From the NCBI GenBank assembly GCA_037043015.1, contig CM073322.1:34493364-34557363 (forward strand): a DNA stretch of 64,000 nucleotides. Direction: 5' to 3'. This document shows positions 1 through 64,000 of the stretch, in pieces. Source of the stretch: Bryum argenteum. Its lineage: Eukaryota > Streptophyta > Bryopsida > Bryales > Bryaceae. A program made the position numbers and the translations under genes. Numbering within the stretch: position 1 is the stretch's first letter; every line of letters begins with the position of its first letter. The notes under the pieces were generated by a model. The model was not told the origin of the DNA, searched no databases, and worked only from the letters and a program-made list of their open reading frames with translations.

Positions 1-167
1 CTCTATTTAGATGAATTTATTGTTTTAATGTGTTTTTTTTTTCGTATTTCAAAATTTACGTCTCTCTACCCCTCCATTTTAGCTCTACATGAAGTACTTT
101 TGTGCTTGTTTAGGTTGGTGATAGTGCAAATATTCTCACTATAATGAAATAAATTTTTTGCTGATAA

Positions 168-2820
168 TTGGAATATTCCCATTATAACGAATTACGTGTT
201 CGTAGGTATCGCTATCAAATAAGATCTCGTCGTGCACTGCGAAAAGAAGATAGGCGGAAGTCCTTGTTATCAGACGAGGCGCTTGCAAGAGTCTTCGTTC
301 AAAGATGCTGCAACCAAGGTTGTACTAGAAAGTTCGGGGTGGGGGTGGTCCGTGCATTACGCACCGAGATGCACATGCAGTCGTTCCAGACGAAGTCGAT
401 GAAGAACCTTGACATTTACTGAGGCATGCACGACGTTTACGGTGGAAAAGCGAAGGTGGTCACGGTGGAGGGGGAGGAGATTTGCATAAAAGCCTGGCGG
501 ATAATCCACAATGTAAGTCTGCGGACGTTCCACAGGTACGCTTCTAGGGTGAAGTGACAAGAGAGAGGGGCTCCTCACGGCAACTTGTCGCGCAGTAAGT
601 GTCGGACTAAGAGTCTCCAAGCCGTCGAGACTCTTCGCTCATTACTGTCGACAAAAGGCAGACCACATGCCCCATATGCACCGGACGCTTTCTTCTGGTG
701 AGAGGGCGCTCGTGAAGGTTCTTCCTGCAGGAACACGCTGGAGTTCGCTCCTAGAGGACGTCAACAAGGTAGTTGTCAATTTCTGAACTCAGACATTCCA
801 TTTTCCCTCGACTATTGTTCCAATGCGATCATCCTATCCGAGTTCACTCGGTTTTGGAGTGGCGCAAAAAATTCTCCATGGAATTGTTAGTTAGTTTCTG
901 AGCGGTCGTTCAAAATGCTCCTCCAATAATTCTCTCGGGCGGCCTTCCACTGAGCAGGGGTGGGGGATGACACTATGGATGCAAGGCAGAATATAGCGAG
1001 GAAATATGTATCTGGGCGGTCGCTCAGAAGTAATTACTTCGACGACGTTCAGGGGTCATCTGCGGGTGCATGTGCACCGCATTGTTTCTAGGACGGCCAC
1101 CCAGAAACATGATCTGAATGTAGACCTCAATTTCTGGACGCTATTGAGGGAAATGCTTTTGACCCCTTCAACGTTGCTCTGTCACCATTCCCAGGTCAAT
1201 GAGGGGCTCGGCCTCGACACAGTCTCGCAGCCTTGCTTCAGCAAGATACGTGGCAAGCATTTTCAGGACTTTTCAGTGAAGGGCAGAGGAGATGACTTCT
1301 CAAGGTGCAGCGAAGGTGACAAGCTGAGGGCCCTTCGCGCGACGTTCGCGTGCAGACGAGAAGTACGCGCACTACAGCTTGCCTATATTTGATTCCGATA
1401 GCAATTTCTCAGTGGGATCAATCGCGAAGTTGCTGCGGGATCTCGAAGAACCGCCCGTCAGTAGTTCCCAAAGCCTATTCAGAGGGTCCGGCTCCACGCC
1501 ACTATTCCGGGCGCTGTTGCATGGAAGTGAGGTTTGTAGGGCTTCGTTAAATGAGGCAAGTGAGGGCAGAATGGATGTCGTGCCCCTTCCGCCTGTGCTC
1601 CACATCCAAATGGACAACAGTTGGAAGGATAACAAAAACCGATATGTCTTTTGCTTTTGGTCTCTATTGGTTGCCAAACGTATCGTGAAGGAAGTGGTGG
1701 TCTCATTTATGATGGTTGGGCACACTCATGATGACATTGATGCATCCTTCAGGCGTTGGAGTATGAAATTGCGGGAGAATGACTATCCAACTCTGCCCTT
1801 GTTGATGCGGTTTTACATGGACATGGAAGAAGATGCCACGATTCCTCACCTCGTGGAGGAGGTCCCAAACTTCAAGGATTTCATAAAACCATTTATAGCA
1901 ACCGGTGCGAAGAGGCTAGTCGGGCATGCAAAGGGACGGCAATTCAAGTTCTTTGTGGATGACAATGGTTGGCCGATCATGCAATATAAGCTGAATTGCA
2001 CAAGAAAGGAGTGGAAGCCTGCTCTCGGAATCAAGCTGTGGAAGGCGGACGCAGAAGGCCGACCAATCTTTGCGAAAGGAGAGCCCATGGCAGTGAGGCC
2101 GCAAGCATTGAAGGGTGAAGACGACATACTTCACGGACTAGATGGATACATCAAGCATTGGGAGAGCTTGTTGGAAGAGGTAGCTGGGTCTAATTTCCAC
2201 GCACATGTATCACGCCGTATCCACATCTTTGGACGAGGTAAGAGATAGCGTGAGTGAGAAGGACTACTTGACAGGTTCTCGTGAGTTGCAGTGTGGATTC
2301 TCGCCTCACACGAGACAACAAGGAGACATCATGACAGACATCATGGAGGATGGAAGAACTCGAGAGGAGATGGATGAAGACGAACCGTACATCGGAAGTT
2401 TGGATGCCGGACCACCACCGTCTTACAATGTTGCCGTCGATGCAAAGAAGGGGTTCTCCTCTCTTTGTGCGACCCGCCTCCGAGGCAAGGGAGCCGATAT
2501 GGATGGGAATGGCGGACGACAATCCACAGTTTGATCCTACTCGGGAACATTTTCGAGAGATCCCCATGAGGTGGTATGTACCATGTGCAACTGGAGGCAA
2601 TGTGACAGAAAGGTATCAAGGTTGGGACAGACATAAGCGATTCATGTGGAAGCCCGATCCTACATGCACCATGGCAGACTATACATCAACCGATAGCATC
2701 CTCGCATCGTGGAAGCCGAGGTCGACCAAAAACAACACGCAAGTCGCACCGAATAGGCAAATACAATTTGCTTTGGACAACTTACGCCGAATTGAGGTTC
2801 ACGAGAGTCTCGACATGTGA
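168..2820 (+). pseudogene. Degenerate DUF7869-like transposase-related gene
   Basis: I see a broken coding region scattered over three plus-strand frames. The best piece (1,379-2,248) has the order D-N, then K-x-N-K-N-R, a hydrophobic stretch, and V-G-H-T-H-D-D-I-D followed by F-R-R-W-S. That pattern marks a family of uncharacterised eukaryotic proteins (DUF7869-like) thought to be RNase H-fold transposase relatives. Upstream, around 290-640, there is a Cys-rich segment (RCCNQGC) and a segment resembling the N-terminal part of the same family. Downstream (2,350-2,820), a Trp/Pro-rich tail ends in QIQFALDNLRRI. Stops and frame changes separate the parts, so this is a relic. The family name is from memory; the relation to transposition is inference. 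Confidence 0.55.
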
Positions 2821-3436
2821 AGAATATGAGCATTTCTACATGGTAGGGAGGTTTGAGGTAGCTGCCCAGAAAGACGTGTTGACTAGCCCAAGTTAGGACA
2901 AGACTGTGGACATCATTGGAGAAAACTTCAAGGAAGTTTGAAGAAGCCCTGAAAATTGTCGGCAAAGTGTGGTAAGAAGTGAGTGAATATACCAAGAAGA
3001 GAGTGTGCGAGGTACATTCCGTACGGTTATATGAGTAAGTTATAGCAATGATACACCGCGTTATCTAATGCGCATACCAATAGACTGAAGCAACGTGTGA
3101 ACATAACGTAGTGCACCGTAGAAGGTTTATATTCCAAATTTCCGGATGTAGTAGATTACAATCATGCTTTATGTGAACGTTACGTAAACAGTAAACATTT
3201 CAGTCCTGCCGGTAACATGACAGGAGGTTTTGTATGTATTAAGTAAAATGAAGATGAATATTACAAAGTTTGTTACTAGTGTTTGACTCTCAATGAATGT
3301 AATGTACAACACAATGGTCCAATAGTTACTTTCACTATTGGAAACCAAGTCTTGTGTATTCCCATGTCCCATGTGGAGGCATCACATCTCACATTGAAAT
3401 TCTTCTCTATCACATGGTTTCTGAACTGCAGCTCAA

Positions 3437-3640
3437 AAAGTTATAGTGTGACATTACAGAGTCCCTGTGATATTACAGAGTCTCTGTGATATTATAGAAT
3501 CCGTGTGATAATATGAAGTCCATGTGATATTACAAAGTCCGTGTGATATTACGAATTTCATGTGATATTACAAAGTCCGTGTGATATTATGAAGTCCAAC
3601 TTAGAATACAAAGTCCTAGTGATATTACAGAGTACAGAAA
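3437..3640. repeat. Minisatellite of about 20 bp period
   Basis: About ten diverged direct copies of a unit close to TGTGATATTACAGAGTCCG follow each other. No coding potential. The stretch 2,821-3,436 before it holds no gene I can support. Confidence 0.7.
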
Positions 3641-5200
3641 GCATTCTCAACTACCTCCTATTGTGCCATTTTGCAAGAATATGTCACCAAAATGCCACGT
3701 TTTCGCAAAAACTCAATTTTGCTCCTTGGCAAAATGGCACAAGGAATGTTGCCATTTTAACGGAATTGAGGTTCAAGGTGAAGTGACCAAGGGGAGTCCC
3801 GAGCAAACAGCACGCAATGGCGTCGTGCTCGGGACAAACTTGGTAGTGTGCCTTACATGGCTGGAAACCTTGTTCAAGCACGCACCCATAGGTCAAAAGA
3901 ACACGCGATTTGGAGTTGTGAGTCATGAGATATGGCTCTCCAAAGTTGGAGCGCGTTCCGGGACACTCCAGGACTCGGGAGTGTTGCCTTTCGGGACTCA
4001 AAATGTCGTCCTTCTTGGATGGCGGCATGTTGCATGTCGTTGGAAAGCTCTGGACAAGAGCTTTCCAAAATGCTAAGGCTCGTGAGGAGCAAAGCAATGC
4101 TTTGGGAGATATGGCTCTCCAAAGCATCGGGACTTCGGGACTCCGGGACTGCTGCCTCCCGGGACTCCCGAATGTTTAGAGGAGCATAGCTCCCACATGG
4201 AAGCTCCGATTGGGACAAGTGAGGAGTCTATCGACATCTACTCAAAGAATAGATGTCGAAAATGGGCTCGCACGTCCCATTTGGAGATCTGAGCTACGAG
4301 TTAGCCCGAGAAGAAGACACGGCCCGTTTTTGAGGCTAAGGCAAAAACGGGTGGTCTTCCAAAACAAAAGTGTGTCACGGAAGGCCCCTCAACACAAGAG
4401 GGGGGGGCCTACCGAAGACTCCAGAGAGTACTATGAGGAGGGGTGGTCTCCCTCCTCACTTGCACATGGTGCCATGAGGAGCCGGGGTGGCTCCAAGGGG
4501 TGAGGCTTGGGATGGAGCCTCACTCCCGCACCTTGTGGAAAATGGAGAGTGCTTTGGAGCATCTCTAAACATGGGGTTGGGAAGTGTCCCTCTCCAAGCT
4601 AGTCCCCGTGATAAGTAGTGCCTGTTCCCGGGAGTAACCGGGAATGGCTCAAAAGGGTGAGGCATGGAAATGAAGCCTTACTCCCACACCTTGGGCATTG
4701 TGGGATGCTCTTGAGCATCCCGCAACATTGGGTTGGAAAGAGTCCCGCTCCAAACTAGTCCCCGGGAAAACTAGTGCCGGATACCGGGAGGGTTTCCGGC
4801 AATGTCCCGAATGTAGTGAGAGACAAGAGTAGAAGGGGGACTAGTGGGAAGTTGGACAATGGATAAGGGCGGTTAGCTCCGGGAGTGAGTAGTGCCACCC
4901 TTGGGAGCTTGGACATTTGTGGAAGGCCGCCCCGTGCCACCAAGTGGCATGCCCATGTGTTGGTGGGAGTTCCGGGTTGACATGCCCATGTGTTGGTGGG
5001 AGTTCCGGGTAATGAGTATCCGGTAATGAGTTATGGAGTCAAGGTGGGTTGGACACCTTGACTTAGAATGGTGCTAACATTGTGTGTGTGGGCACATGCA
5101 AGTGTTAGCAAAGTCGTGGCCGGTTGCTACCAACTAAGTGAGCCGGGATTCCGCTACCAAGTAAGGCTCACTAAGCAAAAAAAAAATGAGTTGGAGTAAT
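3641..5200. repeat. Non-coding region with diverged internal duplications
   Basis: No gene was recognised. Two diverged tandem units of about 157 bp lie at 4,490-4,646 and 4,646-4,808; both start near GGCTC-A-AAGGGGTGAGG and contain CTAGTCCCCG. A 30-bp direct duplication beginning CATGCCCATGTG occurs at 4,948 and 4,981. The phrase GAGATATGGCTCTCCAAAG also occurs twice (3,927 and 4,108). It may be a decayed non-autonomous element. It lies upstream of MTase copy I. Confidence 0.5.
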
Positions 5201-5506
5201 TAGGGTCGCGACAATGCCGGAGATTCAAATGTTAGCTGATGTGTCGGGCTACCTGGGTCGCTTTTGATAGAGAGGGTGATGTTGTATTGGTTATCATTTG
5301 CTAGCTCGTATTTTGATGTATTTTGCGTGGGAATTGAAGCAGGTGTGAAAGAATTTGTTAAATATTAATTTTATAGCAATGGCTTATCCTATTTTGCTAA
5401 ATGGGGAGCTAAGTGGCATTTTTTTATAGAGAAAGTTTCTAAATTCTGTATAGGTGTGCATGTTTGTTGATAATTAACCTACCATTGGTTTCGTGTGATT
5501 TTCTAG

Positions 5507-5828
5507 GATTCTTCAAAGCGAAAACATTTTGACCGCGAAGAGGAATCTGATGCTGATAGCGACCTGTTCATACTTAGAGACCATGCGTTGGCTGTAGTGG
5601 AGTCCCGTCGATTAAAAATACCATTGTCTTCGGTTCCGGAAACTCCGCCTCTTGTCTCACCTGTCCGTCACACTTCTCGTGATAACGTTGATCGGGTTGC
5701 ACGAGCGGTTAACATTCGAATCAAAAAGAATGAGGCCAGATCTAGACGTATCGAAGAGAAAGCATTATTTAGCTAGACTTGCACCCAGACGTTCTCCGCG
5801 ACTTGCCAAAAAGTTGCAATCATCATAA
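5507..5828 (+). pseudogene. Small upstream ORF exon (ORF1), copy I, frameshifted
   Basis: A splice acceptor (TTTCTAG) precedes an exon encoding an acidic start (EEESDADSD), a central V-E-S-R-R segment, V-D-R-V-A-R-A-V-N, and a basic end P-R-R-S-P-R-L-A. The same exon lies at 16,117 (copy II) and 59,398 (copy III). One extra base in a T-run near 5,768 shifts the frame here; the downstream frame still encodes the conserved basic end and stops at 5,826. The exon ends with a stop before the next exon (5,964), as in the other copies. Function unknown. No upstream exon was identified, although the acceptor implies one. Confidence 0.55.
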
Positions 5829-5963
5829 TTTTATCGGCAGATGATATTACGAGTTTATCGCACACTTTTGAAGCCGTTGTTTTTCATTAATTTTATGGCA
5901 TTGATAATTTGACATATTCGTATTTATTCTGTGGTGTGTTGTATTTGGTTTCTGGAATGCTAG

Positions 5964-6108
5964 ATGAACTTAGCTCAAGTCCGTACTGATGAGGATGACG
6001 AAACTACCCGACAACTTCGTGCTTCTCCACCAACTCGTTCGACTGATGGAGATGAACAATTACGTGATAGTGTCGCAAATGCTGAAAACATTTGCATCAG
6101 TGTCCCGG
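5964..6108 (+). pseudogene. ParB-MTase gene copy I, first exon, left fragment
   Basis: The exon begins directly after an acceptor (AATGCTAG) with ATG, N-L-A-Q-V, an acidic N-terminus matching copy III at 59,856 (N-I-A-Q-V). It is cut at 6,108 by element 1 and resumes at 22,131 after the element, where an 11-bp target duplication lets the two halves be aligned. This part codes only for the low-complexity N-terminus. Confidence 0.75.
6098..6108. repeat. Left target-site duplication of element 1
   Basis: CAGTGTCCCGG here is repeated at 22,131-22,141. Nine to eleven bases can be assigned to the duplication, because the terminal C and G are ambiguous with the element ends. This size is typical of Mutator-like elements. 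Confidence 0.85.
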
Positions 6109-6165
6109 GACGTTACTTGGGCGTGAGCGTAGAGCGTAGAGCGTAGAGCGTAGAGCGAAGAATTT
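6109..6165. repeat. Left terminal inverted repeat of element 1, heptamer-based
   Basis: After about 15 unique bases the end consists of repeated 7-mers of the form GAGCGTA. Its partner is at 22,062-22,130 in inverted orientation. A comparable terminus (GAGCGTT/GAGCGGT heptamers) opens element 2 at 46,088. Confidence 0.8.
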
Positions 6166-6229
6166 CAGATTGGAGAGCGGTGGTGAGAACATTTTTTTGG
6201 AAATTTTTTCTAAAAATATAAAAATTCTA

Positions 6230-6315
6230 AATTTATACAGAATATTCTCTAGAATATTCGAATATTCTTGACTTATTACCGTGGATTTGGAACCCGAACC
6301 CGTGGAAATGAGGGA
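6230..6315. promoter_or_regulatory. Conserved subterminal block of element 1
   Basis: The segment carrying GAATATTCGAATATTCT, then GACTTAT-ACCGTGGATTT, then CCCGTGGAAAT is conserved at about 46,230-46,300 in element 2 while its surroundings are not. It may be a transposase or host-factor binding region. Function is inferred only from conservation. Confidence 0.5.
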
Positions 6316-6523
6316 AAAATTCTGAAATTTGGCTAACTTCAACAACATTCAAAAGACATAGAGACACTTATGGTGTGACATTACTTTAACAATTTTGTGG
6401 ACATAGATACTAATATATATATTTTTTTTAATGCTATATTGCAAAATATAGTCACACAACGTGTTAACTACATAGTCTAGGGTTAAGGGCGAATAGGGAA
6501 TATAGTGTGGAAAACTATGACAT

Positions 6524-9500
6524 CTAAACTATGGCGAGCTCAAGGATGCCTCTCTCCATGATCATCTTCACCTCGTTGAAACTTAGAGTAGGCGCATGGA
6601 TGAAGAGGTCTACATCTGGTTCAAACTTGCACACCAACACAAAGACATAGTATAGGTGCTTGCAAGGTCTATACGGTTCTCCTCTGCGCCCTAGTTTTGC
6701 AATTGTGCTTTTAAACACCGGACAAGTGCAATCTGGTAATGCACCTATTGATAGTTGATAAATCGCTTGCGAATCTGACTCCATGGAAATAATGCATCCA
6801 ATTCCTGGCGATGGGACCATAGTGACCTTTAGAATCTTTGCGTGCATCGCACGGGCAGAATCAATATTCCGTGTGTGCTTAGAAGTTACGTTGCAGATGC
6901 GCCGGAGGTTCCTTGACTTCCTTGATTTTGGGAAGACATCTGCATTCTCCGGCACTGGAATATGTGAAAGGTCCCGTGGCGCAGATGTAGTGTTGAATGT
7001 GCGGTTGAGTGGAAGTCTCTCCTTCTGAGGGAGTCGGAAACCAGCATTCTCTAACGCCTCCATCTCCGAACGTGTCAAATTTGTCCCTATCTTCACGGGC
7101 CAGATTGCTGGGATTGGGGGTTGATCTTCAGTTCGAGAGAACGGCTCCACCCACTTCCGACGAGTGCCCTTCACACACCTCTCAATATCGTCGGGGCATA
7201 AATAAAACTTCTCCACCTTCTTGCGGTGACCATTTTTAGGAGGCATCCATATTCCGGTATAAGTTGGTGCAGGTGTGGACTTCCCGTTTTGCACTATACG
7301 AGACTCGCATTTCTTCTTGGTCACTGCATGTTGTGCCCAACAGGACTTGGCTGAGGGCTCCTTCAATCGAGCAATATGCCATAAGTTTTCGTTCACTTTT
7401 GTCTCTTGTACAGCTGTCACTCGATTAATAGAGGCACCAGCGGATGTGGAAGATTCGATTGGGCGTGCTTCGTCTTCGTCGTTCTCGTGAATAGTTGTCA
7501 GACTCTCACCGCAACCCCGGGTAACCCTTCTGCCGATTCGGGGACGCGAGAAATTCACAGTGTCAGGCCTATGGGTTTCCTCTTCCGCTCCGATTGGAAC
7601 ATCATGCTTACGTTTCTTCGAACCGAAAATCTCGGCACCCTCCAAGTGAGCATCGCGAGTACAAAATATCTCAGCCTCCGGGAACTCTATTACTGCCTTA
7701 TTGAGAGCTGATGGATCGCCGGTTCTATGAGCCTTACGTTGTGCACTGCGAAGTCGGAGTTCCTCCCTAGACGGACCATGTCCACCCGCTCCACCTTTGG
7801 TATATTGATAGTATCCCACAACTTGAAGGAAAGCACGAACGTAATCATCAACAGCTGCCATATAGAGATCACCACCCTTATTTCCCGAAGCTTGCAACCA
7901 TTTGTTATGAATGGATTCTGCAAGGTTGCAGGATGGCATCTCAGCTAGCTCTTCAGGAGATAATTTTTGTTCCTGCCAAGTACATAAGCATTCTTTGTCA
8001 AGCTTAAAGTGTAGGAAGAAGCAATTTCGTTGACGAAACTGCCTACTAAAAATTTTTTTTTTTTTTTTTTTTTTTTGAGAGGGAGATAATAATTTACGTT
8101 TATCCCGACTTAATTGTAAAAACGAAATTACTATAACTTGAAATTACCGAAGTAAGCTTTTACTTACCAGTTCCATGAATCCACCCCACTGTCTATAGCG
8201 GTGATGCCAGTACAAAAGCCATAGGCCTAGGTGGTAGAGGCCATTCTCGGAGGTGGCGTTTGAGGATGACCACCACGCTCTGATTGCTAAATACCGGGTC
8301 TCTGCTTCATCGGATGAACGAGCATCCTTGTATTGCTTACAGAGGACCCTATGTTGATCTTGCAATTCGTGGACGATGTACTTCTTGGTATGAGTTTCTA
8401 ATGATTGCGTCCAATGAAAGTAACAAGTACGTTCTTGGTCTTCCATGGGAATTGAAGGATCTCCAGAGCCGTAAACGATCCGCATCTGCGTTCGGTTGGC
8501 TTGGCTTGAGCAATCGTCGACCATAAATCCTTGAAACTTAGGTTTGGGTACTCCGTGCCTAGCCATGACGTGGTTAAGATTCCTCCAGAAAGACGAGTTG
8601 AGCTTGAGTATCTTGATTGAAAATCAACATGCAATGGTTAGAATGCGGCTGGTAACTAGGGTCGTACACATGGCACGCCATGGTAGTCCAGGGCTTCACT
8701 CGTTTGACATGGTCGAACATCATCCATGCATTGGAGAGGTCGCCTCGGGTTGCATCCGGCGAACAAGGTCGACACCACTACCGGGTCCAACTTCTGACAT
8801 CTTAAAAATGAAGACTTTATCAGAATCGTCCCCTTGGCCCGGGAACATGTTGCGTTGCACGTACGCCCAGTTGCTGAGTCCTCTTAGCTTCGTGATGCCA
8901 TCAAGGATGCCAAATCTGCACATGTACTTGAAAGAATAGATACGATTCCGCAAGCTTGGAGAGTTCAAGAGTTTACATCGATCAAAGACAGGCTCAAGTT
9001 CTTCAAGAGTTAGGTGTCCGGATTTGGGGTCATCTTTGTCGCGTAGAAGAATGTTACCTACTACGTCCTTGCTCGTCTCCAAGACAATTTTCGAAATTGT
9101 TGCTTGGGGGTTGCGGTCAACATGCTGTTCGATTAACTCATCTATCATTTGACGTGCGCATCTATAGTCTCCGACTTTGACAGGGTGCTCGTGGGTACCG
9201 ATATGCACACATGCACGCTCTTGAATATCATCTCCAAAGACGTAGAAGATTTTGGCAGGACACAAAGCAACGCAGACCGGAGGTTCTCTGCAAATCCTAC
9301 AGACTAGGGTGGACGATGAGGGAGGCGGTTCACTTACTGAGAAAGGTTCTTTGGTGATACCTTCAAACTCCACCTCATTGACTCCCGTCGCACGATCCGG
9401 GCGTTCCAAAAAAGGACACTTGTCATTGTGGCATTGGAGATGACCCACGCAATTAGAATATCGAAATGACAAGCCCATGGTGTTGCTGATGTTAGTTGTC

Positions 9501-10408
9501 ATCGTCCTAGTCCAGACATGTCCGTCATACCGTTTGTCCATCCCTTCCATTGATCTTGCATTCTTGAGTACAGCGGAAGGAAGTGCCGGAGGTAGGACAT
9601 ATAGGGCATCTCCATTAAAAGATGGAGGCAGAAAGGATACAATGTGAGTAGGGATGGAATTGAAATCTAGTTTCTTGAGTATATTCTTGCTACCGGGCAT
9701 GCTGCCAAGTTTGCGTAGACAAGGTAGAATGTTTTTGGGTTTTCGTGTTTGAGAGGATGGTGTGGGAGAGGCTAACGAAGAGGGGGTTGATAGAAAAGAG
9801 TTCTGAGAAATAGAGGAGATGGATGGAAGCTTGGCTGAAAGACGACGGGGTGGAACCGATGGCTTTTGTTCGTCATCGGATGAATCTGATATATCGATAC
9901 TAACACACTTGCCTGGTTCGATCTTGACACGAGCAAAGAGGGGACCAACGTTAGAGATCGTGGAGGAGCTACGAGGTGTTAGAAGTTGAGTGGAGGCGTT
10001 CATAACCGACTCTGACAAACCGTATAGGCGATACTTTCCTGACTTCAGCTTCCACATGGTAGCGTTATTATCTAAGACAACTGGTTCTACAACCGGGGAG
10101 TACAGGACATGATAAGTTTGAGGATCTAGAACGTCGGTTTCTAACCACAAGGTAGATACATCATAGCCAAAGCGGATTGCAAGCCAAGAAGAGGTTACTT
10201 CAGCCAGACCATCAGGGTCAGGGGGGAGACAGAGAGGGACATCAGAGGCATCTGACTTAATTTCGATCAAACCCGGAGAAGGAGGCTCCGTGGTGGAAGC
10301 CATGACTTCAGCCACGCCAGGGCGAGGAGGAGGACAAGCGGGGACATCAGAGGCAACTGACTTATTCACGATCAAATCCGAGCAAGGTTGCTGAGAGGAG
10401 GAAGCCAT
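6524..10408 (-). CDS. MULE-like transposase with WRKY/GCM1-like zinc finger, DDE core and SWIM finger (element 1)
   Basis: This is the probable transposase. The start is taken as the ATG at 10,408 (M-A-S-S) because element 2 has the same start (M-A-S-S). In order: a low-complexity N-terminus; C-V-G-H-L-Q-C...C and C-x2-C...C-x3-C around 9,450-9,290, followed by H-I-G-T-H-E-H-P near 9,210, like WRKY/GCM1-type fingers known in MULE transposases; a DDE-like core with T-M-A-C-H-V-Y-D (about 8,670) and C-Y-F-H-W-T-Q-S-L (about 8,410); N-L-A-E-S-I-H-N-K-W (about 7,920); and a SWIM finger C-x-C...C-K-H (about 6,655-6,740). An intron lies at about 7,973-8,167 and holds a 26-base T run. Two frame changes are seen: a -1 shift near 8,755, also present in element 2, and a 1-base insertion near 8,590 only here. 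The copy may be defective, or the second shift may be a sequencing error. Confidence 0.75.
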
Positions 10409-11032
10409 GATTGAAGCTAGTACAAGCGAATGAACGAACGAGTGGTACAAAAGAGATATTGAGTACCTGCGGCGATGTTTATGTACTAAAATAATGAACT
10501 CTTGTAATTAGTAAATGTAAAAAGAGTTGAAAGTTTATCTACTGAAAGATAATCGAAGAGGTTGACTGTGAGGCTAATATTGGACGCAGGAACTCCAAAA
10601 CGTATATGTATTTAAAACGTATCATGTAACCACTTTGTTTAAGTATTGAACACACGCATTAATTAAGCACTAGCATTAAGATGGTAGAACTAATTAAGGA
10701 ATTAAGATTTGAATTTGAGACGGCGGCCGCCACTGTCAGAGAATAAGAGCGCCCGAATGGCTACTTGAAAATAGATTAGTATATAGTGTCAGACACGGAA
10801 TCTGAGTAAAAGATTTTGTACTGCATCGGTGTGCGAAAGTGGCTATGAGTGTTAATGGATTACGCGTTTAGAGTAGTTAGGGTTTAGGAAGAACGGCGCA
10901 TCCAAAGAGTATAAAGTCATCGGGTTAGAAGAGATATTCCTCTTTGTTTCTGTTGTATGATATAGTTGTATTCACAGAGTTACGCTTTTGAGAATATTGT
11001 GTCTTAAGAGCGAGGAGTTTGTGTTGTTCGCA
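10409..11032. promoter_or_regulatory. Divergent promoter region between transposase and small gene (element 1)
   Basis: The two genes are transcribed away from each other from this spacer. A TATA-like TATAAAG lies at 10,910, about 120 bases before the small-gene ATG at 11,033. GGCGGCCGCCACTGTCAGAG (10,722) and TGTCAGACAC (10,788) have counterparts in the matching spacer of element 2 (50,682 and 50,748), as does ACGCGTT followed by TTAGGGT. Shared blocks in an otherwise diverged spacer suggest regulatory sites. Confidence 0.5.
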
Positions 11033-11831
11033 ATGGAGGGTGATAGTAGTCAAGTCGAGAGAGGGAAGGATGGAGGACGTGGGAAGAAGAAGAGAAGAGG
11101 TGGCATAAAGTTTTCTGGATCGAAAGCTTTGCGACGGAGTGCGATGCGGAAGAAAGATGCGCCGGATGTGTCTGATGACGATCATATGCAAGACATAGAC
11201 GAAACGATTGATGAGTTCCTTCCCGGGAGGTTTAGAAGGAATGTAAAGATTCGAACATTGTACTTGGACGATGTTACTGAGAATACTGCGGGTGAAGACG
11301 AAGAAGAATGAATTGATTCGAACGAAGCAGTGAAGGACGCAGCGGCTAGTAAGAAATTGCAAAGCAGGAGTGGATCTCAAGAACTTGAACGTGATTGCGA
11401 GGATAAAGAGTTCGAAAAAGTAGTAAGTATAAATGGGAGTTTGGGATTGCAGAATGTGTGAAAGTTGATGCTATATACAGTCTTAAATGTTTGGATGGGT
11501 TTGTTCAGTGGGATGATATGGAGATATACGTTGATGACATCTTTGGTGTCCATCCTCAGCAATTTGAAACAAACTTGGAGCAACCGAAGAATGTCAAGTG
11601 GAAGAACGGAATGCAGTGGATGGCCATGAAGAAAAAGACGAAATGGAATTAGACCCGGAACGTTTACCGGTACAATTCCCAAACCTTAGAGAGGATGTAG
11701 ATCTAGGATGTCGACCTGAGTTTATGATTTATGAACACCCTAATGGCTTCATTCAATGTTGGTTGATAGACAATAATGAGTTCCCCTGGGCCGACCCTGA
11801 GGACGTGGACGAAGCAGACGCTGATAGTTAA
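11033..11831 (+). CDS. Small basic protein gene of the transposon (element 1 copy, partly decayed)
   Basis: The first ORF (11,033-11,311) encodes 92 residues with a basic block K-K-K-R-R-G-G-I-K-F, then S-K-A-L-R-R-S-A-M-R-K, an acidic stretch, and F-R-R-N-V-K-I-R-T-L-Y-L-D. The homologue in element 2 (50,926-51,531) shares K-K-K-R-R-G-G and S-K-A-x-R-R-S-A-M-R-K. The upstream in-frame ATG at 10,988 is not conserved, so 11,033 is preferred. A stop ends the first ORF here where element 2 reads on to a splice donor. Further fragments (11,458-11,652 and 11,598-11,831) are acidic and may be remnants of downstream exons. I do not recognise the family; the basic block could be a nuclear signal or nucleic-acid contact. 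Confidence 0.55.
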
Positions 11832-12466
11832 CGTGCCACTAGGATGTAGACCCATTCAAGCCTTAAATTCTACATGTATTAAGACAGAATTTTGATATAG
11901 TGTGAGAAAAGTCCAATTTATGTGAGACGGTCGCCCATAAATAAAGACCATAGCCCAGCAATTCTTAGATGACATTTTTAGTAGAGAACATTCTAAACTC
12001 ATATTCGGTGCAATCGAAGAAGAAAAATAAAAATAGTGATATTTTATCTGTATTGTTATGGACGTTACCGAAACCACTCATGTCGCAGTAAATTAAATTT
12101 TTTTATGCTATATGGCGAAGTCCCCATCTGGCACTCTCGTCCACCCGCGACTGCGAACGCCCGAATAGCATAAGACGGCGGCCTTGGCAGATAGTCAAAT
12201 TGAAGCGACATTCACCTACCAACCTCTCTCTTCATCATAGTCATGAAGTCATGTAGACTTAAAGGTTATAAGTGCGATCAACTAAGCTTCTATCGTGAGC
12301 TACCGAGTAAGGCTGTTTATCAGTCGCGCTGGAATTATAAAGCTGCGTATGTTTTGGAGGAATAATGCAGAAGTGAAGTGCTAGTAGCTTCTATATAGAA
12401 TGTTGGCGCACAAAAGCCGTGTCTGAGTTATCGGATTGCGCGGAGAAGTTAGAGTTGATCGACTTA

Positions 12467-12894
12467 AGGTACGTTCGCACTTGGCCTTAGAGGTGGTGTT
12501 AGAAGGTGGTCTTATCTCCTTAAAAGAGTGTGTGTCCACACCTTCGTTCTTTAGTAATTACCAATCCTACATGGATTCCCACATGGCACACTCTAAAACT
12601 TGGAGGACAAAAAAATATTAGTTAATATTTGGGAGGACAAAACATAGTTGAGCATTAGTAGGCAATTCTTGAGGAAGCACCTCATTTAGAAAGATTCTCT
12701 AGTTTTCACCACTTAGAAGTGGTCTTAGTTAATGAGGCCTTTGAGGGGCCATTATCTAATTGAGCCCATAATTCATGCCCCTTTCCCAAGCCTCATTGAT
12801 GACACCTTTCCTAGGAAAAGGGGATTTCCCCAGTTTTGTGGAGGTCTTAAGTTTTAGTGTACGTTCTTAACAAAGGCCAAGTGTGAAGGGACCT
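12467..12894. mobile_element. Tourist/PIF-Harbinger-like MITE (428 bp)
   Basis: The ends are inverted repeats of about 22 bp (left AGGTACGTTCGCACTTGGCC; right end reversed AGGTCCCTTCACACTTGGCC), and the element is flanked by TTA on both sides (12,464-12,466 and 12,895-12,897). A 3-bp TTA duplication with short inverted ends is the hallmark of PIF/Harbinger-derived MITEs. No coding capacity. The flanks 11,832-12,466 and 12,898-13,740 contain no gene I can support. Confidence 0.75.
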
Positions 12895-13739
12895 TTAGTA
12901 GCTAGAAGCATATACCTGCACTACACGACATTCTAGCGAACTAGTCGAGGATCTAAACTGAACTGCAAGCGGAGTGGCCGGATTACCTGCGCAGTCATCG
13001 GAGACTGGCACCAACGTAATAACACCCTCACGATCAGATCGTTGACCCCGATTAGTAGACCCCCGCATAGCTTCGAAGGTTTGAGATAAAGAATGCCAGC
13101 GCATCGCAGATGGCGGGCTGTGTGCCGCATAAGCAGGCTGAGTGGCGCATACGCAGGCTGACTCCGCCGAGGTGCCTCAGATGCCGTTTTAAAGCCGGAC
13201 TTTATGCATGCTTTTCTAGAAAGCGCCGACGGTGGATTATTAGGCTGCGTGCATTTCGTGATAAGGTTCCTAGATTCTCGGCTGACTCGGCTGGCTGCGA
13301 GCCTCATGATCGGAGGTCATGTTGAAAACGGAGATCTGCGAAGGAGGCCTGCTTTGATGCGGGTGAGAGAGAATTTGAACTTCCTTTCTTTCAGTTGCAG
13401 CGCGAATCGAAGATGGCGAGTTGCGGAGGGGAGAAAACGGCAATGCAGGACGCAAGCCACATCGTTGACGTAAGCGCCCCCTCCACGTTTTTGATCTCTG
13501 GGTGGCGAAGGATGTAGTGGAAAACCACTGGGAAGTTCAAGGTGACCAAAGTTCAGACAATCGCATCGTCGGGCATTCGCTCTCCTGATCAGGTACGTTA
13601 TGATTATCTTCATACAATGTCGGTGCCTGCCCGAATGTGTAGCGTCAAAGAGTGAGAGCTTGAGAACTGATCGGTGTAGAAGTCGGCTGGTATCCTCGTT
13701 CGTTTGAATTCCCGGATTCGCACCGTCGTAGACCAGCAC

Positions 13740-15935
13740 GATTGAATGTGCCATATGTTGCAGCCTCGGAGAATCGCCTTGCAGCCTTGGCTGGATCCTC
13801 GTGTCATTACTTAGGATGTTCGCAGCCCTTTGACTTCAGCATGAGCATTTTGGGTGGGCCTGCTGCACCTGCTCACCCCGTAGCCTCGGAGACTATCACC
13901 ATGAGCATTCACCTTGGCGGATTCGCTGCCTCTTAAAATTGCACACCTTGAGCACTTTCGTCAACGAAACTTACCTGCACAGAAGCTGATCGGTGTGCTT
14001 AGATCATGTTCGTAGAGTCCACGTTCTGTAATCGATACTAGGGTGTGCATGATCTGCTTGGAGACCTGTACATGCCGGCTGGTTCCTCGTTTTAATATTG
14101 CCGAATTCGTAGACTTGAGAGGGCGCTGTCTCGTGAAGTTGCTGCCTCGAGTATTGCACACCTCGAGTACTTTGCACACCTCGAGTACTTTCGTCAACGA
14201 AACCAACCTGCACGGAGCGCTGTAGAAGCTTCGGTGTGCTTCGAATATGCTCGCAGTATCGGGTGATGGTCCGGTTGGGATACCCAAAAAGGTTGTCCCA
14301 TGAACAATTGCATTCTATGCTGGTGTGTCAAACATAGCCATGTTTAAACTGTAATACAATAAGACTTCATTAGGTGTGGTTTTAGTTGTCTATACTTATA
14401 ATGTATCAAGAAAAAAAATTTAAAATTTTAAAATTTTTTTTGAGGTAATTTTATTTGATTTTTTAGTTGAAAAAGTAAGTCATGTCCCAATAACCTAAAA
14501 TCCATAGAACCAAGCTAATGGAATATCAACCATTTTTATTTTAATATAATTTTTGAATATGACCTACATCTTCTTGTATAGAATACAAAATAATTTATTT
14601 AATTATAAAAATAATAATCCATTGTGCACTATAATGCCTGCAAATCCCCAAATTCAGCACTTTTTCCCTCATCTATGAATGGATCCAAAAAAAATAAAAA
14701 ATCTAAGAGAAAATCTATAGGCATATATACTTTGATTTCAGTGAGGTGCATGATATTTTATTTTCTATTTTAGGGTCTTTTTACTTGATTAAAATGGATA
14801 AATTAGAGAAAATTTGGAGGCTTTCAATAATAATAACCTAATTAGTGTGTCCAAAAAGTGATACCCCAAGCTTACCATTGCCCTATCCTCGTTTCGTAAG
14901 TGTGATTAGAGTGTGCTAGATCTGGTCTGAGCTCTGTTTATGTTGGCTGGATCCTCGTTTGAATGCAATGCCGAATTCGTATCGTTGAGCGGGCTTGCTG
15001 TCTCGTGAACTTGCTGCCTCGAGCACTTTCGTCAACGAAACTTACCTGCACGGAGCCCTGTAGAGACTGATCGGTGTGCTAAGAATATGATCGGTGTGCT
15101 AAGAACATGCTCGAAGTATCCTCGTTTATTAATTGTGATTCGAGTGTGCTATATCTGGTCTGGGCCCTGTACATGTTGGATGGATCCTCGTTTGAATGCA
15201 ATGCCGAATTCGTATCTTTGAGCGGGCTTGCTGTCTCGTGAACTAGCTGCCTCTTGAAATTTCACACCACGAGCACTTTCGTCAACGAAACTTACCTGCA
15301 CGGAGCCCTGTAGAAGCTGATCGGTGTTCTGAGAATGTGTTTCTAGATTCCACGTTCTATAATCGTTATAATGGTGTGCATGATCTGCTTGGAGACCTTT
15401 AGATGTCGGCTGGATCCTCATTTCAATATTGCCGAATTTGTAGACTTTGAGCGGGCGCTGTCTCGTGAAATTGCTGCCTTGTGAACCTGCTTCTATGAGC
15501 ACTTTCGTCAACGAAACTACCTTCCCCTCTGATTGAAATGAAAATGATCTGAAGGCTTGGATTATGCTTGTGGGTCCTTGTTCGAATGTGTAGCCAGAAT
15601 TCGCAGCGTCAATGACTATCAGCTGGACCATTGAGCCCTGTAAATGCCTGCTCGACCCTCGTTAGAATGCATGACTCGTTGCCTTCCTGATACTGTGACT
15701 ACCTTGCCCTCGTTGGAGATGGTTGTGCTTAAAGTATGCTCGTTGAATCCTCGTGTTATACATGTAGTTAGAATGTTAAATTTTTGCTCTGAGCAATTTA
15801 GAAGCCAGCCGGGATCCTTGGTTGAAACATAGCCCTTTGTCGCAGCCTCTTTGACTTTCAGCATTAGCATTGAGCTTAGGGTTGCTGCCTTCTGAACCAC
15901 CTTACTCGGGCACTTTCGTCAACGAAACTACCTTA
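13740..15935. repeat. Diverged tandem repeats upstream of MTase copy II
   Basis: Units of roughly 220-250 bp recur, sharing TGGCTGGATCCTCGTTTGAA-like text, GCCGAATTCGTA and the dyad TTTCGTCAACGAAA (13,956; 14,189; 15,027; 15,277; 15,503; 15,914). The block is interrupted by a MITE at 14,261-14,883. No convincing ORF. It occupies the same place relative to the MTase gene as the 425-bp array in element 2. Confidence 0.7.
14261..14883. mobile_element. AT-rich MITE inside the repeat block (623 bp)
   Basis: Neighbouring repeat units read AGTATCCTCG without interruption; here the text breaks after AGTATC and resumes at TATCCTCG, giving a 4-bp TATC duplication (14,257-14,260 and 14,884-14,887). Ends are imperfect inverted repeats: left GGGTGATGGTCCGGTTGGGA, right end reversed GGGCAATGGTAAGCTTGGGG. 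The interior is very AT-rich with no ORF. Superfamily not assigned. Confidence 0.65.
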
Positions 15936-16116
15936 CCCTCTCTCTGCTTAATATGTGGAAGATAAATGTAAATGCACGTATAGCGTTGTATCTGGTAGTA
16001 GGAGAATATTAGGTGTTTCATATCTACACCTCTTCAATATTAACATTAATCTCTTTTCTCTCATCTCCTCGAGAATATACTGACGCTTTGAATTTTTGTT
16101 GTGTTTGCTTTTGTAG

Positions 16117-16422
16117 GAGTCCATGGACATCGAGCCGGAGTTCTCTTCTGTGGAATCTGAGAGCGATACTGCTACGTCTAGCACGCGAAATAGAGTCTTA
16201 GATGTAGAGGTTAAACGCAGAGTTGTTCGAGCACTTCCAGCTGCTACTAAAGATACTAACACTGCCTCCTTTCAATCAACATTGACTGCTCCTGGGACTG
16301 TTGTTGAAGATCAACGAGCTACTTACATGAAGTGCTGGAGGGCGCGTCGTAGGCAACTGCGCTTGGAAGCTCAAACTCAAGCAAGACTTTGCCCACGACG
16401 TTCTAAGAGGATTGAGACCTAG
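16117..16422 (+). CDS. Small upstream ORF (ORF1), copy II
   Basis: An exon after the acceptor TTTTGTAG encodes about 100 residues from the ATG at 16,123. The N-terminal half is acidic (ESESDTATS), the middle contains V-K-R-R-V-V-R-A, and the C-terminus is basic, A-R-L-C-P-R-R-S-K-R-I. Position, length and the P-R-R-S-x-R end match ORF1 in copies I and III although the sequence is well diverged. The stop precedes the next acceptor (16,591), so ORF1 cannot be read continuously into the ParB-MTase exons. It could be a separate product or an alternative terminal exon. Confidence 0.55.
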   Translation, partial: ESMDIEPEFSSVESESDTATSSTRNRVLDVEVKRRVVRALPAATKDTNTASFQSTLTAPGTVVEDQRATYMKCWRARRRQLRLEAQTQARLCPRRSKRIET

Positions 16423-16591
16423 TCTAGCTATAATTGACAGTCTACTTTAATTTTAGCTACTGACATCATACATTACCATGATACGTGAAGACCAAAGTTC
16501 ATGTTGTCTTTATTTATAATTTATGTTGCTTCTCTATTTCTATTTGAGTTTTCATTATTGATTACTAAGTATATTCGGTACACTTGCGCAG

Positions 16592-19500
16592 ACCCCTCTC
16601 TCGATTGCCCCGCTGTCGTCTGAGAGCGATCCCACCGACATGGCAACAACTGACGTTTGTGACGCGGGACAGCAGTCATGTTCGCCACTGACTATCTCTC
16701 CAAGCCGCCAACTCACATCTCAATCTCCAACTGGCGAAGACGATGACGATGACATTCAAGAGATTGTCCCGGGTACACAATGTTTGCGCAACATTGATGC
16801 AGTTGACGAGATGAACACATTTACGGTAGCTGCGTCTCCAACTGTAAGATCTGCGAGGGAATCCCCTTCTCTCCCAGATACTTTGGAGGTTGGGGTTGTT
16901 GAAATGCCAAGTCATTTGGCAGAGATGGATCCTATGTGGAGCGCCGACGAGTTACGCGCTCAACAAAAGGGAAACTCAATCAGTACTATATCGAGATTGC
17001 GAATCAAACCAGTCGAGAAATCTCGACTTCGAATTCCCCTCTGTCGCCTCTCATGTTACCCCAAGGTACGTCCTATCATAGAAACAGATGTTTGCAAGTT
17101 GGCAAACGAGTTTGTCAAAGGTTACAGAGAAGGCGATCGTGTTCTTTATGTTTCCCCCTTCAGCAAAAACGGTAAGCAGCGGCTGGTGAAGGACGATGAT
17201 GCAGTTTGGAATAACCCTCATTGGAAAGCGGCCAATGATCGGTTTGAATCCTTATTACAAGCCGATCCGGACCTTTGCCAATTCAGTGGCAAATACTTCT
17301 ATGTCTATGAGGGAAATCATCGTGTCACTGCTTGGATGCGGTACATCGAGCAAATGCGCAGAGATGATCCGGATTGGTATTTCTTTGTCGACTGCATTGT
17401 CCTTGACGGACGTGCGGAATACAAAGTACTAATCGACGCTATGAATGACATCAATTGGTGAGTTCAATTTCATATCATATTCATTATCTGTAATCTTTTG
17501 TACACAAATTGTATTTATTTGGTATCTCACTTTCTGAACAGGTCCACAGAGCATGATCACGTAGAAGATAGTCTGCCATCTAGGTTGCAACGCATGCGCA
17601 AGTTTGGCAAGATGCCACTTGAAGAATGGAAACCCCTGATCTCTCCTGAGGACTGGAAGTACTGTTTCACTGCAAAAGATAAACTTAGACCAACATGGTA
17701 CTTTGTGACAAAGGACGTCTTCATCAAGTTTCTATATGCGGTGCGTCTTTTATCATATCTGCAGTTCGTATTATTTTGAACTAGCCTATTTACATTATCT
17801 AACATGCGTTCTTTGATCGTCCAGAGGCAATGTGCAAAGGTTGCCGACGAAGCCCAAGCCCAGTACTATGAGGATACTCCCATAAACGAGAGGACAGCGC
17901 GAGGAGTTTGGACGGCCATGGACGATGCTCTAAAGGCTGAGATCAAACGAATCCGACAAAAGGATTTCGACAAAATGCTTGCCATTGCTAATCCAGAGTT
18001 AGGAAAAGCATTTGAGCAAGAGGTATGAACTCAATCGACGAAACTTTGTGTCCTCTCTGGATCCCTTGTCCATTCCTCTATTAAAATTCATAATCTCTTT
18101 GTTCTGTATTGATGCAGATAAATCTCCATTATAGCCGTAAGAAGGATCCCGAGATGTCTTTGGAGCGCCTCCAGAAGGTTGCCACCACCAACGTTTCGAA
18201 GGAAGTGAAAACAATGTGGCTTCGTTGGTGGAACAACACTCCGACATTCCGACGTAGTGTTCGCTTTCCGGACCCGGTCGAGATGAAAGACAGGGTGTTG
18301 GAGGCATGGCTTGCTCGTGCAGCATTGTGGTCCCAGGTACTTCATATCTACTCATTCACATGCCTTACAACATTTTGCACATAGCATTTTCTGATGTAGT
18401 TTACTATATAACTTAAATCGTTGACCGCAGTTAGCGAAGTATCTGAAGGAGGAGGTCGACAAGTTCTTCAAACAAGAGATTCCCCAAATCCCTCACCTTG
18501 ACGCAATTATGAGCCCCGAAGAGTACGTCGAGAAATGGCGACTTCTTTTATGGGACAAGGCTTTTCATGCTTATGTAGGACCCAAAGCCAGCCCTAAGTT
18601 CCTTAAAGGCTCCCACATCGACAAGATTGGCGGGGGTGCTCAAACGAAGAAGCGATTGATGTTCAGGTTCGAGCACGCCGTTTCGTTATGTCTATTTTCG
18701 TATCATCAAACTCTTCCAAATGATTCTAATTGCTTATACTTCTGTAGGTATATCAAACATGAGCTCGTTGCTAAGGGAGGTCTCGCTACATTGGGCATTC
18801 CATCGGAGTTTCAAGTCCCGTACTTGAAAAATAAACCGATGTCCATTTTTTCCAATGACCAGAGGCAGCGGTTCAAGATGGCTTTACTGTTGACTGGTGG
18901 TTGGTTCCTAGAGTCTCAAACCCACCATGTTCATAAGGAAGAGATGCATCTTCTGTAGTCATCGGAATCGGGCGACGCCGCTCCTATGCAACTACAGGAT
19001 GATGATGATGACGACGACTTCTACATGCTTCCGGGTGCTCCACCACCACCCCCCCCCCAGCTGCACTTAAAGGTAGAGGAGTTGCAGGTGGCAGCCGCAA
19101 ACGTCGCAAGACAGAGCCTACCCCTGAGCCAGAGGAGGAGGAACGAGAAGAGGAAGAGGAGGAGCATGAAGAGAATGACGAAGAAGACGACGGAGAGCAT
19201 GGAGATGTTCCCATTCCCGATGAGCTTGCAGGTGGTGCACATTCAAATGTTTGTAAGTTACCTTTTTCCAATGTACATTGTTATTTATGTAACACATACA
19301 CTTATGTATTCATTGCAGTTCAAAGAGAAGTTGATATGACACAAGCTTCCCACGGAACGGTTGTCAACAACGGTGGGCAAAGTGTAAGAGGTCTAACTGC
19401 CTCAGAGAGGCAGCCAGTTCTGTCACAAAGGCAGGGTCGAGGGTGGACCCAAGCATCTCTGGGTGGGGTTTCGAATGTGGGATCTACTCCTCCATCGTCG

Positions 19501-21105
19501 TCAGCCCCTCGTGAATCCCCTCTGTCTCATGGACCGACCCAATCTCATGGACCCATGCGTCCCATAGTCATTCCCAAAAATTTGGATAGTACTTCATCTT
19601 CTCCTACGAATGTGACGCTCCCTATGTTCCTAGAGAAAGGAGACACGGCGGCCTTGGTTCAGCAGTCTACAAAGGGTGCAGGCTGGGTAGACGCTATCCA
19701 GACTATGGTACAACACATCAAGAAGGTGAATCCCTCTCTATCAAATCATTGCTTTCTTTGAATAGTTATTCTATAGTGATCTTTGGTTTCTAATTACTTT
19801 CTCTCTAATCCACAGATTGGAAAGGGTAGGGACTACCCTTGCGAGAAGATGGAATACAAGCCCAATCACCCCGGGATTGACCTTATCTTTGCAGACGTCC
19901 CGGAGAACTTGCCTGTGCTTGGTGTCTTGCCGGACGTAGTTCCCGACTGGAACAAACGACCGTCGTATTACTTCGAGTCTGTGTTTGTCTTCGCCTCATA
20001 CCATTTGACTGACCTTGGGACTATCCTTATTATGCACCCCAAGGACCTCAAAAGTGACCGCATCCTACACGATCGTGCTAGTACTTACAATTTCCGGCTT
20101 GTGCGAGAGTGGTGGGCCTATAACCCCCTTCCTTTGGTTAGACCTGGCGCTACCGCAAGAGAGGTAAACTTCAAATAGTGCACTTGATTTAATCTCTCAT
20201 TTCAACATGCATTACGTTTTCTTATTTCGAATTGCTTTTTGCAGACCCATAACTTTACCATCAAGGTCTATGCTCGTAAGGACTTCGTGAAGATGTTCAA
20301 TATACGACAGGTGGCGCAAGCATACGCAGGAGTCGCGATCATACCTGACGAGGATGACATGGTCAGTAACTTTGCTGACGCGAGTTCCATTACCTACCGC
20401 ACTAACGGGAAGCACTGGCGCGGCGCACGCGAGAAGGATCCGTCGTTTTTGCAGTGCTTCGTGGATTGCCTCACGGACGATGGGGGAATCGTGTTTGACT
20501 TCAGCGCTAGTACAGGTAAAAATTGAAGTCCCCATTTATAATAAGTTTGCTAATTTATATTTTCAATACTCATGCGGATTTCCAAATGTGCAGGTGCTTC
20601 AATCATCGCATGTGCACGCTCCAATCGTCACCTCATAGCTTTTGAGGCAGATGAGGAGATTTTTGATGGGCTCTTGGCCACCTTCAAACACCCTAAACCG
20701 ATGGAAGAAGAAAGTGGTGAATCAGCCTCTGGTGATGATTACGACTCTGATGAACCGTACTTGAAGAAGCCTCGCACTTATATCGGTGTGTACTCAATTC
20801 AATTCAATGACTTATTGTGATTTCAAAGTCCGTACTACTTTCAGAGCATTGATTGGTTATGATTATTTAGATATGCAGGCATCTCAAGACAATTGACCCG
20901 AAATGCTCATCTCATCAATAGCCCACCTCCCACACTTGTTCTACCATCCTATGCGGAGCATGTTGCTCGGGCTTTCGTCGCAGCTCCAACTCCTCCTGTA
21001 CCGAATTCTCCACGCCGACGCTTTAGAGCTGGTGTGCTTATGTACATTGATTTAGAGGCAGATCAGTGTGACCACCATTTTAATGGTGCTTCACCTTCAT
21101 CGTAG
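16592..21105 (+). CDS. ParB-like domain fused to beta-class amino DNA methyltransferase, copy II (full length)
   Basis: Eleven exons can be placed by GT-AG borders: 16,592-17,457 (ATG 16,640), 17,542-17,740, 17,825-18,022, 18,118-18,336, 18,431-18,666, 18,748-19,252, 19,319-19,725, 19,816-20,163, 20,245-20,515, 20,594-20,785 and 20,879-21,105. The N-terminal part resembles ParB/Srx: I-P-L-C-R-L...V-R-P-I-x-E-x-D-V, then Y-E-G-N-H-R-V-T-A-W (17,306-17,335). A helical middle and an acidic/basic linker follow. The C-terminal part shows beta-class MTase order: motif IV-like D-L-I-F-A-D-V-P-E-N (19,879-19,908), then W-R-G-A-R-E-K-D-P-S-F, then motif I-like I-V-F-D-F-S-A-S-T-G ending at the 20,515/20,594 junction, and R-H-L-I-A-F-E-A-D-E-E. 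Predicted role: N4-cytosine or N6-adenine DNA methylation in the nucleus. An in-frame TAG at 18,956 and a poly-C tract near 19,045 interrupt the frame. The D-V-P-E motif is atypical. Confidence 0.7.
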
Positions 21106-21439
21106 TGTGTTTATTTCTGTTTTCTATTTCAGAGATGACTATGTAGGGCCAACTCTCATGAGTTGCCTTACCCTACAAGTCATTTCTTTCATATGTTTTA
21201 CATTATTTTCAATATATGTGTCTTTGCCTTAAACCGTATTGAAAAATTTCAAAGTCCAATTATGTACTCAATCTATATGTTGGATTCACTTGTCATACCC
21301 CACTATTTTAAATGACATTAAAAATTCTAAAATATATACAAGGTTTGTGATCAATGCTTCCCTAAATTTGTCAATGTCTATAGGAGCTTCTATTTTGTCC
21401 CTATTAGCTCAGGATAGCTTCCTTGTGCGCTACGCGATG

Positions 21440-21520
21440 CTCAAACGAGCCCGACGGGGATCGAACCCGGACCTTCGCTATGCCATCGTTATGTCTAAAC
21501 CATCCACTACATTAGAGTAA
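21440..21520 (-). tRNA. tRNA-like pol III sequence, probably a tRNA pseudogene or SINE head
   Basis: On the minus strand an A-box-like TGTAGTGGATGG is followed about 40 bases later by GGTTCGATCC, a good B box inside GGTCCGGGTTCGATCCCC. The 3' acceptor-like CGGGCTCG has no matching 5' strand, so a complete cloverleaf is not supported. The surrounding span 21,106-22,060 otherwise holds no gene; it is the 3' flank of copy II and the right subterminal region of element 1. Confidence 0.4.
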
Positions 21521-22061
21521 ACGATGAAGACAGTTTCTATTACTGATATTTGGATTATATATTCTTTTGCCATTTATAATTTTTCCTTCATCAGGACAGT
21601 TTCCAACATGCGCAATATTCCTTGCCGGGCTCGTATGAGCAGCGCGTTACACAAGAGGCAACTATCCAAGGATGTAGTATAGATCTAGACGGATTTCTTT
21701 GCTTTCGCCATGATGACGTCAGCCCTAATTTATCCCTAGACCGTATATCCAAAAACAAGTTTAATAATAGTCTAAATCATATGTTCAATATAACCTTTAA
21801 ATAGTCATGCCTCCAATTCACACGTTCATCAATATGATGACATAAGCCCTACTTTCAATATATTCACATAAAATCTTCAAGACAGTACTAATGAATTATT
21901 TTTGCAAGGTGGGACCCACATTTTAAGAAGACCCAAGACCACGGAATTAGGGACCCTAACCTCTAAAAATAGACATTTAAAAATAGTACAGTACAAAATT
22001 AAGTGGTAATAGGGTACTTTACTTTGAAAAAAAATTGTTAAAAAATAGTCAAGATTGTCCC

Positions 22062-22130
22062 GTCACCGCTCTACGCTCACCGCTCACCTCTCTACGCTCT
22101 ACGCTCTACGCTCACGCCTCTACATTCCCC
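22062..22130. repeat. Right terminal inverted repeat of element 1
   Basis: Read in reverse, this end starts GGGGAATGTAGAGGCGTGAG and continues in GAGCGTA/GAGCGGT heptamers, mirroring the left end at 6,109. The target duplication follows at once (22,131-22,141). Confidence 0.8.
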
Positions 22131-25032
22131 CAGTGTCCCGGAAGGAAGTCCTTCTGAAACTCAGCGTCATCCTGAAGCCGTGCACGATCATGATCGACTC
22201 GACGCTCATTCAGAGGATGAAGTCACTCCTTTGCCTGGGAGTGTCAATGTTGGAATCGTCCATATGCCACCTCATCTTGAAAACAAGGACCCCGACTGGA
22301 GTGCAAACGAGATGCGAATGCTCCACAAGAGTGATTCGATTGCAATCATTAACAGGTTACGCTACAAACCTGTTAAGAAGTCTCGTATGTTAATTCCACT
22401 CTGCCGTCTCGTTTGTTATCCGAAGGTTCGCCCGATATCAGAACAAGACGTTCGGAAACTGGAGAATGAGTTCAACAAAGGATACCGTGAAGGCGATCGG
22501 GTGACGTACGTGTCTCCCTTTGATAGGAAAGGCCGAGAGAAATTGGTTAATGCCGAAGATGCTGTGTGGACGAATCCTCTCTGGTAGTCAGCTAATGAAG
22601 AGTTTGAGAGGACGCTGCAGTCTAATCCGGATCTACAACACCTCAGTGACAAGTATTTCTACGTTTATGAAGGCAACCACCGTCTTACGGCGTGGATGCG
22701 TCACATAGAAAGGTACCATAAGATAGAACCTTCGTGGTACATCTCCGTGGACTGTATCGTTCTTGATGCACGAGGGGAGAACAACCTCCTGCTCGACGCT
22801 ATGAATGACATAAATTGGTGAGTATTTGTTCGATTTTTTCAATTCGTTTTATTTCTATTTTGATTAAATTCAATGTTTCTCATGTCTATTCCCGCTCTGC
22901 AGGTCTACTGAACATGACCATGTCGAAGACGGTTTGTGTGCCAAATTGCAGCGAATGAGGCAGTTCGGAAAATTGAAACTGGAGGATTTCAAGGACCTGA
23001 TATCCCCAGAGGATTACAGAATATGCAAGAACACTAAGGCAAAAAAAGATACTTGGTATCCTGTAACAATTGACGTTTTCGTGAAGTTCTTATATGCGGT
23101 AAGTTGGGTGGAATGTCTTTCAAATGTGAATTTCTGTATTTGGTTCTTTACACCTTACTAATTCTTTATATATTCTATACAGAGGAGATTAGCGAAGGCA
23201 TCTGATGACGCTGAAACGAATTACTACGCCACCGTCCCGAAAGAGAAACAAACAGGACCTGGAGTATGGAGTGCCATGGATAATGCGATCAAAGCAGAAA
23301 TTAAGGCTATACGTGGCAAAAACTTCGACAAGATGGTCGCTGTCGCCAACAACAAACTCGGGAAAGTGTTTGCAAATGAGGTAAAGAAAACACCCTTTTC
23401 ATGTTTTATATGACTTATAATCATGTTTTATAACCTAATTCTTTCTCATAATTTTCCTGTGCAGATTTATTCTCATTACAGCAAGAACTTGAAACCCGAT
23501 ATGACAATCGATCGCTTACAAATGGTAGCCACTACCAATGTTCACTTCGATTTCAAGGGAAAGTGGCTCCAATGGTGGAACTCATCAGACGAAGTTCGAC
23601 GTTCTTTTCGCTTCCCAGAAGAACGTCCAATGAAAGATAGAACTTTGATTGCATTCCTACATCGCGCTTCTCTTTGGGCACAGGTAACTTAATGTTTCGT
23701 TACGTGTTTTCAAAGTTAGAGTTCATATTGTATTTTGATATTTAACATGTTTTCTTTTTTCACAGCTTGAGCAATCACTTCAATGTGAATTGCAAAACCT
23801 GATCGACAACGAAAACCTCAACATTGAGTGGTCTAGTGTTGTCCTAAAGCCAGCTGCGTATGTGGAGAAATGGAGGTTGCTCTTATGGGAGAAGACATTC
23901 AACAACTATCTTGGTCTTAATGCAAGCCCAAAGTTCAGCAAAGGCTCCGATATTCAAAAGATTACCGGGGGCAAAGTTACAATTAATCGGCTTTTATTCC
24001 GGTAAGTTTCTAGTTTTGTATTCAATATTAATAAAATCAATTCAGCTTGTTCAATTTTCACAATCTAATTTGTTTACTTTTTGTAGGTACTTAAAACAAG
24101 AGCTCGTTGCCAAGGGAGCATTAGCATCGTTCTCCATTCCAATGGAGTTCGAGGACGTTTCAGTCACGAATGATCCCCGCAGCTTTTTCTCCTCAGCCCA
24201 ACAAGAGCGGTTTACAAACTCTCAATTGACGACCGGTGGATGGTTCCTTGAGTGCGACGACAACTACGTGCACAAGGACGAGAAGCATATTCTTCGGAAT
24301 CTCGCTTCAAACACAACTGACTCCGTACCGATGGAGATTGACGACGATGACGATGACGACCTATCTATTTTACCAGTCGCATCTGATCGAATATCTTCTC
24401 CTTCTTCACCAGTTGCAGTGCCCAAGTCTCGAGCAAACAGGAAGCGTCGCAACGCTGTTGCGGAGCCTGCTATTGAACTGGACGAAGATTCGGAAGATAT
24501 TGCTCCTCCCCCACAAGACATTGCAGGGCCAGAAGATGCTGATTTGACTCAAGCTTCAGAGGGAGCGACAAACAATGCAATTCGACGCGTGGCAAGACTG
24601 ACTCAACTTTCTACAGGTGGACTTACGAATGTTGGGTCTCCTCCTCAATCATTCACTGTTGACCACAACTCCCAGCATTCCCCGCGTCGCCTCAGCCAGC
24701 CGGTATTTGCCAAACGCCCTCTTCCGAAACCCAATCACATTGGTAGCAGCTCGTCCTCAAAAATTACAGTCACTCTGCCAATGTATCTCGAGAAGGGGAA
24801 CATTGGAGATTTGGTTCATCAGTCATCAAAGACTGCAAAATGGGATTCGCAAATCCTCGATATCGTCGAGCACATCAAGAAGGTATTATTTCATACATTT
24901 CTCATTCATAATCTCCCTTACTACGTTTTGTACTTCTGAATCTATTAGCCACTATCTAATTTTTGACTTGTGTCTCAGATTGGAAAAGACCGTAAGTACC
25001 CGTGTTCGGCGATGGAGTATGAACCCAAGCAT
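22131..25032 (+). pseudogene. ParB-MTase gene copy I, right fragment (MTase domain cut off)
   Basis: The coding text resumes after element 1 and continues over exons 22,142-22,817, 22,903-23,098, 23,183-23,380, 23,465-23,683, 23,766-24,001, 24,087-24,882 and 24,979-25,032. It holds the ParB-like part (Y-E-G-N-H-R-L-T-A-W near 22,667) and the helical middle, then an acidic tract and a basic R-K-R-R-N. An in-frame TAG at 22,585 replaces a lysine codon of copy III. In the last exon, just before the place of motif IV, the gypsy LTR begins. The MTase domain should lie beyond the window if the nesting is intact. It is closer to copy III than to copy II. Confidence 0.8.
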
Positions 25033-27088
25033 TGTGAACCCGCGAAATGGTTCACTTTAGCGGGAATACGTTCCCCGCAAAGTTTAGCGCGTAATTATCA
25101 AGTTTCCATGGTTTAATTAGACCTTTTAGCTCATTTCGTGGATTCACGGAATACCCATGGTCTCATAGGGGGTTTTGGCACAAGCGGCCGTTCTTGCTCT
25201 AATTTATACCAATTTAGTATTTTTGATAAACGCCAATATATTAAATGGCGAGTTTTTAGTATGTTTTAGCGATTACAGTAGGGGTTGGGTTGCCCCTTTT
25301 TGCCCTTACCTTCTACAAAACCCCTAGTACGAAGTGGGGTGCCTTTATCTTGCCCAATGGGTTAGGAAACACTATGGATGGAAGTCCGTCCAACTGGACG
25401 GATGAAATCCGCCCAATTGGACGGATGAAGCTTTTTGCTTCAACCTCCCTGGATCAGCCAGGGAGGGGGGGAGTCAGGAGAGGAGCCGTTAGGCTAGTTT
25501 TGTGTGTGTGTGTTTGGCGAAGCGAGTTTGTGAGATCCAGGTTGTTGTCGTGAATTCATGAGTCTAGCTAGTTTTGGTTGAAGAAACCCTAGGTGCGTTC
25601 AAGTAGTGGAAGGAATTCCACTAAATTAGGTGTGTGCTCGGAGGAGGTTGAGTGCAGAGAAGAGGAGCCGATCGGAGGATCGATCCGGCCCAGCAAGGCG
25701 GCAGTGACGGAGAGGGTCGCAGCGCCGGAATTGGGAGCCGGCATCGACAGCGAGTCGGCCAGTGTCGGCAGGCTTACGACCAAGAAGGTGACGGCGACGA
25801 GAGCGAGGCGGCCGATCCGGCCCAGCACCGTAGCAGGTCGGCGACGACGACGAGGACCAGCAGCCAATTCGGCAGCCCGGAGCGATCACGAGGGCTCGTC
25901 GACGACGAGGACCAACAGCCAACCTTCGGCAGCTCGGCAGCAGGGCTGCGACATCAGCGCCGGATCGCGGAGCAGTGAGTGGTACCGGAGCGACGCAGCA
26001 AGGGCGGATTCGGAGGATCAGATCCAGCGCCTGCATCGACAGCAAGCGGACCGGCAGCAGTGCAGGCTTCCGACGACGCGACGCAGCCACCCACTCAGTG
26101 CGATGGAGAGACGGCAGGAACAGCAACCCTGTCCCCTCCCCGTGACATTACGGAGGGTAGACAGGGTGCTAACATAGAGGAAGCCCCCTACTCCTTCCTT
26201 GTTTGTATTAATTCATGGTTAGTTGTTAGAATGCTTTGACGGAAAATTGTGGGCCTCTATGTTGAAAATGGCAAAATTAATTGCCAAAAAATTGATTGTT
26301 GGTTGTTGTTTGTGATTTATGTCATCTTATGTGTGTGGTGGTTGTCTATTTGAATGCATAAGCTTGCTGGAATGTTAGATGTGTAATTAGGGTGCACCGC
26401 GTGTAAAGGGTAGTGCGGAAGCGCTGCCCAAAATTTGGGCTGAAATTTATAAAATTAAGTAAGAAAATCGGTAATTTGTCATTAGCGCGGAAGCGCTGTC
26501 CGAATTTCACTAGGTTCTTGTTGTTCAAAGTTTTGTTCATTTGCTGAATTTAGGGCTTGATTTGGAAGTATTGGGTCAAGCGCGGAAGCGCTGTCCAATT
26601 TTTTCCTAGGAAACCCTAGTGTCTCATTCAAGTGTGTCTTACATTGTAGAAATGAATTATGAGCATGTGTATGGGTTTTGATTGCCTTGGAACCGAGAAA
26701 TGGGGGTTTACAATTGAATCTACCATTTTTGTGAGCTTAGAAAGTGTGCTGTAGTAGTATAGTTTGATGCATTTTGGGAGTTTTTGCTTGAGTTTAGGTC
26801 CTATTTGACCTCATAATTGAGCCCAAAGCCCTAGTGGCTCAAGGGATGCAATTGTAGCCTCCTAGGCTCAATTTTGATGGGTTTTGGAGCTTGAGTCACT
26901 CATGGAATTGCAATTTATAGGGAGGATTGAGGTTACTTGTGTGATTGGACCTTTTGTTGATATTTGAAGGAGCATCGCATGTTTGCATGAGAATTTGGAG
27001 AATTCCATTGCTTGGAAGGAACTAGTAACACACCACCCCACGGCCCACTTGTGAGTTAGAAACCGGGACACCGGGATTTAACCTCACA
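25033..27088 (+). repeat. LTR A, 5' LTR of outer gypsy element E1 (2,056 bp)
   Basis: It begins TGTGAACCCGCGAAATGG and ends CCTCACA, then TAAT and the primer site. U3 contains hairpins: CCGTCCAA/CTGGACGG at about 25,387 and CCTCCCTGG/CCAGGGAGG at about 25,447. Three copies of a GCGGAAGCGCTG hairpin motif lie at about 26,412-26,592. Long GC-rich ORFs around 25,590-26,180 are composition artefacts. Confidence 0.9.
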
Positions 27089-27092
27089 TAAT

Positions 27093-27110
27093 TGGTGCGT
27101 TTGCCGGGAG
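27093..27110 (+). promoter_or_regulatory. Primer-binding site of E1
   Basis: TGGTGCGTTTGCCGGGAG lies 4 bases after the LTR end. It resembles the TGGCGCCGTTGCCGGGGA site used by many plant gypsy elements (tRNA-Asp), with a few changes. Confidence 0.7.
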
Positions 27111-29335
27111 GTGGTGGTTTTGCATTGATTGTGTTTGTTTTTAATTGCTTAGTTGACCTTCTTCTAAATTGTGTAAGTCTAGGTGGGTTAGATTAGGTGA
27201 TTGGCATTGATTTAACTTGTGATTGATTTTGGTGGAGGAATTCAAGGGGGAATTTTGGAGCAGATTACTATTTATAGTAAGCTGTAAATTCCAAGGGGGT
27301 TCAAGCTTCATTGTCCTTGGTTTGATCTATGTTTGGTTTGGTGCTTGCCTTTGATTTGATTGGATCGTCTTGCTTAAGTTTGAAAGGGGCTTGTTTTGAA
27401 TTTATCAAAGTTTTCTTGCTTAAGCTAGGGGAGAGTGTGCTTTTGAATTCATTGATTGATATTTATTTCTCACCTTGTGGCATAACTCCTTATATGCATT
27501 AATTTTGTGGAAGTGATTGTGAAGGTGTGCTTAGGGAGCAAGGGACCAGATTACTATTTTTAGTAATCTGTGGAGGCATTGGTTCTTCCATGGGTTTTTA
27601 TTAAAACCGTGTATTTTGCCTTGTTTTACTTTGTTTTAATCTTATGTGGGTTTGCAGCCAAGACCGGACGAGGTTTTCGTGATTTTTGTTGTTGAATTTT
27701 GTGGGGGGTGGGTATCTTAGTGAGCCGGCTGATCCGGACACGAAGTGCGGTTGTTGGCCATTTGGCCTAACCCACTTGTGTTGTAATTGTGGGCGTTTTT
27801 GAATTTTTGTACAAAGGGAGTTTTTTTTTGGGGTTGGCTTGTGTTACCGCTCAAATATTGAGCGTCAAGGGGGGTCTCCCCCTTGCCTATTGTAGTCTTG
27901 GGAGATTGAGGGCAGATTACTATTTATAGTAATCTGTCATCTCTCACAAGGCGCCCGGGAGTGTTTTTAACACTTCGTGCCCAACCCTAATAGGAAGGGA
28001 CACCGGCGTAGTCTCCTCGGGGGCGAAAGTGAATTGTTCTCACCATTCGGGTGAGGATTCACTTGTGTTTAGGTTGGCAATTTTCCAACCGAAAATAGAA
28101 GTTCACCGTTGTTGGGTGACTTCTATTCGTGTGTAGTAGCTATTTTTTCCATAGGTTTTTGTATATGGTGAGGTCGGGTTAATCGCCGGCGGGACCATTT
28201 TTATCGTTTGCAATCGAGACCGTTGGCAGTGATGCCCCAACGGTTTTGAGAGTTTGTTTTTGCAGGTTGAACCCACAGGTTGCCCTTCACCCGTCCATCG
28301 AGACTTTTGTGGTCCAACCGTTTGTTTTCACTTAATCATTTAAAATCTTTGTAACCCTCTCGTGGGTCCGGAAGCCCAATTGGTAAATTGGGGGTGGACC
28401 GGGTGATGCCGCCCATTCAAGAACCGGCACGGGGTTCTTGAGTGGTTACCACTCCCGAGACGTGCACCATCACGGTAAAGGGTGGAGGACCATCCGTTTA
28501 CACTTGTAGTAAGAAACTAGTGTTAAAATTCACCAAGCCTAAATTGGAAGTCTTCGTATGCTGCCTTGTTTTTCCCTTGGTCTTTTTAGGGTCCTTAGAG
28601 GTCCCGGTTGCTTGATTTAGGTCGAATCTAGCTTAGTAAGCTTGCGGTGTTTCCTAGGCCTCTCAATTCATACCAATTAGACTAAGGGTTAAGGAATTTA
28701 GGGGACTTGGTAATTGTGGGACCGACAAGGTACTTGGGACATTGGCATGGTACAAACCAATTTTATCCATTACCTTCACTCCTCGCCCATGGGAGGAGTG
28801 TGAGTGGAAAGGAAAGGGCGTGTGGCTTAAGCCCGACGTGGTGCCGGGGTGCACAACCCGGTATCAATGATCACCTTTCCTCTCCGTGCTTACCAAATTT
28901 GAGGGCACCGTGGGCTAAAGGCTTCGGCCTTCCCCCGCTTCGGTAGTACGTGCACGGTGACCTAGGGGAGATCCGGCCCATAGCCGGGAGGGGTACAAGG
29001 CTGCCGATCTCTTCCCCTCTTATTTGGGCACTCTTAGAAAGGGTCAAGGGATTATCAATTGTCATTTTTACCATGCCCATTACCGGTTTACCTTCATCGT
29101 GTCATCTCATTTACCTAAGCGAGTTAGGAAGTCACACTTAGAGTTGTCTTCGCGGCCCATTAAGGGAACCTATCGATTAGTTTAGTTCAACAAGGATCGG
29201 GTTTTCCACCTACTAGTTAGTAGTGTGGTTTATTCCCCCAAGTTTCCCATCTACCTATGTGAATTTCCCATTGATAGGGTGACATCGGCATTAATTTCTC
29301 CGGTAGTCTAAATTCAATGACGACCAAAGGAGCAA
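27111..29335 (+). other. Long 5' leader of E1 with dyad repeats
   Basis: No gene was recognised over 2.2 kb. Three 24-bp dyads with arms CAGATTACTAT and ATAGTAATCTG (some variation) lie at 27,261, 27,547 and 27,913. From about 27,657 it is closely similar to the second leader (from about 35,772); before that the two leaders differ. Confidence 0.75.
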
Positions 29336-32300
29336 TTGCCAATGGTAACACTCCGATCGGGAAGATCGTACCGTGAATTACCATCACACAAGGGTACGCA
29401 AAGTAGATTTAGTCAATTAGTAGAAGTCCAACCTAAGGATTTGGAAGGAGGGACTTCCGAGGTAGACAACCCCTCGGTTCCGGTGGTCCCAGTTGGTCCT
29501 ATTCTCATGGCGCAACCATTCAACCCGGGCGCCCCGGTACCCCCGGTTGCCCCTGACCCGGCGGATGCAATGATGGCCCCACGAGGGCTTCCAATAGTGA
29601 TGCCCGTGGGGTTAGCACCGCGGGGCATGCCCATGCACCTTCCGAAGTTCTCCGGGATGGCTCACGAGGACCCCTCCAATCATATTGAGAGGTATATTGA
29701 AACCCTCGTGACCAATGTCATTCCCGAAGAAGACTATTGGTTGGTGTGGTTTTCCACTACCTTAGAGGGGGCGGCATATGAGTGGTACCGCTCACACGCC
29801 CCCGGAACGTTTGTGGATTGGCCGACCATACAAACGGCCTTTATAAGGCAATTTAGGCCCGAGACCGGGCAACAAAATGCGTTGGTGGCCCTCACGGAGA
29901 TAAGGCAAGGGCCCACCGAGGGTATCACGGAGTATATACGCCGGTTTAATACGGTGGTAACAAGGTTCGTGGGTAACCACTTGACCGATGACACCATCCG
30001 GTATTACTTCATCCAAGGATTCAACAAACAATCCACAATCCGGGATGTGTTGAACTCCATGCCCCGAACGGTGGGTGATGCCCAAACCGCTGCCCGTCGA
30101 GTGGAGAGTATTGAGAAGGAGAATAACCGAATGTGGGCCCGATCGGTGGCCCCGGTTCCTTCATTTATCCCCACTCACTACGAACCTCCTCATAGGGAGG
30201 GTCAAAACCCGGGGGAGCCATCTAGGCCTATGGCACCATATACCTCCGGTTATGTTCAACCCAACCCCCTTGATTCAAGGCCACCGGCTCCTCAACTTCA
30301 ATGGCACCCTCAACCGGAACCTCCTAAGGTAGACCGGTTGGCGGAATTAGAGGAACGGTTTAAAAAGGCCAATGACGATCTTAAAGTGGATATGATGAAC
30401 ACCATCAAGTCTCTAGGGGACCAATTGACCATGGCCATCAATGCTAAAAGTATGAATGCACCACCACCTGTAAGTGAGACCGGGGTACACCCGTCTAACC
30501 TTTGGTGCACAAATTGCCGGCAATTTGGTCATACTCCCCGATTTTGCCCAAGTCCACCTAATCCAAGCCCGTATGTCCCACCACATAGCCGGCCTACACC
30601 GCCCAAACCAACCGGGGGTAATCCACCATTACCAAAGGGGACACCGTGCCCTACATGTGGGCGATTTCACCCCATTGGTCCGGGAAAGTGTTGGGTGGAG
30701 ACCGGCGTGGTGTGTGACAATTGTGGGGACAACCACCCCACCGAGCGGTGTTTCCGCCAAAAAAAGGCAAAGCCGGAAACCGTTCCGGGGGCTTCAAGCT
30801 CCTCAACCCCCACCCAAGGCTTCTTCTATGATAAGCCGGCACAAGGGTACCTTTTACAAACATACCCGACTCCATGGTATCCAATGGCTCCTACTAGTTA
30901 TGTTCCACCACCGCGGACCAAAGTCAAGGTGCGGGACCAAGTAATCCCCCGGTCCAATATTACATGGGGATGCAACCGGTCCCCCCTAGTGCTCAACCGC
31001 CGGCGGTATACGCCAACCCAATGGTCTCCCAAGACGTCCGGAATAGCGTTGTACCTCCCGGTGGTCCTTCGACCACGGGGGTCATCCCAAACGCGGCCCA
31101 CCCCCCTATACATCAAAGTATGCATTTAATCATACATGAGGAGGTGGACACCGTGGTTGCTATGGTAGTAGGGGAACCGGTTGAACACCATGTGGCGGTC
31201 ATGACACGGCAACAACGGGCCAATAATCCACCTCTTGATACAATATCCCGAGAGGGTAGTGACTCGGAAGAGGAACCGGATATCCTGGCCGTGAAGGAGT
31301 TTTTGAGGAGTCAATTGCATGAGTTTTCCCCGGACCCACCCTTGGACCAACCCTCAATGGAGGGTATCCAATTAGAACCTCTTGATGATGAGATAGAGGA
31401 CCTCTATCAGTTTGTAGACACGGCGGAGTCCTGACACCGGGATCCCCTTGGGCGGCTCGGGTGCCGGTGTTCAACCCGGCGGCGGATTATGACCTTTGGA
31501 CGGATCTTTGCACCATTAGGGCTAATATATCCATAGCCCAACTTATCCGGGTAGCCCCCTCATTGAGGAAAGAGTTCAAGGAAGGGGCGACAATGCCCCG
31601 GAGATCTCGGAAGGTGGTAATGGCCGCTAAAATGTACACTAGCCCGTTGGTAGATGACGGTGCCTTCAAGATTGATGTCTCTATTTTGGATAGAATCATC
31701 CCGGGCGCCGTTGTTGACAACGGTAGTGGCATCAACGTCATGTCCTCCATCACGATAGCTAAGCTAGGCTTAGATATTACCGGCCCTTCCCCTTACATTG
31801 TCAAGGTGGCGGACCAACGTCCAATTACGCCACTTGGCGAAATCGCCAATTGCCACATGGAAGCGGGAGGGGAAGTCTATCCATTGACTTTCCATGTATT
31901 GAAGCTTGAGACTAGTAAGGCCGCTTATCCCATCCTTTTAGGGAGGGATTGGTTGAGAAGGGCCAACGCCGACGAGCGTTGGTCCATCAATCAATCAACG
32001 TTGCAATTTGGTCCGCCGGGAAACCGATCAATGGGGACCATCGGGTGTCGGGTACCCACCTCTTTAGGAACACTTGGAGAAGTGCCTAAAACCATGCCAT
32101 CCACCGATGGTGAACACGTGGACCTTATACACCCGCGTTGGTCCCGGAATCAACCCCATCGATTTAGGCCCGATTAGAAACCTTGGGCGGGACTTTATGA
32201 TTGGGAGGATGACGGTGAATTTGCCACATGGCTTCGGGATCATCCCGAGGACCTTGAAACCCCTAGGTTACAATCGGTGAATGTCATCACTACCATGAGA

Positions 32301-33155
32301 GTTTTGGAAGAACCGGTAGGCCTATACCCCGGATAACAACCTTGGTTGATGAGGGTAACTATGAGGTGGTCTACAACCTCGAGATAGACGGAACCCAAAA
32401 CCTCGGTTTTGAAGGGCTAATGGAAGAGGAAGAAATACTCCCTCCTCCCCTTCATTTCCGCAAAACCTCCACTAACTTAGAGGTGGGTTCTGATTTACCT
32501 ATTTACCCCGCGGTGCCAAGTGATTGGTATCACGGCCCCACCAACCCGGTCACGGTCCCAATCAACGATTGCGTAGATGTGGACGTGTCTTTAAAGGGCG
32601 AAGAGCCCCGCCTCATAAAAATGGGGGCTCAATTAACCCCGGAAGAAATTGAGCGGTTCAAAGGTCTTGTCCTCGAATTCCGGGATATTTTTGCTTGGTC
32701 CTATAAAGACCTCAAGGGCATCCCACCGGAGATTGCCCAACACACAATTCCCCTACTTCCGGGGTCCATACCGGTCCGGCAAAAGGAACGCCGAATGAAC
32801 CCCCGCCTCCAACTCGTGGTCAAAGCCGAGTTGGAAAAGCTCTTAGAGGCGGGTTTCATTAAATCGGTGGAAATCACGGATTGGGTGTCCCCTATGGTGC
32901 TTGTGAAGAAGAAAAATGGGAAGTTAAGGGTGTGCATCGACTATCGTCGTTTAAACAAAGCCACCCAAAAGGATCACTTCCCCCTTCCATTTGTGAACCA
33001 AATCTTGGATGAGGTGGCGGGGCATGAGCTCTACACCTTTCTAGATGGATACTCGGGATATAACCAAGTATCCATCCATCCCGATGACTATCACAAAACC
33101 GCTTTCACAACTCCGTGGGGGACGTTCATCTATGTGGTCATGCCCTTCGGGTTGT
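29336..33155 (+). pseudogene. gag-protease-RT(5') of E1, frame-broken and truncated at GTTGT
   Basis: Gag (from 29,339, M-V-T-L-R-S-G-R-S-Y) contains a Retrotrans_gag-like domain (E-G-A-A-Y-E-W-Y...F-R-P-E) and zinc knuckles (C-x2-C-x4-H-x4-C near 30,510; C-D-N-C...C near 30,720). A protease with V-V-D-N-G-S-G-I-N-V-M (about 31,710) and L-L-G-R-D-W-L follows. RT begins near 32,780 (R-K-E-R-R-M-N-P; V-C-I-D-Y-R-R-L-N; L-D-G-Y-S-G-Y) and ends at M-P-F-G-L, where LTR B starts. The frame is broken several times (near 30,915, 31,432, 32,136 and 32,334). Several breaks are single-base losses in homopolymers relative to the second copy. Confidence 0.85.
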
Positions 33156-35202
33156 TGTGAACCCGCGAAACGGTTCACATGGCGGGGAATACGTTCCCGC
33201 AAAGTTTAGCGTAATTATCAAGTTTCCATGGTTTAATTAGTCTTTTTAGCTCATTTCGTAGATTCACGAGATACCCATGGTCTCATAAGGGGTTTTGGCA
33301 CAAGCGGCCGTTCTTGTTCTAATTTATACCTAATTAGTATTTTTGATAAATGCCAATATATTAAATGGCAAGTTTTAGTATGTTTTAGCAAATATGTATT
33401 CATAAGTAGGGCCCGGGTTGCCCCATTTTTGCCTTTACCTTCTACAAAACTCCTAGTACAAAGGGGTGCCTTTATCTTGCCCAAGGGGTTAGGAAATACT
33501 AGGGATGGAAGTCCGTCCAACTGGACGGATGAAATCCGCCCAATTGGACGGATGAAGCTTTTGCTTCAACCTCCCTGGATCAGCCAGGGAGGAGAGGAGT
33601 TGGAAGAGAGGCCGTTAGGCTGTTTTTTTGTGTGTGCGTGCATTTTTTTGGTGTGATTTTGGTTGTGAGGAGATTCAAGGTTTCTTGAGTGGATCGTTGT
33701 GTGTAGGGTTGTGTGAGAAAAAACAATCGTGAGCAAGGAGTGCTAACAAATCTGTAGCGGAAGGGGGGCCAGCGACGGCAACCTAGCCCGACGGCGACAT
33801 CGCGACAGACCCCCGGCGAGAAGCGGAGCACCAGATCGACACGGAGTCAGGCCGCCGTTAGCTGCGAGTGGTACCGGAGCGACGCACCGGCGGTCGGATT
33901 CCGGCAGCCTCGGAGGATCAGCTCCGGCAAGGTCGGGGCAGCAGCGTCGGAGTCGATCGGCCGCGCCGAAGGTGGGCGGCGCCACAGCGATCAACACGAT
34001 CACGAGGATCAGCTCCGGCAAGGTCGGGCAAAAGCGGCGTCGAGTCGATCGGCCGCGCCCGAAGGTGGGCGGCGCCACAACGATCAACACGATCACGAGG
34101 ATCAGCATAGGCTACGGCGCCGACTCGCCGTCGGGTGAGAGCACGCGAGCGCCAACATCGGCGGCTCGAACAGGCGGAAGGTGGATCGGTTCACGCGCGA
34201 CGGAGCTGGAGAAGCAGCGCACGGCAGAGATTCGGCACCGGCGGAAGCTCGTGCGGCCCGACACCGCGTAAGCTCGTGCGGCTCCGACACCGCGTGCTTC
34301 GTGCGGCATCGACTAGGCTAGCCGGCGTTCCACCCGCACGGTGACCACGACGCGCGAACATCGATACCGACGGCGACGCCGTCGCCGAAAGCGGAGCACG
34401 CAGCCAGCAGAGAGTACCGTCGCGTCGGGGAGCCAGCAGATTGCTTCGACGGAGCTGCGATGCCGCCTTGACAGAGCACGCGGCTAGCGAGTGACAACGA
34501 CGGCGTAATCATCAAAAAAAAGGAGCCACCTTCTTCGTGTTTGGCCTAAATTGTTTGTGATTTGTTGTTGCTAGGATCTTGATGTCACAGTAAGTAGACT
34601 TTGAATATTGGATCTAAGAGAAAGGCAAGATTAAATTGCCACCCAAAAAGAATAGTTATGTATGAATTGTTTGAATTTGGAATGGTATGATTGTGAGTTG
34701 TGTGGTTGCGCATGTTCCGCTTGTTGTTCTTGAATTGTATTCTTGGGGGCACGGGGTGTGAATTGAGCGCGAAGCGCCTGTCCGATTTGCCCCGGTCCTT
34801 AGGGTGAATTAATTGCATAATTTTGATTAGCATTTTAGGGTTTCTGTCGGTGTGCGGAAACGCTGCCCGTTTTAGGGCTGAATTGGTAGAACTTAAGTAA
34901 AAGTTAGGAGGTTAAAGCCGGCACGCGGAAGCGCTGCCCAAAAAACTTCCAACCAACACTAACCTATGCCTAAGCTAGAATTGTAGGATTCATGACTTAT
35001 TAACCTTCATGTGGTAGGGGGTTAAAGGGAACCAAGAAGAAGGAAATTTTATATAGGTTGAGATCTAGGTAAGAAGTGAAAGGCACGCTGAAATTTAGGA
35101 GAAAGTCAAGGAACATTGCTTGGAAGGCCAATTTGTATTGCATTCCAATCCCACGGCCCAACCTTGTGACTTAAATACCGGTTCACGGGATTTGGGCTCA
35201 CA
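33156..35202 (+). repeat. LTR B, second-type gypsy LTR (2,047 bp) in the RT of the first gag-pol segment
   Basis: It starts TGTGAACCCGCGAAACGG right after GTTGT (33,151-33,155) and ends GGGCTCACA, followed by its own primer site. It is nearly identical to LTR C and clearly different from LTR A in U3 and U5. B-C differences cluster in the GC-rich part (33,820-34,510), suggesting base-calling error there. Confidence 0.88.
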
Positions 35203-35206
35203 TAAT

Positions 35207-35224
35207 TGGTGCGTCTGCCGGGAG
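35207..35224 (+). promoter_or_regulatory. Primer-binding site after LTR B
   Basis: TGGTGCGTCTGCCGGGAG, one base different from the E1 site, again tRNA-Asp-like. Confidence 0.7.
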
Positions 35225-37452
35225 GTTGGATGCATTTGCTCGTTATTTTGATTGCTTTTTCTTGTATTCTTGTGAGGGATTGGAATTGAAGGAAAAGGAC
35301 CAGCTTACTATAAATAGTAAGCTGTGATTTCTTGCTCAATTTTTTGTCAAGTCTTGCTCAATTTTTGGTGTTTTGCTTAGGTGATTGGCGACTTGGTGGG
35401 GGTTGGGGTCTTTCCCTCATTTGTTGTAGCTTGGGATTAACAATATTTAATGTGATTTAGTAATTAGGTTGAAAAGGGCTTGCTTGAACTTGTGATTAAT
35501 TTAATTTCGATTGATTTGCATGTGGTAATTAGACATAGTGGTTCTAACCTCCTTGTCAAAGTATTGTGTGGTGTGAAGGACGAAGACTTGGGGTTGGGGA
35601 AGTGATACAAGGAGACTTGGTTGATGAAGGTAGGGGCAGATTACTAATTATAGTAATCTGTGGTTTTGTACCTCATACACAAAATACCGGTTTTCCTTAA
35701 AACCAATTTCATTTGTCGTATTTTTTGCTTGCAATTGTTTTGGAAGTATGTAAAGAATGGGTTGGTTGTGAAGCCAAGACCGGACGAGGTTTTCGTAAAT
35801 CTTTGTTGTTGAATTTTGTGGGGGGGGTAACTTAGTGAGCCGGCTGATCCGGACACGAAGTGGGGTTGTTGGCCATTTGGCCTAACCCACTTGTGTTGTA
35901 ATTGTGGGCGTTTTTGGGTTCTCTTGTACCAAGGGAGTTTTTGGGGGTTGTCTTGTGTTACCGCTCAAATATTGAGCGTCAAGGGGGGTCTCCCCCTTGC
36001 CTATTTGTAGTCTTGGGAGATTGAGGGCAGATTACTATTTATAGTAATCTGCCATCTCTCACAAGGCGCCCGGTGAGTGTTTTTAACACTTCGTGCCCAA
36101 CCCTAGTAGGAAGGGACACCGGCGTAGCCCCCTCGGGGGCGAAAGTGAATTGTTCTTACCATTTGGGTGAGGATTCACTTGTGTTTAGGTTGGCAATTTT
36201 CCAACCGAAAATAGAGGTTCACCGTTGTTGGGTGACTTCTATTCGTGTGTAGTAGTTATTTTTTCATAGGTTTTTGTATATGGTGAGGTCGGGTTAATCA
36301 CCGGCGGGACCATTTTTATCGTTTGCAATCGAAACCGTTGGCAGTGATGCCCCAACGGTTTTGAGAGTTTGTTTTTGCAGGTTGAACCCACAGGTTGCCC
36401 TTCACCCGTCCATCGAGACTTTCGTGGTCCAACCGTTGTTTTCACCTAATCATTTAAAAATCTTTGTAACCCTCTCGTGGGTCCGGAAGCCCAATCGGTA
36501 AATTGGGAGTGGACCGGGTGATGCCGCCCATTCAAGAACCGGCACGGGGTTCTTGAGTGGTTACCACTCCCGAGACGTGCACCATCACGGTAAGGGGCGG
36601 AGGACCATTTGTTTACAATCGTAGTAAAAAACTCGTGTTAAAATTTACCAAGCTTAAATTGAAGTCCTTGTATGCTGCCTTGTTTTTCCCTTGGTCTTTT
36701 TAGAGTCCTTAGAGGTCCCGGTTGCTTGATTTAGGTCGAATCTAGCTTAGTAAGCTTGCGGGGTTTTCTAGGCCTCTTTATTCATAACAATTAGACTAGG
36801 GGTTAAGGAAGTTAGGGGACTTGGGAAGTGTGGGACCGAGGAGGTACTTGGGACATTGGCACGGTACGAAACAATTTTATCCGTTACCTTCACTCTTCGC
36901 CCATGGGAGGAGTGCGAGTGGAAGGAAAAGGGTGTGTGGCTTAAGCCCGACGTGGTGCCGGGGTGCACAACCCGGTATCAACGATCACCTTTTCCCTCCG
37001 TGCTTACCAAATCTGAGGGCACCGTGGGCTAAAGGCTTCGGCCTTCTCCCGCTTCGGCAGTACGTGCACGGTGATTTAGGGGAGATCCGGCCCATAGCCG
37101 GGAGGGGTACAAGGCTGCCGATCTCCTCCCTTCTTATTTGGGCACTCTTAGAAAGGGTCAAGGGATTATCTATTGTCATTTTTACCATGTCCATTACCGG
37201 TTACTTTTATCGTGTCATCTCATTTACCTAAGCGAGTTAGGGAGTTACACTTAGAATTGACTTCGCGGCCATTAAGGGGACCGATCGATTGGTTTAAGTT
37301 CAACAAAGATTGGGTTTTCCACCTACTAGTTAGTAGTGTGGTTTATCCCCCAAGTTTCCTTCTACCTAGGTGAATTCCCCATCGATAGGGTGACATCGGC
37401 GCTAATTTCTCCGGTAGTTAATACTCAATGACGACCAAAGGAGCAATCGCCA
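35225..37452 (+). other. Second 5' leader with dyad repeats
   Basis: No gene. Dyads lie at 35,301, 35,637 and 36,028. The first 550 bases differ from the E1 leader except for the dyads, then similarity becomes high from about 35,772 (AGCCAAGACCGGACGAGG). Confidence 0.75.
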
Positions 37453-40400
37453 ATGGTAACACTCCGATCGGGAAGATCGTACCGTGAATTACCATCACAC
37501 AAGGGTACGCAAGGTAGATTTAGTCAAGTAGTAGGAGCTCAACCTAAGGAATTGGAAGGTGGGACCCCAGAGGTAGAAAACCCCTCGATTCCGGTGGTAC
37601 CAGTTGGTCCTATTCTCATGGCGCAACCATTCAACCCGGGCGCCCCGATACCCCCGGTGGCCCCTGACCCGGCGGATGCAATGATGGCCCCACGAGGGCT
37701 TCCAATAGTAATGCCCGTGGGGTTAGCACCGCGGGGCATGCCCATGCACCTTCCAAAGTTCTCCGGGATGGCTCACGAGGACCCCTCCAATCATATTGAG
37801 AGGTATATTGAAACCCTCGTGACCAATGTCATTCCCGAAGAAGAATATTGGTTGGTTTGGTTTTCCACTACCTTAGAGGGGGCGGCATATGAGTGGTACC
37901 GCTCACACGCACCCGGAACGTTTGTGGATTGGCCGACCATACAAACGGCCTTTTTAAGGCAATTTAGGCCCGAGACCGGGCAACAAAATGCCTTGGTGGC
38001 CCTCACGGAGATAAGGCAAGGCCCCACCGAGGGTATTACGGAGTATATACGCCGGTTTAATACGGTGGTAACAAGGTTCGTGGGCAACCACTTGACCGAT
38101 GACACCATCCGGTATTACTTCATCCAAGGATTCAACAAACAATCCACAATCCGGGATGTGTTGAACTCCATGCCCCGAACGGTGGGTGATGCCCAAACCG
38201 CTGCCCGCCGAGTTGAGAGCATAGAGAAGGAGAATAACCGAATGTGGGCCCGATCGGTGGCTCCGGTTCCTTCATTTATCCCCACTCACTACGAACCTCC
38301 TCATAGGGAGGGTCAAAACCCGGGGGAGCCATCTAGGCCTATGGCACCATATACCCCGGTTATGTTCAAACCCAACCCTTGATTCAAGGCCACCGCTCCT
38401 CAACTTCAATGGCACCCTCAACCGGAACCTCCTAAGGTGGACCGGTTGGCGGAATTAGAGGAACGGTTTAAAAGGCCAATGATGATCTTAAGGTGGATAT
38501 GATGAACACCATCAAGTCTCTAGGGGACCAATTGACCATGGCCATTAATGCTAAAAGCATGAATGCACCACCACCGTAAGTGAGACCGGGTACACCCGTC
38601 TAACCTTTGGTGCACAAATTGCCGGCAATTTGGTCATACTCCCCGATTTTGCCCAAGTCCACCTAATCCAAGCCCGTATGTCCCACCACATAGCCGGCCT
38701 ACACCGCCCAAACCAACCGGGGGTAATCCACCATTACCAAAAGGACACACCGTGCCCTACATGTGGGCGATTTCACCCCATTGGTCCGGGAAAGTGTTGG
38801 GTGGAGACCGGCGTGGTGTGTGACAATTGTGGGGACAACCACCCCACCGAGCGATGCTTCCGCCAAAAAAAGGCAAAGCCGGAAGCCGCTCCGGGGGCTT
38901 CAAGCTCCTCAACCCCCAACCAAGGTTTCTTTTATGATAAGTCGGGACAAGGGTACCTTTTACAAACATACCCGTCTCCATGGTATCCAATGGCTCCTAC
39001 TAGTTATGTTCCACCACCGTCGGACCAAAGCCAAGGTGCGGGACCAAGTAATCCCCCGGTCCAATATTACATGGGGATGCAACCGGTCCCCTAGTGCTCC
39101 ACCGCCGGCGGTATACGCCAACCCAATGGTCTCCCAAGACGTCCGGAATAGCGTTGTACCTCCCGGTGGTCCTTCGACCGCGGGGGTCATCCCAAACGCG
39201 GCCCACCCCCCTATGCATCAAAGTATGCATTTGATCATACATGAGGAGGTGGACACCGTGGTTGCTATGGTAGTGGGGGAACCGGTTGAACACCATGTGG
39301 CGGTCATGACACGGCAACAAAGGGCCAATAATCCACTTCTTGATACAATATCCCGAGAGGGTAGTGACTCGGAAGAGGAACCGGATATCCCGGCCGTGAA
39401 GGAATTTTTGAGGAGTCAATTGCATGAGTTTTCCTCGGACCCACCTTTGGACCAACCCTCAATGGAGGGTATCCAATTAGAGCCTCTTGATGATGAGGTA
39501 GAGGACCTCTATCGGTTTGTAGACACGGCGGAGTCCGGACACCGGGATCCCCTAGGGCCACCGGCTCAGGGTACCCGGGTGTTCAACCCGGCGGCGGATT
39601 ATGACCTTTGGACGGATCTTTGTACCATTAGGGCTAATATATCCATAGCCCAACTTATCCGGGTAGCACCCTCATTGAGGAAGGAGTTCAAAGAAGGGGC
39701 GACAATGCCCCGGAGACCTCGGAAGGTGGTAATGGCCGCTAAAATGTACACTAGCCCGTTGATAGATGACGGTGCCTTCGAGATTGATGTCTCTATTTTG
39801 GATAGAATCATCCCGGGCGCCGTTGTTGACAACGGTAGTGGCATCAACGTCATGTCGTCCATCACCATGGCTAAGCTAGGCTTGGACATTACCGGCCCTT
39901 CCCCTTACATTGTCAAAGTGGCGGACCAACGTCCAATTACGCCACTTGGCGAAATCGCCAATTGCCACATGGAAGCGGGAGGGGAAGTCTATCCATTGAC
40001 TTTCCATGTATTGAAGCTTGAGACTAGTAAGGCCGCTTATCCCATCCTTTTAGGGAGGGATTGGTTGAGAAGGGCCAACGCCGACGAGCGTTGGTCCATC
40101 AATCAATCAACGTTGCAATTTGGTCCGCCGGGAAACCGATCAATGGGGACCATCGGGTGTCGGGTACCCACCTCTTTAGGAACACTTGGAGAAGTGCCTA
40201 AAACCATGCCATCCACCGATGGTGAACACGTGGACCTTATACACCCCGCGTTGGTCCCGGGAATCAACCCCATCGATTTAGGCCCGATTAGAAACCTTGG
40301 GCCGGGACTTTATGATTGGGAGGATGACGGTGAATTTGCCACATGGCTTCGGGATCATCCCGAGGACCTTGAAACCCCTAGGTTACAATCGGTGAATGTC

Positions 40401-41271
40401 ATCACTACCATGAGAGTTTTGGAAGAACCGGTAGGCCTATACCCCGGGATAACAACCTTGGTTGATGAGGGTAACTATGAGGTGGTCTACAACCTCGAGA
40501 TAGACGGAACCCAAAACCTCGGTTTTGAAGGGCTAATGGAAGAGGAAGAAATACTCCCTCCTCCCCTTCATTTCCGCAAAACCTCCACTAACTTAGAGGT
40601 GGGTTCTGATTTACCTATTTACCCCGCGGTGCCAAGTGATTGGTATCACGGCCCCACCAACCCGGTCACGGTCCCAATCAACGATTGCGTAGATGTGGAC
40701 GTGTCTTTAAAGGGCGAAGAGCCCCGCCTCATAAAAATGGGGGCTCAATTAACCCCGGAAGAAATTGAGCGGTTCAAAGGTCTTGTCCTCGAATTCCGGG
40801 ATATTTTTGCTTGGTCCTATAAAGACCTCAAGGGCATCCCACCGGAGATTGCCCAACACACAATTCCCCTACTTCCGGGGTCCATACCGGTCCGGCAAAA
40901 GGAACGCCGAATGAACCCCCGCCTCCAACTCGTGGTCAAAGCCGAGTTGGAAAAGCTCTTAGAGGCGGGTTTCATTAAATCGGTGGAAATCACGGATTGG
41001 GTGTCCCCTATGGTGCTTGTGAAGAAGAAAAATGGGAAGTTAAGGGTGTGCATCGACTATCGTCGTTTAAACAAAGCCACCCAAAAGGATCACTTCCCCC
41101 TTCCATTTGTGAACCAAATCTTGGATGAGGTGGCGGGGCATGAGCTCTACACCTTTCTAGATGGATACTCGGGATATAACCAAGTATCCATCCATCCCGA
41201 TGACTATCACAAAACCGCTTTCACAACTCCGTGGGGGACGTTCATCTATGTGGTCATGCCCTTCGGGTTGT
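37453..41271 (+). pseudogene. Second gag-protease-RT(5') segment, truncated at the same RT position
   Basis: This has the same domain order as the first segment. Gag starts at 37,453. The frame is broken near 38,370, and a long uninterrupted stretch runs from about 39,110 to 41,271 covering the end of gag, protease (D-N-G-S-G near 39,825) and the N-terminal half of RT. It stops at M-P-F-G-L where LTR C begins. Substitutions against the first segment are scattered up to about 39,920 and then vanish, leaving mainly homopolymer length differences. Confidence 0.85.
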
Positions 41272-43328
41272 TGTGAACCCGCGAAACGGTTCACTGTAGC
41301 GGGAATACGTTCCCCGCAAAGTTTAGCGCGTAATTATCAAGTTTCCATGGTTTAATTAGTCTTTTTAGCTCATTTCGTAGATTCACGAGATACCCATGGT
41401 CTCATAAGGGGTTTTGGCACAAGCGGCCGTTCTTGTTCTAATTTATACCTAATTAGTATTTTTGATAAATGCCAATATATTAAATGGCAAGTTTTAGTAT
41501 GTTTTAGCAAATATGTATTCATAAGTAGGGCCCGGGTTGCCCCATTTTTGCCTTTACCTTCTACAAAACTCCTAGTACAAAGGGGTGCCTTTATCTTGCC
41601 CAAGGGGTTAGGAAATACTAGGGATGGAAGTCCGTCCAACTGGACGGATGAAATCCGCCCAATTGGACGGATGAAGCTTTTGCTTCAACCTCCCTGGATC
41701 AGCCAGGGAGGAGAGGAGTTGGAAGAGAGGCCGTTAGGCTGTTTTTTTGTGTGTGCGTGCATTTTTTTGGTGTGATTTTGGTTGTGAGGAGATTCAAGGT
41801 TTCTTGAGTGGATCGTTGTGTGTAGGGTTGTGTGAGAAAAAACAATCGTGAGCAAGGAGTGCTAACAAATCTGTAGCGGAAGGGGGGCCAGCGACGGCAA
41901 CCTAGCCCGACGGCGACATCGCGATGACTTCCCGGCGAAGCGGAGCACGGATCGACACGAGTCGAGGCCGCCGTTAGTCTGAGCGAGTGGTACGGAGCGA
42001 CGACCGGGCGGTCGGATTCCGCAGCCTCGGAGGATCGGCTCCGGCAAGGTCGGGCAGCGGCGGCGTCGGAGTCGATCGGCCGCGCCCGAAGGTGGGCGGC
42101 GCCGCTACAACGATCAACACGATCACGAGATCGGCTCCCGGCAAGGTCGGGCAAGCGTCGGAGTCGATCGGCCGCGCCGAAGGTGGGCGGCGCCACAACG
42201 ATCAACACGATCGCGAGGATCGGCGTAGGCTACGGCGCCGACTCGCCGTCGGAGTGAGCACGCAGCGCCAACATCGGCAAACGAACAGGCGGAAGGTGGA
42301 TCGGTTCACCACCGCGACGGAGCTTGGAGAGAAGCGTGTGCAACGGCAAAGATCGGCCCACCCAGCGGAAGCTCGTGCGGCCCGACACCGCGTAAGCTCG
42401 TGCGGCTCCGACACCGCGGCTCGTGCGGCATCGACTAGGCTAGCCGGCGTTCCACCCCCGCACGGTGACCACGACGCGGCGAACATCGATACCGACGGCG
42501 ACGCCGTCATCGAAGCTGGAGCACGCAGCCAGCAGAGGTACCGTCACGTCGGGGGAGCCAGCAGTTGCTTCGACGGAGCTGCAGTCTGCTTCGACAGAGC
42601 ACGCGGCTAGCAGAGTGACAAAATGACCACGCGTAATCATCAAAAAGGGAGCCACCTTCTTCGTGTTTGGCCTAAATTGTTTGTGATTTGTTGTTGCTAG
42701 GATCTTGATGTCACAGTAAGTAGACTTTGAATATTGGATCTAAGAGAAAGGCAAGATTAAATTGCCACCCAAAAAGAATAGTTATGTATGAATTGTTTGA
42801 ATTTGGAATGGTATGATTGTGAGTTGTGTGGTTGCGCATGTTCCGCTTGTTGTTGCTGAATTGTATTCTTGGGGGCACGGGGTGTGAATTGAGCGCGGAA
42901 GCGCTGTCCGATTTGCCCCGGTCCTTAGGGTGAATTAATTGCATAATTTTGATTAGCATTTTAGGGTTTCTGTCGGTGTGCGGAAACGCTGCCCGTTTTA
43001 GGGCTGAATTGGTAGAACTTAAGTAAAAGTTAGGAGGTTAAAGCCGGCACGCGGAAGCGCTGCCCAAAAAACTTCCAACCAACACTAACCTATGCCTAAG
43101 CTAGAATTGTAGGATTCATGACTTATTAACCTTCATGTGGTAGGGGGTTAAAGGGAACCAAGAAGAAGGAAATTTTATATAGGTTGAGATCTGGGTAAGA
43201 AGTGAAAGGCACGCTGAAATTTAGGAGAAAGTCAAGGAACATTGCTTGGAAGGCCAATTTGTATTGCATTCCAATCCCACGGCCCAACCTTGTGACTTAA
43301 ATACCGGTTCACGGGATTTGGGCTCACA
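41272..43328 (+). repeat. LTR C, behaves as a solo LTR inside RT (2,057 bp)
   Basis: Flanked by GTTGT at 41,267-41,271 and 43,329-43,333, it starts TGTGAACCC and ends GGGCTCACA, directly followed by the rest of RT and not by a primer site. Skipping it leaves the RT reading frame continuous (F-G-L before, C-N-A-P-S-A-F after). Confidence 0.9.
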
Positions 43329-43333
43329 GTTGT

Positions 43334-45528
43334 GCAACGCACCATCGGCATTCCAACGAGTCATGACGTCCATCTTTTTTGATCTCCTCCATAAGTCTAT
43401 GTCGGTTTTCATTGACGATTTTAGCACCCAAACAAGTGCATTAGAACATTACGCAATGTTGCGTGAGTGTTTTGTGCGGTGCCGTCGAAACCGCCTCTCC
43501 TTAAATCCCGCCAAGGTGTACCTAGGGGTACAAAAAGGGGTATTGTTGGGCTACGTGGTTTCCAAGGCCGGCAAGGAACCGGACCCCGAAAAGGTTGAAG
43601 TGATTCTCAACCTTGAACCCCCAACTTCGGTCAAAGGCGTACAACGTGCTCTTGGCCATTTTGGGTGGTATCGGGACATCATGGCCGATTATGCCACGGC
43701 CGCGATACCTTTGACCAACCTCACAAGGAAGGAGGTCAAATTTGAGTGGACCCGTGAGTGTCAAGAGGGTTTTGATGCCCTCAAGACCAAGTTGACCTCC
43801 TATCCATGCCTTGTACCCCCCAATTGGGATATCCCCATTTATGTGTATTGTGATGCATCGGCGGTAGCCGTGGGTTCTACATTGTGTCAACCACATGGAC
43901 CTAACGGCAAGGACCGCCCCGTGGCATTTGCTAGCCGCCAATTAACCGCCGCGGAAAGGAATTATTCCACCACGGAAAGGGAATGTTTGGCCATGGTGTT
44001 TAGTGCCAAGAAATTTAGGCATTACTTACTCATGAATCCCGTGGTGTTTTTTGTTGACCATTTAGCGTTACGCTACATGGTTAACAAACCCGACCTTAGC
44101 GGTCGGGTGGCACGATGGGTTTTGCTCCTAGAGGAGCTAGATTATACCGTGGAGTACAAACCCGGCCGCTTGCATCTTCAAGCGGACCACCTCTCACGAT
44201 TGTCCGAAGCAATGGGCATGGTTGACATCGAGGATGAACTTCCCGATGCCAACCTTTTCTCCATCACGGTGACCCCCACGTGGGACACCTATATTGCGGA
44301 GTTTTTGAGTACGCAAAAACTCCCCGATCACCTAGATGCCAATGAGCGGCGCAAAATCCGTGTCAATAGTCGCCACTATGCTATTATAGCAAACCGGTTG
44401 TACCGGCGGGGCATTGACGGGGTCCTACGTCGGTGTGTTAGTGAGCCCGAGGCATCACGCATAATTGTGGCATGCCACGATGACATTTGCGGCGGGCATT
44501 TTTCGGGCCGTCTCACCGCTCAAAAAATCCTTAGAGCCGGGTACTTTTGGCCCACCATGTTTGCCGATGCCCACCGGCACGCCACCAAGTGTGACGCATG
44601 CCAACGGTTCGCTCGGAATGACCTCCACATGGCGTTCCCTTTAATACCCTCGCTACCCTTGCTTCCTTTTGAGAAGTGGGGAATAGACTACGTGGGCCCG
44701 GTGCACCCCACGTCATCACGCCAAATGGCGTACATCATTCTCGCGGTCGATTATTTGACCAAATGGGTAGAGGCCAAGGCGGTCAAAGTGGCAAATAAGA
44801 AAACCACGGCACTCTTTTTGTTTGAGAATGTGTTTTCTCGTTTCGGGGTGCCACGGGTTTTGGTTAGCGACCGGGGTACCCATTTCCTCAATGACCTCAT
44901 TGAGGAACTTACCACAACTTACGGGATTGATCACCGTAAAACCACCCCTTACCATCCTCAAACCAACGGCCTAGCCGAACGATGTAATCAAACCATCGTG
45001 AGGATTTTGAGGAAGACTATCCATGACAACAAACGGGATTGGGATACCAAACTCAATGCCGCTTTGTGGGCATATAGGACCACGTTCAAGGTCACCACAA
45101 AGCAAACCCCGTTTGCCCTAGTCTATGGGATAGAGGCGGTTTTACCCATCGAAATCGAAATCCCATCCTTGCGCATAGCAATCGAGGCTAGAATCCCCAT
45201 TTCGGACTCTATCCACGATCGAGTCCTCATGCTTGAAGGGTTGAGCGAGACCCGGCGCCTTAGCGCTCAACACATTGAGACAATGGCTCGGCGCCGCAAG
45301 TTGGCTTTTGACAAGCTTCATAAGAAGCGGGTATTAGCTCGAGGAGACTTAGTCATGCTCCAAGATGCCACAAGGATGGAATTTCCGGGCAAATTCGATG
45401 CCATATGGCTAGGCCCATTTGAAGTACGGGATGTCCGTCCAAACAACACCGTCCAACTCGCGACATTAGATGGCGCCCCTTTCCCCGCTCACACAAATGC
45501 CGAGCGGTGTAAGTTGTACCACATGTGA
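43334..45528 (+). CDS. Gypsy pol, 3' part: RT(3')-RNase H-integrase
   Basis: An uninterrupted frame begins C-N-A-P-S-A-F-Q. The RT active-site box reads V-F-I-D-D (about 43,408). RNase H has V-Y-C-D-A-S-A (about 43,850) and T-T-E-R-E-C-L. The integrase has an H-H-C-C finger (C-H-D-D-I-C-G-G-H-F...K-C-D-A-C-Q-R, about 44,470-44,610) and the DDE triad in G-I-D-Y-V-G-P, V-S-D-R-G-T-H-F and N-G-L-A-E-R. There is no chromodomain at the C-terminus (…E-R-C-K-L-Y-H-M). This is the distal half of E1 pol, separated from its N-terminal half by LTR C. About 95 bases lie between its stop and LTR D, with no clear polypurine tract. Confidence 0.92.
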
Positions 45529-45622
45529 CCGTGCGAGCCCAATGGGAGAATTTGCCTACCAGCTTCGAGACCCTGAGTCCGTTGCATTTTTAGGCAAAAA
45601 TGCCCCGCAGATGGTCGACACC

Positions 45623-46087
45623 TGTGAACCCGCGAAATGGTTCACTTTAGCGGGAATACGTTTCCCGCAAAGTTTAGCGCGTAATTATCAAGTTTCCATG
45701 GTTTAATTAGACCTTTTAGCTCATTTCGTGGATTCACGGAATACCCATGGTCTCATAGGGGGTTTTGGCACAAGCGGCCGTTCTTGCTCTAATTTATACC
45801 AATTTAGTATTTTTGATAAACGCCAATATATTAAATGGCGAGTTTTTAGTATGTTTTAGCGATTACAGTAGGGGTTGGGTTGCCCCTTTTTGCCCTTACC
45901 TTCTACAAAACCCCTAGTACGAAGTGGGGTGCCTTTATCTTGCCCAATGGGTTAGGAAACACTATGGATGGAAGTCCGTCCAACTGGACGGATGAAATCC
46001 GCCCAATTGGACGGATGAAGCTTTTTGCTTCAACCTCCCTGGATCAGCCAGGGAGAGGGGGAGTCAGGAGAGGAGCCGTTAGGCTAG
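45623..46087 (+). repeat. LTR D, 3' LTR of E1, cut by element 2
   Basis: It matches LTR A from its TGTGAACCC start to ...GTTAGGCTAG with about two differences in 465 bases, then stops where element 2 begins. The remaining 1.6 kb is missing from the window. Confidence 0.9.
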
Positions 46088-46145
46088 GGACGTTGCTACC
46101 GTGTGAGCGTTGAGCGTTGAGCGGTGAGCGGTGAGCGGTAAGGTT
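46088..46145. repeat. Left terminal repeat of element 2
   Basis: About 15 unique bases, then seven-base units GTGAGCG, TTGAGCG, TTGAGCG and GTGAGCG repeated. Compare element 1 at 6,109. Confidence 0.75.
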
Positions 46146-46416
46146 TTGAATTTTTAGTGGGGAGTTTGTATTTTAGCAAAAATATTTCTAAAAATAGTTT
46201 TTTCAAAAAAATTTGAGAATAATTTTCGAATATTCTCAAGAATATTTGAATATTCTAGACTTATAACCGTGGATTTAGTGACCCAAACCCGTGGAAATAA
46301 GGCTGAAATTCCCTGAATTTTGTGAGACTTGAGCGGCAAAACTCGACAGCAAATCACAAATTTTTAAATGTTAAGAGGTTTCTAAGGTAATATTTCTAAG
46401 TGAGTAGTACTTTGAG

Positions 46417-49400
46417 TTAGACAAATTGGCAAGGTTTGCTGTACATGTATGTAATGGTATAATAAGTTTTAGTAAGATTTGAAAAAATATCACATGTAGT
46501 GTGGAGCACCCAATCGTAATAGTAACATATAGCGTACGTAGATGAGGAGATATAAGGCATTCTAATCAGAGCATGGTCTAGGATTCCTCCCTCCAGAATC
46601 TTCTTCACCTCATTGAAACTAAGAGTGGCCGCGTGGATGAAGAGGTCCGCATCCGGATCAAATTTGCAAACCAATACCGTGATGTAGTATAGGTGCTTGC
46701 AAGGTCGGTATGGATCTCTCCGTCCTAACGAAGAGATTGTTTTCTTGAACACTGGGCATGAGCAATCCGGGAATTTACTAATTGATAGTCTATAAACTGC
46801 ATCCGAATCCGACTCCAAGTCTACGATACACCCAAAACCTGGCTGCGGGATCATGGTTACCTTCAGAATTTTGGCCCGCATTGAGGTGGCAGACTCAATA
46901 TTCTTCATGTGCTTTGAAGTCATTGCTGCAATGCGTTTCATGTTCTTCGATCTTCTTGACCTCGGGAACACGTCCGGCTTCTCCGGGACAAGAATATGGG
47001 ACAAGTTTCTTGGTGGGGCAGCATTATTGAAAGTACGGTTCGTAGGAAGCTGTTCTTTTTGTGGTAGTCGAAAGCCCGCATTCTCCAACGCCTCCATTTC
47101 ATCTCGTGTGAGGTTAGTCCCTATCTTAACAGGCCATATTGAAGGAATAGGGGGTCTATCCTCGCTTTGAGAGAATGGCTCAATCCACTTGCGACGATGA
47201 CCCTTCACACACCTGTCAATATCATCCGCACAAAAAAAGAACTGATCAATTTTTCTTGGTCCCTCTTGAGGGCGTTGCCATACTCCGGTGTAAGTTGGAG
47301 CTGCGGTCGCCTTCCCCTTCTGAATAATTCGTGAGTCACATCTTTTTTTACTCTTTCGCATGATACCCCAACAAGCCTTGGCAGAATTCTCCCTCAAACG
47401 GGCAATGTGCCACAACCTTTCGTCAACTTTAGTCTCCTGAACAGCGGTCACACGTTCAATACTAGGTCCAAAGAAAAGTGGATGGAAATGTCGGTGGCTC
47501 CTCAACTTCATCCTCTTCATGGATAGTACTCGATTTTCAGCCAAGGCTCGGGTAACCCTTCTCCCAATTCGGGGACGTGAGTAGCTCACGGTGTCGTCCG
47601 TCGCGTTTCATCATCACCTCAATCGGAACATCACCTTACGTTTCTTGATCCGAACACCTCGGCCCCCCTCAAGGAGGGCGTCTCGGTACAAATCTTTTAC
47701 GCTCCTGGATAGTCGACACCGCCTTTGTGAGGCCTGATGGATCGCCAGATTCGTGAAGCTTTATGGGCAAGACGAAATAATGATTCTTGAGATGTTGGTC
47801 CACTACCACCCTTGCCACCTCCGTTGAAGTCGTGGTAACCGACAACTTGGAGGAAAGCACGAACATAATCATCAACAAACGCAACGCATAAGTCCCCACC
47901 CTTGTTGCGCCGGGACGCTTGCAACCATTTGTTATGGATAGATTCCGCAAGGTTACATGAAGGCATCTCCGCCGACTCTTCCGCCGAATATTTATTTTCC
48001 GTAATGTGCAAAGACATTTAACTTAGTAACAAAAAAACTTGGTCAAGATATCCGTAGTTGTTAGACTTTCGTCACCGAAAGGCTGATCTAAAAATAGATT
48101 TTTAAAAGTTTAAATATTTTAAAATGTTGTTACAAAAGAATCGTAAAAATAAATACTCTATGATAAAAAAGTAAATAAAATTTGCGGATTTCCATGACAT
48201 AAACGCACGTGAACATAATTGTATAGTGGTCATGGACTCACTAGTTCCATGAAGCCACCCCATTGTCTCGTATCGGAAGTGCCGAAATGCCAGCCAGTGT
48301 TCAAGGTGACCTAATCCAACTTCCGAGGTGGCCTGCGCCGACGCCCACCACGCTCGGATCGCCCAGTATCTTGTCTCCGCCTCAGCCATGGTGCGTGCAT
48401 CCTTGTATTGCTTACAAAGATGTCGATGTTGATCTTGCAGCTCGTGCACGATGTATTGTTTGGTGTGTTTCTCTAGGGATTGCGTCCAATGGAAGTAGCA
48501 AGTTCGTTCGCGGCCTTCCATAGGGACTTTAGGGTCACCGGAGCCGTAAATGATCCGCACAGCGTTCCAGTTGGCTTGCGCACTGTCGGCCATGAACCCT
48601 TGAAACTGCGGCGCTTCCACCCCGTTCCTGCCCATGACGTGGTTTAGGTTCTTCCAGAAGACGATTTGAGCTTCTCCGTCTTCAGACTGGAAATCACAGC
48701 ATGCAATAGTTAGAATGCGGCAGATTTTTGAGTCATAAACGTGGCACGCCATGGTGGTCCAGTTCTTGACACGCTTGACGTGGTCGAACATTAACCACGC
48801 GTGGGACAGGTCGCGCCCGGGATCGCATATTTACGAACAAGGTCAACACCGCTTCCGGGGCCGACCTCGGACATCTTGAAAATGAAAACTTTGTCACCTT
48901 CATCTCCTTGGCCCGGGAACTGGTTACGTTGGATGTAAGCCCAGTTGCTGAGGCCTCGAAGTTTGGTGATCCCATCGAGGACACCGTATCTGCGCAAGTG
49001 CTTAAAAGTGGTAATACGATTCCTGACGCTGGGAGAGTTCAACTCTTTACATTGATCGAAGATAGGTTCTAGCTCCTGGAGGGTGAGCTTGGAGGTTACA
49101 GGGTCACCTTCTTCACGGAGAAGTAAGTTTCCGAGTAAGTCCTTGCTAGCCTCCATGACTATTTTGGACGTTGTAGCTTGTGGGTTACGTTCTACGTGCT
49201 CCTCTATTAACTCATCAATTATTTTACGTGCACATCCAGTAATCTCCGACTTTGACAGGATGTTCGTGGGTACCGATATGCACACACGCCCGCTCTTGAC
49301 TCTCATCTCCAAATATGTAGAATATTTTAGAAGGGCATACAGCAACACAAACGGGAGGTTCTTTGCAGATCTTACAGACTAGTGTTGAGGAAGGAGGAGG

Positions 49401-50374
49401 CGCGTGGCCGATCGGGAAGGGGTCCTTAGTAAAGCCCTCGAACTCCACCTCATTCACCTCTCTCTTTCTGCGGTCGGGCCGTAGTAAGTAGCCGCAATTT
49501 CCACTGTGGCATTGAAGATGACCAACACAATTAGAGTAGCGGAAAGACAAACCGAGGTTGTTACTAATGTTAGTAGTCATTGTCCTGGTCCACACATGAC
49601 CGTCGTATCTTTTGTCCATCCCTTCCATAGATTTGGCTACCTTGACAGCAGTGGTTGGTACAACGGGAGGGAGAACATAGAGGACATCACCGTTGAAAGT
49701 GGGAGGCAGGAAAGAGACGTTGTGAGTACGAATGGAATGGAAATCTATTTTTTTGAGGATAGTTTTGTTGCGAGACATACTACCAAGTCTACGAAGAGAG
49801 GAAAGAATGTTTTTGGTTTTTACGACTTTGGACGCGGAAGAGGAACGAGGGGGGTGGTTCTGCTGATCGCGTTGAGAACTGACGAGGGTGGATGCGGATT
49901 CGATGATAGTCGACGGATCGCATGGACGCTTTTCTTTCATCGTCGGATGAATCGAAAATATCGATTCGGACTTGAGTCCGGGTTCGACCTTGACACGAGC
50001 AAGAATCGGAACAATCGTGGAGATGGTAGAAGAACTACGAGGAGTGAGGAGGGACGGTGGAGGCGTTCATGACAGATTACGTCATGCCGAGCGATCGATC
50101 TTTGTCCGGGCGTAGCTTATATATTCTACAATTCTTGTCTAGGTCGACCTTGGTTCGACAAGCACGAAGTCTTGGACAAGATTAGTGTTTGGATCCATGA
50201 CATGTTTCTCTAACCAAAGAGATGACTCATCAAAACCGAAACGAATTGCTAGCCAAGACGGAGTGACTTGACCACTCCGTCCACCCCCCGGAGGAATGCG
50301 GATGGGAGGACTTAAGTCTTCGGACCTAATGGCAATGACGTCCGCGCGGGAGGTAAGGGAGTAGAGGATGCCAT
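46417..50374 (-). pseudogene. MULE-like transposase with WRKY/GCM1-like finger, DDE core and SWIM finger (element 2)
   Basis: This is the homologue of the element 1 transposase, with start ATG at 50,374 (M-A-S-S). Recognisable parts: C-V-G-H-L-Q-C...C and C-K-I-C...C (about 49,510-49,370); H-I-G-T-H-E-H-P (about 49,270); T-M-A-C-H-V-Y-D (about 48,745); G-F-M-A-D-S-A-Q-A-N-W (about 48,580); C-Y-F-H-W-T-Q-S-L (about 48,490); N-L-A-E-S-I-H-N-K-W (about 47,940); and SWIM C-S-C...C-K-H (about 46,775-46,690). An intron around 48,000-48,240 separates the DDE part from the SWIM part. Frame changes occur near 49,230, 47,650 and in the N-terminal part, plus the -1 shift near 48,820 shared with element 1. 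It looks inactive as sequenced. Confidence 0.7.
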
Positions 50375-50925
50375 GATAGACGTAGGGGAAGAAGACAACA
50401 TCAACAAGTGTGCGGAGAAGAGAGTCTCAAAGTGCGTTTCGGATGTTCAAATATGAGACATTGGTGTACGGTGTTTTGCGTACGTATTGAATACATATCA
50501 AACGTTATTTCTTATAATAAAAAGTCCAGATATCGGATACTCTTAATCGTGAGCATGATGATTTTAAAGCACTTTACTTAAAATACTTAAATAATATGAA
50601 CTGAGAAAACTGCATTAAGTACAAACGATTAAAAATATTGGATTCCACGATTAAAAAAGTATGGGTAGACGGTAAAGTGGCGGCGGCAGTCATTGTCAGA
50701 GGTTTAGTTGGATAATAGATGCGGTCAGAAGTTAGCTTATTTTGAATTGTCAGACACCATGATGGCGGGAATTAGGGAATACGCGTTGGCTGATTAGGGT
50801 ATCGTAGCCGCATGGAGCAACTTATATAATGGAGTTGAGAATTAGGGTTCGACAACTTCATATGCATAGAGAAGTTTTGGACTCGGTATGTGAGACGAGT
50901 GATAAGTTATCTCATTGCGGCAAAG
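50375..50925. promoter_or_regulatory. Divergent promoter region of element 2
   Basis: A TATA-like TTATATAATGG lies at about 50,821, roughly 100 bases before the small-gene ATG. GGCGGCGGCAGTCATTGTCA and TGTCAGACAC correspond to blocks in the same spacer of element 1. Confidence 0.5.
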
Positions 50926-51531
50926 ATGGATGAAATCGCTAGCGGTAGTGATAGAGGAAAGGAAATAGGTCAGAGAAAGAAGAAGCGGAGGGGTGGTACG
51001 AAGTTCACTAACTCTAAAGCACAGAGGCGTAGTGCTATGCGGAAGCGTGATGAAAGAAGCTCAAGCGGCGATGATCGGGAGCCAGACGGGTACGATTTAC
51101 TGATCGACGATGATGTGCTACCGCCATTCAGGCGGACTATCAAGATGCGCTCGCTCAACCTCGACAGTGTTCCAGAGAGTGTGGGGACGGACGAAGGTGA
51201 AGAAGAGGAGGACGATGGGCGTAGCAGGCAGTTCAAGACGTCTCTCATCGATACTCTTTGCGTGGATGGGCATGACGATGGAGGTGTGGAATCTACGCAT
51301 GAGGTACTAAAGTTTTCTATGATACAATTATGTAAATATTTGTAAAGGTCAACATATTCCTAAATACATATATGGATTAATTACAAAATGGGTTGTCTTC
51401 AGGATCGTGTAGGATTGGAAGAGGTAGACGATGGATCAGGAGATGAAGTAGCATCTTTTGAAGAGAAGAGAGTCACTGAAATCGGTGAGGGAGTCAAGCC
51501 ACTTGTCGGCGAGGGACACAAGATGAGGTAG
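50926..51531 (+). CDS. Small basic protein gene of the transposon (element 2 copy, two exons, intact)
   Basis: Exon 1 (50,926-51,303) and exon 2 (51,403-51,531) join in phase 0 across a GT-AG intron to give about 168 residues. The N-terminal part is basic: R-K-K-K-R-R-G-G-T-K-F and S-K-A-Q-R-R-S-A-M-R-K. The middle has F-R-R-T-I-K-M-R-S-L-N-L-D, and an acidic run E-E-E-E-D-D follows. The same elements occur in the element 1 homologue at 11,033. The ATG is chosen because the upstream in-frame codon is GTG and not conserved. Family unknown. Its divergent position next to the transposase suggests an accessory role in transposition or regulation. Confidence 0.65.
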
Positions 51532-51984
51532 CGGATGGTTTTGAGACAAGCGTCGAAGAAGTAGAGGAGGTACATGATAAACCTTACTTCTTGGTTTCTT
51601 GGGAGGACGTAGGGGGTCAAGTTAAGTATACAACAACGAGAGTTCTTTCTTGATGATGACGTAGTTCAATTTTGACATGATATAGATACTTGATATATAA
51701 GGAATTAGGACTGAGTAATATATGTCGTGAACTCGCAAATAATACGTAACAAGCGTAATTCAAATTCACATAACTTGCGTATTCAAATGTATGAGAGATG
51801 GATGCAAATATTAGGACTTTCTGAAAAATATTAACGAGTGTCATGATCTCTTGGTGTCATACATTTTATTCATATTTATATTAAGTGTACAACCTAAGTG
51901 CGGTAATAAAAAATACAGTACATTGTGTTTATGAATTCATTGGAGACATAGTGTTGTACTAGAAAATTTAACAGTAGGTATTGT

Positions 51985-52375
51985 CCCAAGGTTATCCGCC
52001 CCATGTCCGTCCCCATCGTATCCGCCCGATGTCCGTCTTGATGGTATACGCCCGATGTCCGTCTTGGTGGTATCCGCCCATTGACCATCCCCATGATATC
52101 CGCACGATGATCGTCCCCATGTTATCTGCCTGATGTCTGCCCTATGGTATCCGCCCGACGTCCGTCCACATGGTATCCGCCACATGTCCTTCCGAATATA
52201 TACGCCCGATGCGGGTCCCCATCGTATCTGAACGATGTCCGTCCCCATGGTAACCGCCCGATGTCGGATCTTCCATGGTATCCGCCCGATGTCCGCTATT
52301 CGATGGTACCCGCCCGATGTCCAGTAGGCCATGGTACCCGCCCGATGTCCAGTAGGCCATGGTACCCGCCCGAAC
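51985..52375. repeat. 26-bp minisatellite
   Basis: About 15 diverged copies of a unit near GGTATCCGCCCGATGTCCGT plus CCCCAT. The final copies carry CCAGTAGGCCAT. ORFs across it are repeat artefacts. The stretch 52,376-53,257 has no supported gene; a 65-residue ORF at 52,726 is unsupported. Confidence 0.85.
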
Positions 52376-53257
52376 ATCATGCTTCCCGCCGAGCAGGCCA
52401 CGCCAGGCTCCGATGATTCCTGCGAGGTCCCTGTTCGCAGTCCGCAGACTTCTCCGCGGCAGCTGTTTCGGCGTAGCTATGGCAGCCTCAGGTCCCCATA
52501 CATCGCCGCCATTGCTAGAACCTTGCATTAAATTGTTCCAGCCGATTCGGTTGGGTACGCGAAGTTAACAGCTCGGCAGGATTATATTTCTAGAAAGTGT
52601 CAGGTAGTTGAGAAAAAGCCTTGGAGGAGAAATTGTCCCACTCATAATAGAATCCAGCTTTGTCAGAGAGGTAGCTATATTTAACAATAGCAATTGAGTG
52701 GACGTCATCAATCACGATAAGAACAATGAACGTTCAGGGCCTCTCTTTCCTTCTGAAAAGAGGGTGTTTCATCAATTTCCAGTTAGGGTTGGAGGATGGA
52801 GGTGCAGTAGCAGAAGTGCAGAGAGGAATGGCGCGAATGCGTGAACAAGATGAAGTAACGAATCGGCTAGAAGAAGAGCACGTCGAGTTGGATCTGGAAA
52901 ATGTGAGTACGCAATCGCCGTAGTCCGAATTTGTTCGCGGAGTTTTACACGGAGTATTACAGATCACATAGTTGTCCATCAAAACGAGATCCAATCAAAA
53001 CGCGGGCCGAATTGGAAGCTTTCTACTTCAACCGCTTGAAGGTGAGTATGGAAATCTAGAATCCTTGAAATTGGGTCATTGCCGCTGGCTTGACTTCGAG
53101 CTTAGAAGTGCTGGACTGCATTGGACCTTTTTGCATGAATCGGTTTGCTCCAGGATGATGATCGAGCTGGTAGCAGAGCTTGGATGGTCGGATGTGAAAT
53201 GAGTGGGAGGGGTGCATGAATTGAATGTTATGTGAGAGTGCCCTCCTGATGTTTTTC

Positions 53258-56200
53258 GGGCGAAGTCAAGCTCTGTTCTTGCCAATGGTTAATTGAATTT
53301 GAGCCCTCGAGGCAGTTGTTGGCACGATGGCACGCCCAGGAGCACGTCTCAGTAGAGCTGGCTTGACTTCGAGCCCCCCGGGATGCAGCATGTGGAACCA
53401 AGGCTGAGCCCGTGAATCCTCTCAGTTATGCTTGCTCGGACTTGAGCCCCCGGGGGAAGCAGATGTTGGCACGAAGGGGCCCTGCTGTGAGCTTGCTTGG
53501 TCCTGGTGATGGCTTTTGCGGGAAGTGGAGTGGCGCCCGCCGACCTTTCGTCCACGCAAGGTCGGGGGAGGCTAGCTCGTTTGTGATTTTCGATATTGTT
53601 TTTGGCACTTTTGTGAAGTTTGTGCAAAGACCTTTGACGGGGTTGGTCGTTTTGGTGAAGAGCCCCGTGTTGTTCTTCTCGGGCAAAGTCAAGCCCTGTT
53701 GTTGAGATTGGTTGATGGAATTCGAGCCCCCGGGCAAAGAAATTGTTGGCACGATGGCACGCCCATGACCACGTCGCAAAGAGAGCCGGCTTGACTTGAG
53801 CCCCCGGGATGCGAAAGATGTGGAACCGAGGCAGAGCCCTTGAATCCTCTCGATTATGCTTGCTCGGACTTGAGCCCCGGGGAAGCGGATGTTGGCACGA
53901 AGGGGCCTGCTTTGTGAGCTTGCTTGGTCCTGGTGATGGCTTTTGCGGGAAGTGGAGCGCCGCGCCGCCACCCTTCGTCCACGCAAGGTCGGGGAGGCTA
54001 GCTCGTTTGTGATTTTCGATATTGTTTTTTGGCACTTTTGTGAAGTTTGTGCAAAGACCTTTGACGGGGGTTGGTCGTTTTGGTGAAGAGCCCCGTGTTG
54101 TTCTTCTCGGGCAAAGTCAAGCCCCGTTGTTGAGATTGGTTGATGGAATTCGAGCCCCGGCAAAGAACTGCTGGCACGATGGCACGCCCAGCACCACGTC
54201 GCAAGAGAGAGCTGGCTTGACTTGAGCCCCGGGATGCGGCATGTGGAACCGAGGCGAGCCCTTGAATCCTCTCGCTTATGCTTGCTCGGACTTGAGCCCC
54301 GGGGAAGCGGATGTTGGCACGAAGGGGCCTGCTGTGAGCTTGCTTGGTCCTGGTGATGGCTTTTGCGGGGAAGTGGAGTCGCCGCCGCCCTTTCGTCCAC
54401 GCAAGGTCGGGGAGGCTAGCTCGTTTGTGATTTTCGATATTGTTTTTGGCACTTTTGTGAAGTTTGTGCAAAGACCTTTGACGGGGTTGGTCGTTTTGGT
54501 GAAGAGCCCCGTGTTGTTCTTCTCGGGCAAAGTCAAGCCCTGTTGTTGAGATTGGTTGATGGAATTCGAGCCCCGGCAAAGCAACTGGCACGATGGCACG
54601 CCCAAGACCACGTCGCAAGAGAGCTGGCTTGACTTGAGCCCCCGGGATGCGGCATGTGGAACCGAGGCAGCCCTTGAATCCTCTCGATTATGCTTGCTCG
54701 GACTTGAGCCCCGGGGAAGCGATGTTGGCACGAAGGGGCCTGCTTTGTGAGCTTGCTTGGTCCTGTGATGGCTTTTGCGGGAAGTGGAGCGCCGCCGACC
54801 TTTCGTCCACGCAAGGTGGGGAGGCTAGCTCGTTTGTGATTTTCGATATTGTTTTTTGGCACTTTTGTGAAGTTTGTGCAAAGACCTTTGACGGGGGGTT
54901 GGTCGTTTTGGTGAAGAGCCCCGTGTTGTTCTTCTCGGGCAAAGTCAAGCCCCGTTGTTGAGATTGGTTGATGGAATTGAGCCCCGGGCGGCAGTAATTG
55001 CTGGCACGATGGCACGCCCAGTACCACGTCGCAGTAGAGCTGGCTTGACTTCGAGCCTCTCGGGATGCAGCATGTGGAACCGAGGCAGAGCCCTTGAATC
55101 CTCTCAGTTATGCTTGCTCGGACTTGAGCCCCCGGGGGAAGCAGATGTTGGCACGAAGGGGCCCTGCTGTGAGCTTGCTTGGTCCTGGTGATGGCTTTTG
55201 CGGGGAAGTGGAGCGCTGCCTGCCAGCCTTTCGTCCACGCAAGGCTGGGGGAGGCTAGCTCGTTTGTGATTTTCGATATTGTTTTTTGGCACTTTTGTGA
55301 AGTTTGTGCAAAGACCTTTGACGGGGGGTTGGTCGTTTTGGTGAGAGCCCCGTGTTGTTCTTCTCGGGCAAAGTCAAGCCCCGTTGTTGAGATTGGTTGA
55401 TGGAATTCGAGCCCCGGGCAGCAAATGTTGGCACGATGGCACGCCCGATACCACGTCGCAAAGAGAGCTGGCTTGACTTGAGCCCCCGGATGCGGCATGT
55501 GGAACCGAGGCGAGCCCTTGAATCCTCTCGATTATGCTTGCTCGGACTTGAGCCCCGGGGAAGCGGATGTTGGCACGAAGGGGCCTGCCGTGAGCTTGCT
55601 TGGTCCTCGGTGATGGCTTTTGCGGGAAGTGGAGCGCCGCCGCCACCTTTCGTCCACGCAAGGTCGGGGAGGCTAGCTCGTTTGTGATTTTCGTTATTGT
55701 TTTTTGGCACTTTTGTGAAGTTTGTGCGGACCTTTGACGGGGGGTTGGTCGTTTTGGTCAAGAGCCCCGTGTTGTTCTTCTCGGGCATAGTCAAGCCCTG
55801 TTGTTGAGATTGGTTGATGGAATTCGAGCCCCCGGCAAGAACATGTTGGCACGATGGCACGCCCAAGACACCACGTCGCAAAGAGAGCCTGGCTTGACTT
55901 GAGCCCCCGGATGCAAAGATGTGGAACTCGAGGCGAGCCCTTGAATCCTCTCGATTATGCTTGCTCGGACTTGAGCCCCTGGGAAGCGGATGTTGGCACG
56001 AAGGGGCCTTGCTGTGAGCTTGCTTGGTCCTGGTGATGGCTTTTGCGGGAAAGTGGAGCGCTGCCTGCCAGCCTTTCGTCCACGCAAGGCTGGGGGAGGC
56101 TAGCTCGTTTGTGATTTTCGATATTGTTTTTGGCACTTTTGTGAAGTTTGTGCAAAGACTTTGACGGGGTGGGGTTGGTCGTTTTGGTCAAGAGCCCCGT

Positions 56201-59098
56201 GTTGTTCTTCTCGGGCAAAGTCAAGCCCCGTTGTTGAGATTGGTTGATGGAATTCGAGCCCCGGGGCAAAGAAACTGCTGGCACGATGGCACGCCCATGA
56301 CCACGCCGCAAAGAGAGCTGGCTTGACTTGAGCCCCGGGATGCGGCATGTGGAACCGAGGCGAGCCCTTGAATCCTCTCGCTTATGCTTGCTCGGACTTG
56401 AGCCCCGGGGAAGCGGATGTTGGCACGAAGGGGCCTCGTGAGCTTGCTTGGTCCTGGTGATGGCTTTTGCGGGGAAGTGGAGCGCCGCCCGCCACCTTTT
56501 CGTCCACGCAAGGTCGGGAGGCTAGCTCGTTTGTGATTTTCGTTATTGTTTTTTGGCACTTTTGTGAAGTTTGTGCAAAGACCTTTGACGGGGGGTTGGT
56601 CGTTTTGGTCAAGAGCCCCGTGTTGTTCTTCTCGGGCATAGTCAAGCCCCGTTGTTGAGATTGGTTGATGGAATTCGAGCCCCGGGCAAAGAAATGTTGG
56701 CACGATGGCACGCCCAGCACCACGTCGCAAAGAGAGCCGGCTTGACTTGAGCCCCCGGATGCGGCATGTGGAACTGAGGCGAGCCCTTGAATCCTCTCGA
56801 TTATGCTTGCTCGGACTTGAGCCCCGGGAAGCAGCGATGTTGGCACGAAGGGGCCTTCTTTGTGAGCTTGCTTGGTCCTGGTGATGGCTTTTGCGGGAAA
56901 GTGGAGCGTTGCCGCCGCCAGACCTTTCGTCCACGCAAGGTCGGGGGGCTAGCTCGTTTGTGATTTTCGATATTGTTTTTTGGCACTTTTGTGAAGTTTG
57001 TGCAAAGACCTTTGACGGGGTGGGGTTGGTCGTTTTGGTGAAGAGCCCCGTGTTGTTCTTCTCGGGCAAAGTCAAGCCCTGTTGTTGAGATTGGTTGATG
57101 GAATTCGAGCCCCGGGGCAGCAGAACTGCTGGCACGATGGCACGCCCGATACCACGTCGCAAAGAGAGCTGGCTTGACTTGAGCCCCCGGATGCGGCATG
57201 TGGAACCGAGGCGAGCCCTTGAATCCTCTCGATTATGCTTGCTCGGACTTGAGCCCCGGGGAAGCGGATGTTGGCACGAAGGGGCCTGCGCGTGAGCTTG
57301 CTTGGTCCTGGTGATGGCTTTTGGGGAAGTGGAGCGCGCCGCACGCCCTTTCGTCCACGCAAGGTCGGGGGAGGCTAGCTCGTTTGTGATTTTCGATATT
57401 GTTTTTTGGCACTTTTGTGAAGTTTGTGCAAAGACCTTTGACGGGGGGGTTGGTCGTTTTGGTGAAGAGCCCCGTGTTTCTTCTTCTCGGGCATAGTCAA
57501 GCCCCGTTGTTGAGATTGGTTGATGGAATTCGAGCCCCGGGCAAGCGGCAAATGCTGGCACGATGGCACGCCCGATGCCACGTCGCAAGAGAGCCGGCTT
57601 GACTTGAGCCCCCGGGATGCGAAGATGTGGAACCGAGGCGAGCCCTTGAATCCTCTCGATTATGCTTGCTCGGACTTGAGCCCCCGGGGAAGCGGATGTT
57701 GGCACGAAGGGGACTTGCTTTGTGAGCTTGCTTGGTCCTCGGTGATGGCTTTTGCGGGAAAGTGGAGCGCCGCACGCCACCCTTTCGTCCACGCAAGGTC
57801 GGGGAGGCTAGCTCGTTTGTGATTTTGATATTGTCTTTTGGCACTTTTGTGAAGTTTGCAAAGACCTTTGACGGGGGGGTTGGTCGTTTTGGTCAAGAGC
57901 CCCGTGTTGTTCTTCTCTCGGGCAAAGTCAAGCCCCGTTGTTGAGATTGGTTGATGGAATTCGAGCCCCGGGGGCGGCAGAAATGCTGGCACGATGGCAC
58001 GCCCAGCACCACGTCGCAAAGAGAGCTGGCTTGACTTGAGCCCCCGGGATGCGGCATGTGGAACCGAGGCGAGCCCTTGAATCCTCTCGCTTATGCTTGC
58101 TCGGACTTGAGCCCCGGGGAAGCGGATGTTGGCACGAAGGGGCCTGCGTGAGCTTGCTTGGTCCTCGGTGATGGCTTTTGCGGGGAAGTGGAGCGCGCCG
58201 CCGACCTTTCGTCCACGCAAGGTCGGGGGAGGCTAGCTCGTTTGTGATTTTCGATATTGTTTTTGGCACTTTTGTGAAGTTTGTGCAAAGACCTTTGACG
58301 GGGGGTTGGTCGTTTTGGTGAAGAGCCCCGTGTGTTGTTCTTCTCGGGCAAAGTCAAGCCCTGTTGTTGAGATTGGTTGATGGAATTCGAGCCCCGGGGC
58401 AAAGAACTGCGCGATGGCACGCCCATACCACGTCGCAAAGAGAGAGCTGCTTGGCTTCGAGAGCCCCGGGATGCGGCATGTGGAACCGAGGCAGAGCCCT
58501 TGAATCCTCTCGCTTATGCTTGCTCGGACTTGAGCCCCGGGGAAGCGAGATGTTGGCACGAAGGGGCCTGCACGCGAGCTTGCTTGGTCCTCGGTGATGG
58601 CTTTTGCGGGGAAGTGGAGCCACGCCGCGACCTTTCGTCCACGCAAGGTCGGGGAGGCTAGCTCGTTTGTGATTTTTATATTGTTTTTTGGCACTTTTGT
58701 GAAGTTTGTGCAAAGACCTTTGACGGGGTGGGGTTGGTCGTTTTGCTGAAGAGCCCCGTGTTGTTCTTCTCGGGCAAAGTCAAGCCCCGTTGTTGAGATT
58801 GGTTGATGGAATTCGAGCCCCGGGCAAGAAACTGCTGGCACGATGGCACGCCCATGCCACGTCGCAAAGAGAGCTGGCTTGACTTGAGCCTCTCGGGATG
58901 CGGCATGTGGAACCGAGGCAGAGCCTTGAATCCTCTCGCTTATGCTTGCTCGGACTTGAGCCCCGGGAAGCGATGTTGGCACGAAGGGGCCTTGCTGTGA
59001 GCTTGCTTGGTCCTGGTGATGGCTTTTGCGGGGAAGTGGAGCGCTGCCTGCCAGCCTTTCGTCCACGCAAGGCTGGGGGAGGCTACCTCGTTTGTGAT
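53258..59098. repeat. Tandem array of about 14 units of roughly 425 bp
   Basis: Each unit starts near CGGGCAAAGTCAAGCC (53,258; 53,679; 54,107; 54,525; 54,934 and on to 58,770) and contains TTGTTGAGATTGGTTGATGG, GATGTTGGCACGAAGGGG, GATGGCTTTTGCGGG, TTTCGTCCACGCAAGG and TTTGTGATTTTCGATATTG. Spacing varies from 408 to 432 bases, mostly in G/C runs. Long minus-strand ORFs cross it, but unit length is not a fixed multiple of three and the frames drift, so they are not genes. The array ends 300 bases before ORF1 of copy III. Confidence 0.92.
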
Positions 59099-59397
59099 TT
59101 TCAATCTTTCAACATTTTCTTTTACTTGATTGAAAGTTAGTGAATTTCGGCTAAGTTGAGGCCTGATCTTGGTTTTCTTTGTGGAAGTAGTGCTTTGTTT
59201 TTTGTTTTTGGGGTTGAAGTGGAGCGTTGTTCTTGGTTTGCTTGGTTCAAGTGTAGCCATCATTTAATTTTTCTAGTTTGAAATTTTATACTCATTGTTC
59301 CATTACGTATGACTATTTGGTATATGAAAGTTAATGTTCAATATTGGTGTTCGCTTACTGGGAAATTACTTACCTTTGATTTTTTGAGGTTTTGCAG

Positions 59398-59715
59398 GAT
59401 CCGTTGAAGCGACAGAAAGTTCATCGTGAGGAGGATTCTGATGCTGAGAGCGATTTGTCAACTTTGAGAGATCATGTCATGGCTGTAGTAGAGTCTCGTC
59501 GTTTAGTGATACCTTTGTCTTCTGTACCCGAAACTCCTCCTCCGGCCTCCCCTGTCCGTCTCACTTCACGTGTTGACGTTGATCGGGTTGCACGAGCGGT
59601 TAACATGCAAATTAACCAAAATGAGGCCAAAGCTAGACGTACTCACGCAAATGCATTAGCAAGAGTTACCCCAAGACGCTCTCCCCGTCTTGCCGCAAAA
59701 TTGCGCTCAACTTAA
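59398..59715 (+). CDS. Small upstream ORF (ORF1), copy III
   Basis: An exon after the acceptor TTTGCAG encodes about 105 residues: R-E-E-D-S-D-A-E-S-D, V-V-E-S-R-R, V-D-R-V-A-R-A-V-N-M, and a basic end T-P-R-R-S-P-R-L-A-A-K-L. It is clearly homologous to ORF1 of copy I and weakly to copy II. It is open from the acceptor to its stop; no start codon is certain, so an upstream exon probably supplies the start. Function unknown. Confidence 0.6.
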   Translation, partial: DPLKRQKVHREEDSDAESDLSTLRDHVMAVVESRRLVIPLSSVPETPPPASPVRLTSRVDVDRVARAVNMQINQNEAKARRTHANALARVTPRRSPRLAAKLRST

Positions 59716-59855
59716 TTGTATTGTCTGATGATTTGATGACTTTATCATAAACTTAATTATAAAGTCGTTGTGTTTCTTATATCTTATCGCTTTGTTAACT
59801 TGACACATTCTTATTTTTTTGCGTGTTGTGTTGTACTTGGTTTCTATAATGCCAG

Positions 59856-62800
59856 ATGAACATAGCTCAAGTCTATACCGATGAAGATGACAATACCACC
59901 CCGCCTCTTCTTCCTTCTGCACGACCTCTCTCGTGCGTTAGAGATGAACACGATCGTGAATCTCTCCCAAATGATGGTAACCTTTGCAGTGGAGTCCCGG
60001 AAGAGTGTCCTTCCGAAATTCACCGTCATCCTCGAGCGTTGCAAGAACATGATGGACTGGACACTATTTCCGAAGATGAAGACACTCCGTTGCCTGGGAG
60101 TGTCAATGTTGGAATCGTCCATATGCCAACTCATCTTCAAGACAAAGATCCCGATTGGAGTGCAAATGAAATGAGAATGATTCACAAAAGTGACTCCATT
60201 GCGATCATTAACAGGTTTCGATTCAAACCTGTTAAAAAGTCTCGCATGCTAATTCCTTTGTGTCGTCTCGTATGCTATCCTAAGGTTCGTCCTATTTCGG
60301 AACAAGACGTGAGGAAGTTGGAGAATGAGTTCAACAAAGGCTATCGGGAGGGCGATCGGGTGATGTACGTTTCTCCTTCGATAGGAAAGGGAGAGAGAAG
60401 CTGGTTGCTGACGAAGATGCAGTGTGGACAAATCCTCTGTGGAAAGCTGCAAATGAAGAGTTCGAGACGATGCTGAAGTCTGATCCTGATCTTCAACACC
60501 AGAGTGGCAAGTATTATTATGTGTACGAAGGTAACCACCGGGTTACCGCTTGGATGCGTCATATTGAAAGGTACCACAAGATGGATCCTTCTTGGTACAT
60601 ATCAGTTGACTGCATCGTTCTCGATGCTCGTGGAGAAAGCAATCTCCTCCTAGACGCCATGAACGACATAAATTGGTAAGTACTTGTCACATTCATTCTA
60701 ATTATGTTCTTGTATATTCAACTATGATATATCTGATATCTGATATCGATGTGTAGGTCTACGGAACATGACCATGTTGAAGACGGTCTGTGTGCAAAAT
60801 TACAACGCATGAGAAAATTTGGAAAATCAAAACTTGAGGACTTCAAGGACCTTATCTCCCTGGAGGATTACAGACTTTGCAAGAACGCCAAAGCTAAAAA
60901 AGAAACTTGGTATCCGGTTACACTTGACGCGTTTTCGTCAAATTCTTGTATGCGGTAGGTTTATGTTTATGTGCTATATCGTTATAATTTGCTTTCGATT
61001 TTTGCACCTTTTAACTACGTTATAAATTATTTACGAGAGGTTAGCGAAAGCATCCGACGAGGTCAAGCATCTTACTACGCCACTGTTCCGAAGGATAAAC
61101 AAACAGGGCCGGGAGTTTGAGTGCCATGGACAACGCCATCAAATCAGAAATTAAGTCCATTCGTGGCAAAAATTTCGACAAAATGGTCGCCGCCGCCAAC
61201 AACAAACTTGGGAAAGTATTCCCAAAAGAGGTATTTTTCGCATTCTACTCGTATTCAATATAAGCCTAATCGTCTTTTTGACCTTTATCACATTCAAACT
61301 TTGTCAATCTCCTTCATGCGCAGATATACTCTCATTACAGCAATAACCACAAACCGGATATGACAATTGATCGTTTGCAAATGGTAGCCACCACGAACGT
61401 GCACTTCGATTACAAGGGAAAGTGGCTGCAATGGTGGAACTCATCCTCCGAAGCTCGTCGATCTGCTCACTTTCCGAGGACCGCCAATGAAAGATAAATC
61501 ATTGCTTGCTTTCCTCCATCGCGCATCACTTTGGGCACAGGTAACTTAAATGTATTTTCCGTGTTTTCTATTTTACTGGCTTTACAATATTTTAATTTCT
61601 AACGAAAATTCTTCTTTTCCAGCTAGAGCAATCCCTTTCAACTGAATTGCAGAAACTAGCGGAAGATGACAATCTCAACATTCAATGGAATGATTCCGTC
61701 TTAAAACCATCCGAGTACGTTGAGAAGTGGAGGTTGCTTTTATGGGAGAAGGCATTTGGGAACTACCTTTCTCTTAATGCTAGCCCAAGGTTCATTAAAG
61801 GCTCCGATCTTCAAAGGATTGGTGGTGGCAAAGTTACAATAAAACGTCTTTTATTCCGGTATGTATATCTATTATGTTTTCAATGTAACATAATTTTTGT
61901 TTATCATTCAATTCTCGTCATTCTAATTTCTTCCCTTGAATGTAGGTACTTGAAACAAAGAGCTTCTTGCGAAAGGAGCACTAGCTTCTTGGTCCATTCC
62001 CGTCGAGTTCGATGACGTCTCAGTCGCCAACGATCCCTCCACCTTCTTCTCCAGTGACCAACAGAGGCGGTTTACCACAACACAATTACTGACTGGTGGT
62101 TGGTTCCTTGAGTGCCAGGATAACTTCGTTCATAAGGAGGAGAAGCATCTTATTCGAAACCTCGGTACAAGCGCTGCTGGCACCGCACCTATGGAGATAG
62201 ACAACGATGACGACGACGAGGACCTCTCCATTTTGCCACCCGCACTGCCCTTCTCTCTCTTCACCTCCTTCTGCTCAACCGCTCAAACGTCGGGCCAACA
62301 AAAAACGACGCAACGCTGTAGCGGAGCCTGTAGTAGATCTTCAAGAAGAATCCGAAGAAATTCCTCCCCTCGCAACAGACATCCAAGGTCCAGAAGAAGC
62401 TGATTTGACTCAGGCATCAGATGGTGCGACCAACAATGCACGTAGACGCGGTCGACAATTGACTCAGCTTTCTGCAGGCGCTCTTACAAATGCAGGGTCT
62501 CCTCCTCAATCATCACGGCCGATCACAACTCCGGAAAGAAGTTCGCTTCACTCCCATTTCTTGAACCGAAGCATGTTGCTGAGTGTTTGTCGTCTGAGAT
62601 TACAATTTCTCTTCCAATGTACTTGGAAAAAGGGGACATCGGAGCTTCTGTTCAAAAGGCAGCTCATGAAACCAAGGATTGGGACACACAAGTCATGGAC
62701 ATCATCAACCACATCAGAAAGGTATTGTGTCTTAATTCTTTTCTTACATTTTTTTATTTCTTAAATTTTGATGGGAACAGATCGCTTACAACATGTGTCA

Positions 62801-64000
62801 TTTTCTGTGATTTCCAAAGATTGGAAAAGACAGAAGTACCCATGCAAGGAGATGGGTACGAAACACCCCCATCCCGGCATTGATCTCCTCTCGCAGACGC
62901 GTTCCCGAGAACTTACCCGCACTGACGTGTCGCCCGCCGAAATCCCGTCATGGAACAAGCGTGAGAAAAGCTACTTCGAGAGTGTGTTCTTTTTGCTTTC
63001 TACAACTTGACAGACGAGGTGCGATACTTGTTATGCATCCCAAGGACCGTCCGAGTCGAGAAAGCTCGGATGCCGAGTCGAAGGCTTTCGATTTCGAATG
63101 GTGCGAGATTGGTGGGGATATAATCCCATGCCAATGGCCTCAACAAACCCACACGTGAAAACGGTATGGTCTTTATTATTCGCATTAAAATCATCGTCTA
63201 TGATTATTTACAACGTTTCTTTAAATCTCTCTCATCTATTGAATTTTGCAGACACACAACTTCCACATTAAAGTTTTTGTTCGGAAGTCATTTGCCACGA
63301 GATTCTCCATAAGACAAGTTGCGAAAGAGTACGCAGGTGTGCCTATTCTTCCCGACGAGGAAGACCATGTTTTCAATTTTGCGAGCAATGACTCCATTCG
63401 TAAGAAGGAAGATGGTACTCCGTGGCGTGGCTCGCGAGAGAAGGATCCCTCCTTCATCCAGTGTTTTATAGATTCTCTCACGCACGAGCGGGGAATCGTC
63501 TTTGACTGGAGCCCTAGTACTGGTTAGTTGTTGCTAATACCAACTCTCATTCAATTTATTCAGTACTGTAGTTCTGATGTTGGTTGCTTTGGTATGTAGG
63601 TGCTTCCGTGATTGCCTGCGCGCGATCAAACCGTCATCTCATTGCTGTTGAAGCTGATGAAGAGATATTTGACGGACTTTTATCGGCATACGTCGATGGT
63701 ACCGCTTTTGAGGAAGAAAGCGGTGATTCCGGTCCAGTATATGACTACGACAGTGACACATCTGAACCGCTTTTGAAGAAGCAACGCCCAACATTTTGTG
63801 CGTACTTATCTCTTACTTTCCTCCCCTTCTATTGTCACCTTCAATTGGTTGAAATTTATTGGTATTGACTTTTCTGTACTTTTAGGATCGCAGGTTCGAA
63901 CCGACGTTTGATTGGCAACGGAAGTCTCTACAAAGAGCCTCCGCAAACTTTCACCCTTCCATCTTATGCGGAGCGGATAGCTCAAGAATTTGTGGTCACC
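59856..64000 (+). pseudogene. ParB-MTase gene copy III (runs off the window)
   Basis: Exons by comparison with copies I and II: 59,856-60,675, 60,757-60,954, about 61,038-61,230, 61,324-61,540, 61,623-61,858, 61,946-62,721, 62,820-63,163, 63,252-63,522, 63,600 to about 63,797, and 63,894 onward. The first begins directly with ATG after AATGCCAG. The ParB-like box Y-E-G-N-H-R-V-T-A-W is at about 60,523. The motif I-like G-I-V-F-D-W-S-P-S-T-G is at 63,490-63,522 with R-H-L-I-A-V-E-A-D-E-E after the intron. Single-base or two-base frame changes occur near 60,378, 60,929, 61,117, 61,960, 62,260 and in exon 7 around the motif IV region (62,890). Either this copy is decaying or homopolymer errors are frequent here. 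Confidence 0.75.

Follow-up and report, generated by a model that had tools for sequence, protein, structure and literature searches.

A ParB-like/methyltransferase-like accessory gene and a recurrent spacer palindrome in a large Mutator-like transposon of Bryum argenteum

The element and its two divergent genes

The window analysed here, a stretch of 64,000 nucleotides from Bryum argenteum, was found to contain a complete family A Mutator-like element (MULE) inserted in another copy (copy III) of the same gene family. The element and its surroundings are made up as follows.

5534..6097, plus strand: left piece of copy III (family B), interrupted by the element
6098..6108, no strand: left target-site duplication CAGTGTCCCGG, 11 bp
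6109..22130, no strand: complete family A Mutator-like element, 16,022 bp
6109..6218, no strand: left terminal inverted repeat region, starting GACGTTACTTGGGCGTGAGCGTAGAGCG, matched part from 6120
6524..10507, minus strand: transposase-like gene (ORFs 8720-10507, 8144-8623 and 6524-8143), divergent from the ParB-MTase gene
16117..16299, plus strand: probable further coding exon on the 5' side of the ParB-MTase gene, sharing the reading frame of the exon from 16592
16640..21105, plus strand: ParB-like/methyltransferase (MTase)-like gene, copy II, 11 exons with GT..AG introns
22020..22130, no strand: right terminal inverted repeat region, ending CGCTCACGCCTCTACATTCCCC, matched part up to 22118
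22131..22141, no strand: right target-site duplication CAGTGTCCCGG
22142..25032, plus strand: right piece of copy III, its end set by the last tblastn match and followed by an LTR element

The terminal inverted repeats match at 70% over 100 columns (expect 1e-11). A second, independent copy (X12, joining L031 and L012) carries its own 11-bp target duplication, GTTCTAATGCG; such duplications were present in two of the three copies with two ends seen, with none at X15. The range given for Mutator-like elements is 8–11 bp (PMC6446971). The element has two genes, transposase-like on the minus strand and ParB-MTase on the plus strand. The latter is an accessory gene, second to the transposase-like one in this large Mutator-like DNA transposon, and an earlier note on this DNA, which had placed it inside such a transposon, is borne out by MULE hallmarks, namely the 11-bp duplications at two independent copies and the divergent transposase-like gene. 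Both further copies cited in that note (5,964/22,131 and 59,856) are real, the first being a single gene split by insertion of the element that bears the 16,592 copy. Absent from the note are the insertion of the element into copy III and the duplication flanking it, how large the family is, and the palindromes described below.

The exons of copy II, all on the plus strand, are given below.

Exons 1-4: 16640-17457 (from 16592 with the upstream exon), 17542-17740, 17825-18022, 18118-18336
Exons 5-8: 18431-18666, 18748-19252, 19319-19725, 19816-20163
Exons 9-11: 20245-20515, 20594-20785, 20879-21105

This agrees with the "about ten introns" first proposed. Position 16592, the start given earlier, is an exon start because the intron that follows the probable exon 16117-16299 ends there. 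The copy is broken by one in-frame stop and by a frameshift in an acidic linker; the related copies L014 and L023 read openly through all exons, and two subfamilies include copies open across all exons. Projected GT/AG boundaries were mostly kept in ten family A copies (exceptions in L012, L013, L015 and L017). A genome-wide tblastn search with the ParB exon gave 1110 first-look candidates, of which 150 were scored, all with E < 1e-61.

The transposase-like ORFs contain CxC...CxH and CxxH motifs, identified by eye, the former of which we take to be SWIM-like. No MULE DDE transposase family was matched in Pfam at E<=10 by seven distinct transposase ORFs or pieces, and the three family A ORFs matched no Pfam family at that threshold. 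The sole Pfam match among the seven was to CEP76_N (E 0.13). The pairing of the two genes extends beyond the window: with 121 genome matches to the transposase-like gene scored, 49 of the 150 listed ParB copies had one of these 2-25 kb upstream on the opposite strand, compared with 0 downstream on the opposite strand, 4 upstream and 3 downstream on the same strand, and 0-5 under five coordinate shifts. A DUF7869 stretch (1328-2248) was considered as a transposase and rejected; it lies outside the element and is a member of another abundant repeat family. Rfam at the gathering threshold gave no match within the window.

A family B element is also present, its left end placed where the opening bases, GACGTTGCTACCGTGTGAGCG, resemble the end of family A.

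46089..64000, no strand: family B element, running off the window
46417..50066, minus strand: family B transposase-like gene
53320..59102, no strand: 426-bp tandem array, 13.6 units
59850..64000, plus strand: family B ParB-MTase gene, a broken copy cut by the window end

Methyltransferase-like and ParB-like regions of the protein

The predicted protein has ~1200 residues encoded across 10 introns, with a ParB-like N-terminal region, a conserved middle, the acidic linker and an MTase-like C-terminus; ~550 residues separate the ParB-like and MTase-like parts.

17033..17457, plus strand: ParB-like region, with the EGNHR box at 17309-17323
19816..20785, plus strand: beta-class MTase-like region, three exons with introns within
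19894-19911, plus strand: motif IV, D-V-P-E-N-L
From 20497, plus strand: motif I, DFSASTG
Near 20644, plus strand: motif II acidic residue

The strings on which the fusion was first proposed were located: EGNHR and the motif IV-like DVPENL as above, and the motif I-like VFDFSASTG, which runs from about 20491 and spans the 20515/20594 junction. The C-terminus is accepted, from profile comparison, as a predicted beta-class amino-methyltransferase homologue, in agreement with the assignment made earlier. Profile–profile comparison gave a score of 48.5 (P 3.8e-6) against a best of 22.9 in 40 column shuffles. Pfam gave N6_N4_Mtase (PF01555) at E 4.1e-4 and 20.8 bits, below the curated cut-off of 26.7, and four of the five aligned members matched this family. 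Scores against seven single phage proteins ranged from 14.5 to 36.2, to be read against a shuffle maximum of 22.9 that came from the alignment; two of them (L036 at 14.5 and L038 at 22.8) did not exceed it; the MTase signal comes from the profile. Motif IV precedes motifs I and II, with LIFADVPENL aligned to LVLTDPPYNV and GIVFDFSASTG...FEADEE to motif I/II in one alignment.

The coding sequence is under purifying selection, as judged from regions other than ParB. Median omega among 11 family A copies was lower in the MTase region (0.187, 55 pairs) and in the middle (0.142, 55 pairs) than in the acidic linker (0.438, 54 pairs). Between B1 and B2, omega for the MTase region was 0.09-0.11 (three of four pairs computable, with synonymous sites near saturation). 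Because similarity in the ParB protein sequence served to select the copies, the dN/dS of 0.066 obtained for the ParB region has a downward bias.

Despite this constraint, the catalytic box (D/N/S)xP(Y/F/W) is replaced: motif IV reads D[VA]PE instead of DPPY. Its fourth position is Glu in 16 of the 17 copies that cover it, Lys in one and aromatic in none, whereas the Tyr is kept in all 10 covering phage relatives (DPPY, DIPY, DLPY, DFPY). One Gly of motif I that the phage set keeps is also lost. The writing of 4mC or 6mA, suggested in the earlier note, is therefore doubtful, and we infer that the protein is probably catalytically inactive. D[VA]PE could nevertheless be a working variant. An active amino-methyltransferase would place its mark on adenine or N4-cytosine, within the palindrome or throughout the element, protecting new copies or tuning transposition; the retained beta-class fold with motif IV before motif I, the purifying selection on the MTase region and the frequency of ParB-MTase fusions in phages are all compatible with it. 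We consider it improbable, given the absence of the motif IV aromatic from 17/17 copies and the lost Gly, together with the finding that changing SPPY to APPA abolishes activity in bdelloid N4CMT (PMC8885841). That enzyme is likewise a eukaryotic PF01555-type amino-MTase of the permuted beta type; as described there, it differs in keeping SPPY, being active and having a chromodomain, whereas the Bryum argenteum gene is multicopy and transposon-borne and has no aromatic.

The ParB half of the proposed ParB/MTase fusion fared less well than the MTase half. A ParB assignment of the N-terminal region is weakly supported, by PHROG 1033 only (best E 0.008, four of five members). Pfam ParBc (PF02195) was absent among matches at E<=10, a search in which HMMER filters drop most matches above ~0.1. 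Against 22 ParB-like domains, the untrimmed query scored no better than shuffle level in HHalign (17.05 versus a best of 17.0 in 60 shuffles), and it came out just above all of 100 shuffles (22.3 versus 22.1) once a 39-residue insert had been cut from it. Against ParB-MTase fusions (30 rows, being 27 kept of 88 loci plus 3) the score was 17.7, below the shuffle maximum of 24.1. NCBIfam had no family for two ParB rows; one MTase row had two matches there, both well short of cut-off (E 0.069 and 0.1). In the PDB, sequence searches with both profiles found unrelated proteins only, all weakly matched (best E 0.62 and 0.22).

As the earlier note states, ParB-MTase fusions are known from bacteria and phages: Bce_0392 (PMC5512222) and the phage proteins L035, L036 and L039 likewise join an N-terminal ParB-like region to a C-terminal amino-MTase. 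The Bryum argenteum protein differs from these in its ~1200 residues, the ~550 between its parts, its 10 introns, the lack of a motif IV aromatic and its weak ParB similarity. A viral or prokaryotic origin was set aside, a close relative being found in none of the IMG/VR, prokaryote-genome and phage searches. Scanned against IMG/VR, the two alignments matched 82 and 28 stretches by pattern, and tblastn confirmed not one of them; of the 139 stretches that the MTase alignment matched in 84,980 prokaryote genomes, none was confirmed either. When phages were searched by tblastn with the ParB exon, the sole hits were two records of a single mycobacteriophage, at E 10.

Palindromes in the spacer between the genes

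The spacer between the two genes contains a recurring palindrome, CTTTCGTCAACGAAAC in family A and GACTTGCGTCGACGCAAGTC in B2. Those of the window's family A element are listed below.

8025..8038, plus strand: single palindrome inside the transposase-like gene, in a putative intron
13956..13969, plus strand: TTTCGTCAACGAAA, first of six in the family A spacer
14189..14202 and 15027..15040, plus strand: copies 2-3
15277..15290, 15503..15516 and 15914..15927, plus strand: copies 4-6

The presence of this palindrome between the two genes of the element is new here. It was found in every copy examined, 20 in discovery and 5 held out, although the copies share descent and 25/25 therefore does not equal 25 independent events. 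Strict palindromes numbered 115 in 82 kb of spacer from the 20 discovery copies versus 0 in 108 kb of gene bodies. All 20 of these copies had at least one, compared with 0-0.033 per copy in 30 shuffles, and all 5 held-out copies also had one; L019, L021 and L022 had only one each. In its B2 form the palindrome is a 20-mer with 383 genomic sites, and the reversed control has 0. Of 54 palindrome clusters, only 23 were accompanied by a listed ParB copy where one was expected and 2 by one on the wrong side, the list of copies being incomplete. L020, with a B2-like gene, bears an A-like palindrome, and the correspondence between motif and protein family is therefore imperfect.

Tandem arrays often hold the palindrome, and their units differ between copies. 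Tandem Repeats Finder detected a long-period array upstream in 12/20 copies; none was detected in the other 8 or in the family A element of the window. The 426-bp array of family B holds 14 CGTnnACG palindromes at 53549-59060, 12 of them CTTTCGTCCACGCAAG. In family A, the idea that the palindrome is a mere part of a copied repeat unit was ruled out by low flank information: the spacer sites comprise 105 distinct 40-mers, six anchor bases of which are fixed by construction, with ~0.6 bits or less outside the core. Flanks of the B1 and B2 palindromes (16 and 14 distinct instances) are conserved too, and this argument is therefore limited to family A.

Palindromic targets are typical of beta-class amino-methyltransferases, and the GTCAAC/GTTGAC/GTCGAC core, present in most of the common A and B2 forms, would likewise suit an active enzyme. 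A second alternative is a helper resembling mudrB, acting with the transposase at excision or integration, for which the palindromes would be transposase or recombination enhancer sites rather than part of anti-silencing. The divergent pair of transposase-like and accessory genes, the apparent requirement of mudrB for integration (PMC6446971) and the palindrome inside the transposase-like gene speak for this alternative. It is nonetheless judged unlikely, as the palindromes of the window element are central and the loose CGTnnACG core is absent from its terminal 290-330 bp, where the transposase acts.

A transposase or host factor could also be the reader of the palindrome. On such a reading, palindromes and arrays would serve the transposase or a host regulator, and the role of the ParB-MTase protein would be unrelated, lying perhaps in chromatin or RNA. 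The tie between palindrome and protein does consist solely of co-occurrence within the element. That co-occurrence, however, is 25/25 and spans families A and B, between whose spacers blastn gave no listed match; an unrelated role is judged unlikely. We infer that it is the ParB-MTase protein that would read the palindrome.

Possible role and comparison with known systems

The best explanation, which we put forward tentatively from the combined analysis, is that an accessory protein binds the palindromes of its own element and brings about anti-silencing and/or activation in the manner of VANC. A protein built on the ParB-methylase plan would have traded catalysis for DNA binding, given that in motif IV Glu stands in place of the Tyr that stacks on the target base, and that motif I is eroded. 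As a dimer, it would bind the palindrome recurring in the spacer between the divergent genes, where it would counteract host silencing and/or activate the genes of the element, as VANC does in VANDAL MULEs. This suggests that a methyltransferase fold can be kept for DNA recognition after loss of catalysis. A gene for a worn-down methylase-like protein, together with repeats of one palindromic site between it and the transposase-like gene, points to an element that may mark or protect itself.

VANC binds motifs in tandem repeats of noncoding regions of its own element and carries DUF1985 (PMC5735166, PMC10398659). VANDAL MULEs of Arabidopsis, as described there, similarly combine a transposase with an accessory gene and have fast-changing noncoding tandem repeats with a short conserved motif; here, too, a conserved motif recurs in the element's own noncoding stretches, often within tandem repeats. 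In the published case the motif is bound by the accessory protein, whereas in Bryum argenteum binding is proposed, the protein has a beta-class MTase fold with a ParB-like region, and the motif is a 14-20 bp palindrome. DUF1985 gave no Pfam match at E<=10 with the ParB, middle and MTase stretches, nor at E<=1 with the MTase rows. VANDALs are also called non-TIR (PMC13317346), whereas the present element has inverted ends and 11-bp duplications.

A ParB-parS-like system in a eukaryotic DNA transposon was also weighed and seems rather improbable. The ParB-like protein would load at the palindromes separating the two genes, perhaps as a nucleotide-dependent clamp, and spread over the element, keeping it unmethylated or clustered, with the MTase fold as palindrome reader and not enzyme. 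The palindrome is iterated in cis here, with its binding by this protein and a DNA-reading HTH both putative.

The MULE survey PMC6446971 names the accessory genes mudrB, mutB, vanB and vanC, from flowering plants and yeast, and its main text has no word beginning with "methyl". Maize MuDR (mudrB) and yeast Mutyl (mutB) likewise have an accessory gene beside the MULE transposase (PMC6446971); they are likened to the Bryum argenteum element by gene arrangement only, and differ from its divergent genes with central palindromes. No ParB-methylase gene in a MULE was described in the titles and abstract openings searched, a scope with subscription journals mostly outside it. The way in which VANC-type proteins locate and release their own copies is still under study. 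The present element represents a separate family of very large size, whose protein fold can be recognised as methyltransferase-like and whose 14-20 bp palindrome is defined, so that co-evolution of protein and DNA in anti-silencing becomes directly testable.

DNA methyltransferase genes are also carried by retroelements, Dam-like in DIRS elements and DNMTs in dinoflagellate and charophyte retrotransposons (PMC5890265). These are retrotransposons with Dam-like or C5-cytosine enzymes, as reported there, whereas here a degenerate beta-class protein is encoded by a DNA transposon. The case enlarges the set of DNA modification proteins of bacterial type that mobile elements of eukaryotes have recruited.

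Boundaries and gene content of the element

The family A element was delimited by comparing it to ten family A copies at other genomic loci and to upstream-extended stretches of four copies. The collinear unit common to these copies corresponds to window positions 6109-22130 (16,022 bp), has ends forming an inverted repeat and is flanked on both sides by CAGTGTCCCGG. It was found to sit inside another copy of the ParB-MTase gene. A family B element with the same divergent gene order starts at ~46089 and runs past the window end.

Features of the family A element and its insertion site
5534-6097 and from 22142 on: halves of the interrupted ParB-MTase gene
6524-10507, minus strand: transposase-like gene
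~5.6 kb: spacer between the two genes
plus strand: ParB-MTase gene

Both ends were seen in two further copies. X12 is bounded by an 11-bp duplication of its own (GTTCTAATGCG); X15 has no target-site duplication at its ends, though it is otherwise full length. At the right end of X15, an adjoining piece of at least 410 bp is 98% identical to window 9373-9782, within the transposase-like gene, and this copy is perhaps a recombinant. A target duplication of 8-11 bp is given for MULEs in PMC6446971. As none of the seven distinct transposase ORFs or pieces matched a MULE family in Pfam, the MULE label rests on duplication length, inverted repeats and motifs recognized by eye.

Among the matches listed, 49 of 150 ParB copies are preceded, at 2-25 kb upstream, by a transposase on the other strand, compared with 0, 4, and 3 copies in control arrangements of the same listed matches and 0-5 pairs after five coordinate shifts (50-200 kb) of the lists. 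The true paired fraction is probably higher, because these figures come from the best 150 (those scored) of 1110 first-look genome candidates for the ParB exon and the best 121 of 1209 for the transposase. The claim of the earlier note that the gene travels in a DNA transposon is supported by the 16,022-bp unit, its flanking duplication and this pairing.

Regions, catalysis and selection of the ParB-MTase protein

The gene had been read as a fusion of a ParB-like domain and a beta-class amino methyltransferase; the second part of this reading stood, while the first is kept with reserve. The C-terminus gave a profile-profile score of 48.5 against beta-class amino methyltransferases (P 3.8e-6, 189 columns), compared with 15.5 for the reversed query and 22.9 for the best of 40 shuffles, with motif IV and motifs I/II paired in the right order in one alignment. 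When phage ParB-MTase fusions served as a second reference, the score was 36.1 vs. 22.3, and scores against seven single phage proteins ranged from 14.5 to 36.2. On this profile evidence, the C-terminal part is homologous to these enzymes. The N-terminal region carries the local motifs looked for in ParB and matches a PHROG family weakly (best E 0.008, four of five members). Untrimmed profile comparison with ParB-like references failed for two reference sets, and comparison passed marginally after removal of a 39-residue insert; the region is therefore called "ParB-like" with reserve.

Motif IV reads D[VA]PENL. Its variants in phage relatives are DIPYN, DLPYG, DLPYN, and DFPYS, and the Tyr is present in all ten proteins covering it (of 11). 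Phage amino-MTases L036, L042, L045, and L046 have DFPY, DIPY, or DLPY instead of DPPY. These variants show the first Pro to be dispensable. Since phage relatives vary at this Pro yet keep the Tyr, the informative difference is the replacement of Tyr by Glu, found in 16 of 17 copies (Lys in L013; the Asp lost too in L010 and L018). Left out of this count, with the motif missing or out of frame, were L017, L021, L022, L025, and window copies III and IV. One Gly of motif I is also lost. In an active eukaryotic relative, replacement of the Ser and Tyr of SPPY abolished activity (PMC8885841). Catalysis has therefore likely been lost.

Copy II of the window has 11 exons and a probable upstream exon and is broken, while L014 (family A, 1205 residues) and L023 (family B1, 10 exons) are open throughout. 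A DNA transposon copy, L012/X12, has lost the intron matching window 16300-16591; the reading frame is kept, and the removal falls one codon short of being precise. Across 11 family A copies, median dN/dS over 55 pairs was 0.142 for the middle and 0.187 for the MTase region; for the acidic linker it was 0.438 (54 pairs). The 0.066 of the ParB region is biased by copy selection. When B1 is compared with B2, synonymous sites are near saturation, and the MTase region is conserved (dN/dS 0.09-0.11, three of four pairs computable). From these low values, including the B1-B2 comparison, we infer that the protein has been under selection across many transposition rounds.

Palindromes between the divergent genes

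Upstream of the gene, Tandem Repeats Finder often detected long-period arrays whose units are quite unlike one another; 12 of 20 copies have one with a period of at least 100 bp over at least 300 bp. The family B element of the window has 13.6 units of 426 bp; the family A element of the window has no array of that period and length. Reading the array units revealed a shared palindrome.

Palindrome forms
Family A: CTTTCGTCAACGAAAC
B1: CTTTCGTCCACGCAAG or GCCTTGCGTCGACGCAAGGC
B2: GACTTGCGTCGACGCAAGTC, a perfect 20-bp palindrome
L020: CATTCGTCCACGAAGC

Strictly defined as TTnCGTnnACGnAA or TTCGTnnACGAA, it was found at least once in the 4.1 kb upstream of all 20 copies (0-0.033 expected per copy, 30 dinucleotide shuffles). 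The spacers (82 kb) hold 115 such sites, the gene bodies (108 kb) none. As the motif was discovered in these copies, five further copies were fetched as a held-out set, and all five have it (8, 5, 1, 6, and 4 sites). The window has 20 occurrences of TTnCGTnnACGnAA (0.12 expected), 19 of them in the two spacers and one inside the transposase-like gene. Conservation is confined to the core in family A (105 distinct instances) and extends to the flanks in B1 and B2. The A form resembles bacterial parS with its GTTTC...GAAAC arms, which may be chance.

Genome-wide, the B2 20-mer has 383 sites, the B1 20-mer 29 and the A 19-mer 59; their reversed controls have none. Among 54 site clusters (17 A, 17 B1, and 20 formed by the first 50 B2 sites of the list), at least 23 are accompanied on the expected side, and two on the wrong side, by a listed ParB copy no more than 12 kb away; random placement gives ~1 such neighbor in all. 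The remaining clusters, without a copy on the expected side among the 209 of an incomplete list, possibly include truncated elements. One array of twelve family A palindromes ~523 bp apart (G000 C11:2169103-2174849) has no listed ParB copy near, and is either an orphan or accompanied by an unlisted gene. Upstream of L020, a B2-type gene, lies a 351-bp tandem array (9.8 units, 98% match) with the A-like form, and arrays have possibly been exchanged between families.

A conserved motif in unlike, often tandemly repeated spacers recalls the VANC targets of VANDAL elements, as described in PMC5735166 and PMC10398659; here it is a palindrome between two divergent genes. Because of this likeness, and since the fold of the accessory protein is suited to reading palindromic DNA, we propose that the ParB-MTase protein would recognize the palindromes of its own element and act as an anti-silencing or activating factor; their co-occurrence suggests such binding. 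Methyltransferase genes in transposons (DIRS elements, dinoflagellate and charophyte retrotransposons; PMC5890265), accessory genes of MULEs (PMC6446971) and bacterial and phage proteins that join ParB to a methylase (PMC5512222) are already known, and such phage fusions were also met in our own searches. What appears new is their combination, as no ParB-methylase gene in a MULE was found described in the literature searched.

Genomic setting of the window

The genome searched comprises 258.8 Mb in 25 contigs, the window being G000 C2:34493364-34557363. Ty3-type LTR elements, recognized from repeats and from gag, reverse transcriptase and integrase Pfam matches, look plant-type to our eye and cluster at 25089-46025, between copy III (the interrupted gene) and the family B element.

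Repeats of the window in detail
25089, 33209, 41328, 45679: four copies of an LTR-like segment within the Ty3-type cluster (repeat comparison within the window)
1328-2248: a protein matching DUF7869 (Pfam E 8.5e-39) and belonging to another repeat family, for which the genome gave 1811 first-look candidates, 150 scored
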